This document shows, in pieces, positions 1-64,000 of a stretch of DNA of 64,000 nucleotides. The notes beneath the pieces are model-generated. The model saw only the letters and a program-made list of their open reading frames with translations. It made no database searches and was not told where the DNA came from. Position 1 is the first letter of the stretch. Each line of letters opens with the position of its first letter. Origin of the DNA: Streptomyces fodineus (GTDB lineage: Bacteria > Actinomycetota > Actinomycetes > Streptomycetales > Streptomycetaceae); contig NZ_CP017248.1 of assembly GCF_001735805.1 (NCBI RefSeq), positions 4,216,001-4,280,000 on the forward strand, written 5' to 3'. The translations under genes were made by a program, and so were the position numbers.

Positions 1-279
1 CTCGGAGGCGTCGGCCGTCCGGATCTCGACGAGGTGACGGCGCGGGGTGACGTCGGCCTTGGCGAAGTGGCCCTTGAGGGGCTTGTTCACCTTGCGCGGG
101 TCGATCTCGCCGAAGGCGATCTGGACCGACTCGTAGCCGTCGACGTCGTTCGTACGCACCTGGGTGACGACGTTGGGGCCGGCCTTGACGACGGTGACCG
201 GAACAACACGGTTGTTCTCGTCCCACACCTGCGTCATGCCGAGCTTCTCGCCCAGGATGCCCTTGATCTGCTTAGCCAT
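1..279 (-). CDS. rplC: 50S ribosomal protein L3, 5' part only
   Basis: This is the N-terminal 93 residues of ribosomal protein L3, which binds 23S rRNA near the peptidyl transferase centre. The gene runs off the left edge of the window. The reading starts [19 protein letters not shown], the classical bacterial L3 start. It lies 16 bases downstream of rpsJ on the same strand, as expected for the second gene of the S10 operon. Nothing unusual is visible in the part present. Confidence 0.95.
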
Positions 280-295
280 TCTCAGCCCACCAGCC

Positions 296-604
296 TCAGA
301 GCTTGATCTCGATGTCGACACCGGCCGGCAGGTCGAGTCGCATCAGAGAGTCAACGGTCTTGGGGGTCGGGTCGAGGATGTCGATCAGGCGCTTGTGCGT
401 GCGCATCTCGAAGTGCTCGCGCGAGTCCTTGTACTTGTGCGGCGACTTGATGACGCAGTACACGTTCTTCTCAGTGGGCAGCGGCACCGGGCCCGCGACC
501 GACGCACCAGTGCGGGTCACCGTCTCGACGATCTTCTTCGCCGAGGAGTCGATGACCTCGTGGTCGTAGGCCTTGAGCCGGATGCGGATCTTCTGTCCCG
601 CCAT
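296..604 (-). CDS. rpsJ: 30S ribosomal protein S10
   Basis: S10 is a small-subunit protein that also binds NusB in antitermination. The 102-residue product is full length and starts [19 protein letters not shown], a near-invariant S10 signature. It is the first gene of the S10 operon and is followed by rplC. A good promoter candidate lies nearly 400 bases upstream, which implies a long untranslated leader (605 to about 988) with room for autogenous control. No other gene is seen between positions 605 and 1137. Confidence 0.97.
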
Positions 605-995
605 GGCTACTCAGTAGTCCTGTCTCTCTTACGCTCTGGAACCCGGCGGATTCCTTCTGCTGCCTTCGTTTCTCCGACCCACGCGGTCGGGCGTGTCGCG
701 CTTCCGCTGACATGAATGTCCCATGCTCGAACATCCCTGCGGGGGAATGCGACGGCCCTTCCGGAACCGCGGACCGGGGACCTCGGGCCCACCGGGCGCC
801 TGGCCGGTGTCGCGCTCACACTTCCCGGAAGATTCCCGTACGTCCGCCCCAGCGCTGCCGTAAGGCAGTTAAGGCGACGAGTACCGTGGGACTCGCTTCC
901 GGTCCTCCCGGCGGGAGGCGCGCAGCATCAACACTCGACCGAGCAACTCCGACAGTCTGCCATATGGGGCGGGGCAGATGCCAATCGAGCCGGAG

Positions 996-1023
996 AGAAT
1001 ACCCCGAAGGTGACGTGGGTCAA
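996..1023 (-). promoter_or_regulatory. Probable promoter of the S10 operon
   Basis: On the minus strand a -35 hexamer TTGACC (1018-1023) is separated by 16 bases from a -10 hexamer TATTCT (996-1001). Both fit the housekeeping sigma (HrdB) consensus well. Transcription would begin near 988 and leave a leader of about 385 nt before rpsJ. The assignment rests on sequence match and position only. Confidence 0.6.
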
Positions 1024-1071
1024 ACCGGCCGGGCGGCGCCCGAAGCGCCGGGGCCCGCCACCACGAGAAGA

Positions 1072-1099
1072 GGCCGCCCTGCCACACGGGCGGGCGGCC
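1072..1099 (-). terminator. Hairpin terminator after the small secreted protein gene
   Basis: GGCCGCCC at 1072-1079 pairs with GGGCGGCC at 1092-1099 around a 12-base loop. It lies about 40 bases beyond the stop codon of the gene at 1138-1437 and just upstream of the S10 promoter candidate. It could therefore insulate the two units. There is no strong T-tract, which is common for Streptomyces terminators. Confidence 0.5.
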
Positions 1100-1137
1100 C
1101 TGTACCTAGATCTTCTCCGGTACCTCAGCGGGGTATG

Positions 1138-1437
1138 TCACCAGCTGAAGTAGCCGTGGTACATCCATCCGCCGACGCCGCTGTCGACGTCGTAGACCTG
1201 GTCCCACTGGCCGTCACCGGAGACGTCCCGGTGCGCCAGACGGTCGCCGCGGTAGCAGAGTCCGAGCACCGCGCCCGAGGTGCTCGGGGTGGACCGGATG
1301 CGCACGCCATCCCCGGTGCAGTGGCCGTAGACGTCGTCGGCGTAGGCCGGCGTGGCCAGCGTCGCGCCACCGATCGCGGCGGCGACCGCGAGGCCGGTCA
1401 GCGCCATGGCGCGCTTCCCCCGTACTGCGAAGGGCAC
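1138..1437 (-). CDS. Small secreted SH3-like protein
   Basis: The product is a 99-residue exported protein of unknown role. The N-terminus is basic, followed by a hydrophobic stretch (about residues 10-29) and an Ala-Tyr-Ala signal peptidase site at residues 31-33. The mature part is about 66 residues with two cysteines that could form a disulfide. Its Trp/Tyr/Gly pattern resembles small bacterial SH3-like secreted domains (segments VRIRSTPSTSGAVLG and GWMYHGYFSW). The GTG start is chosen because AGGAGGA sits five bases upstream. It is monocistronic with its own hairpin terminator. Confidence 0.75.
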   Translation of the reverse strand: MPFAVRGKRAMALTGLAVAAAIGGATLATPAYADDVYGHCTGDGVRIRSTPSTSGAVLGLCYRGDRLAHRDVSGDGQWDQVYDVDSGVGGWMYHGYFSW

Positions 1438-1539
1438 AGTTCCTCCTGAATGAGCTATCTGAAGCTGAGTCAGATGATCTTGGTCAGCAACGAAGATAGC
1501 ATGATCATGATCTTCGAGGAGGACGGGAGAAGCCTGGTC

Positions 1540-1728
1540 CTAGCCTTCGGCGGCGTACGTGACGAAGGCGGTCCAGGTGGTGGGGGTGACGGCGAGCTGG
1601 GGGCCGTCGGTGCTCTTGGAGTCGCGGATGTGGATGGTGGTGGGGGTGGGGGCGACTTCGAGGCAGGAGCCGGGTTCGCCGCTGTCGCTGTAGCTGCTCT
1701 TGAACCAGTGGAGTTGCGCGGTGCTCAT
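1540..1728 (-). CDS. DUF397 domain protein
   Basis: The product is a 62-residue DUF397 protein, a family nearly restricted to actinomycetes and usually encoded beside an XRE regulator. The diagnostic WFKSSYS motif is at residues 8-14, and the typical C-terminal Trp/Phe segment (TTWTAFV) is present. Its start codon overlaps the stop of the upstream XRE gene as ATGA, so translation is probably coupled. In whiJ/abaA-like clusters such partners modulate the DNA-binding protein; that role here is inferred from context. Confidence 0.88.
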   Translation of the reverse strand: MSTAQLHWFKSSYSDSGEPGSCLEVAPTPTTIHIRDSKSTDGPQLAVTPTTWTAFVTYAAEG

Positions 1729-2570
1729 AATCTCCCCAGCACTTGCTCGATGAAGGCCTGCGACTCCCTCGGGGTGAGAGCCTGCGCCCGGATCATGCCA
1801 TAGCGCAGTTCAAGGATCCGGAGATCCTTGGGGCTTGAGACCGGCCGGCCGTTGAACGCACCATCGGAACGTCCAATCGCCGTGCCATCAGCGAACTTCA
1901 GGACCTGGATCGGGCCCTGCGATCCGGCATGCTCCTCCCGATCGGTCGGCATGACCTGGAGTGTGACGCGCCGCAACTGCGTTACCTCCAAGAGGTGTTC
2001 GAGCTGCCGGCGCAACACCATCTTCCCACCGTAAGGACGTTCGAGCGTCACCTGTTCCAGGACGAAGCTGAGCGTGGGGGCGGGCTCACGCTCGAATACC
2101 GCCTTGCGAGCCATGCGTGCGGCCGTCTCCCGCTCCACGACGTCCTCGGTGAGTGCGGGCTGCATCATCTCAAACAGAGTTCGCGCGTACTCCGGCGTCT
2201 GCAGCAGGCCATGGATGTTGTGGTTGCCGTACGCCAGCATCTCCACCGCCCGCCCCTCCAGCTCCGCCAGCTCGCGCACCTTCTTCGGATACCGAGCCTT
2301 CCGCATGTCCTCCATGAACGCCCTCAGATGCCCCTGCGCCTTCAGGATCTGGTCCGCCCGGTCCAGCGACTCCGGCCGCGGAATCCGTGCCCCGCGCTCG
2401 ATCTTGCGGATCATGTCCTCGCCGTAGCCCAGGGCCTCGGCCAGCTCGGACACGCTCATTCCGGCCGCCTCCCGGCAGACCTTGAGCAGGCGCCCCACGG
2501 CCTGCACCACCGGCTCGATCTCGTCGCCCGGCTCGACGTCCCAGCCCGCCTCGTCCACACCGTCGCCCAT
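1725..2570 (-). CDS. XRE-family regulator, WhiJ-like (HTH plus DUF5753)
   Basis: The 281-residue product has an N-terminal XRE helix-turn-helix (about residues 20-75, with SVSELAEALGYGEDMIRKIE). It continues into the DUF5753 sensor-like domain typical of Streptomyces WhiJ-type regulators (LLQTPEYAR about one third in; LEQVTLERPYGG later). The ATG at 2570 is chosen because AGGAGGAG lies just upstream. The frame stays open further upstream, but that would overlap the divergent ATPase gene. It is coupled to the DUF397 gene and divergent from an anti-sigma-like ATPase; such trios act in developmental and antibiotic control in S. coelicolor. Confidence 0.9.
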   Translation of the reverse strand: MGDGVDEAGWDVEPGDEIEPVVQAVGRLLKVCREAAGMSVSELAEALGYGEDMIRKIERGARIPRPESLDRADQILKAQGHLRAFMEDMRKARYPKKVRELAELEGRAVEMLAYGNHNIHGLLQTPEYARTLFEMMQPALTEDVVERETAARMARKAVFEREPAPTLSFVLEQVTLERPYGGKMVLRRQLEHLLEVTQLRRVTLQVMPTDREEHAGSQGPIQVLKFADGTAIGRSDGAFNGRPVSSPKDLRILELRYGMIRAQALTPRESQAFIEQVLGRL

Positions 2571-2610
2571 GGCTCCTCCTCCGACGCGCACCTGTGCCCC
2601 GTACAACGCC

Positions 2611-2635
2611 CGAGACAGGCGAGACAGCCGAGACA
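2611..2635. repeat. Three CGAGACA iterons in the divergent regulator promoter
   Basis: CGAGACA occurs at 2611-2617, 2620-2626 and 2629-2635, exactly 9 bp apart, with a degenerate fourth copy (GGGACAG) about 10 bp further on. The array sits in the 138-bp gap between the XRE gene and the ATPase gene. It is a candidate binding site for the XRE regulator; function is inferred from position. Confidence 0.45.
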
Positions 2636-2708
2636 AAGCCGGGACAGTCACCCTACGTAAAGGCGTTGTCACCTTCCTATGGAAGCAGGCTCCGCCACGC
2701 TGAGTGAC

Positions 2709-3143
2709 ATGAATCAAGAAACCGCCGAAACCGCCGAGCCCCCGGCCGAACTCACCGGTCTCATCCCCGACTTCACGGTCCTGCTGTCCCCCACGCGTCG
2801 CGGCGCCCGCCTCGCCCGGCTCCTCGCCACCGAGCAACTGCGCACCTGGGGGCTCCCGTTGGATCCGGCGGCGCACATCGTGGCCGAGCTGGCGGCCAAC
2901 GCCGCGACCCATGGCCGGGTGGCCGGACGGAACTTCCGGCTCACGCTCTACGTCGTCGGCGCCACACTTCGTATCGAGGTCACGGACACGCGCGGTGACC
3001 GCCTGCCCCGGATCCAACTCCCGGATACCGAGGGCGAGTCGGGCCGAGGGCTGGTCGTCGTGGACGCGTTGGCCGACCGCTGGGGTGTCTCGACGGGCCG
3101 GGCTCCGCGCAAGACCGTATGGGCCGAGATCACCGTGCCGTAG
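2709..3143 (+). CDS. ATP-binding protein, anti-sigma/GHKL ATPase-like
   Basis: The product is a 144-residue single-domain HATPase_c_2 protein of the SpoIIAB/RsbW-like family. The N-box is visible as AELAANAATHG near residues 60-70. The G-box region GESGRGLVVVDALADRWGV lies near residues 105-123. Such proteins may bind ATP and sequester sigma factors or partners. It is divergent from the WhiJ-like XRE/DUF397 pair, a very common Streptomyces arrangement. The start is uncertain: neither the ATG at 2709 nor an in-frame ATG at 2679 has a clear ribosome-binding site. Confidence 0.85.
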   Translation: MNQETAETAEPPAELTGLIPDFTVLLSPTRRGARLARLLATEQLRTWGLPLDPAAHIVAELAANAATHGRVAGRNFRLTLYVVGATLRIEVTDTRGDRLPRIQLPDTEGESGRGLVVVDALADRWGVSTGRAPRKTVWAEITVP

Positions 3144-3179
3144 CGGACTTCGCCTCTGTCCGACCCCGTGTGCGGCCCC

Positions 3180-3824
3180 TCACCGAGGCGGCGGCCCCCA
3201 CTGTGGTGGCGGGGCCAGCGCGGTGGCCAGCCGGTGGCGGTGGCGGGTGCGTCGGACGGCGGTGACGATGACGATGCTCACGGTTGCGGCGACCGCGGCG
3301 AGGAAGCAGCCGATCGCCGCGGCGATGCCGCCGATCGTGGCCCCCACCTGGGGTTTGTCTCCCAGCGCGAACTCCGCCGGGCGCTCCGAGGTGCAGGTGA
3401 GCGTGTAGTCGCCGCTGCTTACGGGCTTCACCTCGAAGACGCGGTCCCAGCTGCGGGACCCGAGGGTGATGCGGAAGCTGCTGGTCGGCTGGGTGATCGA
3501 ACCCGGTGGCAGCGCCGGGATCCGGCAGTCGACCTGACCCTGCCCGGACTGGGAGACGTAGATCGCCTTGGTCTTCCCCTGGACGAAGGCGAACGTCCGC
3601 GAGTCGCCGCTGGAGAAGCTGCGGGCGGTGTCGATCGAGTCCACCGTGTTCTGCACCGTGACCACGATGACGGCGATGCCCACACCGGCCAGTACGAGCC
3701 CCAGCAGCGCGGCCACCAGGTACCAGACGCGCCGAGGCCGCAGGTCCTTCGCCGGGATGCTCGCCGGCGGAGGCGGCGGGCCGCCGTACGGTGGTCCCCA
3801 CGGATATGGATTCTGTATCGCCAC
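3180..3824 (-). CDS. Two-TM membrane protein with Pro-rich N-terminus
   Basis: The 214-residue protein of unknown function starts with a proline/glycine-rich cytoplasmic tail (about residues 5-22). A transmembrane helix follows near residues 34-57 ([20 protein letters not shown]). An extracytoplasmic domain of about 100 residues with two cysteines comes next, then a second transmembrane helix (about 165-190) and a short basic tail. It lies downstream of tuf on the same strand, separated by a strong terminator, and converges on the ATPase gene. No family is recognised with confidence. Confidence 0.75.
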
Positions 3825-3863
3825 GAGGGCGCATCGTACGGCAACCGCCGGGGAGTACGACGA

Positions 3864-3897
3864 AGAGGCCCGTACGACCGAAGTCGTACGGGCCTCT
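3864..3897 (-). terminator. Intrinsic terminator of tuf
   Basis: A perfect 15-bp stem (3864-3878 with 3883-3897, built around GGCCCGTACGAC) encloses a 4-base loop. It is about 50 bases downstream of the tuf stop codon and ends the str operon. Confidence 0.85.
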
Positions 3898-3945
3898 CCT
3901 CAGGTCAGAGACCTTCAGGTCAGGCGACCCTCAAGCAAGCGGAAC

Positions 3946-5139
<1,194 letters not shown>

Positions 5140-5217
5140 TGGGGTCCTCCTGTGGAGTGGTTCTGTACGCCTTACTTCATCGGCGCCAGGTGATCTTTGC
5201 TGGGAAGCCCGGAACCC

Positions 5218-5250
5218 GGGGCATTCATCCGGGATTGCGGCTGAATGCCC
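5218..5250 (-). promoter_or_regulatory. Inverted repeat in the fusA-tuf intergenic region
   Basis: GGGCATTCA (5218-5226) and TGAATGCCC (5242-5250) form a 9-bp stem with a 15-base loop. It lies in the 155-bp spacer where tuf is expected to have extra transcription control. It could be an mRNA processing or pausing hairpin. There is also a TTGACT hexamer at 5265-5270 on the minus strand, but no convincing -10 partner. Confidence 0.4.
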
Positions 5251-5294
5251 CTTGAGGCTCCGGAGTCAAGCCTAAAGCGTGTGAACGCGGTGCG

Positions 5295-7421
5295 TTACTC
5301 GCCCTTGGCCTTCGCGATGATCTCCTCGGCGACGTTCCGCGGAACCTCGGCGTAGGAGTCGAACTGCATCGAGTAGCTTGCGCGACCCGACGTCTTGCTG
5401 CGGAGGTCGCCGACGTAGCCGAACATCTCCGACAGGGGCACGAGGCCCTTCACGACGCGGGCACCAGCCCGCTCCTCCATGGCCTGGATCTGGCCACGGC
5501 GGGAGTTGATGTCGCCGATGACCTCGCCCATGTAGTCCTCGGGCGTGGTGACCTCGACGGCCATCATCGGCTCGAGCAGCACGGGGCTGGCCTTGCGCGC
5601 GGCCTCCTTGAAGGCCTGCGAACCGGCGATCTTGAAGGCGAGCTCGGAGGAGTCGACCTCGTGGTAGGCGCCGTCGTGGAGGATGACGCGCACGCCGGTC
5701 ATCTCGTAACCGGCGAGGATGCCGAACTGCATGGCCTCCTGCGCACCGGCGTCGACCGAAGGGATGTACTCCTTCGGGATACGACCACCGGTCACCTTGT
5801 TCACGAACTCGTACGAGGTGTCGCCACCCTCGAGCGGCTCGATGCCGATCTGCACCTTCGCGAACTGACCGGTACCACCGGTCTGCTTCTTGTGGGTGTA
5901 GTCGACGCGCTCGACGGCCTTGCGGATCGTCTCGCGGTACGCCACCTGCGGCTTGCCGACGTTGGCCTCGACCTTGAACTCACGGCGCATACGGTCGACC
6001 AGCACCTCGAGGTGCAGCTCGCCCATACCACCGATGATGGTCTGGCCGGTCTCCTCGTCCGAGTGGACCTGGAAGGACGGGTCCTCCTCGGCCAGGCGCT
6101 GGATCGCGACGCCGAGCTTCTCCTGGTCGCCCTTCGACTTGGGCTCGATGGCGACCTGGATGACCGGCGCCGGGAAGTCCATGGACTCCAGGATGACCGG
6201 GTTCTTGTCGTCGGACAGCGTCTCACCGGTGGTGGTCTGCTTCAGGCCCATGACGGCGACGATGTCGCCGGCGCCCACCGACTCGATCTCCTCACGCTTG
6301 TTGGCGTGCATGCGGTAGATCTTGCCGATGCGCTCCTTCTTGCCCTTGACGGAGTTCAGCACGGCGGTGCCGGACTCCAGGCGGCCGGAGTACACGCGGA
6401 CGAAGGTGAGCTTGCCGAGGTGCGGGTCGCTCATGATCTTGAACGCCAGCGCGGACAGCGGCTCGTCGTCGGACGGCTTGCGCTTGACGACCTCCTCCGG
6501 GTTGTTGACCGCGTGGCCCTCGATGGCCTCGATGTCAACCGGGGAAGGCAGGTAGCGCACGACCGCGTCGAGCAGGGGCTGAACACCCTTGTTCTTGAAC
6601 GCGGTGCCGCAGAACACCGGGGTCACCGTGGTGCCGGTGCCCTTGCCGGAGGCGATGGTGATACGACGGATCGCCGCGTAGAGCTGCTCCTCGGTGGGCT
6701 CCTCGCCCTCCAGGTACAGCTCCATCAGCTGCTCGTCGTTCTCGGCGACGGCCTCGAGGAGCTTGCCGCGCCATTCCTCGGCCGCCTCGGTGTGCGTGGC
6801 CGGGATGTCGACGACGTCGTACATCTCGCCCTTGGTGGCCTCGGCGGACCACACGAGCGCCTTCATGCGGACCAGGTCCACGACGCCCTTGAAGTCGGCC
6901 TCGGCACCGATCGGGAGCTGCATGACGATCGGCTGAGCGCCCAGGCGGTCGGTGATCATGTCGACGCAGCGGTGGAACTCGGCACCCGTCCGGTCGAGCT
7001 TGTTGACGAAGCAGATACGCGGAACGCCGTAGCGGTCCGCCTGACGCCACACCGTCTCGGACTGGGGCTCAACGCCGGCGACGCCGTCGAACACCGTCAC
7101 GGCACCGTCGAGCACGCGCAGGGAGCGCTCCACCTCGACGGTGAAGTCGACGTGGCCCGGGGTGTCGATGATGTTGATGGTGTGATCGACGTTCTCCAGC
7201 GGCCAGTGACAGGTGGTGGCAGCAGAGGTGATCGTGATGCCACGCTCCTGCTCCTGCTCCATCCAGTCCATGGTGGCAGCGCCGTCGTGGACCTCACCGA
7301 TCTTGTAAGACACACCGGTGTAGAACAGGATCCGCTCGGTGGTGGTCGTCTTGCCCGCGTCGATGTGGGCCATGATGCCGATGTTGCGCACCTTGGCCAG
7401 GTCAAGTGAAGTGGTAGCCAT
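5295..7421 (-). CDS. fusA: Translation elongation factor EF-G
   Basis: EF-G is the translocation GTPase. The 708-residue product is of normal length with P-loop [23 protein letters not shown] and NKLDR in the G domain. Domains II-V follow, including [14 protein letters not shown] and the C-terminal [12 protein letters not shown]. It sits 39 bases after rpsG and before tuf in the classical str operon order. Nothing anomalous is seen. Confidence 0.98.
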
Positions 7422-7460
7422 AAGGCTTCAGTCTTCTCTCGGTCTCGATGTGGGTAGCGA

Positions 7461-7931
7461 CTACCAGCGGTAGTGCGCGAAGGCCTTGTTGGACTCGGCC
7501 ATCTTGTGGGTGTCCTCGCGCTTCTTCACGGCCGCACCGAGGCCGTTGGAGGCGTCGAGAAGCTCGTTGAGGAGACGCTCGGTCATGGTCTTCTCGCGAC
7601 GGGCGCGGGAGTAACCGACCAGCCAGCGCAGCGCCAGGGTGTTGGCACGGCCGGGCTTGACCTCGACCGGGACCTGGTAGGTGGCGCCACCGACACGGCG
7701 GGACTTGACCTCGAGGGTCGGCTTGATGTTCTCAAGAGCGCGCTTGAGCGTGATGACCGGGTCGTTGCCGGTCTTCTCGCGCAGGCCCTCCATGGCGCCG
7801 TAGACGATGCGCTCGGCGGTGGAGCGCTTGCCGTTCAGCAGCACCTTGTTGATGAGCGACGTGACCAGAGGAGAACCGTAGACCGGGTCGATGATGACCG
7901 GGCGCTTCGGGGCGGGGCCCTTACGAGGCAT
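7461..7931 (-). CDS. rpsG: 30S ribosomal protein S7
   Basis: S7 nucleates assembly of the small-subunit head. The product is 156 residues, starts [20 protein letters not shown] and ends in the standard [12 protein letters not shown]. It starts only two bases after rpsL, so the two are probably translationally coupled. Confidence 0.98.
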
Positions 7932-7933
7932 TC

Positions 7934-8305
7934 TTACTTCTCCTTCTTGGCGCCGTAGCGGGAACGGGCCTGCTTGCGGTTCTTGACACCCTGGGTGTCG
8001 AGGGAGCCACGGATGATCTTGTAGCGAACACCCGGCAGGTCCTTCACACGGCCGCCGCGCACGAGCACGATGGAGTGCTCCTGCAGGTTGTGTCCCTCAC
8101 CCGGAATGTAAGCGGTGACCTCGATGCCGCTGGTCAGACGCACACGCGCGACCTTACGCAGGGCCGAGTTCGGCTTCTTCGGGGTGGTCGTGAACACACG
8201 CGTGCAGACGCCACGACGCTGAGGGGAACCCTCGAGTGCGGGCGTCTTGTTCTTCTCGACCTTGTCCTGCCGGCCCTTACGGACCAGCTGCTGGATCGTA
8301 GGCAC
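7934..8305 (-). CDS. rpsL: 30S ribosomal protein S12
   Basis: S12 is the decoding-site protein, 123 residues, first gene of the str operon. The GTG start at 8305 is chosen because the protein then begins [13 protein letters not shown], the family start, with GGAGAAG just upstream; the open frame extends further without protein-like sequence. Lys43 (in [13 protein letters not shown]) and Lys88 (in [12 protein letters not shown]) are the wild-type residues. The classic streptomycin-resistance substitutions are therefore absent. Confidence 0.98.
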
Positions 8306-8500
8306 TACTTCTCCGGTTTCTGTGTGCCGATGGGTACAGCTAACCTGGAACATCGCCGACCCACGCGGTCGGGTGTGTCGAATCCGGGCGGACTCCCGCC
8401 GCAAGGCGAAAACAGCACAGATTACGGTGGCCGCTCGCGGCTCGCCATGCGGTCTGAAGGCACGCACACGAGCCAGGGCACACCCCAGGCACAAGGTCTG

Positions 8501-8529
8501 AGCGTACCTACCTCATTCGCTGTGGTCAA
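8501..8529 (-). promoter_or_regulatory. Promoter of the str operon
   Basis: On the minus strand TTGACC (8524-8529) and TACGCT (8501-8506) are separated by exactly 17 bp. This is an excellent match to the vegetative sigma consensus, placed about 200 bp upstream of rpsL. The leader (8306 to about 8494) holds no gene. Confidence 0.75.
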
Positions 8530-8586
8530 AACAAATGGGCCCCGGCGGCCTCGGCTCGCGAGTGATGTCAAGCCCCGGTACGCTAC

Positions 8587-8829
8587 GTGATCTTCGAATC
8601 GACGATCCGGGCCGCTGAGCATGCGCTCGCCCGGCTGGAGAAAGAGACTCGGCCGGCTCGCCTGGCGGCTGTTGCGGCGGCTCGATCGGCGCACGCGTGG
8701 CACGGCCATCGCACGGCCCTCGGCAGCCCGCCCGGCAGGCAATCCCTGCTCGCACGCCTGCCGGACTCCCACGCGGCCGTCAGCACCTGCCTCCACCGCC
8801 TCCGGGCCCGGCCGGCGTACGGGCCCTGA
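8587..8829 (+). CDS. Doubtful small ORF between rpsL and rpoC
   Basis: An 80-codon frame starts at a GTG on the strand opposite its neighbours. It has strongly GC-biased third codon positions, an Ala/Arg-rich helical start (ESTIRAAEHALARLEKETR) and no recognisable domain. No ribosome-binding site is obvious. It ends just before a hairpin that could terminate both this gene and rpoC. It may be a real hypothetical protein or a chance frame. Confidence 0.35.
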   Translation: MIFESTIRAAEHALARLEKETRPARLAAVAAARSAHAWHGHRTALGSPPGRQSLLARLPDSHAAVSTCLHRLRARPAYGP

Positions 8830-8836
8830 CACGCCG

Positions 8837-8871
8837 AAGGGCGGCCACCCCGAAACGGAGTGGCCGCCCTT
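8837..8871. terminator. Terminator downstream of rpoC, possibly bidirectional
   Basis: AAGGGCGGCCAC (8837-8848) and GTGGCCGCCCTT (8860-8871) form a perfect 12-bp stem with an 11-base loop. It is 13 bases beyond the rpoC stop. Confidence 0.85.
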
Positions 8872-8883
8872 CATGCTGCTCGC

Positions 8884-12783
<3,900 letters not shown>

Positions 12784-12846
12784 TATGCGTCAATCCCTCT
12801 CAGGGTCGAAAGTCTTTGGTCTGAAACGGGGGCCTGGGGGTCGGCG

Positions 12847-12870
12847 GGGGCCTCACGGTGGTGAGGCCCC
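12847..12870 (-). promoter_or_regulatory. rpoB-rpoC intercistronic hairpin
   Basis: GGGGCCTCAC (12847-12856) pairs perfectly with GTGAGGCCCC (12861-12870) around a 4-base loop, between the rpoB stop and rpoC start. It may act as an mRNA processing or stability element, since rpoC must be transcribed through it. Confidence 0.55.
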
Positions 12871-12883
12871 TGCCGGACTCCCG

Positions 12884-15800
12884 TCAGACCTCTTCGACGC
12901 TGCTCGGCTCGCGCCGGGACAGGTCGATGCCGAGCTCCTCCGCAGCGCGGAAGACGTCCTCGTCGGTGTCACGCATCTCGATGGACATACCGTCGCTGGA
13001 CAGCACCTCCACGTTCAGGCAGAGCGACTGCATCTCCTTGATGAGCACCTTGAAGGACTCGGGGATGCCGGGCTCGGGGATGTTCTCGCCCTTGACGATG
13101 GCCTCGTAGACCTTCACGCGGCCGGTGACGTCGTCGGACTTGATGGTCAGCAGCTCCTGGAGGGCGTACGCGGCGCCGTAGGCCTCGAGGGCCCACACCT
13201 CCATCTCACCGAAGCGCTGGCCACCGAACTGGGCCTTACCACCCAGCGGCTGCTGGGTGATCATCGAGTACGGACCGGTCGAGCGGGCGTGCAGCTTGTC
13301 GTCGACCAGGTGGTGCAGCTTCAGGATGTACATGTAGCCGACCGAGATCGGGTCCGGGAACGGCTCACCGGAGCGGCCGTCGAACAGCCGCGCCTTGCCG
13401 GACGGGAGCACCATGCGCTCGCCGTCGCGGTTCGGGATGGTGTGCTGCAGCAGACCCGCCAGCTCGTCCTCGCGGGCACCGTCGAAGACCGGGGTCGCGA
13501 CGTTGGTGCGCGGGGCGACCTGGTCGGCGCCGATGGCCTGCAGGCGCTGGGCCCACTCGTCCGCGAGGCCGGAGACGTCCCAGCCGCGGCTGGCGAGCCA
13601 GCCGAGGTGGATCTCCAGGACCTGCCCCGGGTTCATTCGGGACGGCACGCCCAGCGGGTTGAGGATGATGTCGACCGGGGTGCCGTCCTCCAGGAACGGC
13701 ATGTCCTCGATCGGCAGGATCTTGGAGATGACACCCTTGTTGCCGTGACGGCCGGCGAGCTTGTCGCCGTCGGTGATCTTGCGCTTCTGCGCGACGTAGA
13801 CGCGGACCAGCTGGTTCACGCCCGGCGGCAGCTCGTCGCCCTCCTCGCGGTCGAAGACGCGGACGCCGATGACCTTGCCGGTCTCGCCGTGCGGCACCTT
13901 CAGCGAGGTGTCACGGACCTCACGTGCCTTCTCCCCGAAGATCGCGCGCAGCAGACGCTCCTCGGGGGTCAGCTCGGTCTCACCCTTCGGGGTGACCTTG
14001 CCGACGAGGATGTCACCGGCGATGACCTCGGCACCGATGCGGATGATGCCGCGCTCGTCGAGGTCGGCGAGGACCTCCTCGGAGACGTTCGGGATGTCCC
14101 GGGTGATCTCCTCGGGGCCGAGCTTGGTGTCACGGGCGTCGACCTCGTGCTCCTCGATGTGGATCGAGGAGAGGACGTCGTCCTGCACGAGGCGCTGCGA
14201 CAGGATGATCGCGTCCTCGTAGTTGTGACCCTCCCACGGCATGAACGCCACGAGCAGGTTCTTGCCGAGGGCCATCTCGCCGTTCTGGGTGGCCGGGCCG
14301 TCGGCCAGCACCTGGCCGGTGACGACGCGGTCGCCCTCGTTGACGATGACCTTCTGGTTGACCGAGGTGCCCTGGTTGGACCGGGAGAACTTGGCCAGGC
14401 GGTACGTGATGTACGTGCCGTCGTCGTTGGCGGTGGTGATGTAGTCCGCGGAGACCTCCTGGACCACACCGTCCTTCTCGGCCTTGACCACGTCGCCGGC
14501 GTCGACCGCGGAGCGGTACTCCATGCCGGTGCCGACGAGCGGTGCCTCGGACTTAATCAGCGGCACGGCCTGACGCATCATGTTCGCGCCCATGAGGGCA
14601 CGGTTGGCGTCGTCGTGCTCGAGGAAGGGGATCATGGCGGTCGCGACCGACACCATCTGGCGCGGCGAGACGTCCATGTAGTCCACGTCCTCGGGGCCGA
14701 CGTAGTCGACCTCGCCGCCACGGCGGCGGACCAGCACGCGGGCCTCGGCGAACCGCATCTCGTCGTTCAGCGGCGCGTTGGCCTGCGCGATGACGAAGCG
14801 GTCCTCCTCGTCGGCGGTCAGGTAGTCGACCTCGTCGCTGACCTGGCCGTCGACGACCTTGCGGTACGGCGTCTCGATGAAACCGAACGCGTTGACCCGG
14901 CCGTAGGAGGCGAGCGAGCCGATCAGACCGATGTTCGGGCCTTCCGGCGTCTCGATCGGGCACATACGGCCGTAGTGCGACGGGTGAACGTCACGGACCT
15001 CGAAGCCGGCCCGCTCACGGGAGAGACCACCCGGGCCGAGGGCGTTCAGACGACGCTTGTGCGTCAGCCCCGACAGCGGGTTGTTCTGGTCCATGAACTG
15101 GGACAGCTGGCTGGTGCCGAAGAACTCCTTGATGGAGGCGACGACCGGCCGGATGTTGATCAGGGTCTGTGGCGTGATCGCCTCGACGTCCTGGGTGGTC
15201 ATGCGCTCGCGCACGACGCGCTCCATACGGGCGAGACCCGTACGGACCTGGTTCTGGATCAGCTCACCGACGCTGCGGATACGGCGGTTGCCGAAGTGGT
15301 CGATGTCGTCGGTCTCGACCATGATCGTGCGACCGGTCTCGGTCACCGTCTCGGTCTCGCCGGCGTGCAGCTTCACCAGGTACTTGATGGTGGCGATGAC
15401 GTCCTCGGTGGTGAGCACGCCGGCGTCCAGCGGCTCGTCCGCACCGAGCTTCTTGTTGACCTTGTAGCGGCCGACCTTGGCGAGGTCGTAGCGCTTGGGG
15501 TTGAAGTACAGGTTCTCCAGCAGCGTCTGCGCGGCCTCACGCGTGGGGGGCTCGCCCGGACGCAGCTTGCGGTAGATGTCGAGCAGCGCGTCGTCCTGGC
15601 CCTGGGTGTGGTCCTTCTCCAGGGTGGCGCGCATGGACTCGTACTCGCCGAACTCCTCGAGGATCTGCTCGGTCGTCCAGCCGAGCGCCTTCAGCAGCAC
15701 GGTGACCGACTGCTTGCGCTTGCGGTCGATGCGGACACCGACCATGTCGCGCTTGTCGATCTCCATCTCCAGCCAGGCACCCCGGGACGGGATGATCTTG

Positions 15801-16369
15801 GCGGAGAAGATGTCCTTGTCGGACGTCTTGTCGATGGTGGAGTCGAAGTAGACACCGGGGGAACGGACCAGCTGGGACACCACGACACGCTCGGTGCCGT
15901 TGATGACGAAGGTGCCCTTGTTCGTCATGAGCGGGAAGTCGCCCATGAAGACCGTCTGGGACTTGATCTCACCGGTCTCGTTATTGGTGAACTCGGCGGT
16001 GACGAAGAGCGGGGCGGCGTACGTGAAGTCGCGCTCCTTGCACTCGTCGATGGAGTTCTTCGGCGGCTCGAAGCGGTGGTCCCGGAACGTCAGGGACATC
16101 GACCCGGAGAAGTCCTCGATCGGGGAGATCTCCTCGAAGATCTCCTCCAGACCGGACTTGGTGGGGACGTCCTGACCGTTCTCCAGAGCCTCCTCGACCC
16201 GACTCTGCCAGGCGGTGTTGCCGAGCAGCCAGTCGAAGCTCTCGGTCTGCAGCGCGAGCAGGTTCGGAACCTCGAGAGGCTCCTTGATCTTTGCAAAGGA
16301 GATGCGCAGCGGGGCGGTGCTGGCGCCGTTGTTCGTATTCGCGGTCGAGGCATTGCGCGAGGCGGCCAA
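12884..16369 (-). CDS. rpoB: RNA polymerase beta subunit with Asn442 in the rifampicin pocket
   Basis: This is the beta subunit, the rifamycin target, 1161 residues. I chose the TTG start at 16369 because it gives the family start [14 protein letters not shown] with GGAAGGA upstream. The rifampicin region reads [17 protein letters not shown] followed by [15 protein letters not shown]. Residue 442 (codon 15044-15046) is Asn, where E. coli Ser531 and most Streptomyces have Ser; His437 and Arg440 are unchanged. Changes at this serine are a main route to rifampicin resistance. The rest of the subunit is conventional, ending [11 protein letters not shown]. It lies 594 bases downstream of rplL. Confidence 0.98.
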
Positions 16370-16963
16370 GAGGGGGTCCTTCCGAGGGCTCGGACTCACT
16401 ACGCGCGTGCCGGCCCCTCTCCCGTACACAGAGACAGAAACCCCAGGTCAAGGGGGCTTTTGTCATCAGTGCTCGAGTGAGGGCAGACCCCTGGTGACGG
16501 GCAGGGGACAGCTAACAGGCAGCGCAAAGGGTCAGTGTAGCCACTTGGCACACTGATGTCCAGTGCGGGTTTTTCGAGACCCTCGCTGTGCTCACCGCTC
16601 TCGTCAACGCCCTCGGCATGCCTGCCCTCAACGCACGTTGATACTGCCCTCTTCGTCGTCGATCCATGCCTCGGATTCGGATCCTTGTGACGACGCGTCC
16701 TGAGAATTGCGCGCTGCGTGCGGTTCGTCAAGGCCCCCCAGTCCGAAGCGGACCGTGCCGGAGACACGACGAAGATCACCATACCCCTCGCCGAAGCGAG
16801 TGCAAGGCAACCGCGGTCGGGCCCGCCGGATACGACGAAGAGCGACCACCCGGATGGATGATCGCTCTTCGGTACGGTCGCGTTACAGCCCTGCGGGGCA
16901 CTTTTTCACGGTGCCCCGAGGCTGCGGTCGGCCCGCGTTCGAGTCCTTGGGACCCGGAAGGTC
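16370..16963 (-). promoter_or_regulatory. rplL-rpoB intercistronic region with two stem-loops
   Basis: No gene is seen in these 594 bases. Two clear stem-loops lie in the rplL-proximal half. The first has CGAAGAGCGA (16836-16845) pairing with TCGCTCTTCG (16862-16871). The second has CGGGGCAC (16894-16901) pairing with GTGCCCCG (16911-16918). In E. coli the same interval carries an attenuator and an RNase III site that set the rpoBC-to-ribosomal-protein ratio. An analogous role is inferred from position. Confidence 0.5.
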
Positions 16964-17347
16964 TTACTTGACCTCGACGGAGGCGCCGGCGGCCTTGAGG
17001 GACTCGGCGGCCTTCTCGGCGGCTTCCTTGTTGACCTTCTCGAGGACGGGCTTCGGGGTGCCGTCGACGAGGTCCTTGGCCTCCTTCAGACCCAGGGAGG
17101 TCAGCTCACGCACGACCTTGATGACCTGGATCTTCTTCTCGCCGGCGCCGGTGAGGATGACGTCGAACTCGTCCTTCTCCTCCTCGGCCTCGGCCGGGGC
17201 GGCCGGGCCGGCCGGGCCGGCGACGGCGACGGCAGCGGCGGCGGTGACGTCGAACTTCTCCTCGAAGGCCTTCACGAACTCGGAGAGCTCGATGAGGGTC
17301 ATCTCCTCGAACTGGGCGAGCAGGTCTTCCTGGCTGAGCTTCGCCAT
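16964..17347 (-). CDS. rplL: 50S ribosomal protein L7/L12
   Basis: This is the stalk protein that recruits translational GTPases, 127 residues. The ATG at 17347 gives [20 protein letters not shown], with GGAAGGA 10 bases upstream; an ATG seven codons earlier has no such support. The N-terminal dimerisation domain, the Ala/Gly/Pro-rich hinge (about residues 43-58) and the C-terminal factor-binding domain ending in SVEVK are all present. Confidence 0.98.
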
Positions 17348-17458
17348 GATGGCGGTCCTTCCACTCAAATCGGCAGGTGCCGGATGTACTGGGTAAGGCG
17401 GGCGTACGTCGGCCCGCTGCGACCCGCGCCGTTGGTGCGGGTCAGAAAGCGAGCCGAA

Positions 17459-17989
17459 TTACTCGGCACCGCCCTGCTCGGCCTGCTTGGCGCGCAGCGC
17501 GTCCACGGTGCGGACGAGCTTCGACGGCAGCGCCTGGAAGAGCTGAGCAGCCTGGGACTGCTTGCCCTTGAAGGCACCGGCCAGCTTGCTGAGCAGAACC
17601 TCGCGGGACTCGAGGTCCGCAAGCTTCTTGATCTCGTCGGCGGAGAGGGCCTTGCCCTCGAGAACACCGCCCTTGATGACGAGATTGGGGTTGTCCTTGG
17701 CGAAGTCACGCAGACCCTTCGCCGACTCCACCGGGTCACCGGTGACGAAGGCGACGGCCGTCGGGCCAGCGAAGAGCTGGTCCTCCAGCGTGATCCCGGC
17801 CTCCTTGGCCGCAATCTTGGTCAGCGTGTTCTTCACCACGGCGTACTGGGCGTTCTCACCGAGCGACCGGCGCAGCGTCTTGAGCTGCGCCACGGTGAGA
17901 CCGCGGTACTCGGTCAGCACGGCGGCGTTGGAGCTGCGGAACTTGTCCGTCAGCTCCGCAACCGCGGCAGCCTTGTCGGGCCTCGCCAT
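17459..17989 (-). CDS. rplJ: 50S ribosomal protein L10
   Basis: L10 anchors the L7/L12 stalk and is the autogenous repressor of its operon in bacteria studied. The product is 176 residues, starting [20 protein letters not shown]. The start was chosen from family length; the frame stays open upstream. An AAGGAGG ribosome-binding site lies 10 bases upstream, but it is buried in a hairpin (18000-18040), so translation is probably regulated. It is followed by rplL. Confidence 0.98.
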
Positions 17990-17999
17990 AGAGCCTCGG

Positions 18000-18040
18000 C
18001 CTCCTTCCGGGTGATTCGGACCGCGCGGACCCGAAGGAGG
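18000..18040 (-). promoter_or_regulatory. rplJ leader hairpin that sequesters the ribosome-binding site
   Basis: In the rplJ mRNA, CCTCCTTCGGGT (complement of 18029-18040) can pair with ACCCGGAAGGAGG (complement of 18000-18012) with one bulged base. The second arm contains the AAGGAGG ribosome-binding site of rplJ. Further upstream a second small stem (CGCCCC 18057-18062 with GGGGCG 18076-18081) is present. This fits translational autocontrol by the L10/L12 complex; no experiment is visible here. Confidence 0.6.
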
Positions 18041-18239
18041 ACTGGGGAAAACGAAACGCCCCGGCGCAGGCGCACGGGGCGGACTCGACCGGTCGCACAC
18101 GCGCTCGGCGCGCGCACTCCGGGAGTTCTTCCACTGTCACCTGCGCGGGTCGCCCACTTTTCAGCGGATCCTTCGGCCACCGCACCCTCGTTCGAGCGAG
18201 CGGCAACGACCAGCGGTCTTTGGCTTCTGCAAGAGAGTA

Positions 18240-18290
18240 CGGGACCTGGGCGCCGTAGAGCAAATCGGGCTCTACGGCGCCCAGGTCCCG
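18240..18290 (-). terminator. Strong terminator of the lipoprotein gene
   Basis: A perfect 22-bp stem (18240-18261 with 18269-18290) around a 7-base loop starts within ten bases of the lipoprotein stop codon. It separates that gene from the rplJL-rpoBC unit. Confidence 0.9.
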
Positions 18291-18297
18291 CGACGGA

Positions 18298-19257
18298 TCA
18301 GGAACCGATGCCGGTGCCGGCCCCGGGAACGCCGGTCGCGGAGCCGCTCGAGGTGTTGCCCGAGCCCGGGGTGCCGAGGGACTTCATCAGCTCCTTGAAG
18401 TCCTTGGTGTCGCTCGCCGGAGGCGCTGGGGCGAGGACCTTGACGCCGTAGTCGCTGTAGTAGTTGGTGACCGACAGGGGGCCCTGGCCGGTGTCGGCCT
18501 TGGTGGCCGACTTGACCAGGAGGTTCTGGTCGTTGAGCCAGACCTCCACCTTCTCGGTGGTGATGCCCGCCTCGGTGAGCTGCTTCTTCACGGCGGCCAG
18601 CTGGGCGGCGGTGAGCCGGCCGGTCCGGCCGGCCATGTCCGCGGCGTCGACCGTGCCCGCGTAGCGCGTGGCGCGTATCCCGGACACCGTCTCCTCGCCC
18701 ACCTTCTTCACGTCCCCGGAGGCGAGCAGCAGCTGCACCGACTGGTTCGGCGTGGCGTTCCGCATCTGGCTCTTCATGTACACATCGGAGCCACCGGTGG
18801 ACTGCTGGTATTCGGCGTACGAGTACTTGAGCCAGTGCCGGCCGCCCATCTGCTGGGCGAAGCGGTCGGTCATCCTCACGTAGAGGGCGTCCGGCAGCAT
18901 ACGGGTCTCGATGGTCGGCATGCCGATCCTGCGCATGCCCTGGCCCAGCTTGCCGCCGGTGTAGGCGACGGTGAGGTTGCCCACGGTGCCGTGCCCCCAG
19001 CGGACGGCGCCGCTCATCGTCATCGTCGCGGTGTCGCCGACGGACATGGTGGTGCGGACCTTCGCCGATTCCGCCTTGTCGGTGGACTGCTCGGCGGTGC
19101 GCAGCACCGCCGCGACGGGGCTGAGGTGGATCGCGCCGCCGCCGGCTGCCTTGTCACCCTTGCCGGAGCCGGAGGAGGAGCCGCAGGCCGTCACGGAGGC
19201 CAGCGCGGCGACCGCGGCCACGGAAAGGGCCGTACGGCGGACGGTCGTGCTCTTCAT
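18298..19257 (-). CDS. Secreted lipoprotein
   Basis: The 319-residue product has a lipoprotein signal peptide: basic N-terminus, hydrophobic core, and lipobox ending in Cys25 (SVTAC). A Gly/Ser linker and then a domain of about 270 residues follow. Its repeated beta-strand character (TTMSVGDTATMTMSGAV; LPDALYVRMTD) resembles LppX/LprG-like or LolA-type lipid-carrying lipoproteins, but I cannot assign it firmly. It sits between rplA and rplJ on the same strand as an independent unit with its own terminator. S. coelicolor has a lipoprotein gene at the same place, by recollection. Confidence 0.85.
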   Translation of the reverse strand: MKSTTVRRTALSVAAVAALASVTACGSSSGSGKGDKAAGGGAIHLSPVAAVLRTAEQSTDKAESAKVRTTMSVGDTATMTMSGAVRWGHGTVGNLTVAYTGGKLGQGMRRIGMPTIETRMLPDALYVRMTDRFAQQMGGRHWLKYSYAEYQQSTGGSDVYMKSQMRNATPNQSVQLLLASGDVKKVGEETVSGIRATRYAGTVDAADMAGRTGRLTAAQLAAVKKQLTEAGITTEKVEVWLNDQNLLVKSATKADTGQGPLSVTNYYSDYGVKVLAPAPPASDTKDFKELMKSLGTPGSGNTSSGSATGVPGAGTGIGS

Positions 19258-19344
19258 CTGATCCCACCCCTGTTGCGAGTCGTTGTGCCCTGCACCGTAT
19301 GCCGGGCCACTGACAGTCGTACGAAAGGTCGCACAGAGAAAGGA

Positions 19345-19376
19345 CGGGCCCCGCAACCGGAAGGTTGCAGGGCCCG
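19345..19376 (-). terminator. Terminator after rplK-rplA
   Basis: CGGGCC...GCAACC (19345-19358) pairs with GGTTGC...GGCCCG (19363-19376) around a GGAA loop, with one internal mismatch. It lies about 50 bases after the rplA stop. Confidence 0.75.
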
Positions 19377-19424
19377 CCCTTCACTCACGCGTACCTGACG
19401 CGGCTACCGGGGTGAGCGGGAGGC

Positions 19425-20150
19425 TCAGACGGCGGCCGGGTCCTCCTCGGCGAGGAGGTTGCGGGTGCGGTTGGGGTCGACCGGAACGCCGGGGCCCATC
19501 GTGGTGGTGATGGCGGCCTTCTTGAGGTAGCGGCCCTTGGCGGCGGACGGCTTCAGACGGAGGATCTCCTCCAGCGCGGCGCCGTAGTTCTCCACCAGCT
19601 TGGCGTCGTCGAAGGACGCCTTGCCGATGATGAAGTGCAGGTTCGAGTGCTTGTCGACGCGGAACTCGATCTTGCCGCCCTTGATGTCGGTGACGGCCTT
19701 GGCCACGTCGGGGGTGACGGTGCCGGTCTTCGGGTTCGGCATCAGACCACGCGGGCCGAGGACGCGGCCGAGGCGGCCGACCTTGCCCATGAGGTCCGGG
19801 GTGGCGACGACGGCGTCGAAGTCCAGACGGCCCTTCGAGACCTCGTCGATCAGCTCGTCGGCGCCGACGATGTCGGCGCCCGCGGCACGCGCGGCCTCGG
19901 CACGGTCACCGGTCGCGAAGACCAGGACCCGGGCGGTCTTACCGGTGCCGTGCGGAAGGTTCACGGTGCCACGGACCATCTGGTCGGCCTTGCGCGGGTC
20001 GACACCCAGACGGAAGGCGACCTCGACGGTGGCGTCGAACTTGGTCGTGGAGGTCTCCTTGGCGAGACGGACGGCCTCGAGCGGGGCGTACAGCTTCTCC
20101 CGGTCGATCTTGGCGTCCGCAGCGCGGAGAGCCTTGCTGCGCTTGCTCAC
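19425..20150 (-). CDS. rplA: 50S ribosomal protein L1
   Basis: L1 forms the mobile L1 stalk near the E site. The product is 241 residues. The GTG at 20150 gives [20 protein letters not shown] and has AGGAG upstream; 20 additional in-frame upstream codons are not L1-like. The signature [16 protein letters not shown] is intact. It is the second gene of the rplK-rplA pair, 100 bases after rplK. Confidence 0.98.
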
Positions 20151-20250
20151 AACTTGCTCCTGTGTGTTCGTTAAGGAGTCGTGGTCCTTGGGCCGAGCAG
20201 GCCCTGCCACGTGCGGCCGGTGACGGCCGCATGACTGCCAGGGGGTGAGG

Positions 20251-20685
20251 TCAGCCCTCGACCGTGACGCCCATGGAGCGCGCGGTACCGGCGATGATCT
20301 TCGCCGCGGCGTCCAGGTCGTTCGCGTTCAGGTCGGGCATCTTGGTCTGGGCGATCTCGCGGACCTGCGCCTCGGTGATCTTGGCGACCTTGGTCTTGTG
20401 CGGCTCGCCGGAGCCCTTCTCGATGCCCGCGGCCTTGAGGATCATCTTCGCGGCCGGCGGCGTCTTGGTGACGAAGGTGAAGGAACGGTCCTCGTAGACC
20501 GTGATCTCCACCGGGATGACCCAGCCGCGCTGCGACTCGGTCGCGGCGTTGTAGGCCTTGCAGAACTCCATGATGTTGACACCGTGCTGACCCAGCGCGG
20601 GGCCGACCGGCGGAGCCGGGTTCGCGGCACCGGCCTGGATCTGGAGCTTGATGAGCCCCGTGACCTTCTTCTTCTTGGGAGGCAT
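20251..20685 (-). CDS. rplK: 50S ribosomal protein L11
   Basis: L11 binds the GTPase-associated region of 23S rRNA and is part of the thiostrepton site. The 144-residue product starts [19 protein letters not shown] and keeps the proline-rich N-terminal element ([16 protein letters not shown]). Length and C-terminus are standard. It is preceded by the nusG terminator and so probably has its own promoter; a possible one (TTGGCC with TATCGT on the minus strand near 20760-20790) is weak. Confidence 0.98.
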
Positions 20686-20788
20686 AGCTCTCCGGGTCCT
20701 TTCATTCGGGTCCATGCCCGCGCGAGGATCGCGATCCTGACGCAGGCATACCGCACAACGATAACGGGTATAGATGCGCGGCCAAAAA

Positions 20789-20833
20789 CCGAGCAGGTCA
20801 GACCGGCTGAGGCAGCCCGCCTGACCTGCTCGG
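20789..20833 (-). terminator. Intrinsic terminator of secE-nusG
   Basis: CCGAGCAGGTCAG (20789-20801) pairs with CTGACCTGCTCGG (20821-20833). An inner GGCTG/CAGCC stem fills the loop, and a T-run follows on the minus strand. This is the most canonical intrinsic terminator in the window. Confidence 0.9.
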
Positions 20834-20855
20834 AAGCACGAAGTCCAAAAAAGGA

Positions 20856-21713
20856 CTAGTTCTTCTGGATCTGGTCGAAGGACAGCTCGACCGGCGTCTC
20901 GCGGCCGAAGATCTCCACCAGGCCCTTGACCTTCTTCGAGTCGGGGTTGATCTCGTTGATGGTCGCCTGCAGCGTGGCGAACGGGCCGTCGGTGACGGTG
21001 ACCGAGTCGCCGACCTCGAAGTCCAGCACCTGGACCTCGACCTTGCGCTGCGGAGCCGGCTTGCCCTCGGCCTCGGCGGCCTCGCGGGCGGCCTTCTCCT
21101 CGGCCTCCGGGGCGAGCATCTTGACGATCTCGTCCAGGGTCAGCGGGTACGGGTCGTAGGCGTTGCCGACGAAGCCGGTGACGCCCGGGGTGTTGCGGAC
21201 GACGCCCCAGGACTCGTTGGTCAGGTCCATGCGGACCAGGACGTAACCCGGCAGCTTGTTCTGCTTGATCGTCTTGCGGTCGCCGTTCTTGATCTGGACG
21301 ACCTCTTCCTGCGGCACCTCGGCCTGGAAGATGTAGTCCTCGACGTTCAGCGAGACGGCGCGCTGCTCCAGGTTGGTCTTCACGCGGTTCTCGTAACCGG
21401 CGTAGGTGTGGATGACGTACCACTCGCCGGGCAGGGTGCGCAGTTCCTCACGCAGGGCCTCGACGGGGTCGACGGGCGCGGCCGGCTCTTCCTCGGCGGC
21501 CTCGGCGACGGCCTCCTCGGCAGCCTCTTCGGCTTCTTCCTCGTCCTCGACGTTCAGGGCAGCCTCTTCGGCCGGCTCCCCCGCCTCGGCCTCGGCAGCC
21601 TCGAACTCGTCCTGCTCGTCCGCGCCCTCGACGATGTCGCGCTCGTCGTCCACCATCTCGGCAGCGGTCCCGCGAGGCTCGATGGCGTCGTCGTTCAGGT
21701 TCGGGTCAGACAC
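20856..21713 (-). CDS. nusG: Transcription termination/antitermination factor NusG
   Basis: NusG binds RNA polymerase and couples it to Rho or to ribosomes. The 285-residue product has the long Glu/Ala-rich N-terminal extension (about residues 1-95) typical of streptomycetes. The NGN domain ([19 protein letters not shown]) and a C-terminal KOW domain ([19 protein letters not shown]) follow. The start is GTG with AGGAAG upstream. It follows secE after 80 bases and ends at a strong terminator. Confidence 0.97.
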
Positions 21714-21759
21714 GATGGCTGCTTCTTCCTGGATACATAGGGGTGGAACATGCGAAAAC

Positions 21760-21781
21760 GGGCGCCGGTGCCACGGCGCCC
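21760..21781 (-). promoter_or_regulatory. Hairpin between secE and nusG
   Basis: GGGCGCCG (21760-21767) pairs with CGGCGCCC (21774-21781) around a 6-base loop, immediately after the secE stop. It may be a partial terminator or a stability element in the secE-nusG transcript. Confidence 0.45.
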
Positions 21782-21793
21782 TTCGCTCTTGGC

Positions 21794-22078
21794 TCAGCCG
21801 AACACGTACTTGGCGGCGTGGTTGAGCCCATAGTCAATCACGGTCACCAGCGCGATCATGATGGCGACGAAGAAGATCACCACGGTGGTGTACGAAGTCA
21901 GCTGGTTACGCGTCGGCCAGACGACCTTGCGGAGCTCCGCGATGATCTGGCGGTAGAAGGTGGCGAGGCGCTTCAGCGGGCCCTTCTTGGCGCGCTTGCC
22001 GCCCTTGCGGGCCTTCTTGGACTCGGATACTTCGTCCTGGGCATCAGGCGTGTCGATGGAGCCCACGGCGTCCGTCAT
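21794..22078 (-). CDS. secE: Preprotein translocase subunit SecE
   Basis: SecE stabilises SecY in the Sec channel. The 94-residue product has a basic cytoplasmic region, the conserved amphipathic [20 protein letters not shown] and one C-terminal transmembrane helix ([19 protein letters not shown]). The ATG at 22078 is preferred because AGGTGAGG lies just upstream; an ATG eight codons earlier has less support. It lies between tRNA-Trp and nusG, the usual streptomycete order. Confidence 0.96.
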
Positions 22079-22184
22079 TATCCTCACCTGATCCCGGGTC
22101 ATGGCCGTGCCGCGCCCGGTTCCTGAGCCGCACGGCGGTGCATTGCTGTACGTACATGCGCACACATCCTGGCGGTGTGTGTAG

Positions 22185-22257
22185 CAGGGCCGGAGGGACT
22201 TGAACCCCCAACCGCCGGTTTTGGAGACCGGTGCTCTACCAATTGAGCTACGACCCT
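22185..22257 (-). tRNA. tRNA-Trp (CCA)
   Basis: The 73-nt cloverleaf has acceptor AGGGTCG paired with CGGCCCT, a D-arm (GCTCAATTGGTAGAGC), anticodon CCA in loop CTCCAAA and T-arm GGTTCAAGTCC. No CCA end is encoded. It is the promoter-proximal member of the tRNA-Trp-secE-nusG unit. Confidence 0.97.
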
Positions 22258-22343
22258 TTGTGTCCCCCCAAACGTACCGCATCCGACCGAGTGCGCGGTG
22301 TGCACCGGTTTCGGTGGCGGCTGCTGAAGGCCAACGAGGTGAG

Positions 22344-22373
22344 AGTGTACGTGGTCAACGGCCCGGCGTCGAA
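22344..22373 (-). promoter_or_regulatory. Possible promoter of the tRNA-Trp-secE-nusG unit
   Basis: On the minus strand TTCGAC (22368-22373) is followed after 18 bp by TACACT (22344-22349). The -10 is good and the -35 moderate. It is placed about 85 bp upstream of the tRNA. A TTGACC also lies within the spacer but has no matching -10. Confidence 0.4.
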
Positions 22374-22519
22374 CAGAAAGTGCCCGTTCGGAGCCACGTG
22401 ACCAAAGATCGTCCTGGCCGGGGGCCGAATTCGGATCCGTGTTCACGTCCCGCCCCCCGGCAGTTCAGTCTGTGAAACCCACGTGCCGGGGGGATTTCCG
22501 GTCTGGAACGATGGGCTCC

Positions 22520-23746
22520 ATGAGCCCTGCAACCCCTCCCACCGAGCGCCGGGTCTCCGCCCGAGTCGGCGCGATCTCCGAGTCCGCCACCCTCGCCGTG
22601 GACGCCAAGGCCAAGGCCCTGAAGGCCGCCGGGCGTCCGGTGATCGGCTTCGGCGCCGGCGAGCCCGACTTCCCGACCCCGGACTACATCGTCGAGGCGG
22701 CCGTCGAGGCCTGCAAGAACCCCAAGTACCACCGCTACACGCCGGCCGGCGGCCTGCCCGAGCTGAAGGCCGCGATCGCCGCGAAGACGCTGCGCGACTC
22801 CGGGTGGGAGCCCGACGTCTCGCAGATCCTCGTCACCAACGGCGGCAAGCAGGCCATCTACGAGGCGTTCGCCGCGATCCTCGACCCGGGCGACGAGGTC
22901 ATCGTCCCGGCGCCGTACTGGACGACGTACCCGGAGTCGATCCGGCTCGCGGGCGGTGTCCCGGTGGAGGTCGTCGCCGACGAGACCACCGGCTACCGCG
23001 TCACCGTGGAGCAGCTGGAGGCGGCGCGCACGCAGAAGACGAAGGTCGTGCTCTTCGTCTCCCCGTCCAACCCGACCGGCGCGGTGTACACCGAGGCCGA
23101 GACCGAGGCGATCGGCCGCTGGGCCCTGGAGCACGGTCTGTGGGTGCTCACCGACGAGATCTACGAGCACCTGGTGTACGGCGGGGCCGCCGCCGTGTCC
23201 CTGCCGGCGCTCTTCCCCGAGCTGCGTGACAAGTGCGTCGTGGTCAACGGTGTGGCGAAGACGTACGCCATGACCGGCTGGCGCGTGGGCTGGGTCATCG
23301 GCCCGAAGGACGTCGTCAAGGCCGCGACCAACCTGCAGTCGCACGCCACCTCGAACGTCTCCAACGTGGCCCAGGTGGCCGCCCTGGCCGCCGTCTCCGG
23401 CGACCTGGACGCCGTGGCGAAGATGCGCGAGGCCTTCGACCGGCGCCGGAAGACCATCGTGCGGATGCTCAACGAGATCGACGGCGTGCTCTGCCCGGAG
23501 CCCGAGGGCGCCTTCTACGCCTACCCGTCGGTCAAGGCCCTGCTCGGCAAGGAGATCCGCGGCAAGCGCCCGCAGGACACGGTCGAGCTGGCCGCGCTGA
23601 TCCTGGAGGAGGCCGAGGTCGCGGTCGTCCCGGGTGAGGCCTTCGGCACACCGGGCTACCTGCGGCTGTCGTACGCGCTCGGCGACGAGGACCTCGTCGA
23701 GGGCGTCAGCCGGATGCAGAAGCTGCTGGCGGAGGCACGGGACTGA
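22520..23746 (+). CDS. PLP-dependent aspartate aminotransferase (class I/II)
   Basis: The 408-residue fold-type I aminotransferase probably interconverts aspartate/oxaloacetate and glutamate/2-oxoglutarate. Visible motifs are the substrate loop [11 protein letters not shown], the PLP-phosphate region [22 protein letters not shown] (PLP ring Asn), [10 protein letters not shown] (Asp and Tyr), and the Schiff-base lysine in [16 protein letters not shown]. The ATG at 22520 gives [17 protein letters not shown], matching the Streptomyces AspC start; an ATG three codons earlier is also possible. It is transcribed away from tRNA-Trp. Confidence 0.93.
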
Positions 23747-23881
23747 GGTTCTGCTCTCCTCAGCTCCACGCGCGTGTGCGGGCCGTTTCCCCCGGGGAGG
23801 CGGCCCGCTTCTCTGTGCGAGCAAGACCACGTACGGGGAAACGGCTACCGGGACGGCGGGTCCGTACGGCAGGATCCTGGG

Positions 23882-24922
23882 ATGGAGCGTGTACGTGACC
23901 TCTCTGAGCTGCCGAAAGCCCATCTGCACCTGCACTTCACCGGTTCGATGCGGCCGGGAACCGTCCTGGAACTGGCCGACAAGTACGGCGTACGTCTGCC
24001 CGAAGCCCTGACCGAAGCACTGACCAGCGGCGAACCACCGAAGCTGCGGGCCACGGACGAGCGGGGCTGGTTCCGCTTCCAGCGGCTGTACGACGCGGCG
24101 CGCTCCTGTCTGCGCGAACCGGATGACATCCGGCGCCTCGTCCGGGAGGCCGCGGAGGAGGACGTGAAGGACGGCTCGGGCTGGCTGGAGATCCAGGTGG
24201 ACCCGACGTCGTACGCGCCCCGGCTGGGCGGTCTGATCCCGGCCCTGGAGATCATCCTGGACGCGGTGGAGACGACGTCCCGGGAGACCGGGCTCGGCAT
24301 GCGGGTGCTGGTCGCCGCCAACCGGATGAAGCACCCCCTGGACGCCCGTACGCTGGCCCGGCTGGCGGTGCGTTACGCGGACCGGGGCGTGGTCGGCTTC
24401 GGGCTCTCCAACGACGAGCGGCGGGGCATGGCGCGGGACTTCGACCGGGCCTTCCACATCGCGCGCGAGGGCGGTCTGCTGTCGGCCCCGCACGGCGGCG
24501 AGCTGACCGGTCCGGCCTCGGTGCGCGACTGCCTGGACGACCTGCACGCCTCGCGGATCGGGCACGGGGTGCGCGCGGCGGAGGACCCGCGGCTGCTGAA
24601 GCGGCTGGCCGACCGGGGCGTGACCTGCGAGGTGTGCCCGGCGTCGAACGTGGCGCTCGGCGTGTACGAGAAGCCCGAGGACGTACCGCTGCGCACGTTC
24701 TTCGAGGCGGGCGTCCCGATGGCCCTCGGCGCCGACGACCCGCTGCTGTTCGGCTCCCGGCTGGCCGCGCAGTACGAGATCGCCCGGCACGTCCACGGCT
24801 TCTCGGACGCCGAACTCGCCGAGCTGGCACGGCAGTCGCTGCGGGGGTCGGCCGCCCCGGAGGAGGTCAGGGCGCGGCTGCTGGCCGGCGTGGACGACTG
24901 GCTGGCCCGCCCGGCCGTCTGA
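23882..24922 (+). CDS. Adenosine deaminase family protein
   Basis: The 346-residue product is predicted to deaminate adenosine to inosine with a zinc-activated water. Metal-binding HLHLHF is near residue 15, where classical enzymes have HVHLDG; the HxH zinc ligands are kept. Catalytic HGGE (usually HAGE), IGHGVR and GADDPL motifs follow in order. The ATG at 23882 has AGGATCCTGGG upstream. It follows the aminotransferase by 135 bp on the same strand. The altered first motif suggests an adenosine-deaminase-like subgroup, so substrate choice is uncertain. Confidence 0.85.
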   Translation: MERVRDLSELPKAHLHLHFTGSMRPGTVLELADKYGVRLPEALTEALTSGEPPKLRATDERGWFRFQRLYDAARSCLREPDDIRRLVREAAEEDVKDGSGWLEIQVDPTSYAPRLGGLIPALEIILDAVETTSRETGLGMRVLVAANRMKHPLDARTLARLAVRYADRGVVGFGLSNDERRGMARDFDRAFHIAREGGLLSAPHGGELTGPASVRDCLDDLHASRIGHGVRAAEDPRLLKRLADRGVTCEVCPASNVALGVYEKPEDVPLRTFFEAGVPMALGADDPLLFGSRLAAQYEIARHVHGFSDAELAELARQSLRGSAAPEEVRARLLAGVDDWLARPAV

Positions 24923-25064
24923 AGTGGGGGTGGGGCGGGTACGGCCTGAAACAGATCAGCACGCCGAGGGGGTGCCCGCCGCCGGGCGGCCGACGCAGCC
25001 CCCACAGCCCGGACGCCATACGGCCCTGATCCCGGAGACGCTTGTCATGGCCCCGGCGTGAAGC

Positions 25065-25676
25065 TCACGCGGAGTCCGGCACAACGGAGATTCCGCCCAG
25101 CAGCGTCGTCGCGAGCCGCGCGGCGAAGTCGTCGACCGGGGGGCGCTCCCCCGTCTCCGTCGCGTCGTAGGCGAACGCGCGCTGGGCGCAGGCGCCCAGC
25201 AGCAGGGAGGCGGCCGCGAAGGTGTCGGCGTCGGCGCGGACGCGGCCGGCGGCCTGTTCGGCGCGGAGGTAGGCGTCCAGGTCCTGGATGGGCCGGTGCG
25301 GGCCGGAGCCCAGCTTGCGCAGGGCGTCGTAGTGGCGCTGCTTGAGCTGGGACTCGGCGTACAGGGAGGCCGCGATCGGGAAGCTCTGCTCGTAGAACAG
25401 CGCGGCCTGGCGGGCGATCTCGGTGAGGTTGCTTTCCAGGGTGCCCTGACCGGGTTCGGCGGCGAGGCTGCCCAGCAGCGGGGTCAGCCGGGGCAGCCGC
25501 TCGGCGAGCACGCGCACGAACAGCTCCTCCTTGCTGTCGAAGTACTTGTAGAGGGCCGCTTCGGAGCAGCCGGCCGCGCGGGCGATCTCCTTGGTGGTGG
25601 CGCGGGCCAGTCCGACGGTGAGCATGAGCTCGTGTGCGGCATCGAGGATGCGGACACGCGCCGGCTTCGGCTCCAT
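25065..25676 (-). CDS. TetR-family regulator
   Basis: The 203-residue product has an N-terminal TetR helix-turn-helix (about residues 10-50: TTKEIARAAGCSEAALYKYFDS) and a C-terminal helical ligand domain. It is divergent from the NAD(P)-binding protein gene at 25780. The 103-bp gap contains two near-identical palindromes, which strongly suggests that it represses itself and that neighbour. Confidence 0.92.
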   Translation of the reverse strand: MEPKPARVRILDAAHELMLTVGLARATTKEIARAAGCSEAALYKYFDSKEELFVRVLAERLPRLTPLLGSLAAEPGQGTLESNLTEIARQAALFYEQSFPIAASLYAESQLKQRHYDALRKLGSGPHRPIQDLDAYLRAEQAAGRVRADADTFAAASLLLGACAQRAFAYDATETGERPPVDDFAARLATTLLGGISVVPDSA

Positions 25677-25700
25677 GGGACGTCCAATCGGGCTTGACGG

Positions 25701-25720
25701 GTGGGTGAGTACTTACCCAC
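25701..25720. promoter_or_regulatory. TetR operator 1
   Basis: GTGGGTGAGTACTTACCCAC is an imperfect 20-bp palindrome centred on AGTACT, 25 bp upstream of the TetR start. A second copy lies 36 bp away centre to centre. Confidence 0.65.
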
Positions 25721-25736
25721 TCTAGAAGGAATAGGG

Positions 25737-25756
25737 GTGAGTGAGTACTCACCCAC
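25737..25756. promoter_or_regulatory. TetR operator 2
   Basis: GTGAGTGAGTACTCACCCAC has the same AGTACT-centred palindrome as the site at 25701, with one mismatched pair. It lies 24 bp upstream of the NAD(P)-binding protein gene. The two sites fit control of both divergent genes. Confidence 0.65.
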
Positions 25757-25779
25757 CCATCCCGAGTACGGGAGCACTC

Positions 25780-26412
25780 ATGAACCTCACCGTTTTCGGC
25801 GCCACCGGCGGTATCGGCCGGGAGATCGTGCGGCAGGCGCTCGGCGCCGGCCACCGGGTGACCGCCGTGGTCCGCGATCCGGCCCGGCTCGACGTCGGCG
25901 GCGACGCGCTGGAGGTCTTCCGCGCCGACCTGACCGACCCGGAGGAGCTGCGCGCCGCCGTGCGGGGCCGGGACGCGGTCCTCTCCGGCCTGGGCGCACG
26001 CAGCCGCAAGGACGCCGGGGTCGCCACCCGGCTGACCCGTACGGTCCTGCGCGCCATGGAGGCGGAAGGCGTACGACGGCTGCTCGTGGTCAGCGCCGGT
26101 CCCGTCGGCCCCGCCCCCGAGGGCGACGGCGCCCTGGACCGCACCATGCGCGGCCTGGTGTCGGCCGTCCTGAAGGACGTCTACGTCGACCTGCGCGGGA
26201 TGGAGACCGAACTGGCCCGCAGCGGCACCGACTGGACGTCCGTCCGTCCGCCACGCCTTCAGGACAAGCCCCTCACCGGCCGCTACCGCACCGTCATCGG
26301 CGGCTTCCCGCGCAAGGGCCGCTTCATCGCCCGCGCGGACGTCGCCCACGCGATGCTGGCGATGATCGACGACGAGGGGACGGTGAAGCAGGGGGTGGGG
26401 GTGGCGTACTAG
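25780..26412 (+). CDS. NAD(P)-binding oxidoreductase/epimerase-like protein
   Basis: The 210-residue atypical short-chain dehydrogenase fold (NmrA/BVR-B-like) has the nucleotide-binding motif GATGGIGREIV at residues 7-17 and VVRDPARL after strand 2. The later segment SGTDWTSVRPPRL is typical of the family. It has no classical YxxxK active site, so it may be a reductase or a redox-sensing protein. The ATG follows GGAG. It is probably controlled by the divergent TetR; the inducing ligand is unknown. Confidence 0.85.
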   Translation: MNLTVFGATGGIGREIVRQALGAGHRVTAVVRDPARLDVGGDALEVFRADLTDPEELRAAVRGRDAVLSGLGARSRKDAGVATRLTRTVLRAMEAEGVRRLLVVSAGPVGPAPEGDGALDRTMRGLVSAVLKDVYVDLRGMETELARSGTDWTSVRPPRLQDKPLTGRYRTVIGGFPRKGRFIARADVAHAMLAMIDDEGTVKQGVGVAY

Positions 26413-26424
26413 TCCCTGTCGGCC

Positions 26425-27480
26425 CTACAGGCTGACGCCGACCGTCACCGGCTCGTTGACCAGCGTGATCCCGAAGGCCTCGCGGACGCCGGTGACCACT
26501 TCGCGGGCCAGCGCCAGCAGGTCCTCGGTGGTGGCGCGGCCCCGGTTGGTGAGGGCGAGGGTGTGCTTGGTGGAGATCCGGGCCGGCCCGGTGCCGTAGC
26601 CCTTGGTGAAGCCCGCCTTGTCGATCAGCCAGGCCGCCGAGGTCTTCGTACGGCCGTCCCCCGCCGGGTAGGCGGGCGGCTCTACGCCGTCGCCCAGCCG
26701 CGCGCGCACGCGCGCGTGGAACGCGGCGAACTGCTCGTCGGTGAGGATCGGGTTGGTGAAGAAGGACCCCGCCGACCAGGTGTCGTGGTCCTCGGGGTCG
26801 AGGACCATGCCCTTCCCGGCGCGCAGCTTCAGCACGGTCGCGCGGGCGGCGGCCAGCGGCACCCGGTCGCCGGGCCCGACGCCGAGCGCGCGGGCCGCCT
26901 CGGCGTACTTGACGGGTGCGGACAGCCCGCCCGCGTCCTCCAGCTCGAAGCGGACGCGCAGCACCACATAGCGCTCGGGGTCGGACTTGAAACGGCTGTG
27001 GCGGTACGAGAAGGCGCACTCCTCGTTCGTCAGCGTGACGGTCTCGCCGGCGCGGCGGTCGTAGGCGATGACCTCGGTGATGGTGGAGGAGACCTCCTGG
27101 CCGTAGGCGCCCACGTTCTGGATCGGCGTGGCGCCCGCGGACCCCGGGATGCCGGCCAGGCACTCGATCCCGGCGAGCCCCGCCTCGACCGTGCGGGCGA
27201 CGGCGTCCGTCCACACCTCGCCGGCCGCCAGCTCCAGCGTCGTGCCCCGCAGCTCGACACCGCGCGTGGCGATGCGCAGGGCGGTGCCATCGAAGCCCTT
27301 GTCGCCGATGACCAGGTTCGACCCACCACCGATGACCAGCAGCGGCGTCCCGCTGTCGTCGGCCTCGCGGACGGCGGCGATCACCTCGGCATCGGTCACC
27401 GCGGTGACCAGCCGCGTCGCGGGACCGCCCAGCCGGAAGGTGGTCAGCGGGGCAAGAGGGGCGTCGTGGAGTACCTGCAC
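26425..27480 (-). CDS. murB: UDP-N-acetylmuramate dehydrogenase
   Basis: MurB is the FAD/NADPH enzyme that reduces UDP-GlcNAc-enolpyruvate to UDP-MurNAc in peptidoglycan synthesis. The 351-residue type I form shows the FAD-binding GGGSNLV, IPGSAGATPIQNVGAYGQ and FSYRHSRFK. GSFFTNPIL carries the conserved active-site region. The GTG at 27480 is chosen because the family starts right before LHDAPLAPLTTFRLGG; 11 extra upstream codons are possible. It converges with the gene at 25780, leaving 12 bases between them. Confidence 0.95.
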   Translation of the reverse strand: MQVLHDAPLAPLTTFRLGGPATRLVTAVTDAEVIAAVREADDSGTPLLVIGGGSNLVIGDKGFDGTALRIATRGVELRGTTLELAAGEVWTDAVARTVEAGLAGIECLAGIPGSAGATPIQNVGAYGQEVSSTITEVIAYDRRAGETVTLTNEECAFSYRHSRFKSDPERYVVLRVRFELEDAGGLSAPVKYAEAARALGVGPGDRVPLAAARATVLKLRAGKGMVLDPEDHDTWSAGSFFTNPILTDEQFAAFHARVRARLGDGVEPPAYPAGDGRTKTSAAWLIDKAGFTKGYGTGPARISTKHTLALTNRGRATTEDLLALAREVVTGVREAFGITLVNEPVTVGVSL

Positions 27481-28145
27481 GGGCCCAAGACTACGAGACA
27501 CCACCGACAGCACCGCATCCGCGCGGGGCGACGGTCATGGAGCGGGGGGTGGGGGTGGGGCCGTGCCGGGCCGAGCCGGGGCAGGGACCCCGCCGGGCCG
27601 AGCCGGGGCAGGGACCCCGCCGGGCCGAGCCGGGGCAGGGACCCCGCCGGGCCGAGCCGGGGCAGGGACCCCGCCGGGCCGAGCCGGGGCAGGGACCAGC
27701 GGTCGACGGAGCGACCTTGCGGCCTGTGCGACCTGCTATCGCGGCCAGGCCGTGGGGCAACCGGAGCGGCCGCTTGCGGGGCGGTGCCTCGCGCCCGCCG
27801 CGCCGACCGCGACCAGCCGACCCCGGGCGCCCACCGGCGCGAACCGACACGCACGTACGCGCACGTGGGCTCTGAACTGATTCGCGTGGGCACGCGTGTA
27901 CGCGCGCGTGGTCTCCTCTCGAAGGCCACGCGCGCGTAGGCGACGTACTCCCGGCCGGCGGTCTGCGTAAGCCGCGTCTCCGCTCCCTCCCCGCTCGGCG
28001 GCAGTCGGTCGTCGGAGGTCTGCCAGGTGGCGAACTTGACGGCGCGCATCTGCGAGGCCGGCCCGCGCGAGGTGGGCCGGTGGGCACCGGGGTGGGCGAA
28101 GGACTTCAGCGCGTCGGCGGACTGCCAGGCGGGAAGCGCGGACAT
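27444..28145 (-). CDS. Small hypothetical gene, possibly decayed, reading through the 27-bp repeats
   Basis: An ATG at 28145 has a strong ribosome-binding site (AAGGAG, seven bases away) and begins MSALPAWQSADALKSFAHPG. This resembles the C-terminal part of small monooxygenase-type proteins (DUF3291-like), but the match is weak. After about 75 residues the frame turns Arg/Pro-rich, crosses the five 27-bp repeats and overlaps the murB start. I infer a truncated gene with a random extension. It lies 45 bases after the MFS stop on the same strand and may be co-transcribed. Confidence 0.4.
   Translation of the reverse strand: MSALPAWQSADALKSFAHPGAHRPTSRGPASQMRAVKFATWQTSDDRLPPSGEGAETRLTQTAGREYVAYARVAFERRPRARTRVPTRISSEPTCAYVRVGSRRWAPGVGWSRSARRARGTAPQAAAPVAPRPGRDSRSHRPQGRSVDRWSLPRLGPAGSLPRLGPAGSLPRLGPAGSLPRLGPAGSLPRLGPARPHPHPPLHDRRPARMRCCRWCLVVLGPCRYSTTPLLPR
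27563..27697. repeat. Five tandem copies of a 27-bp GC-rich unit
   Basis: The unit begins CCGCCGGGCCGAGCC and ends GGGGCAGGGACC. It occurs at 27563-27589 (first two bases variant), 27590-27616, 27617-27643, 27644-27670 and 27671-27697, essentially without mismatch. Because 27 is a multiple of three, it keeps several frames open and would encode a nine-residue repeat. The perfect identity suggests recent slippage-type expansion. Confidence 0.95.
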
Positions 28146-28189
28146 CGCGAACTCCTTGGGGCGAGGGCGGCGAGGTTTCGGGTCCGGCT

Positions 28190-29695
28190 TCAGCGGGCGG
28201 CGCTCTCCAGAGCAGTGGTCTTCGGGGCACCGGTCTCAGGGGCGGTTGCAGATGCCTGCCCGGAGGCAGTCGCAGGTGCCTGCGCGTCCCCCGCGGCAAC
28301 CCGCGCGGCGCTCCGCCGGGCCGGGATCACCAGGGCCGCGGCCGCGGCGAGGGCGACCACCGCCGAGCCGGTGACCAGGGCGGGCCGCAGGCCGTCCACG
28401 AAGCTCTGCGCGCTCTGGTAGCCGCCCTGCGCGGAGAAGATCGACGACATCACGGCGATACCGAGCGCACCGCCCACCTCGCGCAGCGCGTTGTTCGCGC
28501 CGGAGGCGATGCCCTGCTCCTGCGGGCGGACGCTGGACATCACCAGGTTGGCGGCCGGCGCGAAGTACAGGGCCATGCCGACCCCGCTGATGATCAGGGC
28601 GGGCAGCTGGGCGGCGTAGGAGGCGTGCGCGGTTGCCACGGCGGCCATGTAGCCGAGACCGACGGCCTGCAGGAACAGGCCCATGGCGACGACCGGGCGG
28701 CCGCCGATGCGGTCGGAGAGGATCCCGGCGACCGGCGCGACGAGCATCGGCATACCGGTCCACGGCAGCATCCTGAGGCCGGCCTCGGTCGGCGAGTAGC
28801 CGAGCACGCCCTGCATGTACTGGCTGAGCAGGAAGATCGAGCCGAACATGCCGACGAACATCAGCAGGCTGGCCGCGTTGATGCCGGAGAAGGCGCGGGA
28901 GCGGAACAGCCGCATCGGCAGCATGGGGCTGGCCGCGCGGGAGCTGTAGAGGACGAACCCGACCAGCAGCGCGCCGCCTGCGAACAGCGCGGTGAGGACC
29001 ACGGTGTCGGTCCAGCCGTCGGAGGGGCCGCGGACCAGGCCGTAGACGATCCCGAAGAGGCCGCCGCTGGCGAGCAGGGTGCCGGGGACGTCGAGCCGGG
29101 CGCCGGTGCCGTAGGACTCGGCGAGGCGCAGACGGGCGAGCGGCAGCACGATCAGGCCGAGCGGAACGTTCAGCCAGAAGATCCAGTGCCAGGAGACGTG
29201 TTCGGTGAGGCTGCCGCCGATGAGCGGTCCGGAGGCGACGGCGAGCCCGTTGACGGCGCCCCAGATGCCGTACATCGTCCCGCGCTTGGCGGCGGGCACG
29301 GCCGCGGTCAGCAGGGTCAGCGTGAGCGGCATCATCACGGCCGCGCCGACGCCCTGGACCGCGCGGGCGGCGATCAGGGAGCCGATGCCGGGTGCCATGG
29401 CCGCGGCGGCGGAGGCGCCCGTGAAGACGGCGAGCCCGGCGATGAAGAGCCGCCGGCGCCCGAAGCGGTCGCCGAGCGCCGCACCGAACATCAGCAGGAC
29501 GGCGAAGGTGAGCGTGTAGGCGCTCACGGTCCACTCGAGGTCGTCCAGCGCGCCACCGAGGTCCTTGCGGATGGAGGGCAGCGCGGTGGTGACGACGAGG
29601 TTGTCGAGGGCCGCCATGAATCCGGCGACGCTGGTGATGACGAGAGCCCACACGGCGCTTCCGCGCGGTGTGCTCGGTGCGGTCTGCTGTGACAT
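28190..29695 (-). CDS. MFS drug exporter, DHA2 (EmrB/QacA) type
   Basis: The 501-residue proton-driven exporter has about 14 predicted membrane segments. Family motifs are visible: LDNLVVTTALPSI in helix 1, LGDRFGRRRLF (motif A) between helices 2 and 3, and GSLIAARAVQGVGAAVMMP (motif B/C region). An Ala-rich C-terminal tail follows. It is just downstream of a TetR gene on the same strand, and an operator-like palindrome overlaps its promoter region. Export of a toxic or self-made compound under TetR control is the natural inference. Confidence 0.93.
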   Translation of the reverse strand: MSQQTAPSTPRGSAVWALVITSVAGFMAALDNLVVTTALPSIRKDLGGALDDLEWTVSAYTLTFAVLLMFGAALGDRFGRRRLFIAGLAVFTGASAAAAMAPGIGSLIAARAVQGVGAAVMMPLTLTLLTAAVPAAKRGTMYGIWGAVNGLAVASGPLIGGSLTEHVSWHWIFWLNVPLGLIVLPLARLRLAESYGTGARLDVPGTLLASGGLFGIVYGLVRGPSDGWTDTVVLTALFAGGALLVGFVLYSSRAASPMLPMRLFRSRAFSGINAASLLMFVGMFGSIFLLSQYMQGVLGYSPTEAGLRMLPWTGMPMLVAPVAGILSDRIGGRPVVAMGLFLQAVGLGYMAAVATAHASYAAQLPALIISGVGMALYFAPAANLVMSSVRPQEQGIASGANNALREVGGALGIAVMSSIFSAQGGYQSAQSFVDGLRPALVTGSAVVALAAAAALVIPARRSAARVAAGDAQAPATASGQASATAPETGAPKTTALESAAR

Positions 29696-29718
29696 GTCTC
29701 CCCCAGAGAGCGGTCTCT

Positions 29719-29740
29719 AGTTAGTTATTAATGACTAACT
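29719..29740. promoter_or_regulatory. TetR operator upstream of the MFS gene
   Basis: AGTTAGT and ACTAACT are separated by 8 bp, 24 bp upstream of the exporter start. The same arms and spacing occur in front of the TetR gene at 30358-30381. Confidence 0.7.
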
Positions 29741-29780
29741 TTTGCGGGCGTGAAAAAGGCGGGGCGGCCGCCTCGTCGCG

Positions 29781-30350
29781 CTACTTCTTCGGCCGCCCGG
29801 CGATCCGGGCCGACGGATACATCCCCTGCCAGACCCGGTGTTCGGGCGGAAACCCCATGGCGGCGAGGGTGTTGATGAGCATTCCGTACGCCAGGAAGGT
29901 CGTGGTCTCGTTGTCGTCCGCGCCCAGCGGCAGGTGAACGGTGTCCCAGAGCTTCATCCAGGCGGCCCGCACGAGCTCACCGAACTCGTGGTCACCCTCC
30001 GCCTCGGCCGCCGCGACCGTGATGTAGGTCTGCATCTGCATCTGGAGCTTCTCGGGCTGCTCGGTGATCAGCCGCACGTAGGCGTTGGCCATGGCATGCA
30101 GGGCCTCCTCGCCCTCCAGCCGCTCGGCCGCCTCCTCGAAGACCCGGCAGGTGTCCTCCACACACCGGAGCGACGCGGCGGCGAAGATCGCCTTCTTGCC
30201 GGCGAAGAGCCGGAAGAGGTACGGCTGCGAGACACCCACGCGGGTCGCGATCGCCTCGGTGGAAGTGCCGTAGTAGCCCTTCTGTGCGAACTCCGCGATC
30301 GCCGCACGAATGACGCTCTCGCGCCGCTCTTCTGCGCTCATCCTGACCAT
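29781..30350 (-). CDS. TetR-family regulator of the MFS exporter
   Basis: The 189-residue product (from the ATG at 30350; an ATG at 30341 or a TTG at 30371 are alternatives) has an N-terminal helix-turn-helix: TSTEAIATRVGVSQPYLFRLFAG. A helical ligand-binding domain follows. It lies 85 bp upstream of the exporter on the same strand. Matching palindromes precede both genes, so autoregulation and exporter repression are inferred. Confidence 0.9.
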   Translation of the reverse strand: MVRMSAEERRESVIRAAIAEFAQKGYYGTSTEAIATRVGVSQPYLFRLFAGKKAIFAAASLRCVEDTCRVFEEAAERLEGEEALHAMANAYVRLITEQPEKLQMQMQTYITVAAAEAEGDHEFGELVRAAWMKLWDTVHLPLGADDNETTTFLAYGMLINTLAAMGFPPEHRVWQGMYPSARIAGRPKK

Positions 30351-30357
30351 GCGGAGT

Positions 30358-30381
30358 AAGTTAGTACTCAATCACTAACTT
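30358..30381. promoter_or_regulatory. TetR operator in front of its own gene
   Basis: AAGTTAGT and ACTAACTT form a perfect inverted repeat with 8-bp arms and an 8-bp spacer, seven bases upstream of the regulator's ATG. It matches the site at 29719-29740. Confidence 0.7.
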
Positions 30382-30463
30382 GGCAAGGGTGCTGGTCACG
30401 GACACGCGTAAGGGGCGCCCCACCATGGAGGACGCCCCTTACCCCGGTACGTCGCAGGAGCCG

Positions 30464-30892
30464 TCAGGCCAGTCGTACGACCGCCCGGGACATGCCCAGG
30501 ACCTTCTGGCCGGCGCTGATCGCCGTCAGGTCCACGCGCACGGTGTTGTCGTCCAGCTTGGCCGCGACCTTGCCGCTGACCTCGATCAGGGCCCCCTGGT
30601 CGTCGTTCGGCACGACGACGGGCTTGGTGAAGCGGACGCCGTACTCCACGACCGCCCCCGGGTCGCCGGTCCAGTCCGTGACCACACGGATCGCCTCGGC
30701 CATGGTGAACATGCCGTGTGCGATGACGTCCGGCAGTCCGACCTCCTTGGCGAACTTCTCGTTCCAGTGGATCGGGTTGAAGTCCCCGGAGGCACCCGCG
30801 TAGCGCACGAGCGTGGCGCGGGTCACGGGGAAGGTCTGCGCCGGCAGCTCGGTGCCGACCTCGACGTCGTCGTACGCGATCTTCGCCGTCAT
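30464..30892 (-). CDS. MaoC-like (R)-hydratase, HadB type
   Basis: The 142-residue hotdog-fold protein has the catalytic signature YAGASGDFNPIHWNEKFAK (Asp and His of the hydratase 2 motif). It probably dehydrates (R)-3-hydroxyacyl thioesters. It starts seven bases after the gene at 30900-31352, and the pair resembles mycobacterial hadA-hadB. A role in fatty-acid elongation is inferred from family and pairing. Confidence 0.88.
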   Translation of the reverse strand: MTAKIAYDDVEVGTELPAQTFPVTRATLVRYAGASGDFNPIHWNEKFAKEVGLPDVIAHGMFTMAEAIRVVTDWTGDPGAVVEYGVRFTKPVVVPNDDQGALIEVSGKVAAKLDDNTVRVDLTAISAGQKVLGMSRAVVRLA

Positions 30893-30899
30893 CGGGTCC

Positions 30900-31352
30900 T
30901 CACGCCTCCTCGGCCGCGCGGGCCACGAGCTTGGTCCAGGCGGTCACGACGTGCTCGCCCGCCTCGTCGTGCACCTCACCGCGGATGTCGAGGATGTCGT
31001 TGCCCGCGAGGGACTTGATCCCCTCGATGGTGGAGGTGACCGTGAGCCGGTCGCCGGCACGCACCGGGCGGTTGTAGGCGAACTTCTGGTCGCCGTGCAC
31101 CACACGGCTGTAGTCGAGACCGAGCTGCGGGTCCTCGACGATCTGTCCCGCGGCCGGGAAGGTGATGGCGAACACAAAAGTCGGCGGGGCGATCACATCG
31201 GGGTGACCGAAGGCCTTGGCAGCCTCGCGATCCGTGTACACCGGGTTGGTCTCGCCCACCGCGTCGGCGAACTCGCGGATCTTTTCCCGTCCCACCTCAT
31301 AGGGCGGGGTGGGCGGGTAGGTCCGTCCAACGAAGGACTGGTCGAGCGCCAT
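30900..31352 (-). CDS. MaoC N-terminal-type dehydratase, HadA-like
   Basis: The 150-residue hotdog protein of the FAS1 dehydratase/MaoC N-terminal family opens MALDQSFVGRTYPPTPPYEV, with the later segment FAYNRPVRAGDRLTVTSTI. It lacks the catalytic Asp/His motif seen in its partner, so it probably serves as the substrate-binding subunit, as in HadAB. In streptomycetes this pair is usually found next to rpmG, as here. Confidence 0.86.
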   Translation of the reverse strand: MALDQSFVGRTYPPTPPYEVGREKIREFADAVGETNPVYTDREAAKAFGHPDVIAPPTFVFAITFPAAGQIVEDPQLGLDYSRVVHGDQKFAYNRPVRAGDRLTVTSTIEGIKSLAGNDILDIRGEVHDEAGEHVVTAWTKLVARAAEEA

Positions 31353-31463
31353 GGCCCGGCACCTCCTGATGTTTGCTGTGATGGCCCCAAATTAGCCCGG
31401 ACCCAGCCGGGAAATGCGCTGGGGGGACGGGTCGGCGCCAAGTCGGCGAGCCGCTGAAAACGC

Positions 31464-31499
31464 CGCGAGGCCGCCCCCTCGGAAGGGGACGGCCTCGCG
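31464..31499 (-). terminator. Terminator of rpmG
   Basis: CGCGAGGCC (31464-31472) pairs with GGCCTCGCG (31491-31499), and the loop contains a further CCCC/GGGG stem. It begins 12 bases after the rpmG stop. Confidence 0.85.
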
Positions 31500-31510
31500 A
31501 ACGAGCCTGT

Positions 31511-31675
31511 TTAGCGCGTCTCGCGATGCGCAGTGTGCGCGTTGCAGCGCGGGCAGTGCTTCTTCATCTCAAGACGATCCGGGTTGTTACGCCGGTTCTT
31601 CTTGGTGATGTAGTTCCGCTCCTTGCACTCCACGCAGGCCAGCGTGATCTTCGGGCGGACGTCGGTGGCAGCCAC
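31511..31675 (-). CDS. rpmG: 50S ribosomal protein L33, zinc-binding form
   Basis: The 54-residue L33 ([20 protein letters not shown] at the start) has two CxxC pairs (CVEC and CPRC). It is therefore the zinc-requiring C+ paralogue; streptomycetes often also carry a C- copy induced in zinc shortage. The GTG start follows GGAG. It lies beside tRNA-Met and tRNA-Thr. Confidence 0.96.
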
Positions 31676-31765
31676 GTGAGTGCTCCTAAGACGAACGGAT
31701 GGACTAGTTCAACGCAAGAAAGAGTAGCCGATCGAAGGACCGACCCCGCAATCGGCTACTGTGAG

Positions 31766-31838
31766 TAGCGGTGACCGGACTTGAACCGGTGACACAGCGA
31801 TTATGAGCCGCTTGCTCTACCGACTGAGCTACACCGCT
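31766..31838 (-). tRNA. tRNA-Met (CAT)
   Basis: The 73-nt cloverleaf has acceptor AGCGGTG/CACCGCT and anticodon loop CTCATAA with anticodon CAT. The first acceptor pair is A-T rather than mismatched, so this is the elongator type rather than initiator. Confidence 0.95.
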
Positions 31839-31883
31839 GTGATGCGATCGGACCCGCCTTTCGACGGGAACCTCTCACACCAG

Positions 31884-31956
31884 AGCCCCAAAACGGAATC
31901 GAACCGTTGACCTTCTCCTTACCATGGAGACGCTCTGCCGACTGAGCTATTGGGGC
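31884..31956 (-). tRNA. tRNA-Thr (GGT)
   Basis: The 73-nt cloverleaf has acceptor GCCCCAA/TTGGGGC, anticodon stem TCTCC/GGAGA and loop ATGGTAA with anticodon GGT. It lies 45 bases upstream of tRNA-Met on the same strand. Confidence 0.95.
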
Positions 31957-32320
31957 GAGCGATGAAGACATTACACGGTCCGCCGCCGTTCACCCAAATC
32001 CGTATCCAGCGGCCCACCACGACCTCCGCCCCCGCCCCCGCAGCGGCCTCTTCAGCCGCAGGGGTGGGCGGCCGAGGGCCAGTTGGTGGGTGCCGGGCCG
32101 GCAGGTCCGCTCACGTGCGCCGGGCGGTGCCGAGAGCTGGGCGCGAGGGGCGAGGCACGCGCGCGTGGGTGCCGCCCCCCGGGGGGCGAGGGACGTACGC
32201 GGGACCGTCGCCGCGAGGGAGGGACGGGGCACGCGCGCGTGGGCGTCGTCGGAGAAGGCGGCCGTCGGCACGGGGCGTCGTCACGGGCCGTCGCCACGGG
32301 GGGTGCCTCTATGTCTTTCG
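31957..32320. other. Gene-free, palindrome-rich spacer next to the IS110 copy
   Basis: No convincing gene is present. The DNA is very GC-rich and includes CACGCGCGCGTG at 32156-32167 and 32230-32241. A roughly 25-bp sequence starting GGGCACGCGCGCGTGGGCG (32228 onward) is repeated on the other side of the transposase (33800 onward). Confidence 0.6.
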
Positions 32321-33523
32321 TCAAGCGAGGCGTGGGGTTCTGGGTTCGTAGAAGGTGCCGTCGCGGAGCATGGCGAACAGCACGTTGATCCGCTGGCGGG
32401 CCAGACGGAGGAGGGCCTGGGTGTGGGTCTTCCCGCGGGCCCGGCATCGGTCGTAGTAGGTGCGGGAGGCGGGATCGTGCAGGGCGGCGAACGCGGACAG
32501 GAACATCGCCCGCTTGAGTTGCCGGTTGCCGCCTCTGGGCGCGTGTTCGCCGTGGATCGAGGTTCCCGATGACTTGGTGGTCGGGGCGAGGCCGGCGTAG
32601 GAGGCCAGGTGGGCGGCGGTGGGGAAGCTGGTGCCGTCGCCGACGGTGACCAGCAAGGTGGCGGCGGTCCTGACCGCGACCCCCGGAATCGAGGTCAGGA
32701 CCGCGGAAAGAGGGTGAGCCTCCAGCAGCTGTCCGATCTGTGCTTCCAGGGCTCGTCGCTGTTCGTGGACGGCCGCGAGCGAGCGGGCCAGGGAGGGGAT
32801 CACGAGGTCGAGGGTGCCGGTGCCCGGGACCACGACGGTCTGCTCGTCGAGCGCGTCGAAGACCTCGTCGATCAGCCGGGCGGCCATGCGCGGGGCCTTG
32901 GGCCGGATCACCTCAACGAGCTTGCGGCGACCGGCCTTTCGCAGGCTGGCTGGGGATCCGTAGCGTTCCAGCAGCCAGGTCACGGCGGGGTGGTCCAGGC
33001 GCGGGCCGAGGACGCGTTCCAGGCTGGGGTGGAACTGGGTGAGCAGGCCGCGTATCCGGTTGGAGGTGCGGGTCGCCTCGGCCGCCAGGTCCTGGTCGAA
33101 GCCCACCAGCACGGTCAGCTCGGCGGTGATCTCGTCGGTCAGCTGGAGCGAGCGCAGGGTGTGCGGCATGGTCCGGGCCGCGTCCGCGATTACCGCGGCG
33201 TCCTTCGCGTCGGTTTTTGCCTCGCCCGGGTAGAGATCGGCGATCCGCCGCATGGACAGGCCGGGCAGGTAGGCGACCTTGCAGCCGGCGTCCCGGGCGA
33301 CCGTGAGCGGGAGTGCTCCGATGGAGGCGGGCTGGTCCACGATCACCAGCACGGTGCCGAACTTCGCGGCCAGCTTGTCGAAGACGGCCCGCAGCTTCGG
33401 CTCGCTGTTGGGCAGCTGCTTGTCGAAGACCTTCTTGCCGGCCGGGGTCAGCCCGTGCCCGTGATGGGCGCTCTTGCCGACGTCCAGGCCGAGGAAGACG
33501 CCCACGTCGTCGATGTCGTCCAA
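32321..33523 (-). CDS. IS110-family transposase (DEDD plus Transposase_20)
   Basis: The 400-residue recombinase directs IS110-type transposition with a bridge RNA. The N-terminal RuvC-like domain shows GLDVGK, VDQPAS and TDAKDAAVIADAA; the second acidic position is Asp where many IS110 enzymes have Glu. The C-terminal Transposase_20 domain has SIPGVAVRTAATLL, and YAGLAPTTKSSGTS contains the candidate catalytic serine. The TTG start is chosen because GGAGGAT lies just upstream and the length fits the family. The gene looks intact. Confidence 0.9.
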   Translation of the reverse strand: MDDIDDVGVFLGLDVGKSAHHGHGLTPAGKKVFDKQLPNSEPKLRAVFDKLAAKFGTVLVIVDQPASIGALPLTVARDAGCKVAYLPGLSMRRIADLYPGEAKTDAKDAAVIADAARTMPHTLRSLQLTDEITAELTVLVGFDQDLAAEATRTSNRIRGLLTQFHPSLERVLGPRLDHPAVTWLLERYGSPASLRKAGRRKLVEVIRPKAPRMAARLIDEVFDALDEQTVVVPGTGTLDLVIPSLARSLAAVHEQRRALEAQIGQLLEAHPLSAVLTSIPGVAVRTAATLLVTVGDGTSFPTAAHLASYAGLAPTTKSSGTSIHGEHAPRGGNRQLKRAMFLSAFAALHDPASRTYYDRCRARGKTHTQALLRLARQRINVLFAMLRDGTFYEPRTPRLA

Positions 33524-33680
33524 CCCATCCTCCAGAGGGGGGTTCGTGCGGTGCTGGCCAGGGCGTTGGCGTCGTATGCGCGCATCCACGTTATGCAGAC
33601 CTGCCGCCCGCAAGCGGCCGGGCGTTGCGCCGGGCCAGGCGGTAGTCGGACCTCTCATCAGCGTCTCCAACGGCGCCTCT
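33524..33680 (-). ncRNA. Candidate IS110 bridge RNA region
   Basis: IS110-group elements encode their bridge (seek) RNA in the non-coding end before the transposase. This stretch occupies that place and contains inverted GC-rich segments (CGCCCGGCCGC / GCGGGCGGC near 33605-33625). The exact RNA ends and target loops were not derived. Confidence 0.35.
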
Positions 33681-34019
33681 CGGGCCCGGTGGCACCACCC
33701 CCCAGGTCATGCTTTCGACAGGGGGGACCAGCCATGCCGGGCCCGGAGGCCAGCGGTCCTCTTGCAGGACCGCGAAGAAGATAACGGGGGAGGGGGTTGG
33801 GCACGCGCGCGTGGGCGTCGTCGGGGCGGGCATGCGGCCAGGCAGGTGGGCGACACATGTACCGCCAAGGGCGGACGACACCGGTACGACTATTGCGCTC
33901 CTGCGCACCCCGCACGGCTCGCCACCCTAGGCTCGACTCGCTCTGTGTGATCTTGGGGTGCGCGGGCCCGATCCCTCATGCGGGGCCCTGAGCCCACGAG
34001 CCGCCGACCCTGGAGTGCG
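33681..34019. other. Gene-free spacer upstream of the amidohydrolase
   Basis: No gene is supported in these 339 bases. They contain another CACGCGCGCGTG (33802-33813) in a block shared with 32228 onward, and probably the promoter of the amidohydrolase gene, although no clear -35/-10 pair was seen. Confidence 0.5.
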
Positions 34020-35285
34020 ATGCCAGACAGCCAGCCGCAGCCCCACCAGCCGTCGAACTCCTCGGGATCCTCGGGACAGTCCGACCCGGCCGCCCTGCTG
34101 CTGTGCGGGGCGCGGCTCACCGACGGCCGGACCGTGGACGTGCGGCTGGGCAGCGGACGCATCGAGGCGGTGGGCACGGCCGGCAGTCTGGCTCCGGGCC
34201 CGGCCCGGACGAGCGCCACGCGCGTGAACCTGAGCGGCTATCTGCTGCTCCCGGCCCCGGCCGAACCGCACGCCCACGGTGACACCGCGCTGTCCGCCGA
34301 GCGCCCGGGCCCGGTGTCGTACGCCGCCGAGGACGTCCAGCGCAGGGCGACGGAGGCGGCTCTGCTGCAGCTCGGGCACGGGGCGACGGCGGTACGCGCG
34401 CACGTGCGCGTGGGCGACGTCCAAGGGCTCGGCGCGCTGGGCGCCGTCCTCCAGGCGCGGCGCTCGCTGCGGGGGCTCGCGGAACTGACGACGGTGGCGA
34501 TGCCACGGCTGCTGACCGGCGCGGCGGGGGCCGACGGGCTGGCCATGCTGCGTGACGCGGTCAAGATGGGCGCCTCCGTGGTGGGCGGCTGCCCGGACCT
34601 GGACCCCGATCCCACCGGCTACGTAGAAGCCGTCCTGGATGTCGCCTCCGAGCACGGCTGCCCGGTGGACCTGCACACCGACGCCTCCGATCCCACCCGG
34701 TTGTCCCGGCTCGCGGCCATGGCAGGTGGCTTGCGCCCCGGCGTGACCATCGGGCCGTGCGCTGGTCTCGCGCGCCTGCCCGCCGAGGCCGCCTCGCGCG
34801 CCGCCGACCAGCTCGCGGCGGCCGGGGTGACGGTCGTGTGCCTGCCCCAGGGCGGCTGCTGCGGCGCCGACCGCCGGGGCACCGCCCCGGTACGGCTGCT
34901 GCGCGCGGCCGGGGTACGCGTATCGGTCGGCAGCGGCGCCCTGCGCGACGTCTCCAACCCCGTCGGCCGCGGCGACCCCCTGGAAGCGGCCTACCTCCTC
35001 GCCTCAGCCCACGGCCTGCGCCCCGAGGACGCCTACGACGCCGTGAGCACCGCGGCCCGCGCGACGCTGGGCCTGCCGGAGATCCGCGTGGAGGCCGGCT
35101 TCCCCGCCGACCTCCTGGCCGTACGCGGAGACCGGCTGGCCGGTGTCCTGTCCCTCGCCTACAGCCGCATCGTGGTGCACCGCGGCCGGGTGGTGGCGCG
35201 CACGAGCGCGGTGCGCGAGTACTGCAACTCGGCGGCCGTGGCGGAACTCGGGTTGCCGCGGCAGGGGCGGGGCGAATTGTCGTGA
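34020..35285 (+). CDS. Amidohydrolase-superfamily protein, cytosine-deaminase-like
   Basis: The 421-residue product has a predicted metal-dependent TIM-barrel. The first metal motif appears as EPHAHGD (HxH-like), then a conserved barrel strand VDLHTDAS, and a late IVVHRGRVVA strand of the small beta domain. No GADDP-type or TDN motif was recognised, so substrate is unknown; the closest impression is a cytosine-deaminase/amidohydrolase-3-like protein. The ATG at 34020 follows GGAG. The first 25 residues are Gln/Pro/Ser-rich. Confidence 0.8.
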   Translation: MPDSQPQPHQPSNSSGSSGQSDPAALLLCGARLTDGRTVDVRLGSGRIEAVGTAGSLAPGPARTSATRVNLSGYLLLPAPAEPHAHGDTALSAERPGPVSYAAEDVQRRATEAALLQLGHGATAVRAHVRVGDVQGLGALGAVLQARRSLRGLAELTTVAMPRLLTGAAGADGLAMLRDAVKMGASVVGGCPDLDPDPTGYVEAVLDVASEHGCPVDLHTDASDPTRLSRLAAMAGGLRPGVTIGPCAGLARLPAEAASRAADQLAAAGVTVVCLPQGGCCGADRRGTAPVRLLRAAGVRVSVGSGALRDVSNPVGRGDPLEAAYLLASAHGLRPEDAYDAVSTAARATLGLPEIRVEAGFPADLLAVRGDRLAGVLSLAYSRIVVHRGRVVARTSAVREYCNSAAVAELGLPRQGRGELS

Positions 35286-35327
35286 GGGGTGGGTTGTCGT
35301 GAGGGGCGGGTTGTCGTGAGGGGCGGG
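35277..35327. repeat. Three tandem 17-bp units across the amidohydrolase stop codon
   Basis: Units TTGTCGTGAGGGGYGGG lie at 35277-35293, 35294-35310 and 35311-35327, with one C/T difference. The first copy contains the TGA stop of the amidohydrolase, so the duplication repeats the stop codon. Confidence 0.9.
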
Positions 35328-35553
35328 GACTCTGCACGCCGAGCGCGTGACAGGGGGCACCCGCTCGGCGCAGGCCGTGGGCGCACGCCGGGCGCGTAGC
35401 CGCCTTCGTGCGCCTAGCGCGTGACCATGAACGCGCGCTCGGCGTGGACCCGCGCGCACCAGGCGCGTGCTGGTTCGCGCGAGCCCGGCGCACTACGGCC
35501 ATGCCGGTTAACTCGTGCGGCGGGTGCGCCCCTTCCGGCGTACGGTCGGAATC

Positions 35554-36210
35554 ATGCGCATTGTCATCGCTGGTGGTCATGGTCAGATCGCGCTGCGGCT
35601 GGAGCGCCTGCTCTCCGCGCGCGGGGACGAGGTCGCGGGGATCATCCGCAAGCCCGAGCAGGGCGACGATCTACGGGCGGCCGGTGCCGAACCCGTGCTG
35701 CTCGACCTGGAATCCGCCTCGGTGGAGGAGGTCGCGGCGCACCTGCAGGGCGCCGATGCGGCGGTGTTCGCGGCCGGCGCGGGCCCGGGCAGCGGCGCCA
35801 CCCGCAAGGAGACGGTGGACCGCGGCGCGGCGGTGCTCTTCGCGGACGCGGCCGTCCGTGCGCGCGTACGCCGTTTCGTGGTCGTGTCCTCGATGGGCGC
35901 GGATCCGGCGCACCAGGGCGATGCCGTCTTCGACGCGTACCTGCGCGCCAAGGGTGAGGCGGACGCGTACGTGACCCGTCAGGAGGCGCTGGACTGGACG
36001 ATCCTGCGCCCCGGCTCGCTGACGGACGAGGCGGGTACGGGTCTGGTCCGGCTGGAGGCGCACACCGGGCGCGGCGCGATCCCGCGGGACGATGTGGCCG
36101 GGGTCCTCGCGGAGTTGGTGGACACCCCGGCGACGACCGGCCTGACGCTGGAGCTGATCAGCGGCTCGACGCCGGTGTCGGTCGCGGTGAAGTCGGTGGC
36201 CGGGAACTGA
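35554..36210 (+). CDS. NAD(P)-binding NmrA/SDR-like protein
   Basis: The 218-residue atypical short-chain dehydrogenase has nucleotide-binding GGHGQIALRLERLL at residues 7-20, VVVSSMGADP, and DWTILRPGSLTD. This pattern fits NAD(P)H-binding YwnB/NmrA-like proteins. The lysine of AYLRAKGEAD may stand for the YxxxK lysine. The ATG at 35554 follows GGTCGGA. It appears monocistronic; the substrate is unknown. Confidence 0.88.
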   Translation: MRIVIAGGHGQIALRLERLLSARGDEVAGIIRKPEQGDDLRAAGAEPVLLDLESASVEEVAAHLQGADAAVFAAGAGPGSGATRKETVDRGAAVLFADAAVRARVRRFVVVSSMGADPAHQGDAVFDAYLRAKGEADAYVTRQEALDWTILRPGSLTDEAGTGLVRLEAHTGRGAIPRDDVAGVLAELVDTPATTGLTLELISGSTPVSVAVKSVAGN

Positions 36211-36318
36211 GGCCGGCCACCGGCCGTTGAACGGTCAGAGCCGCCACCGACTCCTCCGCCACCGCCCGCTGTCACCTCGTCAGATTCCACCGACCGTCTC
36301 ACCGCACCTGCCCAGACC

Positions 36319-36531
36319 TCAGAACAGAGGCAGCTGCCCGGGAAACTCCGGTACGGCGTATCCGTCCAACGCCTGCTGGACCGCCCCGAGTTGCGCCTGC
36401 TGCCGCGACCCGGCGCAGGAGACGAGTTCGCCGTTCTCCCGCGCCCCGGGCGGGTCGTGCCGCGCGAAGCGGCCCGCGACGACGGCGATGTCGCGGCGGC
36501 ACACGGGGCAGGTTCTGCGTCGGGAGGGCAT
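36319..36531 (-). CDS. Small zinc-ribbon-like protein
   Basis: The 70-residue protein has an N-terminal CPVC and a later Cys (residue 39), with a basic start MPSRRRTCPVCRRDIAV. The pattern suggests a single zinc knuckle, but the full ligand set is not clear. It lies downstream of the DUF6233-like pair on the same strand. The ribosome-binding site is weak. Confidence 0.55.
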   Translation of the reverse strand: MPSRRRTCPVCRRDIAVVAGRFARHDPPGARENGELVSCAGSRQQAQLGAVQQALDGYAVPEFPGQLPLF

Positions 36532-36614
36532 GCCGCCAGTGTGCCCGCATCGACCCGGCGACGACACCGCCGTCAGATACGGGTCTCGGCTGCCCGGCGG
36601 CCAGGCCCACACCG

Positions 36615-36887
36615 TCAGGTACGGGTCTCGGCCTCCCAGCGGTCGGGGCCCACCCCGCGCCAGTCGATCAGCGGCGAGTCGACCACCTGCTCCGGCTCGA
36701 TCTCCAGCCCCGCGCGGCGCAGGAACTCCACCAGATCCCGCACGTTGTGCGCCAGGCCGAGGATCTCGCCGTTCACCCGGACCCGGCGACCGCCGGTGGG
36801 GGACGGCAGGTGCACGACGATGGGGCGCTTCCCAGCCATGGCTCCAGCATCGTCCGGACCATCCGAGCCCGCACCCTGACCGGTCAT
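36615..36887 (-). CDS. Hypothetical protein coupled to the DUF6233 gene
   Basis: The product is 90 residues and I do not recognise a family. The visible core is IVVHLPSPTGGRRVRVNGE followed by a helix LAHNVRDLVEFLRRAGL. The ATG at 36887 overlaps the stop of the upstream gene as ATGA, which decides the start and implies translational coupling. Confidence 0.7.
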   Translation of the reverse strand: MTGQGAGSDGPDDAGAMAGKRPIVVHLPSPTGGRRVRVNGEILGLAHNVRDLVEFLRRAGLEIEPEQVVDSPLIDWRGVGPDRWEAETRT

Positions 36888-37237
36888 TCCAGCACCCCCA
36901 GCGCAGTGTCGGGGCGGCACAGCGGGCACGCGGCGACGCCTCCTTCGGTGAGCGCGCGGACCGCCTGGTCCCGGCCGACCGCCTTGGCGCGGCCGCCGGT
37001 GCCGGCACAGCCGCCGACGTGCACGTACACCGCGCTGCGGCCGTTCAGACCGCGCTCGATCAGCCACTCCGGCGCGGCCCGCCGAGTCGCGAGGCGGCGC
37101 TGCCGTTCGGCCTCCCTGCGCTCCTCGTCCGCGATCCACCGGTCCATCAGGGCAAGCTGCCGCGCGGCCTGATGTTCGACGACGCGGCGGGCGAAACGCA
37201 GCATGTCGACACGCGTCAGCGGACGGTCATCGTTCAC
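36884..37237 (-). CDS. DUF6233-like protein
   Basis: The 117-residue product has a charged helical N-terminal half (RWIADEERREAERQRRLA) and the characteristic PEWLIERGLNGRSAVYVHVGG. It ends in ACPLCRPDTALGVLE. This arrangement matches the DUF6233 family, widespread in Streptomyces and of unknown function. The GTG start lacks an obvious ribosome-binding site, so an internal ATG cannot be excluded. Confidence 0.75.
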   Translation of the reverse strand: MNDDRPLTRVDMLRFARRVVEHQAARQLALMDRWIADEERREAERQRRLATRRAAPEWLIERGLNGRSAVYVHVGGCAGTGGRAKAVGRDQAVRALTEGGVAACPLCRPDTALGVLE

Positions 37238-37375
37238 ACGTTCGATTCTAGTGGTGAGACCGGAAAGTGCGTAGGCACTACCGCAGCTGATCTGTCTCAG
37301 CGAAGGTTGAGTGGCCGGACCGCCACCTACCGCAGTTGGCGTTGTTCGGTAGGGGCGGCCGCTCCGTCGGCGTCG

Positions 37376-38101
37376 TCAGCCCGCCTGGGGTTCGCCCAGG
37401 GTCAGTCCGGAGTCGCGCAGCCATGCCTGGCCGGCCGGGCTCCAGTCGGCGTGGGTGCCGAGGGCGACCCAGACCCCGAACTCACCGGGGGCCGGCTCGG
37501 GGTGTTGCTCGGTCCAAACGCTGTTCAGACAGAGTCGGACGCCGCAGTTCTTGAAGTCGGGCACGCCCCGCCAGCTGCAACCCCAGCTCACGTTCATGGT
37601 CAGTGGCCCGAGTACGGAGACCATCCGGTCCAGTTCCTCCTCGGTGCAGTCATCCTCAGGCTCGCTGTCCGGGCCACCGAAGGGCGGAGTCTTGGCCAGG
37701 GAAAGGGACAGGCCTTCGGGCAGCGGCCACAGGTCTGCCAAGTCCGGGCGGAGCTGCATGTCCGCAATGGACACGTAGCTCAACTCCTTCCAGTCGAACG
37801 CGACACCGCGGCGGCGCAGTCCATCCCGGACCGGTCCGAAGCCAGGCAGGTCCCGGTCCCAGGCGACCAGCGCGGAGCCGAACGTGCGAACCGCGTGCGC
37901 GTACTGCTCGGCTGTGGTGACCATCTCCAGCTGGGGCCAAGGCACACCGACCGAGTCGGCCAGGTCGCGCATGATCGCGCGTGCCCGTGACAGCGCGCTC
38001 GGCGCGTCGGAAAAGGACTCGCACACACGATAGAGAGAAGACGACAAAGAAGGAGCCTCTCCGGCAGGGACAAGTACGGGCGGTATCGCTGCACCGCGCA
38101 T
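37376..38101 (-). CDS. Hypothetical protein
   Basis: The product is 241 residues from the ATG at 38101; the frame remains open to a TTG at 38245. I recognise no family. It is acidic, with several tryptophans (MNVSWGCSWRGVPDF; LGTHADWSPAGQAWL) and a helical middle part. It lies 52 bases downstream of a poorly conserved segment and next to the SLATT-like gene, both on the minus strand. Confidence 0.55.
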   Translation of the reverse strand: MRGAAIPPVLVPAGEAPSLSSSLYRVCESFSDAPSALSRARAIMRDLADSVGVPWPQLEMVTTAEQYAHAVRTFGSALVAWDRDLPGFGPVRDGLRRRGVAFDWKELSYVSIADMQLRPDLADLWPLPEGLSLSLAKTPPFGGPDSEPEDDCTEEELDRMVSVLGPLTMNVSWGCSWRGVPDFKNCGVRLCLNSVWTEQHPEPAPGEFGVWVALGTHADWSPAGQAWLRDSGLTLGEPQAG

Positions 38102-38297
38102 CCGGTGCAGTTCCGGGTCAGGTCCACTCGGGCCGGAATCTCGCGCTCCAGGCCCGTCAGCCGAGCCGACATCGCGATCCGGAAGGCCAGGACGCGCCTG
38201 GCCCACCACGCTAGGGTCGCTCAACCTTCGGCGAGAAACACCCAACCTTGGCTGCGACAGCTCGGCCGCAGTTTCGGCTCAGCCGCTGGCCGACGGG

Positions 38298-38780
38298 TCA
38301 GCCGCTGGTCGACGGCGCCGGTTCCCGGCGATGCTCCAGCCACGTACGACTCAGATCATCCCAAATAGTTTGGTAGCTATCGAAAATCTCAGCAAGGTGG
38401 TCATATGTGAGATCGTCGGCGGCCGTGGACGCCGCGAGGTATTCGAGGTCGTCGGCAAGGCGCTGGAACCGGTGCTGAGCCTCCTCCATCAGCACCCAGC
38501 GGGAGCGCCAGTTGAAGAACGGTTCGACGGCCCCCAGCAACGTCACCAGGGCTACCAGCGCAAACGCCAGACCAGCCCATGTGTTGAGGCTTTGCAGGCC
38601 CAGAATGATGGTGGAGGCGGCGGACAGTGTCAGCGTCAGCATTTTGATCACCGAAGCACTTCGGCGGAATCGCTGCTTCTTGCTGCGGGCGTAGTCGTTG
38701 CCTGCGCGAATCTTGTCCAGCAGGAGGGCAGCTGTCTCCCTCGGGCTGAGACCCACGCCTAGTCCGCCGTTCGACTGCAC
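38298..38780 (-). CDS. SLATT/DUF4231-like two-TM membrane protein
   Basis: The 160-residue product has a basic N-terminal segment (DYARSKKQRFRRSAS). Two adjacent transmembrane helices follow (about residues 45-62 and 66-86), then a long cytoplasmic helical tail (EEAQHRFQRLADDLEYLAA). This matches the layout of SLATT proteins, thought to be pore-forming effectors in nucleotide-signal immune systems. No cyclase or SLOG sensor is visible next to it; the neighbour at 37376-38101 is unrecognised. The family call is by architecture and so moderate. Confidence 0.6.
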   Translation of the reverse strand: MQSNGGLGVGLSPRETAALLLDKIRAGNDYARSKKQRFRRSASVIKMLTLTLSAASTIILGLQSLNTWAGLAFALVALVTLLGAVEPFFNWRSRWVLMEEAQHRFQRLADDLEYLAASTAADDLTYDHLAEIFDSYQTIWDDLSRTWLEHRREPAPSTSG

Positions 38781-39077
38781 TCCGCCCCCAAAGATCCGTC
38801 ACTGTTTTGCGGCTTTCCCCGGCTGGCGCCGCCCCGCAACTGAGCAGTTTCCCGAGTACCGCCGTTCCATGGTCACCCTGAGTACGGGTAGCCCGGCGAC
38901 ACGGTCAAGCTTCGCCGGCACACACCCAAGGTTCGATGGCACAGGACAACGACCGAGCGGGGCCGGGCGAACCGCCGGCCCCCACCTGAGACGCACGCCA
39001 CATTCTCGCCTGTCACAGCGCGCGGGGCTGCCCTGTCCAAGAGGGCGTAGCCACCATCGACGACGCAGGAGTACACC

Positions 39078-39560
39078 ATGGAAGCTCGTCTGAACGTCAT
39101 GGCCAGCCCGGTCGCGGCCAAGGCCCTGAAGCACATCATCGCCGCGGGCATGGCACTCTCGGAATCGACCGTGCCGGCCTCGACGCGCGAACTGATGATG
39201 CTCCGCGCCAGCCAGATCAACGGCTGCGCCGGATGCATCGACATGCACACCAAGGAAGCCACCGCGGCCGGGGAGAGCGCGGTGCGCCTCCACCTGGTCG
39301 CCGCCTGGAGGGAGGCCAAGGTCTTCACCGACGCCGAGCGCGCCGCGCTGGAGCTGACGGAGCAGGGCACCCGCATCGCCGACGCCGCCGGCGGCGTCCC
39401 CGACGAGGTCTGGGCGAACGCCGCCAAGTACTACGACGAGGACCAGCTCGCCGACCTGGTGATCCAGATCGCCGTCATCAACGCCTTCAACCGCGGAAAC
39501 GTCATCGTCCAACAGCCCGCGGGCGACTACGAAGCCGGCATGCTCGCCAAGCTCCACTGA
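39078..39560 (+). CDS. AhpD/carboxymuconolactone decarboxylase-family peroxidase-like protein
   Basis: The 160-residue all-helical protein carries the AhpD core CAGC in NGCAGCIDMHTKEA (about residues 49-62). The CxxC and the His seven residues after its first Cys are the redox and proton-relay residues of AhpD. It is probably an alkylhydroperoxidase. The ATG has CAGGAGT upstream. It is the last chromosomal gene before the left att site of the AICE. Confidence 0.9.
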   Translation: MEARLNVMASPVAAKALKHIIAAGMALSESTVPASTRELMMLRASQINGCAGCIDMHTKEATAAGESAVRLHLVAAWREAKVFTDAERAALELTEQGTRIADAAGGVPDEVWANAAKYYDEDQLADLVIQIAVINAFNRGNVIVQQPAGDYEAGMLAKLH

Positions 39561-39612
39561 CCGCCCGCCGCCCGGCCCGAACGCATCAACCAGGCCGGGC
39601 GGCCACACAACG

Positions 39613-39656
39613 ACGGGAGCCCCGTGATCTGCTCTCGCAGATCACGGGGCTCCCGT
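39613..39656. terminator. Terminator at the left border, original tRNA-Tyr terminator
   Basis: A 20-bp perfect stem (39613-39632 with 39637-39656, around GAGCCCCGTGATCTGC) encloses a TCTC loop. Before integration it would have lain just after tRNA-Tyr on the minus strand; it also ends the AhpD gene. A diverged copy is at 55292-55328. Confidence 0.85.
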
Positions 39657-39715
39657 TCCCGTGTGGCGGCGCCAGGATTCGAACCTGGGAAGGCTGAGCC
39701 GGCAGATTTACAGTC
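39655..39715. other. attL, 61-bp direct repeat with tRNA-Tyr 3' remnant
   Basis: These 61 bases are identical to 55332-55392. On the minus strand 39664-39715 hold the 3' part of tRNA-Tyr from the anticodon (GTA) through the variable arm, T-arm and acceptor strand. The 5' half is absent, so this copy is a non-functional tRNA fragment left by site-specific integration. Confidence 0.95.
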
Positions 39716-39863
39716 CCCTCAAGATCGCACCTCGAAAGCTGCTCTGACCTGCCGGTTTAGCCGGAGTCACCCCCGGATAGCGGTGTGTCGTCCACGTCTC
39801 GTCCTGATCATGAAAAATCCGTCCACGAATCGACCGGAGGAAGCGTGACCCATGGCCGCTACG

Positions 39864-39877
39864 CTGGTACGCACCAC
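39864..39877. promoter_or_regulatory. Operator-like palindrome before the GntR-Nudix gene
   Basis: CTGGTACGCACCAC matches the perfect palindrome CTGGTGCGCACCAG (42009 and 42033) at 12 of 14 positions. It lies 25 bp upstream of the ATG at 39902. This suggests autoregulation by the GntR domain. Confidence 0.55.
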
Positions 39878-39901
39878 GGCAGAACGGAGAGTGCTCCGGG
39901 G

Positions 39902-40690
39902 ATGGGACCGAAGACGACCAAGGTCTACGAGACGCTTCGCAAACGACTCGCCGACGGCGCGTATACCCCAGGCGAGAAGTTCCCCTCTGAACGCACACTG
40001 ACTGAGGAACTGGACATCGGGCGGACCGCGCTCCGGCAGGTGCTTGCCCGCCTTGTGACGGAGGGCGCGCTAGAAGTCCGGGGTCGGAGTTCGTACCGGG
40101 TACCGGGTGCGGTCAGCGTGAAGGCTCCGGACAGCTTGGAGCCGTGGCGCATCCACGGTGAGCGCGATCTTTACGACAACCAGTGGGTGAAGCTTCAACT
40201 CTGGGACGTGGAGCCGCCCGGTGTAGAGCGGTTTGAGCATCACGTCGTGAAGCTTCAGCATGTGGCCGTCACAGCCGTGGTTGATGCCCGGGACCGGGTG
40301 CTCATGATGTGGCGGTACCGATTCGTGCCGAAGCGTTTCGGATGGGAGCTCCCGGGCGGCATCGTGGACGAGGGCGAGGCACCGGAGGAAACGGCGCTGC
40401 GGGAAGTCGTCGAAGAGACAGGTTGGCGCCCGAAGAACATCGAGCACGTTGTCACCTATCAGCCCATGGTCGGCATGGTCGACTCGCCGCACGAGATCTT
40501 CGTAGCCCATGGAGCTGACAAGGTCGGAGAGCCGACCGACCTGGAAGAGGCCGGGCATATCGAGTGGGTTCCGCTCGCCGACATCCCAGGACTCATGGCC
40601 CGGGGGGAGCTACTGGGGTCCGGCACGCTGGTCGCGCTGCTTCACATCCTGGCGACCAGGGGCAAGCAGACGGTTACAGCCGCTCACTGA
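39902..40690 (+). CDS. GntR-Nudix fusion: repressor joined to a Pif-like immunity factor
   Basis: The 262-residue product has an N-terminal GntR winged helix (about residues 1-67: PGEKFPSERTLTEELDIGRT). It is fused to a Nudix hydrolase domain with a perfect Nudix box at about residues 152-174 (GIVDEGEAPEETALREVVEE, then TGW). In pSAM2 the GntR repressor KorSA and the Nudix protein Pif, which blocks redundant transfer, are separate proteins. Here both functions appear in one chain. A GTG at 39845 with GGAGG upstream is an alternative start. The 3' end overlaps the convergent XRE gene by 17 bp. Confidence 0.85.
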   Translation: MGPKTTKVYETLRKRLADGAYTPGEKFPSERTLTEELDIGRTALRQVLARLVTEGALEVRGRSSYRVPGAVSVKAPDSLEPWRIHGERDLYDNQWVKLQLWDVEPPGVERFEHHVVKLQHVAVTAVVDARDRVLMMWRYRFVPKRFGWELPGGIVDEGEAPEETALREVVEETGWRPKNIEHVVTYQPMVGMVDSPHEIFVAHGADKVGEPTDLEEAGHIEWVPLADIPGLMARGELLGSGTLVALLHILATRGKQTVTAAH

Positions 40691-41822
40691 GCAGGTCGAC
40701 GCGCCGGCGCTGCCGCACTGAACCGGTGCGGCTCGCCAGCAACCTGGCCTGTCGCAGATGGGTGTTCGCATCGTCGTATTCGGTCCTGGCAAGGTGCGCT
40801 TGTGCTAGGTCCGCGTGGAGTCCCGCGCGGGCACGCACAAAGGTCGGGTCCATCACCTCAAGGGCGTCATAGAGGCTGGTCACCGCTTCACCATCACCGA
40901 GCAGGGCGAGCACGTTGCCGCGCCATCGAGCAAGATGCCCGCCGTTCAGGAAGATGCTGAGCATGTCAGGGTCCCGATCCTCGGGGCCCGGTGGGATCAC
41001 GCCCACGGCCGCGTCCAGCGCACGCTGGGAGTCGTCCGCCATTCCGGCGTGCGCGCACAGTTCAGCTTCGGCCGCATGCAACCATGCCCGCAGTCGGGGC
41101 GACCCCGACTGGCCAAGGGTGCGCTGAGCGTCACGTACGAGATCGACCCCTAGCGTCGGCCGTCCGGCATCGCAGAGTACGTATGCCTGCTCCCCCATGG
41201 CGTGGGCCAGGTACATCGGGGCTTCCGCATCTCGTGCCGCGCTCTTCGCCAACTCGTAATGCCGCCAAGCTCGTTCGACTGCGCCGGAGTCAATCGCCTG
41301 CCACGCAGCGAGCGTGGACGCTCCAGCGAGCGCTAGCGCCACGGGCCGCCGCGCAGCAGGCAACACGGCAAAGTTCAGCGCGTCTTCGAGAGCGGCGAGA
41401 TGCCCTGTCATCTGGTCGATGAGGCCTGCGGCACCCCTCTCCCGATCCATGGTCCGGAGTAGTTCGGTCTGGGCGTTGAACGCCTCCACCATGGACGTGC
41501 TGACGCTGCTGGCGGAATCGATCCGGCTCAGCAAGTCGTCGTAACCGTCGGCCATTGGAAGCGTCGACTTCTCTGAAATCCCCCTCAGTTCGGCGTCCGT
41601 GACACCCAGGAGGTTGCGGAGGATTGCCGCGTAGCGGTCCGAGATCGAGCGCCGCCCGTTCTCCCACTCCGACACGTACACCCGCAGGCTCGCCGTTGAG
41701 GCTACGTCGGTGAGGTTCTGTCGGGCGTACTTCTCGATCTCACGGATGAGTCGTTCCTGAGACCAGCCGCGTGCAGTCCGCGCGTCTCGCAGTCCCGATC
41801 CTGCGCCCACAAGGCACCCCAT
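40674..41822 (-). CDS. XRE-family regulator with TPR-like sensor domain
   Basis: The 382-residue product has an N-terminal helix-turn-helix (about residues 8-80; LRDARTARGWSQERLI, then YVSEWENGRRSISDRYAAIL). A long all-alpha region follows with repeated Ala-rich helices (AWRHYELAKSAARDAEAPMY; FVRARAGLHADLAQAHLART) resembling tetratricopeptide repeats. Such proteins often respond to peptides or host state. It is divergent from the transfer/replication operon and converges with the GntR-Nudix gene. Confidence 0.88.
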   Translation of the reverse strand: MGCLVGAGSGLRDARTARGWSQERLIREIEKYARQNLTDVASTASLRVYVSEWENGRRSISDRYAAILRNLLGVTDAELRGISEKSTLPMADGYDDLLSRIDSASSVSTSMVEAFNAQTELLRTMDRERGAAGLIDQMTGHLAALEDALNFAVLPAARRPVALALAGASTLAAWQAIDSGAVERAWRHYELAKSAARDAEAPMYLAHAMGEQAYVLCDAGRPTLGVDLVRDAQRTLGQSGSPRLRAWLHAAEAELCAHAGMADDSQRALDAAVGVIPPGPEDRDPDMLSIFLNGGHLARWRGNVLALLGDGEAVTSLYDALEVMDPTFVRARAGLHADLAQAHLARTEYDDANTHLRQARLLASRTGSVRQRRRVDLLSERL

Positions 41823-42002
41823 TCGGCGTCGGCCCGATTGCTGCTAACCCATGGTGCCTCACATTGCCGCAGGTCAAAAGGGGTTAACACCAACCCTAAC
41901 TAGCCGTTCATGAACGTCAGTTGACTGCCGCAAGCACCCCTCCGGGCGGTCTCCTTGAGGTGCACCGCGAGGGGTCAACGCCACTCAATCCGGCGAACCA
42001 CC

Positions 42003-42046
42003 TTGACTCTGGTGCGCACCAGATGCAATCTACTGGTGCGCACCAG
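42003..42046 (+). promoter_or_regulatory. -35 element with paired operators for the transfer operon
   Basis: A TTGACT hexamer (42003-42008) abuts the first of two perfect 14-bp palindromes CTGGTGCGCACCAG (42009-42022, 42033-42046; 24 bp apart). A protein bound there would cover the -10 region; the best -10 after 17 bp is CAATCT, which is weak. A near-copy precedes the GntR-Nudix gene. Confidence 0.6.
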
Positions 42047-42375
42047 TTCACGGAGCTGGCTCCGGTTCGCGGTGCGTGTACTACCCGGCACCACCCTGCG
42101 GCCATCAGGCCGAAGGGGCGCGGCAGACACAGCCCGTCGGCTGTCAGACCCGGTGCGAACAACCTGGACAGCGGTCCACCAGCGCAGGGAGAACGAACTC
42201 CGCAGGCTGGTGAGTGCATTGGCACTGAGAGGGCGTACCGGAGGGGCAAGACGGCCCCGTTGAACGGCGTACCGATAGGACCGGGCGGCATGGATTCCCA
42301 GTGCCGTCACGAACGGACTAGGCACTTCCTCACGTTGGGCGTGAGAGCCGAAACGGGCGATGTCCAGGGAAAACC

Positions 42376-42409
42376 ACGGCCGCTGCGCTTCGAGCGCTCA
42401 CGCGGCCGT
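42376..42409 (+). terminator. Stem-loop upstream of the first small gene of the operon
   Basis: ACGGCCGC (42376-42383) pairs with GCGGCCGT (42402-42409), and GCGCT/AGCGC forms an inner stem. It could be a terminator or attenuator in the long leader of the operon. Confidence 0.5.
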
Positions 42410-42759
42410 CTTGCACTGCTTCACCCCTGTTGACCTCAACTGATGGGAAGTCCAGTGCACCGACGAAGACTGTGGGCGCCGCCGCGACGGATCGGCCGGC
42501 GGACGCCAGTACGTCATCCCGGTCCGTGAGCGGAACACGCGCTCGAGGCCAACCCGATCCCCTCTCTCTACCTGCCATCGCAGCGGTTAGCGCTGCGGCC
42601 GGTTGCCTCCCTCGCCCGTCCGGTCCCGCACTCGGTGCGGCGGTCGTACGGGCGGGGCGTGGGGAGCCGGATCGACCGACTTCAACGGCGCGCGGCTCCC
42701 GGGGTGCCTCCCGGGAGCCGCTGTTCGGGCCGTTCCACCATCCGAGGAGCAAACGACCC

Positions 42760-43020
42760 ATGAAGATTCTCTCCCTTCCCATGCCGTCCGCGATCGACTC
42801 GACCGAGCAGGACCAGGAACCGACGGCCGCGGAGCTGAACGCGATCGCTGCCGAGACGCCGCTGATCGAAGCGGAGGTGGAGCTGCTGGACGTGCGGATC
42901 GCACTGATGGACCGCACGCCGAGCGAGCTGGACAAGCGACGGCTGCGCAAGGCGCTGCACCGCGTACTGACCGCGCGGGCGGCGCTGGCCAACCGTGCCG
43001 TTTCTGGGGAGGCGGCATGA
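42760..43020 (+). CDS. DUF6284-like small AICE protein
   Basis: The 86-residue acidic helical protein has core LIEAEVELLDVRIALMDR and a basic C-terminal helix KRRLRKALHRVLTARAA. It resembles the DUF6284 proteins common at the start of actinomycete AICE operons; function is unknown. GAGGAG lies 10 bases upstream of the ATG. Its stop overlaps the next start as ATGA. Confidence 0.75.
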   Translation: MKILSLPMPSAIDSTEQDQEPTAAELNAIAAETPLIEAEVELLDVRIALMDRTPSELDKRRLRKALHRVLTARAALANRAVSGEAA

Positions 43021-43346
43021 GCGAGGGTCTGACCCTGGACGACCTGTCCGTGCCGCTGCGGGCAGTGCGCCTGCTCGCTGCGGACTTCGGGCACTTGCCG
43101 GCACCCGTGCTGGAGGTGACCGACATCTTCCCGAACCGGCTCAAGCTGCGCTTCCACGACGGCTTGGACACGTTCGAGTCGTGGCGTGCGGCGCTGGGCA
43201 TCGCTCCCGACGCCGTGACCCACGGCACGCAGAACGGCGGCGGCACGCGCGTCCTCCAGGCGTCCGTCGAGTACGCGGGCGCCACGCTGGAGCTGGTGGC
43301 CTTCGGCCAGATTCCCGCCTCGGGGTCGGACGGGGGTGCCGCGTGA
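43017..43346 (+). CDS. Hypothetical AICE protein
   Basis: The product is 109 residues and no family is recognised. It looks like a small alpha/beta domain (VLEVTDIFPNRLKLRFHDG; LQASVEYAGATLELVAFG) and is translationally coupled on both sides by 4-bp overlaps. Similar small proteins sit between DUF6284 and DUF2637 genes in other Streptomyces elements, by recollection. Confidence 0.75.
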   Translation: MSEGLTLDDLSVPLRAVRLLAADFGHLPAPVLEVTDIFPNRLKLRFHDGLDTFESWRAALGIAPDAVTHGTQNGGGTRVLQASVEYAGATLELVAFGQIPASGSDGGAA

Positions 43347-43876
43347 TCCGCATCGTCACCGCAGCGCGACTGCTGCGCATGAGCGCGGAAACCGAGCAGG
43401 CCCGCACTCGTGCCCGTGAGGTACAGGGACAGGCGGCTGCCGCCTGGTCCCGGCACGTGAGGGAGCTGTACGCCGTCACCGACCGCGCGGAGCGGGCCGA
43501 GACGGTCACGTCCGAGCTGGACGAGATCGTCGCTCGCGCGATGGAGGAGCTGTCCGCCGCACAGCAGGAACTGCTGCTGAAGGACATCGAGATTCGCCGA
43601 CTGCGCGAGGAGTTGCAGGCTGGGCCGGTGGAGGGGCAGACGCTGACGGTGCTGCTGCACTACGGCGAGCCGCACACCATCTACGCCTCCCGCGAGGACG
43701 CTTTCGCCGACACCGCCGCCCACGGCATGCCGGCGGACCACGTGTGGCAGCGCTGCGATGAACGCCCGGCCGCCGCGTTCACGTGGCGGTGTGAGGCGTT
43801 CATCTACAACGCCCCATCCAACGGTTTCCGCCGCGCTCACACGCCCGAGCCGAGGCCGGTGGAGGGGGCGGCATGA
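43343..43876 (+). CDS. Coiled-coil hypothetical AICE protein
   Basis: The 177-residue product starts at a GTG that overlaps the upstream stop (GTGA). Residues about 12-90 form a long charged helix with coiled-coil character (TVTSELDEIVARAMEELSAA; LLLKDIEIRRLREELQ). A small C-terminal domain with two cysteines follows (CDERPAAAFTWRCEAFIY). Function is unknown; position suggests a transfer accessory. Confidence 0.75.
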   Translation: MIRIVTAARLLRMSAETEQARTRAREVQGQAAAAWSRHVRELYAVTDRAERAETVTSELDEIVARAMEELSAAQQELLLKDIEIRRLREELQAGPVEGQTLTVLLHYGEPHTIYASREDAFADTAAHGMPADHVWQRCDERPAAAFTWRCEAFIYNAPSNGFRRAHTPEPRPVEGAA

Positions 43877-44880
43877 ACAGCGTTCAGACCCGTTCAGCAG
43901 AACGCGCCCTCTCAGGCGGCACCTGGCTGATCGTGTGCGGGGCGATGCTCTACTCCATCCTCACCGTCACGCCCCTGATGGCCAAGCACACGGCCGATCA
44001 GTGGGCCTGGACGGCGCCGATCCTGCCGCTCGTGGTGGACGCCGCGGTCGTCATCGTGGTCAAGCTCGATGACGTGCTGGCCCGCCTGGGCGGGCACGGC
44101 GGCCGATGGCCCATCACGCTGCGGTGGATGACCGGCCTGATGACGCTCGCGCTGAACACAGCCGACTCCGCGTTGAAAAAAGACCTGGTCGGCGTGGCTG
44201 TCCACGCGGTGGCACCGCTGCTGCTGATCGTCACCGCAGAGACTTCGCTGGCCTACCGGCGGGCGATCGCCGCGGCGGTGGCGCGGCTGGAGGAGCAGCG
44301 GCGTGCCGAGCGTGAGGCAGCCGAGCAGGTGGCACGCGAGCGTGAGGAGGACGCCCGCCGGCAGGCCCGCGAGGAACGCGAGCACGCCGCGATGTTGGCG
44401 CGTGAACAGCGTGAGCACGAGACGGCTTTGGCCCGTGAACAGGCCGAGCGGGAAGAGCGGCGCTGGCGCGAGGAACAGGAGCGTAAGGCCGCTGTGGGGA
44501 TGGCTGAGCGGGCCGAGCGTGAACGCCGTGAACGCGAGCGTGAACAGCGCGAGCGGGACCGTGAACACGCCGAGCGGGAAGCCAACGCCCGCCGTGCGCG
44601 TGAGCGCGCGGAGCGCGAGGCGCGTGAACGCCGTGAACAGGTCGAGCGTGAGGAGCGGGCCGAGCGTGAACGCGCCGCGCTGCTGGCGCGCGGCCCGGCC
44701 GCGGGCAAGCTGCCCGAGGGCGAGGCGCGCGCGATTGTGGCCGCCGCGTTCGGTGCGGAGCTCTCGGTGCGGTCCGCGGCGGAGCTGTGCGGCTGGTCGG
44801 TGGGCTGGGTCTCCGCCCGCTACGCCGAACACCGCGACCCGGACGCGGGCGGGGCTGAGTTGGCTATCGCGAGCCGCTGA
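43873..44880 (+). CDS. DUF2637 (SpdB-like) spread protein with charged helix and C-terminal HTH
   Basis: The 335-residue product has about four membrane helices in its first 120 residues (WLIVCGAMLYSILTVTPLMA; PILPLVVDAAVVIVVKLDD; AVAPLLLIVTAETSLAYRR). A long Arg/Glu-rich helix follows (about residues 135-285), then a helix-turn-helix-like end (SVRSAAELCGWSVGWVSARY). DUF2637 proteins accompany TraB in intramycelial plasmid spreading. The charged helix plus DNA-binding end could tether element DNA to the membrane; that is inference. Confidence 0.82.
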   Translation: MNSVQTRSAERALSGGTWLIVCGAMLYSILTVTPLMAKHTADQWAWTAPILPLVVDAAVVIVVKLDDVLARLGGHGGRWPITLRWMTGLMTLALNTADSALKKDLVGVAVHAVAPLLLIVTAETSLAYRRAIAAAVARLEEQRRAEREAAEQVAREREEDARRQAREEREHAAMLAREQREHETALAREQAEREERRWREEQERKAAVGMAERAERERREREREQRERDREHAEREANARRARERAEREARERREQVEREERAERERAALLARGPAAGKLPEGEARAIVAAAFGAELSVRSAAELCGWSVGWVSARYAEHRDPDAGGAELAIASR

Positions 44881-45218
44881 TGGCCGCCATCCCCGTCTAT
44901 CCCTGGCGGCTCGCCCCTGAGGGGCTGGCCACCCGCCGCCAGTTGCGCGAGAAGGGGCTTCGGCCGGGTGGTCAGGATGTGGCCGCCCAGTTGGAGCGTC
45001 CGCGGCGCCGGCGCGGGCCGCTGGTCGCCTACCTGTACTCGATCGAGCTGGCCAAGCCGGTCCGGCCGATGACGCCCGCCAAGTGGGCGTCCCTGGCCAA
45101 GGCGAACGCCGCCCGTCGCAGGTGCCCCGAGTGCGGCCGGGATGCCGGCTACGTCATCCCGCCCTCGCTCGGCACGTGCGTGACCTGCGCCTACCCCGAG
45201 GAACAGCGCGCCGCATAA
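44880..45218 (+). CDS. RRQRL-motif zinc-binding protein
   Basis: The 112-residue protein contains RRQLREKGLRPGGQDVAAQL (the RRQRL-type motif) and two CxxC pairs (CPEC and CVTC) for zinc. It occurs in many Streptomyces integrative elements next to the DUF2637 gene. The ATG overlaps the upstream stop (TGATG). Role unknown. Confidence 0.82.
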   Translation: MAAIPVYPWRLAPEGLATRRQLREKGLRPGGQDVAAQLERPRRRRGPLVAYLYSIELAKPVRPMTPAKWASLAKANAARRRCPECGRDAGYVIPPSLGTCVTCAYPEEQRAA

Positions 45219-45294
45219 GCCCTGTTGGCAGGCCCGGCCGGCAACTTTCCACGGCCCCGGCCGGGCCCTACTCCCCAAGAGGAGTGCACTCAGC

Positions 45295-46872
45295 ATGACG
45301 GAACTCAGCACCGAGCCGGTAGCCGTCGAGGCTGCCGCAACCGAGACTTCCCCACCCGCCCCCGCACCCACCGAGCAGACGCCGGCGGCGGCCGAGGTGG
45401 AGCACACGCCCGGCGGCTGGCCGGTCGTCCCCCTCGCCCTGTCCGGGGCGAACACCACCGTCGGCACGGTCGCCGCTGCCTCCCTGGCCGGCGGCCCCGT
45501 CGCCGCCCTCGTCGCCGCGACCGGCTTCGTGGTCCTGGGCACGTTCGCGGCGGCCCGTTCCCGCAACCCCGGCCCCCGGCGTGAGGCGCGGCGGGCCGCA
45601 GCGCGCGCCGCCGGCCGGGCCGCTGCCTCCCGCACCACGCCCCGCAGGCCAGGCGCCGGAGCAGGCAGCGCCGGGAGCCGTTCGGCTGCCTCCCGCATGG
45701 GCGGCATGGGTAATCGCTCTGGGCGAGTGCCTTCCCAACACCGACGCGGCTCCGGATCCCCCTTGCGGCACAGCACCACTGGCGCGGGCGGGAAGACGCG
45801 CACCGGCGCCGGTCACGGCTTGTCCGGCCGCGCAACTGGCGCTGTAGGCCGGGGCCTGGGCCGAGTGGGACAGGTCCGGAACCTGCGGACGCAGCAGGCT
45901 GCGGGCGGTTCGCGTGCGGACAAGCGGGCCGGTACTACCGCGGCGCGCCGTGCGGTCGCCGATGCCCGCCGCAACGCCCGCGCCAACACCACCACACGCC
46001 GTCCGGGCGACCGGGGTGGTGTGGGTCGCCGCATGCTCGCGGCTGCTGCCGGCCGGGTCCGCGCCGGGCGAGACAGGGCGGTCGCCCGTACCCGAGCCCG
46101 GCGGGATGCTCGCACCGGTGCCGCCGTCAACGCGCAGCGCGCCGCGGTACGCCGGGCACCGGCCCGCAGGGCGGCCCGGCAGGCGCTGAGGCGTTCCGCG
46201 GCCCGGTTCCACGGCCGCCGCCTGCTCGCCGCCCTGCTCGCCCTGCCCATCGGCCTGTTGGGCTGCCTGACCACCTGGATCGGACGCAAACTCAACATCC
46301 CCTGGCTGATGCACCCCGGCCGCCGCCTCTACCGGCGCCTGGCCCGCACGGCTGCCGAGCAGCGCGCGGAGCGCGACGAGGCAACCCGCCAGCAACTGCG
46401 GGAGCAGGAAGCTGCGGCCGATGCGGAGGCCGCCGAGGACGGCGCCGCCGGTATCGCCGATCGCGTCGAGCGGCCAGCCGCCGAAATCCCCGCCCATGCC
46501 ACACCCGAGGTGAGTGAAGGAGAGCACGTGTCCGGTTTCCGGTTCGAAGAGCACGCGGCCGAGATGGAGCAGGCCGCCAACTCCTACGACCCCGACGACT
46601 GCATGGAGATCCTGGCCATGGTCGAGGGACTGCCGGCCGCGCTGACCAGCGTGGCGAGCGTGATGCGGATCCTCGCGGAGCGCTCCGACAGTGAGTTCCC
46701 GCTGGAAAAGGAGATCGCCGACGGCTTCAACGACATCTTCGGCGCCCTGATGAGCGCGGTCGCGGTCGCCGAGGACATGGGCCCGCTGTTCCGGCAGGTC
46801 CACGCCCAGGACATCGCCCGGCACGAGGACCCGCGCAACGGCCACGAGGCTGAGAAGGGCTGGAACGTCTGA
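45295..46872 (+). CDS. Large basic membrane-associated AICE protein
   Basis: The 525-residue product has an acidic/proline-rich start and a hydrophobic segment (about residues 45-82). A very Arg/Ala/Gly-rich middle of more than 200 residues follows, then a second hydrophobic stretch (RRLLAALLALPIGLLGCLTT) and an acidic helical C-terminal domain. The composition suggests a membrane protein that binds DNA or cell-wall polymer, like some Spd proteins. GAGGAG lies 10 bases upstream. It is directly followed by the TraB-like gene. Confidence 0.75.
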   Translation: MTELSTEPVAVEAAATETSPPAPAPTEQTPAAAEVEHTPGGWPVVPLALSGANTTVGTVAAASLAGGPVAALVAATGFVVLGTFAAARSRNPGPRREARRAAARAAGRAAASRTTPRRPGAGAGSAGSRSAASRMGGMGNRSGRVPSQHRRGSGSPLRHSTTGAGGKTRTGAGHGLSGRATGAVGRGLGRVGQVRNLRTQQAAGGSRADKRAGTTAARRAVADARRNARANTTTRRPGDRGGVGRRMLAAAAGRVRAGRDRAVARTRARRDARTGAAVNAQRAAVRRAPARRAARQALRRSAARFHGRRLLAALLALPIGLLGCLTTWIGRKLNIPWLMHPGRRLYRRLARTAAEQRAERDEATRQQLREQEAAADAEAAEDGAAGIADRVERPAAEIPAHATPEVSEGEHVSGFRFEEHAAEMEQAANSYDPDDCMEILAMVEGLPAALTSVASVMRILAERSDSEFPLEKEIADGFNDIFGALMSAVAVAEDMGPLFRQVHAQDIARHEDPRNGHEAEKGWNV

Positions 46873-46874
46873 CC

Positions 46875-48983
46875 ATGGCCACCACCGCCACGAAGCAGCA
46901 GCCCAGTGGCCCGGTGCTGGACTGGGCGGCCGGTCACGGACCCGTGACCGGCGCCCTGTCCGCCACCACCGGAGCCTTCGCCGTCGCCACCACCGGCGCC
47001 GCAACCTCCATGCCGCCCAGCTGGGCCTTCACCGTCGGCGCCGCCGGCGCCCTCGGCCACACCGTCGCCGGTATCCGGGTGCGCTACGCCGGCCGCACCC
47101 TGGCCACCCGCGCCGCCTCCTGGCTCGTCGGCGCAGGCTGGACCACCTGGGCCATGACCCACGGCCCGCTCACCTGGGCCGCCCTGGGATCCCTGGCCAC
47201 CATCGGCGTCGGGATCGGCGCCGCCGCCCGCTCCGTCGCCCTCTTCGAGGAGGCCCGTGAGGAAGAGGCGATCGCCGCCGAGCAGCGAGCCATCGCGCGG
47301 GAGTTGTCCGCGGAGCGGCGGGCGATTGCTGAGGAGTGGGTGGAGCGCATTCGGCGGATCTGCTCCATCAGCGTGCGTGTCCTCGCGGTGGAGATGTGGC
47401 CCACCGGTACCGGCTACTCCCTGGACCTGGAGCCGCAGGGCGGCATCACCTATGACCGCATCGCCCAGTACTCGGTGCAGCTGTCCGCGGATGCCCGGCT
47501 GCCGCACGGCTGCACCGCCACCGCCTCCCAGGGCGTCCATCAGGGCCGGGTCATCCTGGACGTGACCACGGTCAACGTCCTGCAGACGGAGTGCGCCTAT
47601 CCCGACGACTACGGGCCCCTGTCGCTGCTGACCGGGATCCCGTGGGGGGTGCGCCCCAACGGCGAGATCGTCTGCGCCTACCTGCGCGAGCAGTGCGCCC
47701 TCGTCGTCGGCCCGACCGGTTCGGGCAAGACGAACATGGTGCACACGATCCTGGGCGGGTTCGCCCGCGCCGAGGACATGCTCACCTGGGTCATCGACCT
47801 CAACGCCGGATCCGCCGGCCTGCCCTGGGTCCTGCCCGCGCTCAACGGGGAGATCGAGCGGGCCGACGGCCTGCCCGTCCGGCCCGGCATCGACTGGCTG
47901 GCCGGCTCGTATGAGGAAGCCATGCTGATGCTCGATGCCGCACTCGCCATCGGCTTGCACCGCAAGCGGGCCTACCAGGACCTGCTGGCCAAGGCGAACA
48001 CGGACCTGCTCCCGGTCAGCGCCCAGATTCCTCAGATCATGCTCGTGATCGATGAGGGCGCGGAGATCCTGACCAGCACCGACCGGGAGATGAAGCAGCT
48101 CGCGAAGAAGATCCTGGAAGTCATCCGCATGCTGCGCGCCATGGGCATCCGCACCGTGCTCACCGCCCTCGGCGCGACCGGCAGCGTGCTGGGCAACCTC
48201 ATGATCCGCCGGGAAGCCAAGGTCCGCGTCGCGCTAACCGGCGGCGAGACCGAGGGCATGGACCTGGGCAAGATGTTCCCCGGCCGCCGCGGCCTGCGCG
48301 TCGAGCAAGCCCCGTACAAGGGTGCGGGGTTCATGGGCACGCCGGAGTCCCCGGCCGCGCTGTTCAAGGCCTGGCGGATCCTGCCCAACCAGATCCGCCA
48401 GATCACCGCCGCCACCTCCGACCGGCACCCGTGCCTGGACGGCATCTCCGCCAAGGCCGCAGGGCCCGCCTACGCCCGCCGCTGGGACGCCGACCGCACC
48501 GCGTGGATGCGCGACCTCACCCCCGACGACCCCGCAGGCACCGACACCGAGCCGTCGGTATCCGTTGGGGGCGGGCTGAACCTGGCGGCGCTGCGCGGCC
48601 GGGAGGCGGAGCAGACCTCGCCGGAGGATGAGATGCTGCGCCGGTTCCGGGAGCAGATCGACGCCCAGTTCGCCACCGCCCCGGACCCGCACACGCCCGT
48701 GGAGCAGGCTCCGCCGGCCGCAGGGCAGGGGCTGAACCTGTCCGCGCTGCGCGGCGAGCAGGACAGCCCCGCCCAACAGGCGGCGCTCGCCGTGCTGCTC
48801 GCCGCCGGCACGGAGGGCACGGGCGCCTCCGCGATCGCCCGCGCGCTCGCCGACGAGTACGGCACCAACCGTCAGACGGTCGTCGGCTGGCTCAAGGCCT
48901 GGGTGCACGACGGCACCGCCGTCCGCGTCGGAGAGGGCACCAAGGCCCGCTACGTCCACCACCGGCACGCCCCCGAAAGCTGA
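46875..48983 (+). CDS. TraB/FtsK-type conjugative DNA translocase
   Basis: The 702-residue protein is predicted to move double-stranded element DNA between hyphae as a hexameric pump. It has N-terminal membrane segments (about residues 20-125) and a coiled region (EEAIAAEQRAIARELSAERR). The FtsK/SpoIIIE motor has Walker A GPTGSGKTN (about 279-287) and Walker B LVIDEGAE (about 390). A C-terminal winged helix of about 60 residues resembles FtsK gamma and the TraB DNA-recognition domain. It starts three bases after the upstream stop; the array at 49068 lies 85 bp downstream. Confidence 0.92.
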   Translation: MATTATKQQPSGPVLDWAAGHGPVTGALSATTGAFAVATTGAATSMPPSWAFTVGAAGALGHTVAGIRVRYAGRTLATRAASWLVGAGWTTWAMTHGPLTWAALGSLATIGVGIGAAARSVALFEEAREEEAIAAEQRAIARELSAERRAIAEEWVERIRRICSISVRVLAVEMWPTGTGYSLDLEPQGGITYDRIAQYSVQLSADARLPHGCTATASQGVHQGRVILDVTTVNVLQTECAYPDDYGPLSLLTGIPWGVRPNGEIVCAYLREQCALVVGPTGSGKTNMVHTILGGFARAEDMLTWVIDLNAGSAGLPWVLPALNGEIERADGLPVRPGIDWLAGSYEEAMLMLDAALAIGLHRKRAYQDLLAKANTDLLPVSAQIPQIMLVIDEGAEILTSTDREMKQLAKKILEVIRMLRAMGIRTVLTALGATGSVLGNLMIRREAKVRVALTGGETEGMDLGKMFPGRRGLRVEQAPYKGAGFMGTPESPAALFKAWRILPNQIRQITAATSDRHPCLDGISAKAAGPAYARRWDADRTAWMRDLTPDDPAGTDTEPSVSVGGGLNLAALRGREAEQTSPEDEMLRRFREQIDAQFATAPDPHTPVEQAPPAAGQGLNLSALRGEQDSPAQQAALAVLLAAGTEGTGASAIARALADEYGTNRQTVVGWLKAWVHDGTAVRVGEGTKARYVHHRHAPES

Positions 48984-48985
48984 TC

Positions 48986-48994
48986 GCTTGTCGC
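48986..48994. repeat. Inverted copy of the GCGACAAGC motif
   Basis: GCTTGTCGC here is the exact reverse complement of GCGACAAGC at 49066-49074. It lies just after the traB stop and could pair with the array as single-stranded DNA or act as an oppositely oriented binding site. Confidence 0.6.
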
Positions 48995-49067
48995 CTGTCG
49001 TCCCGCGGAGACAGAAGCCGTCCAGGGTGGGTCTGGAGACCCGGAAACGTCTTGTGACCTGGGACGC

Positions 49068-49139
49068 GACAAGCGACAAGACAAGACAAGCGACAAGCCG
49101 CACGACAAGCCAGACGACAAGCAACGCGACAAGCCACAT
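49068..49139. repeat. Six-unit 12-bp GACAAG array, candidate clt/TRS
   Basis: GACAAG begins at 49068, 49080, 49092, 49104, 49116 and 49128, exactly every 12 bp, followed by six more variable bases. Two extra copies (49075, 49085) lie out of phase. The array follows traB directly, where Streptomyces plasmids keep clt, the site whose short direct repeats are read by the TraB winged helix. Function is inferred from position and repeat form. Confidence 0.75.
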
Positions 49140-49204
49140 CACGGGCCGCACCCCAACCCCGGGGCGTGGCCCGCCGCGTTGAAACGACCACCGGGAGGCC
49201 GCTC

Positions 49205-49396
49205 GTGATCGTGACCCTGTCCGCCGTCGCACTCCTCGGGGTGCTGGCCTTCGTCCTGCTGCGCGGCCGTTACGTCGGCCCGTTCAGCGCCCTCGTGCTG
49301 TTCCTGTTCGGCTTCTTCACCGCCGGCACCGGCGCCGCCACAACCATCCGCGCCGTATGCCGCGCACTCGCCGAAGCCGCCCACCAGCTCACCTGA
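49205..49396 (+). CDS. Small membrane protein
   Basis: The 63-residue protein has two hydrophobic helices (VTLSAVALLGVLAFVLLRGR; ALVLFLFGFFTAGTGAATTI). The GTG at 49205 is preferred over an ATG at 49166 because CGGGAGG lies six bases upstream and the extra residues are not hydrophobic. It is probably a spread/transfer accessory. Confidence 0.78.
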   Translation: MIVTLSAVALLGVLAFVLLRGRYVGPFSALVLFLFGFFTAGTGAATTIRAVCRALAEAAHQLT

Positions 49397-49415
49397 CCCA
49401 CGGCAGGAGCCCGCC

Positions 49416-49916
49416 ATGCCCGACCACGACCCCGCGGCCTGGCAGCCGCGCATGACCGACGCCGACGCCGCCGCCGAGGCGCGCCGGATCATCGCCGACG
49501 CCTACCGGCCCCTGCCACAGATACCGACCGCCTACCGCGACACCACTCCGCTGCCCGCCTACGGCCCCACGCCGCCGGTCCCACAGCCGGACCATCGGAT
49601 CGTCCCCGCCTGGGCCGCCGGAACCGCGGTCGCCGGAATCGGCGTCGGCGCCACCTGCGTCGGACTCGGCTGCGGAATCTGGCTCGCCTGCAAGGGATTC
49701 GCCGCCGTGACCCTGACCAGCGTCCTATTCGTCACCCTCCCGATCGCCGCCGTGGCCGCTGTCGCCACGGCCATCGGTGCCGCCCTGCGGTCGCTGAAGG
49801 CCACGCACACCGTCACCCACCACCACTACGCCGGACCCGTCCGTCTGGAGAACAACACGATCACCGCGCCCGCGTACGGGCTTATTGCCCGCAACCGCCA
49901 CGAACTCAACCGCTGA
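49416..49916 (+). CDS. Membrane protein, spread-type
   Basis: The 166-residue product has a Pro/Ala-rich soluble N-terminus and two transmembrane helices (about residues 64-90 and 98-125). A short tail with THTVTHHHYAG follows. CAGGAG lies just upstream of the ATG. The layout resembles small Spd proteins, but there is no firm family call. Confidence 0.75.
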   Translation: MPDHDPAAWQPRMTDADAAAEARRIIADAYRPLPQIPTAYRDTTPLPAYGPTPPVPQPDHRIVPAWAAGTAVAGIGVGATCVGLGCGIWLACKGFAAVTLTSVLFVTLPIAAVAAVATAIGAALRSLKATHTVTHHHYAGPVRLENNTITAPAYGLIARNRHELNR

Positions 49917-49927
49917 AGGGAACTCCT

Positions 49928-50089
49928 GTGGACATCGACACGATGCGCGATCTGACCCGTGAGGCTCTGGAAGCCCGCTCCGACATCGACTCCGTCTCGG
50001 AGATCGAGGAGGGCGCCTCCGATCAGCGCGTCCTCGGCGCCGAGACCGCCGACGGCACCCTCTTCTTCGTCGTCATCCGGGACGTCTGA
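49928..50089 (+). CDS. Very small acidic hypothetical protein
   Basis: The product is 53 residues, strongly acidic (AREALEARSDIDSVSEIEE-like N-terminal helix, then GTLFFVVIRDV). The GTG start has GAAGGGA upstream. It lies between two genes with short spacers in the same direction, and third codon positions are GC-rich, so it is probably real. Confidence 0.6.
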   Translation: MDIDTMRDLTREALEARSDIDSVSEIEEGASDQRVLGAETADGTLFFVVIRDV

Positions 50090-50102
50090 GAGGAGGTTCC
50101 CG

Positions 50103-50273
50103 ATGTTCGAGATCCGCGTCATCTGCGACCCGGACGACGCCGACCGCATCAGCCGGGTCCTGGCCGGCGCGTTCAACACCAGCCCGGCACGCCAGTACCC
50201 CACCCGCGATGGCAAGCGCACCCGCCTCTACATCACCGCCGACCACCGGCCCGACAACCCCGAAAGCGAGTGA
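50103..50273 (+). CDS. Small hypothetical protein
   Basis: The product is 56 residues: MFEIRVICDPDDADRISRVL at the start, then a basic end (YPTRDGKRTRLYITADHR). It has an excellent ribosome-binding site (GAGGAGG). It is a compact beta-alpha-beta-like protein of a type common in AICEs; function unknown. Confidence 0.72.
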   Translation: MFEIRVICDPDDADRISRVLAGAFNTSPARQYPTRDGKRTRLYITADHRPDNPESE

Positions 50274-50277
50274 TCCC

Positions 50278-50745
50278 ATGTCGTTCGGAGAGACCCCGAT
50301 CACCCTCGTCGGCAACCTGACCGACGACCCCGAGCTGAAGTTCACCGAGGGCGGCGCCGCGCTCGCGAAGTTCACCATCGCCGTCACCCCGCGCAGCTTC
50401 GACCGCAACAGCAACCAGTGGAAGGACGGAACCACCGCGTTCTACCGCTGCGCCGCCTGGCGCACCCTCGCCGAACACGTCGCCGACAGCCTCAGCAAGG
50501 GCTCGCGCGTCGTCGCCATGGGCCGGATGCGGCAGCACGACTGGACCACCGACACCGGCGAGAAGCGCTCCATGCTCGCCGTGGAGGTCGACGACATCGG
50601 CGCGTCCGTCCGCTTCACCACCGTGACCATCAACGGAAAGCACCCCGCCCAGAAGAGCCAGGCCGGCGACGACCCGTGGGCCGCGACCAGCGCCCCCGCC
50701 AGCGGCGGGGGCAGCGCGGCGGAGGGAGCCGAGCCGCCGTTCTAG
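50278..50745 (+). CDS. ssb: Single-stranded DNA-binding protein of the AICE
   Basis: The 155-residue OB-fold SSB has the start SFGETPITLVGNLTDDPELK and a core with YRCAAWRTLAEHVADSLSKG. A Gly/Ser-rich linker ends in AEPPF, a shortened version of the acidic DDIPF-type tip. It is element-encoded and lies just before the Prim-Pol gene, consistent with a role in AICE replication or transfer. Confidence 0.93.
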   Translation: MSFGETPITLVGNLTDDPELKFTEGGAALAKFTIAVTPRSFDRNSNQWKDGTTAFYRCAAWRTLAEHVADSLSKGSRVVAMGRMRQHDWTTDTGEKRSMLAVEVDDIGASVRFTTVTINGKHPAQKSQAGDDPWAATSAPASGGGSAAEGAEPPF

Positions 50746-50835
50746 AGACGCCCGGGGCGACCGCCCGATCTCGCCAAAGACACGCGGTCGCCCCGGCCCA
50801 ACCAGTCCACAACAGACCTGTTGGAGGCATCCAGC

Positions 50836-51759
50836 ATGACTCATCGCACCGACGCGCGGCGAGCAGACCTACTCGCCGCCGCTCTGGCCGCCGCCGGGCG
50901 CGGCTGGCACGTCCACCCGCTCCGCCCCGGCGGCAAGGCCCCCGCGCTGCACGGCGAGCACGCGTGCCCGCGTAGCGGCCCGTGCGCCGGCGGCCATGTG
51001 AAGTGGGAGCAGCGCGCCACCACCGACCCCGACCGCATCCGCGCCGCCTGGACGACGGGCCCCTACAACGTCGGTATCGCCACCGGGCCGTCCGGCCTGA
51101 TCGTCATCGACCTGGACGTGCACAAGGACGAGAAGGACAAGGGCAGTTCGGACGCGCCTTGCGGCGCGACATCCTTTTCGGCGCTCTGCGAGCGCGCCGG
51201 ACAGCCATGGCCGACGACCTACACGGTGCGGACGCCCAGCGGCGGCATGCACCTGTACTTCTCGGTGCGGCCCGGCATCGAGCTGCACAACAGCGCCCGC
51301 ACCCTCGCCCCGTACGTCGACACCCGCGCATGGGGCGGCAACGTCGTAGCGGCGGGCAGCATCACCCCCCAGGGCGTCTATGAGGCCGTCAACCGGTACC
51401 CGGTGGCGGAACTGCCCGCGTGGCTGATGCGAGAGCTTCAGCGGCCCGCGCCCACACCGGTGGCCATGGCACCGCTCGTCGTCCCCGGGGCGGCCACCCG
51501 CCGGGCCACGGTCGCCCTGGACCGCGAGACCGCTGCCGTCCGGGGCACCGGGGAGGGCGGCCGGAACAACCGGCTGCTGGAGGGCGCCCGCGCCCTGGGG
51601 CGGTTCGTCGCATGGGGCGAGATCGCCCGGGACGTGGTGGAGGAGGCTTTTCAGGCGGCCGGTGAGGCGGCCGGACTGGCCCCGGGCGAGTGCCGGGCCA
51701 CCATCCGCAGCGCCCTGGACTGGTCGATTCGCACCTGCCGGCCCCGGGACGCCGCATGA
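50836..51759 (+). CDS. Bifunctional primase/polymerase (Prim-Pol) replication protein
   Basis: The 307-residue product has an archaeo-eukaryotic-type primase fold. The metal motif is IVIDLDVHK (about residues 95-103), followed by TPSGGMHLYFSV and GGNVVAAGS. A C-terminal helical region reads NNRLLEGARALGRFV. RepPP-type AICEs use such proteins with an ATPase as the replication initiator instead of a rolling-circle Rep. GGAGG lies eight bases upstream of the ATG. It is coupled to the next gene. Confidence 0.9.
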   Translation: MTHRTDARRADLLAAALAAAGRGWHVHPLRPGGKAPALHGEHACPRSGPCAGGHVKWEQRATTDPDRIRAAWTTGPYNVGIATGPSGLIVIDLDVHKDEKDKGSSDAPCGATSFSALCERAGQPWPTTYTVRTPSGGMHLYFSVRPGIELHNSARTLAPYVDTRAWGGNVVAAGSITPQGVYEAVNRYPVAELPAWLMRELQRPAPTPVAMAPLVVPGAATRRATVALDRETAAVRGTGEGGRNNRLLEGARALGRFVAWGEIARDVVEEAFQAAGEAAGLAPGECRATIRSALDWSIRTCRPRDAA

Positions 51760-52172
51760 CCCCCCGCCCTGAAAAGCCCACCCCACCCACGTCCGAGCGC
51801 TCGCGCCCGGCTGGTCGTGGCGCCGACGGAGGCCGTGGCACGAAGAGCGACGGCCGACAGGCCGTCCTTTCAGCTCTTCGTTCTGACCCGCACCCGACCG
51901 GTCACGCCCGCCACGACGCCGACGACCTGACGTCGGAGAAGCCGGGGATCCGCATCTACGCCCCGCCCGTCTACCGCCACCACTACGACGGCGCCCGCTG
52001 GTCTAAGCGCTACGGCGCCACCCCCACCGCCGCCTACGCCTGCCCCTGCGGCCAGACCAATACCGCCCGCGGACAGCACGCCGTGGCCGCCTTGGTCGCC
52101 GAGTACGAGGACCACAAGGCCGCCTGCACCGGTACGCCCGCCCCGCACGCCGAAAGGAGGAACGCCGCATGA
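51756..52172 (+). CDS. Hypothetical protein between Prim-Pol and DUF3631 ATPase
   Basis: The 138-residue product has a Pro/Arg/Ser-rich first half. A compact C-terminal part follows with CPCGQTNTARGQHAVAALV and a later Cys, possibly a zinc-binding domain. It overlaps both neighbours by 4 bp (ATGA), so all three are translated as a unit. Likely a replication accessory. Confidence 0.75.
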   Translation: MTPRPEKPTPPTSERSRPAGRGADGGRGTKSDGRQAVLSALRSDPHPTGHARHDADDLTSEKPGIRIYAPPVYRHHYDGARWSKRYGATPTAAYACPCGQTNTARGQHAVAALVAEYEDHKAACTGTPAPHAERRNAA

Positions 52173-53425
52173 CCAGCACCAACCCGCCCGCCCCGTCCAT
52201 CGACGGCGCCGCCCTGCTCGATGAGGTCGAAGCGTTCCACCGTCGCTTCAACATCTTCCCCACCGAGTCCGCGTACGTGGCCGTAACGCTGTGGGACGCG
52301 CACGCGCACCTGATCGACGCGTTCGACGGCACCGCCCGGCTCGCGTTTCTGAGCCCGGAGCCGGGGTCAGGCAAGTCCCGCGCACTGGAGATCGTGGAGA
52401 CGCTCACCCCGCGTGCAGTCACCACGGTCAACGCGTCCGCCAACGCCCTGTTCCGGCTGGTGGAGGCCGACGGGGGAACCCCGACACTGCTTTTCGACGA
52501 GATCGACACCGTGTTCGGGCCCAAAGCCGGGGGCAACGAAGAGGTCCGCGGCTTCCTGAACTCCGGCTACCGGCGCGGCGCCAAGTCCCTGCGCTGCGTC
52601 GGGGACGGCTCGAACCAGTCCACCGAGTGGTTCTCCTCGTTCTGCGCCGTCGCCATGGCCGGACTCGGCTCCCTGCCGGACACGATCCTGACCCGCTCGG
52701 TCATCATCCGGATGCGCAAGAAGGCCCCCAACGAGAAGGCCGAACCGTACCGCCGACGCGTCCACGAAAAGCAGGGTCACGCCCTGCGTGACCGGCTCGC
52801 CGAGTGGGCCACCACCGTGCACGACCAGGTAGCCGAAGCCTGGCCCGAGATGCCCGATGGCGTCTCCGACCGGCCCGCCGACGTGTGGGAACCCCTGCTC
52901 GCCGTCGCCGACGCGGCCGGCGGCCACTGGCGCGATCGAGCCCGCGCCGCCTGCGTCGAACTCATCAAGGCAGCGGGCGAGGGCAACGAAGCCTCACTCG
53001 GGGTCCGCCTGTTGACCGACCTGCGCGACAAGGTGTTCTGCGGCGCCGACCGCATGCCCACCGCAGCCATCCTCGAAGTCCTCCTCGGACTCGATGACGC
53101 CCCCTGGGCCGACATGAACGACGACGGCAAACCCCTCACGGCCCGCGGCCTGTCCAAGCTGCTGAGCCAGTACGTCCGCCCCGACAACACTCCCATCCGG
53201 CCCCGGGGCATCCGTGTCGGCAGCGGCACCCCGAAGGGCTACTACGCCGAGGACCTGACCGACGCTTGGGCCCGCTACTGCCCCCCTCCCCCCGAGAAGT
53301 CCGCAACGTCCGCAACAGCCGCAACACCGCAGGTCAACGGGGGTGAATTCGTGGCGGAACACCCCGACGAAAGCCGCCACATGCTCGCGGAAACCGGCAC
53401 ACGCCCGCTGCGCATCGCAGGCTGA
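52169..53425 (+). CDS. DUF3631 ATPase/helicase-like protein
   Basis: The 418-residue P-loop ATPase has Walker A PEPGSGKSRALE (about residue 68) and Walker B LLFDEIDTVFG. The DUF3631 domain lies in the C-terminal half (GLDDAPWADMNDDGKPL; RPRGIRVGSGTPKGYY). Together with Prim-Pol it probably provides the helicase/primase pair for element replication. The last 40 codons contain three copies of a CCGCAAC heptamer that continues in the intergenic region. Confidence 0.88.
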   Translation: MTSTNPPAPSIDGAALLDEVEAFHRRFNIFPTESAYVAVTLWDAHAHLIDAFDGTARLAFLSPEPGSGKSRALEIVETLTPRAVTTVNASANALFRLVEADGGTPTLLFDEIDTVFGPKAGGNEEVRGFLNSGYRRGAKSLRCVGDGSNQSTEWFSSFCAVAMAGLGSLPDTILTRSVIIRMRKKAPNEKAEPYRRRVHEKQGHALRDRLAEWATTVHDQVAEAWPEMPDGVSDRPADVWEPLLAVADAAGGHWRDRARAACVELIKAAGEGNEASLGVRLLTDLRDKVFCGADRMPTAAILEVLLGLDDAPWADMNDDGKPLTARGLSKLLSQYVRPDNTPIRPRGIRVGSGTPKGYYAEDLTDAWARYCPPPPEKSATSATAATPQVNGGEFVAEHPDESRHMLAETGTRPLRIAG

Positions 53426-53550
53426 CCGGCCCAACGTCCCGAGGTGTCGCCGCGTCACCGCGCGGCGGCACCTATCCGCAACACAACCGGCATCCGCAAC
53501 AGATCCAAGCCGCTGACCTGCAATGTTGCGGCGTGGCGGATGTTGCGGAT
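53301..53550. repeat. CCGCAAC repeat cluster, candidate origin or Xis/Int region
   Basis: CCGCAAC occurs at 53301, 53310 and 53319 (9-bp spacing, inside the ATPase gene) and at 53476 and 53494. It is inverted at 53525 and 53542. The last four lie in extended ATCCGCAACA/TGTTGCGGAT arms in the 191-bp gap before xis. Such iterons could be the binding site of the replication protein or of Xis. Confidence 0.7.
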
Positions 53551-53616
53551 TTCCGGGAGGGGCTGAGCGACCCCTCCCTTCGTTTGTCCCTCCTGCTGTC
53601 CCAAGGAGATCCCTGC

Positions 53617-53826
53617 ATGAGCACCCCGGCCCGTAAGCGCCGCACGCCGAAGGACGAACTGGTGCCCCTGAGTGAGGCACTGGAAGAACTCCGTATCAGC
53701 CGCGCCACCTGGTACCGGTGGCGCAACCACGGCTACGCGCCGGAGGCCCGACGCACGCCGTCCGGCCGCATCTGCGTACGCCGAAGTGTCCTGGACGCCT
53801 TCAAGGACGAATTGGAAGCCGCGTGA
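53617..53826 (+). CDS. xis: Excisionase-like HTH protein
   Basis: The 69-residue MerR-like/Xis winged helix reads PLSEALEELRISRATWYRW, then a wing RRTPSGRICVRRS. AAGGAG precedes the ATG and the stop overlaps the integrase start (GTGA). In pSAM2- and SLP1-like elements the protein encoded just before integrase directs excision. Confidence 0.9.
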   Translation: MSTPARKRRTPKDELVPLSEALEELRISRATWYRWRNHGYAPEARRTPSGRICVRRSVLDAFKDELEAA

Positions 53827-55187
53827 CCGAGTGGAGCTACACCGTCAAGATCTGGGCCATCCGCAAGCGCGACTACCGGAAGCCCTATCAACTCCGCTGG
53901 AAGGTGGGCATCCGCCCGCATTCGGAGTCGTTCCTCACCCTGGGCCTGGCGGAGAGTCGCCGGGCCCAGCTCATCACCGCAACCCGTGAGGGCGAGCCGT
54001 TCGACGTGGACAGCGGGTTGCCGAAGTCCATGGTCGTGAAGGAGCGGGACATCTCGTGGTACGACCACGCCCGCAACTACATCGCCATGAAGTGGGACCA
54101 CTCCCCCGCCTCCACACGCCGCACGCTCGCCGAAGCAATGGCGACCGTGACGCCCGTCTTCGTGAAGGACACCAAGGGCATGCCCGACGCCAGAGCCGTG
54201 CGACGGGCCCTATATAGCTGGGCGTTCAACAAGAACCTCTGGAACGAGGAGACCCCCGCCGATGTCGCCAAGGTGCTGGAGTGGTTCAAGCGCAAGTCGC
54301 TGCCCACGTCGGCCCTGTCGGATCTCCTGCTGGCGCGGGCCGCTCTCAACGCCGTGTCCCTGAAGCTGGACGGGACAACCGCAGCGGCAGGAACCATCAG
54401 CCGAAAGCGCGCGATCTTCTACAACTCGCTGGAGTACGCCGTAGAGGCCGAACTCCTCGCCGACAACCCGCTCATCCGCATCAAGTGGAAGGCGCCGGAG
54501 CAGGTCGTAGAGGAAGTCGACCCCGAGTGCCTGCCGAACCCCGAACAGGCGGCCAAGCTGCTGGCCGCCGTGCGGGACCAGAGCCCGCGGGGCCGTCGGC
54601 TGGTGGCGTTCTTCGGCTGCATCTACTACGCGGCTGCGCGGCCGGCAGAAGTCATCGGTCTGCGGCGCCGTGATTGCGAGCTGCCCCGGCGCGGGTGGGG
54701 GCTGCTCCGACTGAGGGAAACTCGCCCACGCTCCGGCGCCGCCTGGACGGACAGCGGTGAGGCGCACGACAAGCGTGGGCTGAAGCACCGGCCCCGGCGA
54801 GCCGTCCGTCACGTACCGATCCCGCCCGAACTGGTCGCCCTGCTGCGGTGGCACCTCACCGCGTACGGCACCGCCCCGGACGGCCGCGTGTTCCAGACCA
54901 TGCGAGGCGGGTTGGTCCAGGACACGGGCTACGGGGAGGTCTGGGCCGAAGCCCGCTCGCGGGCTCTGACTCCTGGCGAGTTCGAATCGATCTTGGCCAA
55001 GCGCCCGTATGACCTTCGCCACGCTGCGGTGTCCACCTGGCTCAGCTCCGGCGTGGAGCCTCAGCTCGTGGCGGAGCGCGCCGGCCACAGCGTGGCGGTG
55101 CTCTTCCGGGTGTACGCCAAGTTCCTCAAGGACGGAGACGAGGCGGCCAACGCCAAGATCTCCGCCCGCTTGAGGCAGGCCGGGTGA
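53823..55187 (+). CDS. int: Tyrosine-recombinase integrase
   Basis: The 454-residue site-specific recombinase has an N-terminal AP2-like arm-binding part, a core-binding domain and a catalytic domain. The catalytic domain shows YYAAARPAEVIGLRRRD (first Arg), PYDLRHAAVSTWL (second Arg box, with Tyr where many have His), AERAGHS and the nucleophile in FRVYAKFL. The GTG at 53823 overlaps the xis stop. It lies 145 bp from attR, the usual AICE layout. Confidence 0.93.
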   Translation: MTEWSYTVKIWAIRKRDYRKPYQLRWKVGIRPHSESFLTLGLAESRRAQLITATREGEPFDVDSGLPKSMVVKERDISWYDHARNYIAMKWDHSPASTRRTLAEAMATVTPVFVKDTKGMPDARAVRRALYSWAFNKNLWNEETPADVAKVLEWFKRKSLPTSALSDLLLARAALNAVSLKLDGTTAAAGTISRKRAIFYNSLEYAVEAELLADNPLIRIKWKAPEQVVEEVDPECLPNPEQAAKLLAAVRDQSPRGRRLVAFFGCIYYAAARPAEVIGLRRRDCELPRRGWGLLRLRETRPRSGAAWTDSGEAHDKRGLKHRPRRAVRHVPIPPELVALLRWHLTAYGTAPDGRVFQTMRGGLVQDTGYGEVWAEARSRALTPGEFESILAKRPYDLRHAAVSTWLSSGVEPQLVAERAGHSVAVLFRVYAKFLKDGDEAANAKISARLRQAG

Positions 55188-55291
55188 CGGGCCAGGAATC
55201 CCGTCCACACTCCGTCCACGCACATCGAGATCGGGCGTTCGAACGCGAGACAGCGTGAGACAGTCCGCTGATCATCCCGAGATACGACAAG

Positions 55292-55328
55292 GGCCCCGTG
55301 ACCTGCTGTTCTCGCAGGTCACGGGGCC
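55292..55328 (-). terminator. Element-borne terminator copy behind tRNA-Tyr
   Basis: GGCCCCGTGACCTGC (55292-55306) pairs with GCAGGTCACGGGGCC (55314-55328). It is a diverged relative of the hairpin at 39613-39656 but lies inside the AICE. The element thus supplies the restored tRNA-Tyr with a replacement terminator. Confidence 0.85.
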
Positions 55329-55331
55329 TCT

Positions 55332-55392
55332 GTTCCCGTGTGGCGGCGCCAGGATTCGAACCTGGGAAGGCTGAGCCGGCAGATTTACAGTC
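55332..55392. other. attR, 61-bp direct repeat within tRNA-Tyr
   Basis: This copy is identical over 61 bp to 39655-39715. It covers the tRNA-Tyr sequence from the anticodon region to the 3' end plus 9 bases beyond. Crossover lies somewhere within it. Confidence 0.95.
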
Positions 55393-55422
55393 TGCTCCCT
55401 TTGGCCGCTCGGGCACACCGCC
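55341..55422 (-). tRNA. tRNA-Tyr (GTA), intact copy at the AICE border
   Basis: The 82-nt class II tRNA has acceptor GGCGGTG/CGCCGCC, anticodon loop CTGTAAA with GTA, a long variable arm and T-arm GGTTCGAATCC. Its 3' part is provided by the AICE after integration, so function is preserved. Confidence 0.96.
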
Positions 55423-55645
55423 GGGTTGTGCTGCCTCGAACCCGCTTTCGGCGGTGCTCCCCGGCAACGACGTAAACAATACCCGATGCACAGGGGTGCT
55501 TCGCCACCCGGTTCATCGCCACTCCTCGGCTCGTGGGGTGGCTAGGCTGGTGCGGATGCGGCCCGGCACGACGCCGGGTCCGGCGGCCGCCGCCGCGCAC
55601 GCCGGCACGCACCCGATCCGCACCCGATACAAGGAGCCACAGGAC

Positions 55646-56134
55646 ATGGCCGACTCCAGTTTCGACATCGTCTCGAAGGTCGAGCGGCAGGAGGTCGACA
55701 ACGCCCTCAACCAGGCCGCCAAGGAGATCTCACAGCGCTACGACTTCAAGGGCGTGGGTGCCTCGATCTCGTGGTCCGGTGACAAGATCCTCATGGAGGC
55801 GAACTCCGAGGACCGGGTGAAAGCTGTCCTCGACGTCTTCCAGTCCAAGCTGATCAAGCGCGGGATCTCGCTGAAGGCGCTGGACGCGGGCGAGCCCCAG
55901 CTGTCCGGCAAGGAGTACAAGATCTTCGCGTCGATCGAGGAGGGCATCTCCCAGGAGAACGCGAAGAAGGTGGCGAAGATCATCCGGGACGAGGGCCCGA
56001 AGGGCGTGAAGGCCCAGGTCCAGGGTGACGAGCTGCGCGTCTCCTCCAAGAGCCGCGACGACCTGCAGGCCGTGATCGCGCTGCTGAAGGGCAAGGACTT
56101 CGACTTCGCGCTGCAGTTCGTGAACTACCGGTAG
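55646..56134 (+). CDS. yajQ: YajQ-family nucleotide-binding protein
   Basis: The 162-residue product has two RNP-like ferredoxin domains. It starts [20 protein letters not shown] and contains [15 protein letters not shown] and the C-terminal [18 protein letters not shown]. YajQ homologues bind cyclic di-GMP in some bacteria and nucleic acids in others; which applies here is unknown. AAGGAG lies 11 bases upstream of the ATG. It ends at a strong convergent terminator. Confidence 0.95.
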
Positions 56135-56173
56135 GCGAACGGCGCAGGACCGCCGCCGGCAGGAGACCGGTGA

Positions 56174-56225
56174 CAACGTGGAGGGGTGGGCGACCCGGCG
56201 CCGGGTCGCCCACCCCTCCACGTTG
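56174..56225. terminator. Bidirectional terminator between yajQ and the GlsB-like gene
   Basis: A 52-bp perfect palindrome (arms 26 bp; outer part CAACGTGGAGGGG, centre CCCGGCGCCGGG) lies between two convergent genes. It is the largest perfect palindrome noted in the window. Confidence 0.9.
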
Positions 56226-56244
56226 CACCCCGCCTGCGCCGAGC

Positions 56245-56511
56245 TCAGTTGCGCGAGTTACCGAACAGCAGGCGGTAGACGATCAGCAGCACCAGGGAGC
56301 CGCCGATGGCCGCGGCCCAGGTGGCACCGTCGTAGAAGTTCTTGGTGATCGGATGGTGCAGCCAACGCGCCGAGATCCAGCCGCCGATGAACGCACCCGC
56401 GACGCCGATGAGGGTCGTACCGATGAACCCGCCGGGGTCGCGGCCCGGCAGGAGGACCTTGGCGATGATTCCGGCCACCAGTCCCAGGATGATCCAACCG
56501 ATGATGCTCAT
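56245..56511 (-). CDS. GlsB/YeaQ/YmgE family membrane protein
   Basis: The 88-residue protein has three hydrophobic helices and the family start MSIIGWIILGLVAGIIAKVL with PGRDPGGFIGT. It belongs to the 'transglycosylase-associated' family, often stress-linked but with no known biochemical activity. It converges with yajQ. Confidence 0.92.
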   Translation of the reverse strand: MSIIGWIILGLVAGIIAKVLLPGRDPGGFIGTTLIGVAGAFIGGWISARWLHHPITKNFYDGATWAAAIGGSLVLLIVYRLLFGNSRN

Positions 56512-56665
56512 GCGGTGAACCTGCCCTTCCACGCTGTTTGCGCACTGCCCGGCTTCTGAGAATCCGGTGAGGACCCGCTGTCCACGCGCGCGTGTTCGTG
56601 CCGCGTCGATGAAGAGGACGTCACCGGTCCACCACACGGTTGCCGCCCTCAGTAGGGTGCCGCGC

Positions 56666-57916
56666 ATGACACCTTCCGGCAGCGGGCTGCGCCGCACTCT
56701 GGGCGTGCGGGACGCCGTGATCGTCGGCCTCGGCTCGATGGTCGGGGCCGGCGTCTTCTCCGCCCTGGGCCCCGCCGCGCACGCGGCCGGTACGGGACTG
56801 CTGCCCGGCCTGGCGCTCGCGGCCGTGGTGGCCTACTGCAACGCCATGTCCTCGGCCCGTCTCGCGGCCCGCTACCCCGCCTCAGGCGGGACGTACGTGT
56901 ACGGGCGGGAACGGCTGGGCCCCTTCTGGGGATATCTCGCCGGCTGGGCGTTCGTGGTCGGCAAGACGGCGTCCTGCGCAGCCATGGCGCTCACCGTGGG
57001 CGCGTACGTCTGGCCGGGGCAGGCGCACGCGGTGGCGGTCGCGACCGTGGTGGCCCTGACGGCCGTGAACTACGGCGGCATCCAGAAGTCGGCGTGGCTC
57101 ACGCGCGTGATCGTGGCGGTGGTGCTGGCCGTTCTGGCGGCCGTGGTGACCGTCTGCCTGGCCTCCGGGCGGGCCGACGCCGGGCGGCTGGACATCGGGC
57201 TGTCGTCGGGCGCGGGCGGGGTGCTTCAGGCGGCGGGGCTGCTGTTCTTCGCGTTCGCCGGGTACGCGCGGATCGCGACCCTCGGGGAGGAGGTACGGGA
57301 TCCGGAGCGCACGATTCCGCGCGCGATCCCGCTGGCCCTGGGGATCGCACTTGTGGTGTACGCGTGCGTGGCCGTCGCGGTGCTCGGTGTCCTTGGCGCG
57401 GGACGGCTCGGACAGGCGGCGGCTCCCCTGGCCGACGCGGTGCGGGCGGCCGGCGTGCCAGGGCTCGTGCCCGTGGTGCGGGCCGGGGCGGCGGTGGCGG
57501 CGCTCGGCTCGCTGCTCGCGCTGATCCTGGGCGTGTCCCGTACGACGCTCGCCATGGCCCGGGACGGGCATCTGCCGGACGCGCTGGCGGCCGTGCACCC
57601 GCGTTTCCAGGTGCCGCACCGGGCCGAGCTGGCCGTGGGCGCTGTGGTCGCCGTACTGGCCGCGATGGTGGACGTGCGCGGCGCGATCGGCTTCTCGTCC
57701 TTCGGAGTGCTCGCCTACTACGCCGTCGCCAACGCTTCCGCATGGACGCTGAGTCCGGCCCCGTCGGCCCGTGTGGTGCCCGTGGTGGGGCTGCTGGGCT
57801 GCGCCACGCTGGCGTTCGCGCTGCCCGCCGTCTCGGTGGCTGTGGGAGCCGGCGTGCTCGCGGTGGGCGTGGTGGCCTATGGCGTACGGCGAGGGGTGTG
57901 GCGGCGCGGCCGGTGA
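56666..57916 (+). CDS. APC-family amino acid permease
   Basis: The 416-residue transporter has about 11-12 membrane helices. The start VIVGLGSMVGAGVFSALGPA matches the unwound helix 1 of APC carriers; GGTYVYGRERLGPFWGYLAG and FFAFAGYARIATLGEEVRDP are later family motifs. It probably exchanges or imports an amino acid or amine; the substrate cannot be told. The ATG is preceded by AGGGTG. Confidence 0.92.
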   Translation: MTPSGSGLRRTLGVRDAVIVGLGSMVGAGVFSALGPAAHAAGTGLLPGLALAAVVAYCNAMSSARLAARYPASGGTYVYGRERLGPFWGYLAGWAFVVGKTASCAAMALTVGAYVWPGQAHAVAVATVVALTAVNYGGIQKSAWLTRVIVAVVLAVLAAVVTVCLASGRADAGRLDIGLSSGAGGVLQAAGLLFFAFAGYARIATLGEEVRDPERTIPRAIPLALGIALVVYACVAVAVLGVLGAGRLGQAAAPLADAVRAAGVPGLVPVVRAGAAVAALGSLLALILGVSRTTLAMARDGHLPDALAAVHPRFQVPHRAELAVGAVVAVLAAMVDVRGAIGFSSFGVLAYYAVANASAWTLSPAPSARVVPVVGLLGCATLAFALPAVSVAVGAGVLAVGVVAYGVRRGVWRRGR

Positions 57917-57953
57917 CGCGCCGTCAGCGCGCACTGCGCCGCACCCGCCCGTG

Positions 57954-57997
57954 GTGCTCTCCGCACGCGCGCGTGGTGCTCTCCGCACGCGCGCGTG
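57954..57997. repeat. Tandem 22-bp duplication carrying CACGCGCGCGTG
   Basis: Two perfect copies of GTGCTCTCCGCACGCGCGCG(TG) lie at 57954-57975 and 57976-57997, between the convergent permease and yccF genes. Each ends in the CACGCGCGCGTG palindrome repeated in this window. Confidence 0.9.
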
Positions 57998-58019
57998 ATG
58001 CCGCTTCCCGGCGGCTCGC

Positions 58020-58412
58020 TCAGAGGGCCGTGAACGGCTGGTCCGTGGGGACGATTTCGCGGCCCAGCGGCAGCAGGGAGACCGGGATCAGCTTGAAGTT
58101 GGCGATGCCGAACGGGATGCCGATGATCGTGATGCACAGGGCGATACCGGTGACGATGTGCGCGATCGCCAGCCACCAGCCGGCCAGGACCAGCCACAGC
58201 ACGTTGCCGATGCACGAGGGGGCGCCCGCGTCCCGGCGCTCGACCGTGGTGTACCCGAAGGGCCACAGGGCGTAGACGCCGATACGGAAGGCGGCGATGC
58301 CGAACGGGATGCCGATGATCGTGATGCACAGCAGGACGCCGGCGAACAGGTAGCCGAGGAACAGCCAGAAGCCGCTCAGGATGAGCCAAATGACGTTCAG
58401 GATGGTCTTCAC
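58020..58412 (-). CDS. YccF-domain membrane protein
   Basis: The 130-residue protein contains two YccF repeats, each with a hydrophobic helix followed by [12 protein letters not shown] (about residues 29-40 and again near 93-104). The family is an inner-membrane domain of unknown function. The GTG start overlaps the htpX stop (GTGA), so the two are translationally coupled. Confidence 0.93.
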
Positions 58413-59272
58413 TGGTAGCGACCTGCCATCTTCTCGAGCCGGGCGATGCGGTCCGCCATCGGCGGATGGGTGGAAAACATCTTGGTCAGTCCCTGACCCG
58501 CGCGGAACGGGTTCGCGATCATCATGTGGCTCGCGGTCTCGATCCGAGGTTCAGGCGGCAGTGGCAGCTGCTGGGTGCCGACCTCCAGCTTGCGCAGGGC
58601 ACCGGCGAGGGCCAGCGGGTCGCCGGTGAGCTGCGCGCCGGAGGCGTCCGCCTCGTACTCGCGGGAGCGGCTGATGGCCAGCTGGATGAGGCTGGCGGCG
58701 AGCGGGCCGAGGATCATGATCAGGAGCAGGCCGAGCAGACCGGGGCCGTCGTCGTCGTCCGAGCGGCCCACCGGGATGAGCCAGGCGAAGTTCACCAGGA
58801 ACATGATCACCGAGGCGAGCGCGCCGGCCACCGAGGAGATGAGGATGTCCCGGTTGTAGACGTGGCTGAGCTCATGGCCGATGACACCGCGCAGCTCGCG
58901 CTCGTCCAGCAGGCGCAGGATGCCCTCGGTGCAGCACACGGCGGCGTTGCGCGGGTTGCGGCCCGTGGCGAAGGCGTTGGGGGCCTCCGTGGGCGAGATG
59001 TACAGGCGGGGCATGGGCTGGCGGGCCTGCGTGGACAGCTCGCGGACCATGCGGTACAGCGCCGGGGCCTCGAACTCGCTGACCGGACGGGCGCGCATCG
59101 CGCGGAGCGCCAGCTTGTCGCTGTTCCAGTACGCGTACGCGTTCGTACCGAGGGCGACCAGGACGGCGACGATCAGGCCGGTGCGGCCGAAGAAGCTGCC
59201 GATGGCGATGATGAGTGCGGACAGTCCCCCGAGGAGTACTGCGGTCCTGAGCCCGTTGTGCCGGCGGTGCAC
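58409..59272 (-). CDS. htpX: HtpX-type membrane zinc metalloprotease
   Basis: The 287-residue M48 peptidase takes part in membrane-protein quality control. It has N-terminal membrane helices ([35 protein letters not shown]), the zinc motif HELSH (with YNRD next), the distal Glu in [11 protein letters not shown], and [15 protein letters not shown] at the end. The GTG at 59272 is chosen because GGAGG lies seven bases upstream; the longer open frame is not conserved-looking. Confidence 0.95.
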
Positions 59273-59507
59273 CGTACGCCCTCCAAGTCGTGCAGCAGGG
59301 GAACACTTTGGTCCAGTGGACCCTCCCGCTTGTGACAACGCCAGGCGGCGGCCACGAGTTCCCTGCTGCCTGCGCGGGCGGCGCTCGGCCGTACGGGTGA
59401 CGTGCTCGTTCGCGCTCACGCGCGCGTGGCGGTACGAGTGCGCCACGCGCGCGGGGCGGCATCCCGGAGCCGTCCGGTGTCCCCCGCGGGACGGTCCGGC
59501 GGCTTTC

Positions 59508-61025
59508 TCAGAACAGGCCGGTGGCCGCGAAGCGAAGGACCAGCTGGGGTGCTCCGGACAGGGCGACGCCGAGTACGCCGGTGAGGGCGAGGGCTGCCGT
59601 GAGGGGGGCGGGGACGCGGTGCCGGGCGGGCTCGCCCTCGGGGGCGCGGAACAGCAGGGCCGTCCACTCCAGGTAGTAGAAGAGGGCGATCACCACGTTG
59701 ACGGCCATGACGACGGCGAGCCAGCCGAGGCCCGCGTCGACGGCCGACGAGAACACGGTGACCTTGGCGAACAGCCCGATGATCCCCGGCGGCAGCCCGG
59801 CAAGGCACAACAGGAAGAACGCCAGCAGGAGCGCGGTGAGCGGGTTCGCGGCGTACAGGCCCCGGTAGTCCGCGATCCGGTTCAGGGCCCGGCTACGGCC
59901 CACCAGGGCGGCCACCGCGAACGCGCCGAGGTTCACGGCGGCGTACATCAGCGCGTAGGCCACCGTGGAGCCGATGGCCTTCTGTGGGTCCTTGGCGTAG
60001 CCGGCCGCGGCGATCGGTACCAGCAGGTAGCCGGCCTGGCCGACGGAGGACCAGGCGAGCAGCCGTACGGCGCTGTACGCGCGCGTGGCCTGCTGGCGCA
60101 GGGCGCCGACGTTGCCGACGGTCATGGTGAGCGCGGCCAGCACGGCGAGCGCGGGGCCCCAGACGTCGGCGTACGACGGGAACGCGACGACGGTGACGAG
60201 GATCAGGCCGGAGAAGCCGACCGCCTTGCCGACGACCGACAGGTAGGCGGCGACGGGCAGCGGCGCGCCGACGTAGGTGTCGGGCACCCAGAAGTGGAAG
60301 GGGACGGCGGCCGTCTTGAAGGCGAAGCCGATCAGGGTGAGGACGACACCCGCCTGGGCGAGCGTGTGCAGCTGGCCGCCGACGTGTGGCAGGCGCTGGG
60401 CGACCTGGGTGAGGTAGAGGGTGCCGGTGGAGGCGTAGACGAAGCTGATGCCCATCAGGCTGACCGCGGTGGCCGTCACCGAGGACAGAAAGAACTTCAG
60501 GGCGGCCTCGGAGGACCGCTTGTCGCCGTGCCGGATACCGACGAGGGCGAACGCGGGCAGGGAGGCGACCTCCAGGGCGACGATCAGCGTGGCCAGGTCG
60601 CGGGAGGCGGGCAGCAGGGCGGCGCCGGCCGCGGAGGACAGCAGCAGGAACCAGAACTCCCCCGGCGGCACGCGGCGCTGGTCGTCCTCGAGGTTCGTGA
60701 CGGACAGCAGGGCCGCGAGGAGCGCGCCGCCGAGGACCAGGAACTGGATGACGAGCGTGAAGTGGTCGGCGGTGTAGCTGCACGCGCGCGTGGCGCCGTT
60801 CACGCAGAAGGTGCTGCGGTCGCCGTCCAGCAGGGGCAGCAGCATCAGCGCGGCCACGGCCAGTCCGGCGACCGAGACCCAGCCGAGGACGGCCTTGCGG
60901 GCCTCGGGCAGGAACAGGTCGGCGACCAGGACCACCAGTCCCACCGCGGCGGCGATGGTCGGCGGGGCGACGGCGAGCCAGTCGACGGACTGGACCAGCG
61001 ACTCGGCGAGGGGCTGGGCGCTCAT
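59508..61025 (-). CDS. nuoN: NADH-quinone oxidoreductase subunit N
   Basis: This is an antiporter-like proton-pumping subunit of complex I, 505 residues with about 14 membrane helices. Typical segments are [18 protein letters not shown] (with the conserved Lys) and [14 protein letters not shown]. The ATG overlaps the nuoM stop (ATGA). Its position next to htpX suggests the second, partial nuo cluster of streptomycetes; that is from recollection of S. coelicolor order. Confidence 0.96.
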
Positions 61026-62596
61026 CGGGTGCCTCCTGCGAGGAGCTGGTGCACGGCCGGGTCGGTCAGGCCGAGCAGCGCCCTCGGCCACAGTCCGGCG
61101 ACGACGGTGAGGGCGACGAGCGGTGTCCAGGCCGCGAACTCGTAGCCGCGTACGTCGACGAGCTTCGGGACCTCCTGCTCGACGCCGCCCATGCAGACGC
61201 GGCGGACCACGATCAGCATGTACGCGGCCGTCAGCAGGGTGCCGAACGCACCGATCGCCATGAAGGTGAGGAAGGCCGGCCGGCTGAGGTCGGCGGCGGG
61301 CTTGAACGCGCCGAACAGGGCCAGCATCTCGCCCCAGAACCCGGCGAGTCCGGGCAGGCCGAGCGAAGCGACGGCGCCGAAGGCGAGCAGGCCGCCGAGC
61401 CGCGGGGCCCTGCCGTACAGCGCGGCGCCGGTCTCCTCGGCCAGGGCGTCCAGGTCGGTGGTGCCGGTGCGGTCCTTCAGCGCGCCGACCAGGAAGAAGA
61501 GGAGGCCGGTGATGAGGCCGTGGGCGATGTTGGCGAACAGGGCGCCGTTGACGCCGGTCGGGGTCATGGTGGCGATGCCCAGCAGGACGAAGCCCATGTG
61601 GCCGACGGAGGAGTAGGCGATCAGCCGCTTGAGGTCCCCCTTCGCGCCCCGCTTGGCGAGGGCCAGGCAGGCCAGGGATCCGTAGATGATCCCGACGACG
61701 GCGAACGCGGCGAGGTACGGCGCGAAGGTGTGGAAACCGTGCGGCGCCACCGGCAGCAGGATGCGGACGAACCCGTACGTACCCATCTTCAGCAGGACAC
61801 CGGCCAGCAGGACCGAGCCGACGGTCGGCGCGGCGGTGTGGGCGTCCGGCAGCCAGCTGTGCAGCGGCCACATCGGCGACTTGACCGCGAGCCCGATCCC
61901 GATCGCCAGAACGGCGATGACCTGCACGGATGCGGTCAGCGACCGGCCGTTGTCAGTGGCGAGTGCCACCATGTCGAATGTGCCCGCCTTGATTCCGATC
62001 AGGAGCAGGCCGAGCAGCATGACGACGGAGCCGAGCAGCGTGAACAGGATGAACTTCCACGCGGCCCGGGCCCGCCCCTCGCCGCCCCAGCGGGCGATGA
62101 GGAAGTACATCGGGATGAGCACCATCTCGAACGCGAGGAAGAACAGCAGCAGGTCGAGGACGGCGAAGGTCGCGAGGGTGCCGGACTCGAGCAGGAGCAG
62201 CAGCGCGACGAACGCCTTCGGGGAGCCGCCCGCGGGCGGCTTGAAGTAGGAGTACAGCGCGCAGAGGAAGGTCAGCAGCGCGGTCAGGACGACAAGGGGG
62301 AGGGAGATGCCGTCGATGCCGAGGTGGATCCGCACGTCGAGCGCGGGGATCCAGCTGATGTCGGTCGTGGCCTGCATCTTCGACGGATGGTCGTGGTCGA
62401 AGCCGAGCGCGAGGACGATCGCGGCGATGAGGATCGCGCCGGTCACGGTGACGCCGTGCCGCAGCACGGCCTGCGCGGGTGACTTCCCCTTCAGCCCGGG
62501 CGGCGCGGGCAGGAGGGCGGCGACGGCGCCGAGGAGCGGGCCGACGACGACGAATGCCAGAAGAAACTGCATCACGGACTCGTTGATATCGATCAC
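61022..62596 (-). CDS. nuoM: NADH-quinone oxidoreductase subunit M
   Basis: This is an antiporter-like subunit of complex I, 524 residues from a GTG at 62596 (an ATG at 62572 is also possible). Conserved GIDGISLPLVVLTALLTFL, KSPMWPLHSWLPDAHTAAP and YSSVGHMGFVLLG are present; the channel Lys and Glu residues appear intact. It starts seven bases after nuoL and overlaps nuoN. Confidence 0.96.
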   Translation of the reverse strand: MIDINESVMQFLLAFVVVGPLLGAVAALLPAPPGLKGKSPAQAVLRHGVTVTGAILIAAIVLALGFDHDHPSKMQATTDISWIPALDVRIHLGIDGISLPLVVLTALLTFLCALYSYFKPPAGGSPKAFVALLLLLESGTLATFAVLDLLLFFLAFEMVLIPMYFLIARWGGEGRARAAWKFILFTLLGSVVMLLGLLLIGIKAGTFDMVALATDNGRSLTASVQVIAVLAIGIGLAVKSPMWPLHSWLPDAHTAAPTVGSVLLAGVLLKMGTYGFVRILLPVAPHGFHTFAPYLAAFAVVGIIYGSLACLALAKRGAKGDLKRLIAYSSVGHMGFVLLGIATMTPTGVNGALFANIAHGLITGLLFFLVGALKDRTGTTDLDALAEETGAALYGRAPRLGGLLAFGAVASLGLPGLAGFWGEMLALFGAFKPAADLSRPAFLTFMAIGAFGTLLTAAYMLIVVRRVCMGGVEQEVPKLVDVRGYEFAAWTPLVALTVVAGLWPRALLGLTDPAVHQLLAGGTR

Positions 62597-62602
62597 GCCT
62601 GC

Positions 62603-64000
62603 TCACGCTCCCGTGGCGACGAGGACGACGGCGACCGCCAGGACGACGGTGCCGGCGAGCAGCGCGCTCACATAGGTCTGCACATTGCCGGTCTGCGCCC
62701 GCCGTACGGCGGCCCCGAGCACCCGGGGCAGGGCGGCCGCGCCGCTTACGTAGGCCTCGACGACCTCGCGGTCGAGGAAGCGGACGAGACTCGCTCCGGC
62801 CTGCACCGGGCGGACGAACAGCGCCGCGTACACGGCGTCCAGGTGGAAGCCGGCGGCCGCCGACCGGTGCAGCGGGCCGAGCAGCAGCCGACCGGGGTCG
62901 GCCGGGTCGGGGGCGTAGGCGATGTCGCCGTAGGCCGGCTCGTGGGTGGCGATGGCCTCGGCCTCGACCAGGCCGGCGTCGCCCTCGGGGTGGGCGGCGA
63001 CCGCGCCCAGCGGGACCCGGGTGGCGAGCTGGGTGGTGCGCTGCCAGGCGCCGTAGGTGAGCAGCCCGCCGACCAGGGCGAGGCCCGTGCCGAGGATGGA
63101 GGTGAGCGGTGTCGGGGTCAGGTCGCGGCCGTCGAACCAGCCGGGCAGCGAGCGGTAGGCGAGCCCGCCGAAGGCCAGGGACGGCACGGCGAGGACCCAC
63201 AGCACCACGGTCATCGTCAGCGGCTGGCGCCCGTGGTCGGGGGCCTCGGCGCCCCGGCCGCGGAAGGCCAGCAGCCACAGCCGGGTCGCATACGCGGCGG
63301 TGAGCAGCGCGGTGAGCAGGCCGGCGACGAGGACGATCCAGCCGGCGGCGCCGGGCGCGTGGTCGGTGTTCCCGGTGGCGACGTGCTCGGCGGCGCCGAG
63401 GACGGACTCCTTGGAGAAGAAGCCGCTGAACGGCGGGATCGCGGCGAGCGCGAGGAGTGCCACGGTCATCGTCCAGTAGGCGTCGGGGACGCGGTCGCGC
63501 AGGCCGTGCATGCGGGACATGGCGGCGAGCGAGTTGGTGCCGGCGGCGTGGATGATCACGCCGGCCGCGAGGAACAGCAGTGCCTTGAAGGCGCCGTGCG
63601 AGAGGAGGTGGAAGACGGCGGCACCGCGGTCGCCGACGGCCAGGGCGCCGGTCATGTAGCCGAGCTGGCCGATCGTCGAGTAGGCGAGGACGCGCTTGAT
63701 GTCGTCCTGGGCGAGCGCGGCGAGTCCGGAGCCGGCCATCGTGACGGCGGCCATGACGGCCAGCACGATCATCGCGGCCTGGGAGGCTTCGAAGACGGGG
63801 AGGAGTCGGGCGATGAAGTAGACACCGGCGGCGACCATCGTCGCGGCGTGGATCAGCGCCGAGACGGGCGTCGGGCCCGCCATCGCGTCAGGCAACCAGG
63901 TGTGCAGCGGGAACTGCGCCGACTTGCCCGCGACGCCCGCGAGGAGCAGCAGGGCGATCAGCGTCGGGTGGTGCAGATTGCCGCTCGCGACGGCGCCGAG
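62603..64000 (-). CDS. nuoL: NADH-quinone oxidoreductase subunit L, 3' part
   Basis: This is the C-terminal 465 residues of the NuoL antiporter-like subunit; the start lies beyond the right edge. GKSAQFPLHTWLPDAMAGPT and YSTIGQLGYMTGAL mark the core. The later part contains the lateral amphipathic helix region and final membrane helix. It is the first of the nuoL-M-N run visible here. Confidence 0.95.
   Translation of the reverse strand, partial: LGAVASGNLHHPTLIALLLLAGVAGKSAQFPLHTWLPDAMAGPTPVSALIHAATMVAAGVYFIARLLPVFEASQAAMIVLAVMAAVTMAGSGLAALAQDDIKRVLAYSTIGQLGYMTGALAVGDRGAAVFHLLSHGAFKALLFLAAGVIIHAAGTNSLAAMSRMHGLRDRVPDAYWTMTVALLALAAIPPFSGFFSKESVLGAAEHVATGNTDHAPGAAGWIVLVAGLLTALLTAAYATRLWLLAFRGRGAEAPDHGRQPLTMTVVLWVLAVPSLAFGGLAYRSLPGWFDGRDLTPTPLTSILGTGLALVGGLLTYGAWQRTTQLATRVPLGAVAAHPEGDAGLVEAEAIATHEPAYGDIAYAPDPADPGRLLLGPLHRSAAAGFHLDAVYAALFVRPVQAGASLVRFLDREVVEAYVSGAAALPRVLGAAVRRAQTGNVQTYVSALLAGTVVLAVAVVLVATGA

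Follow-up and report, generated by a model that had tools for sequence, protein, structure and literature searches.

A probable transfer address next to traB in a Streptomyces AICE, exchanged among relatives together with the TraB reading head

What is the function of a short word repeated on a regular grid directly behind the gene for a DNA-transfer protein? We addressed this question for a locus in the genome of Streptomyces fodineus (NZ_CP017248.1), within a stretch of 64,000 nucleotides (the window; positions below refer to this stretch). The original prediction, made from the sequence alone, was that an array of GACAAG following traB is a clt (cis-acting transfer locus) recognized by the C-terminal winged helix of TraB. 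The analysis described here supports this interpretation and suggests that the array is very probably the site that TraB reads to move the element from cell to cell.

The array and its genomic setting

The array was confirmed. Eight copies of GACAAG are present in the 223 bp after the traB stop, of which six, starting at 49068, 49080, 49092, 49104, 49116, and 49128, lie on an exact 12-bp grid, with extra copies at 49075 and 49085. CTTGTC is found at 48987, inside the exact inverted GCTTGTCGC at 48986-48994, as originally reported. In 5000 dinucleotide shuffles of 48984-49210, no 6-mer reached eight copies (maximum 5) and no periodic run passed 3. The array occurs once in the 9.7-Mb genome, where the only other GACAAG triple is a GACAAGGACAGG repeat elsewhere. 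Several details had been missed: the copies are CGACAAG (direct array, 49067-49134, plus strand); the off-grid copies follow a 5/7-bp rule (0, 7, 12, 17, 24); and a degenerate second inverted copy, CCTGTCG, lies at 48995, where family members have a clean one (CTTGTCGCTTGTCG). The inverted copies (48986-49000, minus strand) are mostly 0.8-1.0 conserved per column in 123 relatives. A TGACCTG box (49055-49061, plus strand) stands just before the direct array; it is 0.97-1.00 conserved in the class of relatives that shares the GACAAG word (class A, see below). The array is followed by a G+C-rich hairpin (49142-49173, plus strand; predicted -27.1 kcal/mol) and a small open reading frame of 63 aa in an spd-like position (49205-49396, plus strand).

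The locus belongs to an AICE of about 15.8 kb inserted in tRNA-Tyr. The element is bounded by an 83-bp direct repeat (95% identical) at 39633-39715 (attL) and 55310-55392 (attR), the latter overlapping the tRNA-Tyr gene (55340-55422, minus strand). Besides traB, it encodes, on the plus strand, a Prim-Pol replication protein (50821-51759; Pfam, 7.5e-45), a DUF3631 protein that is likely replication associated (52169-53425; Pfam, 9.1e-60), an excisionase-like HTH_17 protein (53533-53826; Pfam, 1.1e-6), and a tyrosine integrase (53718-55187), for which the matches to Pfam Phage_integrase (5e-4) and to XerC/XerD models (1.6e-5 and 1.4e-4) were below the cut-offs. A fused GntR-NUDIX protein, with both domains identified by Pfam, is encoded at the left end of the AICE (39785-40690). 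A perfect 27-bp tandem repeat of 4.9 copies (27565-27697) lies outside the element.

TraB (46875-48983, plus strand; 702 aa) is an FtsK-type DNA translocase. Searches against Pfam and NCBIfam gave only weak ATPase hits, and the FtsK_SpoIIIE model of Pfam did not score; the family was placed instead by a Foldseek search (top hit, FtsK motor, E = 1.8e-14), profile hits on PDB chains of FtsK and TcpA, and PHROGs (FtsK/SpoIIIE-like, 5.8e-86). The protein is related to TraB of pIJ101 (8e-6 in a single BLASTP comparison; 9e-10 with hhalign); PLSDB contains TraB relatives only below 60% identity and no DNA match to the site. AlphaFold2 modeling of the C-terminal domain (aa 632-702; 48768-48983, plus strand), the proposed reading head, predicted a winged helix with an H-H-H-E-E arrangement and pLDDT mostly above 87, in which the recognition helix corresponds to aa 666-679 (RQTVVGWLKAWVHD; 48870-48911, plus strand). 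The best structural matches of this model are DNA-binding winged helices in general, with no Foldseek match below 1e-3; these matches do not single out FtsK gamma, although the fold is too common for this to be decisive.

Covariation of the repeat with the C-terminal domain of TraB

We next examined whether homologous elements carry a repeat at this place. TraB homologs were drawn from two searches of about 390 genomes each, and 104 loci were compared. An array was detected behind the traB stop in 103 of these; in four, it is displaced by 160-310 bp by an insert, and the exception, L199, is a broken fragment. The array is not peculiar to this element: more than 100 relatives have it. In three loci (L129, L162, and L169), the stretch inserted between traB and the array is similar and possibly contains a small minus-strand gene. 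Unrelated or diverged C-terminal domains go with different repeat words: RQTVxGWL with GACAAG (76 of 77, the fragment counted), RRPVIQ with TGACAG (5 of 5), GMKPxAVADLV...ERGEL with CYACTRG (19 of 19), and a fourth head with TGTGGGA (3 of 3); the classes are denoted A, A', B, and C. Within class B, sub-heads go with single bases of the repeat: RSRQ with GCCASTA, KDRKTV with CCCASTA, and SREAVRK with GGCAGTA. In a further set of 80 named loci, the class was called from the helix by rule; 39 of the 42 non-duplicate loci agreed in the first 235 bp behind traB, two have displaced arrays, one has a degenerate array, and none shows the word of another class. The two sets come from overlapping species pools and are not fully independent.

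The geometry of the site is conserved as well. In class A, 476 of 495 intervals between copies are 12 bp (194), 5 bp (142), or 7 bp (140), whereas the spacer letters vary; the first direct copy lies about 84 bp behind the stop, and the inverted copies mostly about 3 and 10 bp. Class B keeps a 7-bp grid. Fixed spacing with free spacers is what repeated docking of protein subunits on DNA would leave. The TGACCTG box is nearly invariant in classes A, A', and C but absent from class B, and remains unexplained.

The reading head and the array are exchanged as one block with little else. On a tree of the TraB motor with the head left out, class A changes at least 10 times on well-supported branches, and all classes together change 18 times by parsimony, although this was a fast tree with a warning on some long branches. 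Elements with 90-97% identical motors can differ in just one block of ~480 bp that comprises the head and the array. In pairs such as L142/L150, L188/L151, and L176/L137, with 92-95% identical motors, the DNA mostly agrees at 75-98% up to about -250 bp from the stop (less in the linker), falls to background over the head and the array, and agrees again from about +240 bp. Over 39 cross-class pairs with ~90% identical motors, the identity falls to 0.42-0.57 from -240 to +240 around the stop and recovers on both sides, whereas 39 same-class pairs matched for motor identity stay at 0.70-0.92 from -240 to +180. The pairs share members and therefore do not represent 39 independent events. In the window, the hairpin lies near the edge of the exchanged block.

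A likely clt and alternative interpretations

The array with its inverted copies and the TGACCTG box most likely is the clt of this AICE, and we hold this view with high confidence, although the evidence that the winged helix specifies the repeat is indirect. Under this scenario, TraB would read CGACAAG with its C-terminal winged helix, copies on a fixed 12-bp grid would let several subunits of a ring dock side by side, and a hexamer would form on the DNA of the element and push the double-stranded circle into the recipient. Binding, ring loading, and transfer are inferred from pSVH1 and pWTY27 (PMC3583192). A step of 12 bp would turn the helix by about 51 degrees, near the 60 degrees between subunits of a hexamer. 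Plasmid pWTY27 provides a proven precedent at the same place: its 175-bp clt at the end of traA, which encodes an FtsK-like protein, contains four TGACACC repeats and was demonstrated by transfer, gel shift, and footprint (PMC3583192). This clt combines short direct repeats (TGACACC/CCCGCCC, bound by TraA) and inverted repeats in the ~160 bp right behind the tra gene, but with another repeat word and in a plasmid rather than an AICE. In pSVH1, an FtsK-type TraB reads 8-bp repeats through helix alpha3 of its C-terminal winged helix; the repeat words and spacing there, as in the clt of pIJ101 and pJV1, are different (Vogelmann 2011 and Franco 2003, as cited in PMC3583192 and PMC9513070). The probable pSVH1 word, GACCCGGA, occurs once in the window, at 49038, probably by chance. 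pSAM2-type AICEs share the integrase, excisionase, replication gene, TraB, and tRNA insertion, but no clt motif has been described for pSAM2 (PMC9513070).

Other explanations appear very unlikely. Iterons are short direct repeats, and the element has its own Prim-Pol and DUF3631 genes, so that the array could be an iteron or replication origin bound by the Rep protein. However, the array lies behind traB rather than beside rep, and the repeat follows the TraB head and not the replication or integrase genes: the class B element L148 has DUF3631, integrase, and excisionase 88%, 80%, and 78% identical to those of the window, respectively, whereas many class A elements lack recognizable Prim-Pol/DUF3631 in the stretch analyzed. 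An operator of the tra/spd operon could be considered given that the site stands before the spd-like genes and that GntR and XRE regulators lie in the element, but this would need a regulator changing in step with the TraB head, and sites with the same layout also stand with no TraB-like gene within reach. A role at the RNA level (riboswitch, attenuator, or terminator), which the strong hairpin might suggest, is the least likely: nothing in Rfam reached its threshold, the one weak match, guanidine-III, having 17.5 bits against 36 needed, and the site has arms in both orientations and a word that follows a DNA-binding domain.

Because the head and the array lie within about 400 bp, one recombination event moves both, and linkage could explain part of the covariation. 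It is nevertheless improbable that adjacency alone accounts for the pattern and that the array has no function tied to TraB. The exchanged block ends at the array in several pairs; the repeat is the most conserved non-coding part and keeps its spacing while spacers vary; and it is kept when a stretch is inserted between traB and the array as well as in loci with no traB-like gene within reach.

Sites without traB and possible passengers

A search of 393 genomes with an exact core word found the site beside traB in most places but also in 13 loci with no TraB-like frame in the stretch examined, mostly 9 kb on either side, with two loci (L298 and L301) cut by contig ends. Nearly all of these show two arms of opposite orientation, and most have the box with array and spacer, as beside traB. 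The A' word was found at three sites, all beside traB, so that there was no A' orphan with that exact word. In IMG/VR, L295, a contig filed as viral, carries a class A traB and its array and is probably an AICE taken for a virus, whereas L296 and L297 hold a short match without the layout. Eight of the 13 host genomes hold a related Rep of about 545 aa in the same neighborhood (in one, G178, on a second contig that also has the array), some with excisionase and integrase called beside it; weak homologs of this Rep stand next to AICE traBs, which suggests a common origin. Only three of the 13 genomes (G015, G023, and G269) also hold a class A TraB according to one of the two homolog searches.

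A relative found through the same Rep family, L317, is an 8.45-kb element (3222-11674) bounded by 90-bp repeats (98%) that holds two class B sites of different sub-class (B2 type and B1 type) and no TraB-like frame. End repeats were also found for L310 (36 bp) but not for L302, L309, L304, L299, and L311, where only part of the locus was compared. L311 holds seven TGACACC in about 150 bp (4900-5060), the DC1 word of the proven pWTY27 clt, and L309 has an array of the same word (9200-9350) beside its GACAAG site. L310 holds GACAAG and GGACGCT arrays; GGACGCT (AGCGTCC) and TGACGCA arrays near CTGACCTGC boxes in L310 (9140-9330), L312, L313, and L316 are candidate clts of TraB classes not yet identified, or replication origins. 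CTGACCTGC occurs 62 times in 268 kb of the orphan-site loci against a mean of 3.7 for anagrams, a 17-fold over-representation, and about a third of its copies head a repeat module.

The simplest reading is that these loci are passengers that use foreign TraBs; decayed AICEs that lost traB are the alternative. Those with Rep and Int resemble integrative mobilizable elements (IMEs) that pirate type IV systems with oriT and relaxase (PMC5704250), but there is no relaxase or oriT, the helper would be a single double-stranded DNA pump, and the stolen feature would be a clt; membership in this group is not shown. It is possible, with the evidence roughly balanced, that Streptomyces carries a class of integrative satellites that have dropped, or never had, a DNA pump and keep only clt addresses, some of them two or more of different specificity, so that whichever TraB enters the cell can move them. 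Together with the swappable cassette of head and clt, this would be an address-and-reader arms race in double-stranded DNA conjugation.

A clt bound by a Tra pump is known for plasmids; in a literature search that covered few subscription journals, we found no report of clts in AICEs, of the cassette exchange, or of orphan sites, and the original statement that the hexamer and the period are undescribed holds for the papers searched. A recent study asks whether each AICE uses its own TraB or can use that of another element (PMC9513070). Here, a likely clt can be read off the sequence for a whole AICE family and its class predicted from the TraB reading head, so that cross-mobilization becomes a direct, testable prediction. 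Natural pairs with nearly the same motor and a different head plus site are ready-made domain swaps, and the orphan sites may point to an unrecognized layer of passengers in Streptomyces gene flow.

Follow-up and report, generated by a model that had tools for sequence, protein, structure and literature searches.

The region at positions 53300-53549 of the DNA analyzed here is highly likely to serve a 15.7-kb integrative and conjugative element of actinomycetes, capable of excision, as its replication origin (oriV), at which the C-terminal domain of the DUF3631 initiator-helicase encoded by the same element would bind. This DNA, hereafter the window, comprises 64,000 nt from Streptomyces fodineus (assembly GCF_001735805.1, contig NZ_CP017248.1, positions 4,216,001-4,280,000 of the forward strand), and all coordinates are those of the window. 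Sequence comparisons provide the evidence, namely the architecture of the array of repeats, its location at the 3' end of the DUF3631 gene, the concerted change of its copies, its independence from the integrase and the covariation of iteron bases with DUF3631 residues; they suggest that the repeats are very probably docking sites from which the element's own replication protein starts copying. The features on which the argument draws are as follows:

39655-55392: integrated AICE-like element, from attL to attR, in a tRNA-Tyr gene (15.7 kb)
50278-50745: SSB
50836-51759, + strand: Prim-Pol (primase/polymerase; PF09250, E 7.1e-45)
52169-53425, + strand: DUF3631 (RepAM; PF12307, E 9.1e-60, 202 bits against a cut-off of 24)
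53205-53246, + strand: predicted wing of DUF3631 (codons for residues 346-359), containing the two residues, 349 and 354, that track iteron bases 9 and 6, respectively
53300-53326, + strand: left arm, three direct 9-bp iterons TCCGCAACG TCCGCAACA GCCGCAACA, in DUF3631 coding DNA
53328-53336, + strand: left box CGCAGGTCA, seen in the sequence and kept in relatives
53442-53473: short inverted repeat with 13-nt arms and a 6-nt loop, lineage-variable and missing from some relatives
53475-53483 and 53493-53501, + strand: two direct middle iterons (TCCGCAACA)
53513-53521, + strand: right box CTGACCTGC, the reverse complement of the left box core
53524-53532, 53532-53540 (degenerate CCGCCAC) and 53541-53549, - strand: right arm, three inverted iterons
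53617-53826, + strand: xis-like HTH_17 protein (PF12728; excisionase PHROG)
53823-55187, + strand: tyrosine recombinase (int; PF00589, E 4.4e-4, below the cut-off; XerC/XerD models weak)

The repeat array and the element that carries it

Exact copies of CCGCAAC begin at 53301, 53310, 53319, 53476 and 53494 on the forward strand and at 53525 and 53542 on the reverse strand, and all seven lie where an initial annotation of this DNA had placed them within 250 bp. Its description of the first three as direct copies 9 bp apart in coding DNA also holds, these being inside the DUF3631 gene, as does that of longer arms shared by direct and inverted copies: ATCCGCAACA at 53474-53483 and 53492-53501 is an exact inverted-repeat match of 53541-53550. 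Its count of two direct and two inverted copies in the second half needs to be extended; all four are present, but a third, degenerate inverted unit (CCGCCAC, appearing as GTGGCGG at 53533-53539), in register between the two inverted copies, had been overlooked. Because this eighth unit fills the gap between the inverted copies, the array is to be described as three direct, two direct and three inverted units. The boxes CGCAGGTCA and CTGACCTGC, absent from that annotation, also belong to the array, which consists of two mirror-image arms, the left with three units followed by CGCAGGTCA and the right with CTGACCTGC followed by three inverted units, with two direct units between them. The place of the right box is occupied by TGACC in 70 of 74 relatives.

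The element is bounded by two identical 61-bp repeats, 39655-39715 and 55332-55392, the latter inside the tRNA-Tyr gene (55340-55422, reverse strand). The gene order is Prim-Pol, orf138, DUF3631, xis and int, with the array spanning the end of the DUF3631 gene and the gap before xis. Further upstream, a transfer-type gene (46875-48983) shows AAA and EccCa matches, both sub-threshold, and in a similar plasmid record the gene at this place carries the annotations FtsK/SpoIIIE and TraB. In the accessible part of PMC3218068, DUF3631 is the domain called RepAM in the integrative and conjugative elements of actinomycetes; as in a RepAM-type element, a DUF3631 protein is encoded here, and the integration lies between direct repeats at a tRNA gene and is accompanied by a recombinase, albeit one with a weak domain match. 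CAGGTCA-like words are present in hairpins adjoining both of the 61-bp att repeats.

The density of the heptamer, from which a protein-binding region had been proposed, is weak evidence by itself. CCGCAAC occurs 27 times in the whole window against 14.0 expected, a count reached in one of 100 shuffles, and a scan of every 250-bp segment of the stretch, in 10-bp steps, for any heptamer with at least seven copies recovered four places including the array. As the three others, with CGTGAAC (44.4 kb), GACAAGC (48.9-49.2 kb) and CGGCGCC (47.0 kb), also reach this number, density alone is only mildly unusual, and the real evidence for the proposed binding region is conservation in relatives. Eight CGTGAAC copies lie at 44391-44680 within an open frame (43873-44880), in a repetitive charged-coding stretch. 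Just past the transfer-type gene, at 49067-49136, are seven direct GACAAGC repeats with an inverted GCTTGTC upstream of them (48987); we take these repeats to be a candidate clt (cis-acting transfer site) with TraB-type recognition repeats.

Conservation of the array plan among relatives

Two sets of relatives were compared. The first, class B (n = 63), comprises 60 of the 65 listed same-genus DUF3631 places at 209-221 bits, two circular plasmid records and the window; the second comprises 80 named loci from another collection, some of whose genomes are common to the first set. The exact heptamer is rare in class B and was dropped as a marker of the array, most relatives being without CCGCAAC. 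What recurs is a plan that opens with 9-bp units and a CGCAGGTCA-like box, frequently followed by an inverted repeat, and continues with single direct units and CTGACCTGCG up to a final set of inverted units. The repeats, whose conservation had been named as a test of their significance, are hence mostly not kept as exact heptamers, but their architecture is. A box-free chain search with base 6 left open found both arms at the DUF3631 3' end in 58 of the 63 class-B loci (all except L031, L032, L036, L048 and L075) and in 74 of the 80 named loci, where L185 and L200 count as misses partly through stop-finding problems. Like an iteron origin, the array is thus a conserved cluster of direct repeats in a fixed place by the initiator gene. 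A pattern of boxes plus iterons, which the chain search replaced, had recovered both sides in only 35/63 loci, as the spelling of the left box varies in many elements.

A motif-blind scan for tandem 7-mers on both strands gave a signal near the DUF3631 stop in 56/63 class-B loci and elsewhere in 2/63; owing to its degenerate unit, the window is not among the loci that pass this strict test. Similarly, when each whole locus was searched for its best long inverted repeat, this lay at the array in 55/63 class-B loci, and over all groups in 67/102 loci against 8.9 expected. The exact scans fail in 13/63 class-B loci and in other loci, and outside class B strict scans often fail, with successes in 1/16 (tandem) and 4/16 (inverted repeat) class-A loci and in 8/23 loci of other families in either scan. 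Inspection by eye, which for class A covered 18 printed loci that mostly fail the strict scans, reveals other kinds of iterons in class A and these families, e.g. GCCGTCCCA, GTAACGGCC and TGTTACGCC, often with the same boxes. The two circular records among the relatives, which are extrachromosomal, also carry the array.

The copies within an array switch variant together. The dominant unit in relatives is TCCGCTAC, TCCGCCAC, TCCGCAAC or TCGGTTAC. Positions 3, 5 and 6 are the same in the two arms of 58/58 class-B loci that have both (0/20000 permutations, with kinship left in); the arm variants also agree in 72 of the 74 named loci, the other two being mixed A/C arrays. Relatives differ in the frame in which the left arm is translated, and in one of them (L062) it comes after the stop codon, indicating that it is the DNA and not the protein that is kept. 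A mirror order of the units inside the arms is suggestive only, being among the best arrangements in 21/24 informative loci and strictly unique in 5.

The box CTGACCTGCG alone was rejected as a marker of origins. It is not specific to them, as the host genome has 117 copies against 49 for the reversed control and similar words occur near the att sites. Among IMG/VR contigs classed as viral, five (L226, L242, L244, L245 and L259) have DUF3631 genes with 9-bp-spaced repeats at or after the gene end, and some of these also carry CGCAGGTCA.

DUF3631 as candidate initiator and its covariation with the iterons

The AlphaFold2 model of the DUF3631 protein (pLDDT 82.7) has an AAA+ part that matches MCM helicases (Z 17.2 to 3f8t, 222 residues aligned, rmsd 3.1), and the top rows of a Foldseek search with it are nearly all MCM or replisome proteins. 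Its C-terminal domain taken alone is predicted with a pLDDT of 91.8; the fold matches that it returns are weak, the highest Z being 6.0, and for the most part winged-helix proteins, and Foldseek yielded none with an E of 0.001 or below. The protein accordingly models as an MCM-like AAA+ helicase with a C-terminal winged-helix-like domain, and we propose it as an initiator-helicase. In the model, residues 349, 353 and 354 are located in the hairpin between strands 346-347 and 356-359, i.e. the position of a predicted wing.

This prediction can be set beside the variation of the iterons. Across 124 distinct DUF3631 proteins, aligned over 371 columns with the iteron-encoded tail excluded, 18 of the 20 columns best associated with the distinction between TACA and TACC arrays fall at residue 274 or beyond, a part with 98 of the 371 columns (p 1.3e-9). 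For AAC against CAC arrays no such concentration in the C-terminal domain is seen among the 12 best columns (4/12, p 0.39), of which residue 354 ranks first. Two residues stand out. Residue 354 is T, F or V/I/L where base 6 is A, C or T, respectively, in 122/122 proteins, under a grouping rule for base 6 (any A unit) that was fixed after the exceptions were known: T354 accompanies any CCGCAAC unit (29/29), F354 occurs with CCGCCAC only (17/17) and V/I/L354 goes with T at base 6 (76/76). The four CAC proteins with T354 are those whose arrays also contain AAC units. Residue 349 is K or R according to whether base 9 is C or not in 121/122 proteins, with K in 39/40 TACC and R in 36/36 TACA, 26/26 AAC and 21/21 CAC proteins. 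The normalized mutual information reaches 1.0 for residue 354 with base 6, against 0.74 for the next of the 371 columns, and 0.93 for residue 349 with base 9, against 0.77 for the next. When the right arm alone is considered, which is non-coding in the window, both pairings are seen in 122/122. These pairings suggest that single amino acids of DUF3631 read single bases of the iteron.

Both pairings were also seen in 60/60 further distinct proteins, mostly close relatives; these derive from a held-out set of 90 loci, 7 of which were without both arms and 23 identical to training proteins or to each other, and the test is a mild one because 53 of the 66 distinct proteins in that set share 90% identity or more with one used for training. 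On the tree, base 6 changed nine times and base 9 seven times, and independent residue-base pairs number only 4 on well supported branches, too few for significance alone. Given that the C-terminal domain adjoins the left arm, exchange of domain and array as one cassette could help create such covariation.

The following course of events may be envisaged for the excised element. DUF3631 would bind the 9-bp units of both inverted arms through its winged-helix-like C-terminal domain, with wing residues 354 and 349 reading iteron bases 6 and 9, respectively. An MCM-like ring of DUF3631 would then assemble on each arm, the DNA between the arms would be opened, and Prim-Pol together with the host polymerase, or else host enzymes, would prime and start synthesis. 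Physical binding, the rings, the site of opening, replication and its direction are all steps that we infer. As to the opening, the mean of 73 loci displays a mild rise in A+T just before the right box (42-43% against about 31-35% around it) and no clear AT-rich unwinding region in the array.

Alternative readings and comparable systems

The residue-base pairing supports binding and says nothing on its outcome, and the most persistent alternative is that DUF3631 or another protein of the element binds the array only to regulate rep or xis-int, the origin being elsewhere. Iteron-bound initiators often autoregulate, and the array does sit between rep and xis-int. Nevertheless, eight units in two long inverted arms with boxes are unusual for a simple operator, other families and circular records alike have the plan downstream of their helicase gene, and the parallel arrays of SaPI and SCCmec are origins in the accessible text of PMC7581432, which together make a purely regulatory role unlikely. 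A bound origin may still affect xis-int transcription as a side effect.

The initial annotation had left the choice between an origin of the Prim-Pol module and Xis/Int arm sites, at which excisionase or integrase would bind to control excision and xis-int expression. In favor of the latter, some 70 bp separate the right arm from xis, which int directly follows. Gene trees, in which L032 and L036 (37 and 40% identical) were omitted and L075 (AAC) and L048 (TACC) hand-labelled, point the other way. Over the same 57 loci with both proteins, the iteron class requires 8 changes on the DUF3631 tree and 25 on the Int tree, against a shuffled mean of 26 in each case, so that with respect to the integrase it is distributed at random, unlike a site that follows its recombinase lineage. 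Moreover, one locus (L081) combines a 96% identical DUF3631 and a near-identical array with an integrase outside the set matching that of the window. As the class follows the DUF3631 tree and ignores the Int tree, and in view of L081, the array belongs to the DUF3631 module, which is evidence against arm sites. The arrays are further separated from the other att end by about 15 kb and have units inside the DUF3631 gene, and we regard arm sites as very improbable. The origin of the Prim-Pol/DUF3631 module, by comparison, is strongly supported by position, concerted variants, the DUF3631 tree and residue-base covariation.

Equally, it is very doubtful that the boxes or iterons are start sites for Prim-Pol rather than DUF3631 sites. 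Prim-Pol is encoded beside DUF3631 in most class-B loci, and the CCPol-MP of SCCmec prefers priming at origin iterons (PMC7581432, accessible part), but the iteron class fits the Prim-Pol tree less well than the DUF3631 tree (17 changes against 7 over the same 49 loci). In addition, no Prim-Pol is listed within 20 kb in 15/16 class-A loci, a count in which one contig is only 11.5 kb long and one genome (G020) has a partial match about 10 kb away, and in which the arrays were judged by eye. Least probable of all is that DUF3631 (RepAM) nicks a double-strand origin for rolling-circle replication, as predicted for pMEA300-type elements by te Poele et al. from putative nick sites like those of the pC194 family (as quoted in PMC3218068), for DUF3631 models as an MCM-like AAA+ ATPase, and among 37 diverse DUF3631 proteins (10 of the 47 first-proposed rows of the structure alignment being omitted) G68, K69, D110 and E111 are invariant and no conserved histidine pair of an HUH motif was found, H47 alone being nearly invariant.

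An origin read by DUF3631 is reminiscent of several systems. In SaPI Rep and SCCmec Cch2, as far as described in the accessible part of PMC7581432, a helicase has a C-terminal DNA-binding domain, iterons lie directly downstream of its gene and a primase is encoded nearby; in SaPI the initiator-helicase recognizes the origin with this domain and the primase is co-encoded. The DUF3631 system has a comparable MCM-like AAA+ core and iterons at or after the end of the helicase gene, and PriRep1 (7pds) is among the Foldseek matches of the DUF3631 model, although the DUF3631 sequence matched no solved chain. SaPIs differ in hosts, iterons, boxes and plan of the arms. In SCCmec the C-terminal domain of Cch2 binds direct repeats downstream of an operon with a primase-polymerase, and these are three 5-nt iterons, in contrast to the eight 9-bp units in two inverted arms seen here (same source). 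Outside these groups, the oriV of the IncU plasmid RA3, from an unrelated host group, was mapped to the 3' end of its initiator gene (PMC9455977, accessible part).

Among actinomycete elements, the closest in content are the RepAM/Prim-Pol AICEs of the pMEA300 type, which have DUF3631 beside Prim-Pol in integrating elements; the accessible part of PMC3218068 gives neither origin nor iterons for them and quotes the rolling-circle prediction. The Streptomyces plasmid pWTY27 has a Prim-Pol RepB and a RepA whose binding target is a long inverted repeat composed of direct and inverted repeats of 7-8 bp, and replicates bidirectionally, according to the accessible text of PMC3583192; its iteron differs from that of the array. 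Another Streptomyces plasmid, pFP11, combines Prim-Pol, a rep gene and downstream iterons with CTGACCTGC adjoining. Its 573-aa Rep was rejected as a DUF3631 homolog, having neither a DUF3631 match nor a convincing profile match. The box is thus present in a plasmid with a Rep other than DUF3631, and a host factor may be what binds it. The iteron region of pFP11 (L093, 7620-7770) contains CCCTGACCTGCC beside inverted repeats.

Iteron origins and MCM-like initiators are already known; the DUF3631 origin and the apparent residue-base code look new, no description of a DUF3631 iteron origin having been found in the openly accessible literature that was searched. The balance of evidence leans modestly toward DUF3631 initiators being a large, uncharacterized group of MCM-like helicases in bacteria that bind origins according to a readable code (354: T-A, F-C, V/I/L-T; 349: K-C, R-not C), in which the whole array is rewritten at each switch, giving rise to compatibility groups, and in which a plan of fixed CGCAGGTCA boxes and changing 9-mers extends across actinobacterial elements and phage-like contigs. 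The analysis provides RepAM/Prim-Pol elements with a precise candidate oriV, a candidate initiator and a candidate reader domain, and the pairing of residues and bases is testable by point mutations. If true, it would account for the coexistence of several such elements in one genome and offer small origins for Streptomyces vectors with predictable compatibility. Tandem DUF3631-like genes, of which the extra copy is partial, were observed at two loci (G113:C332 11528-13542, L049, and G175:C9 179319-181225, L053).
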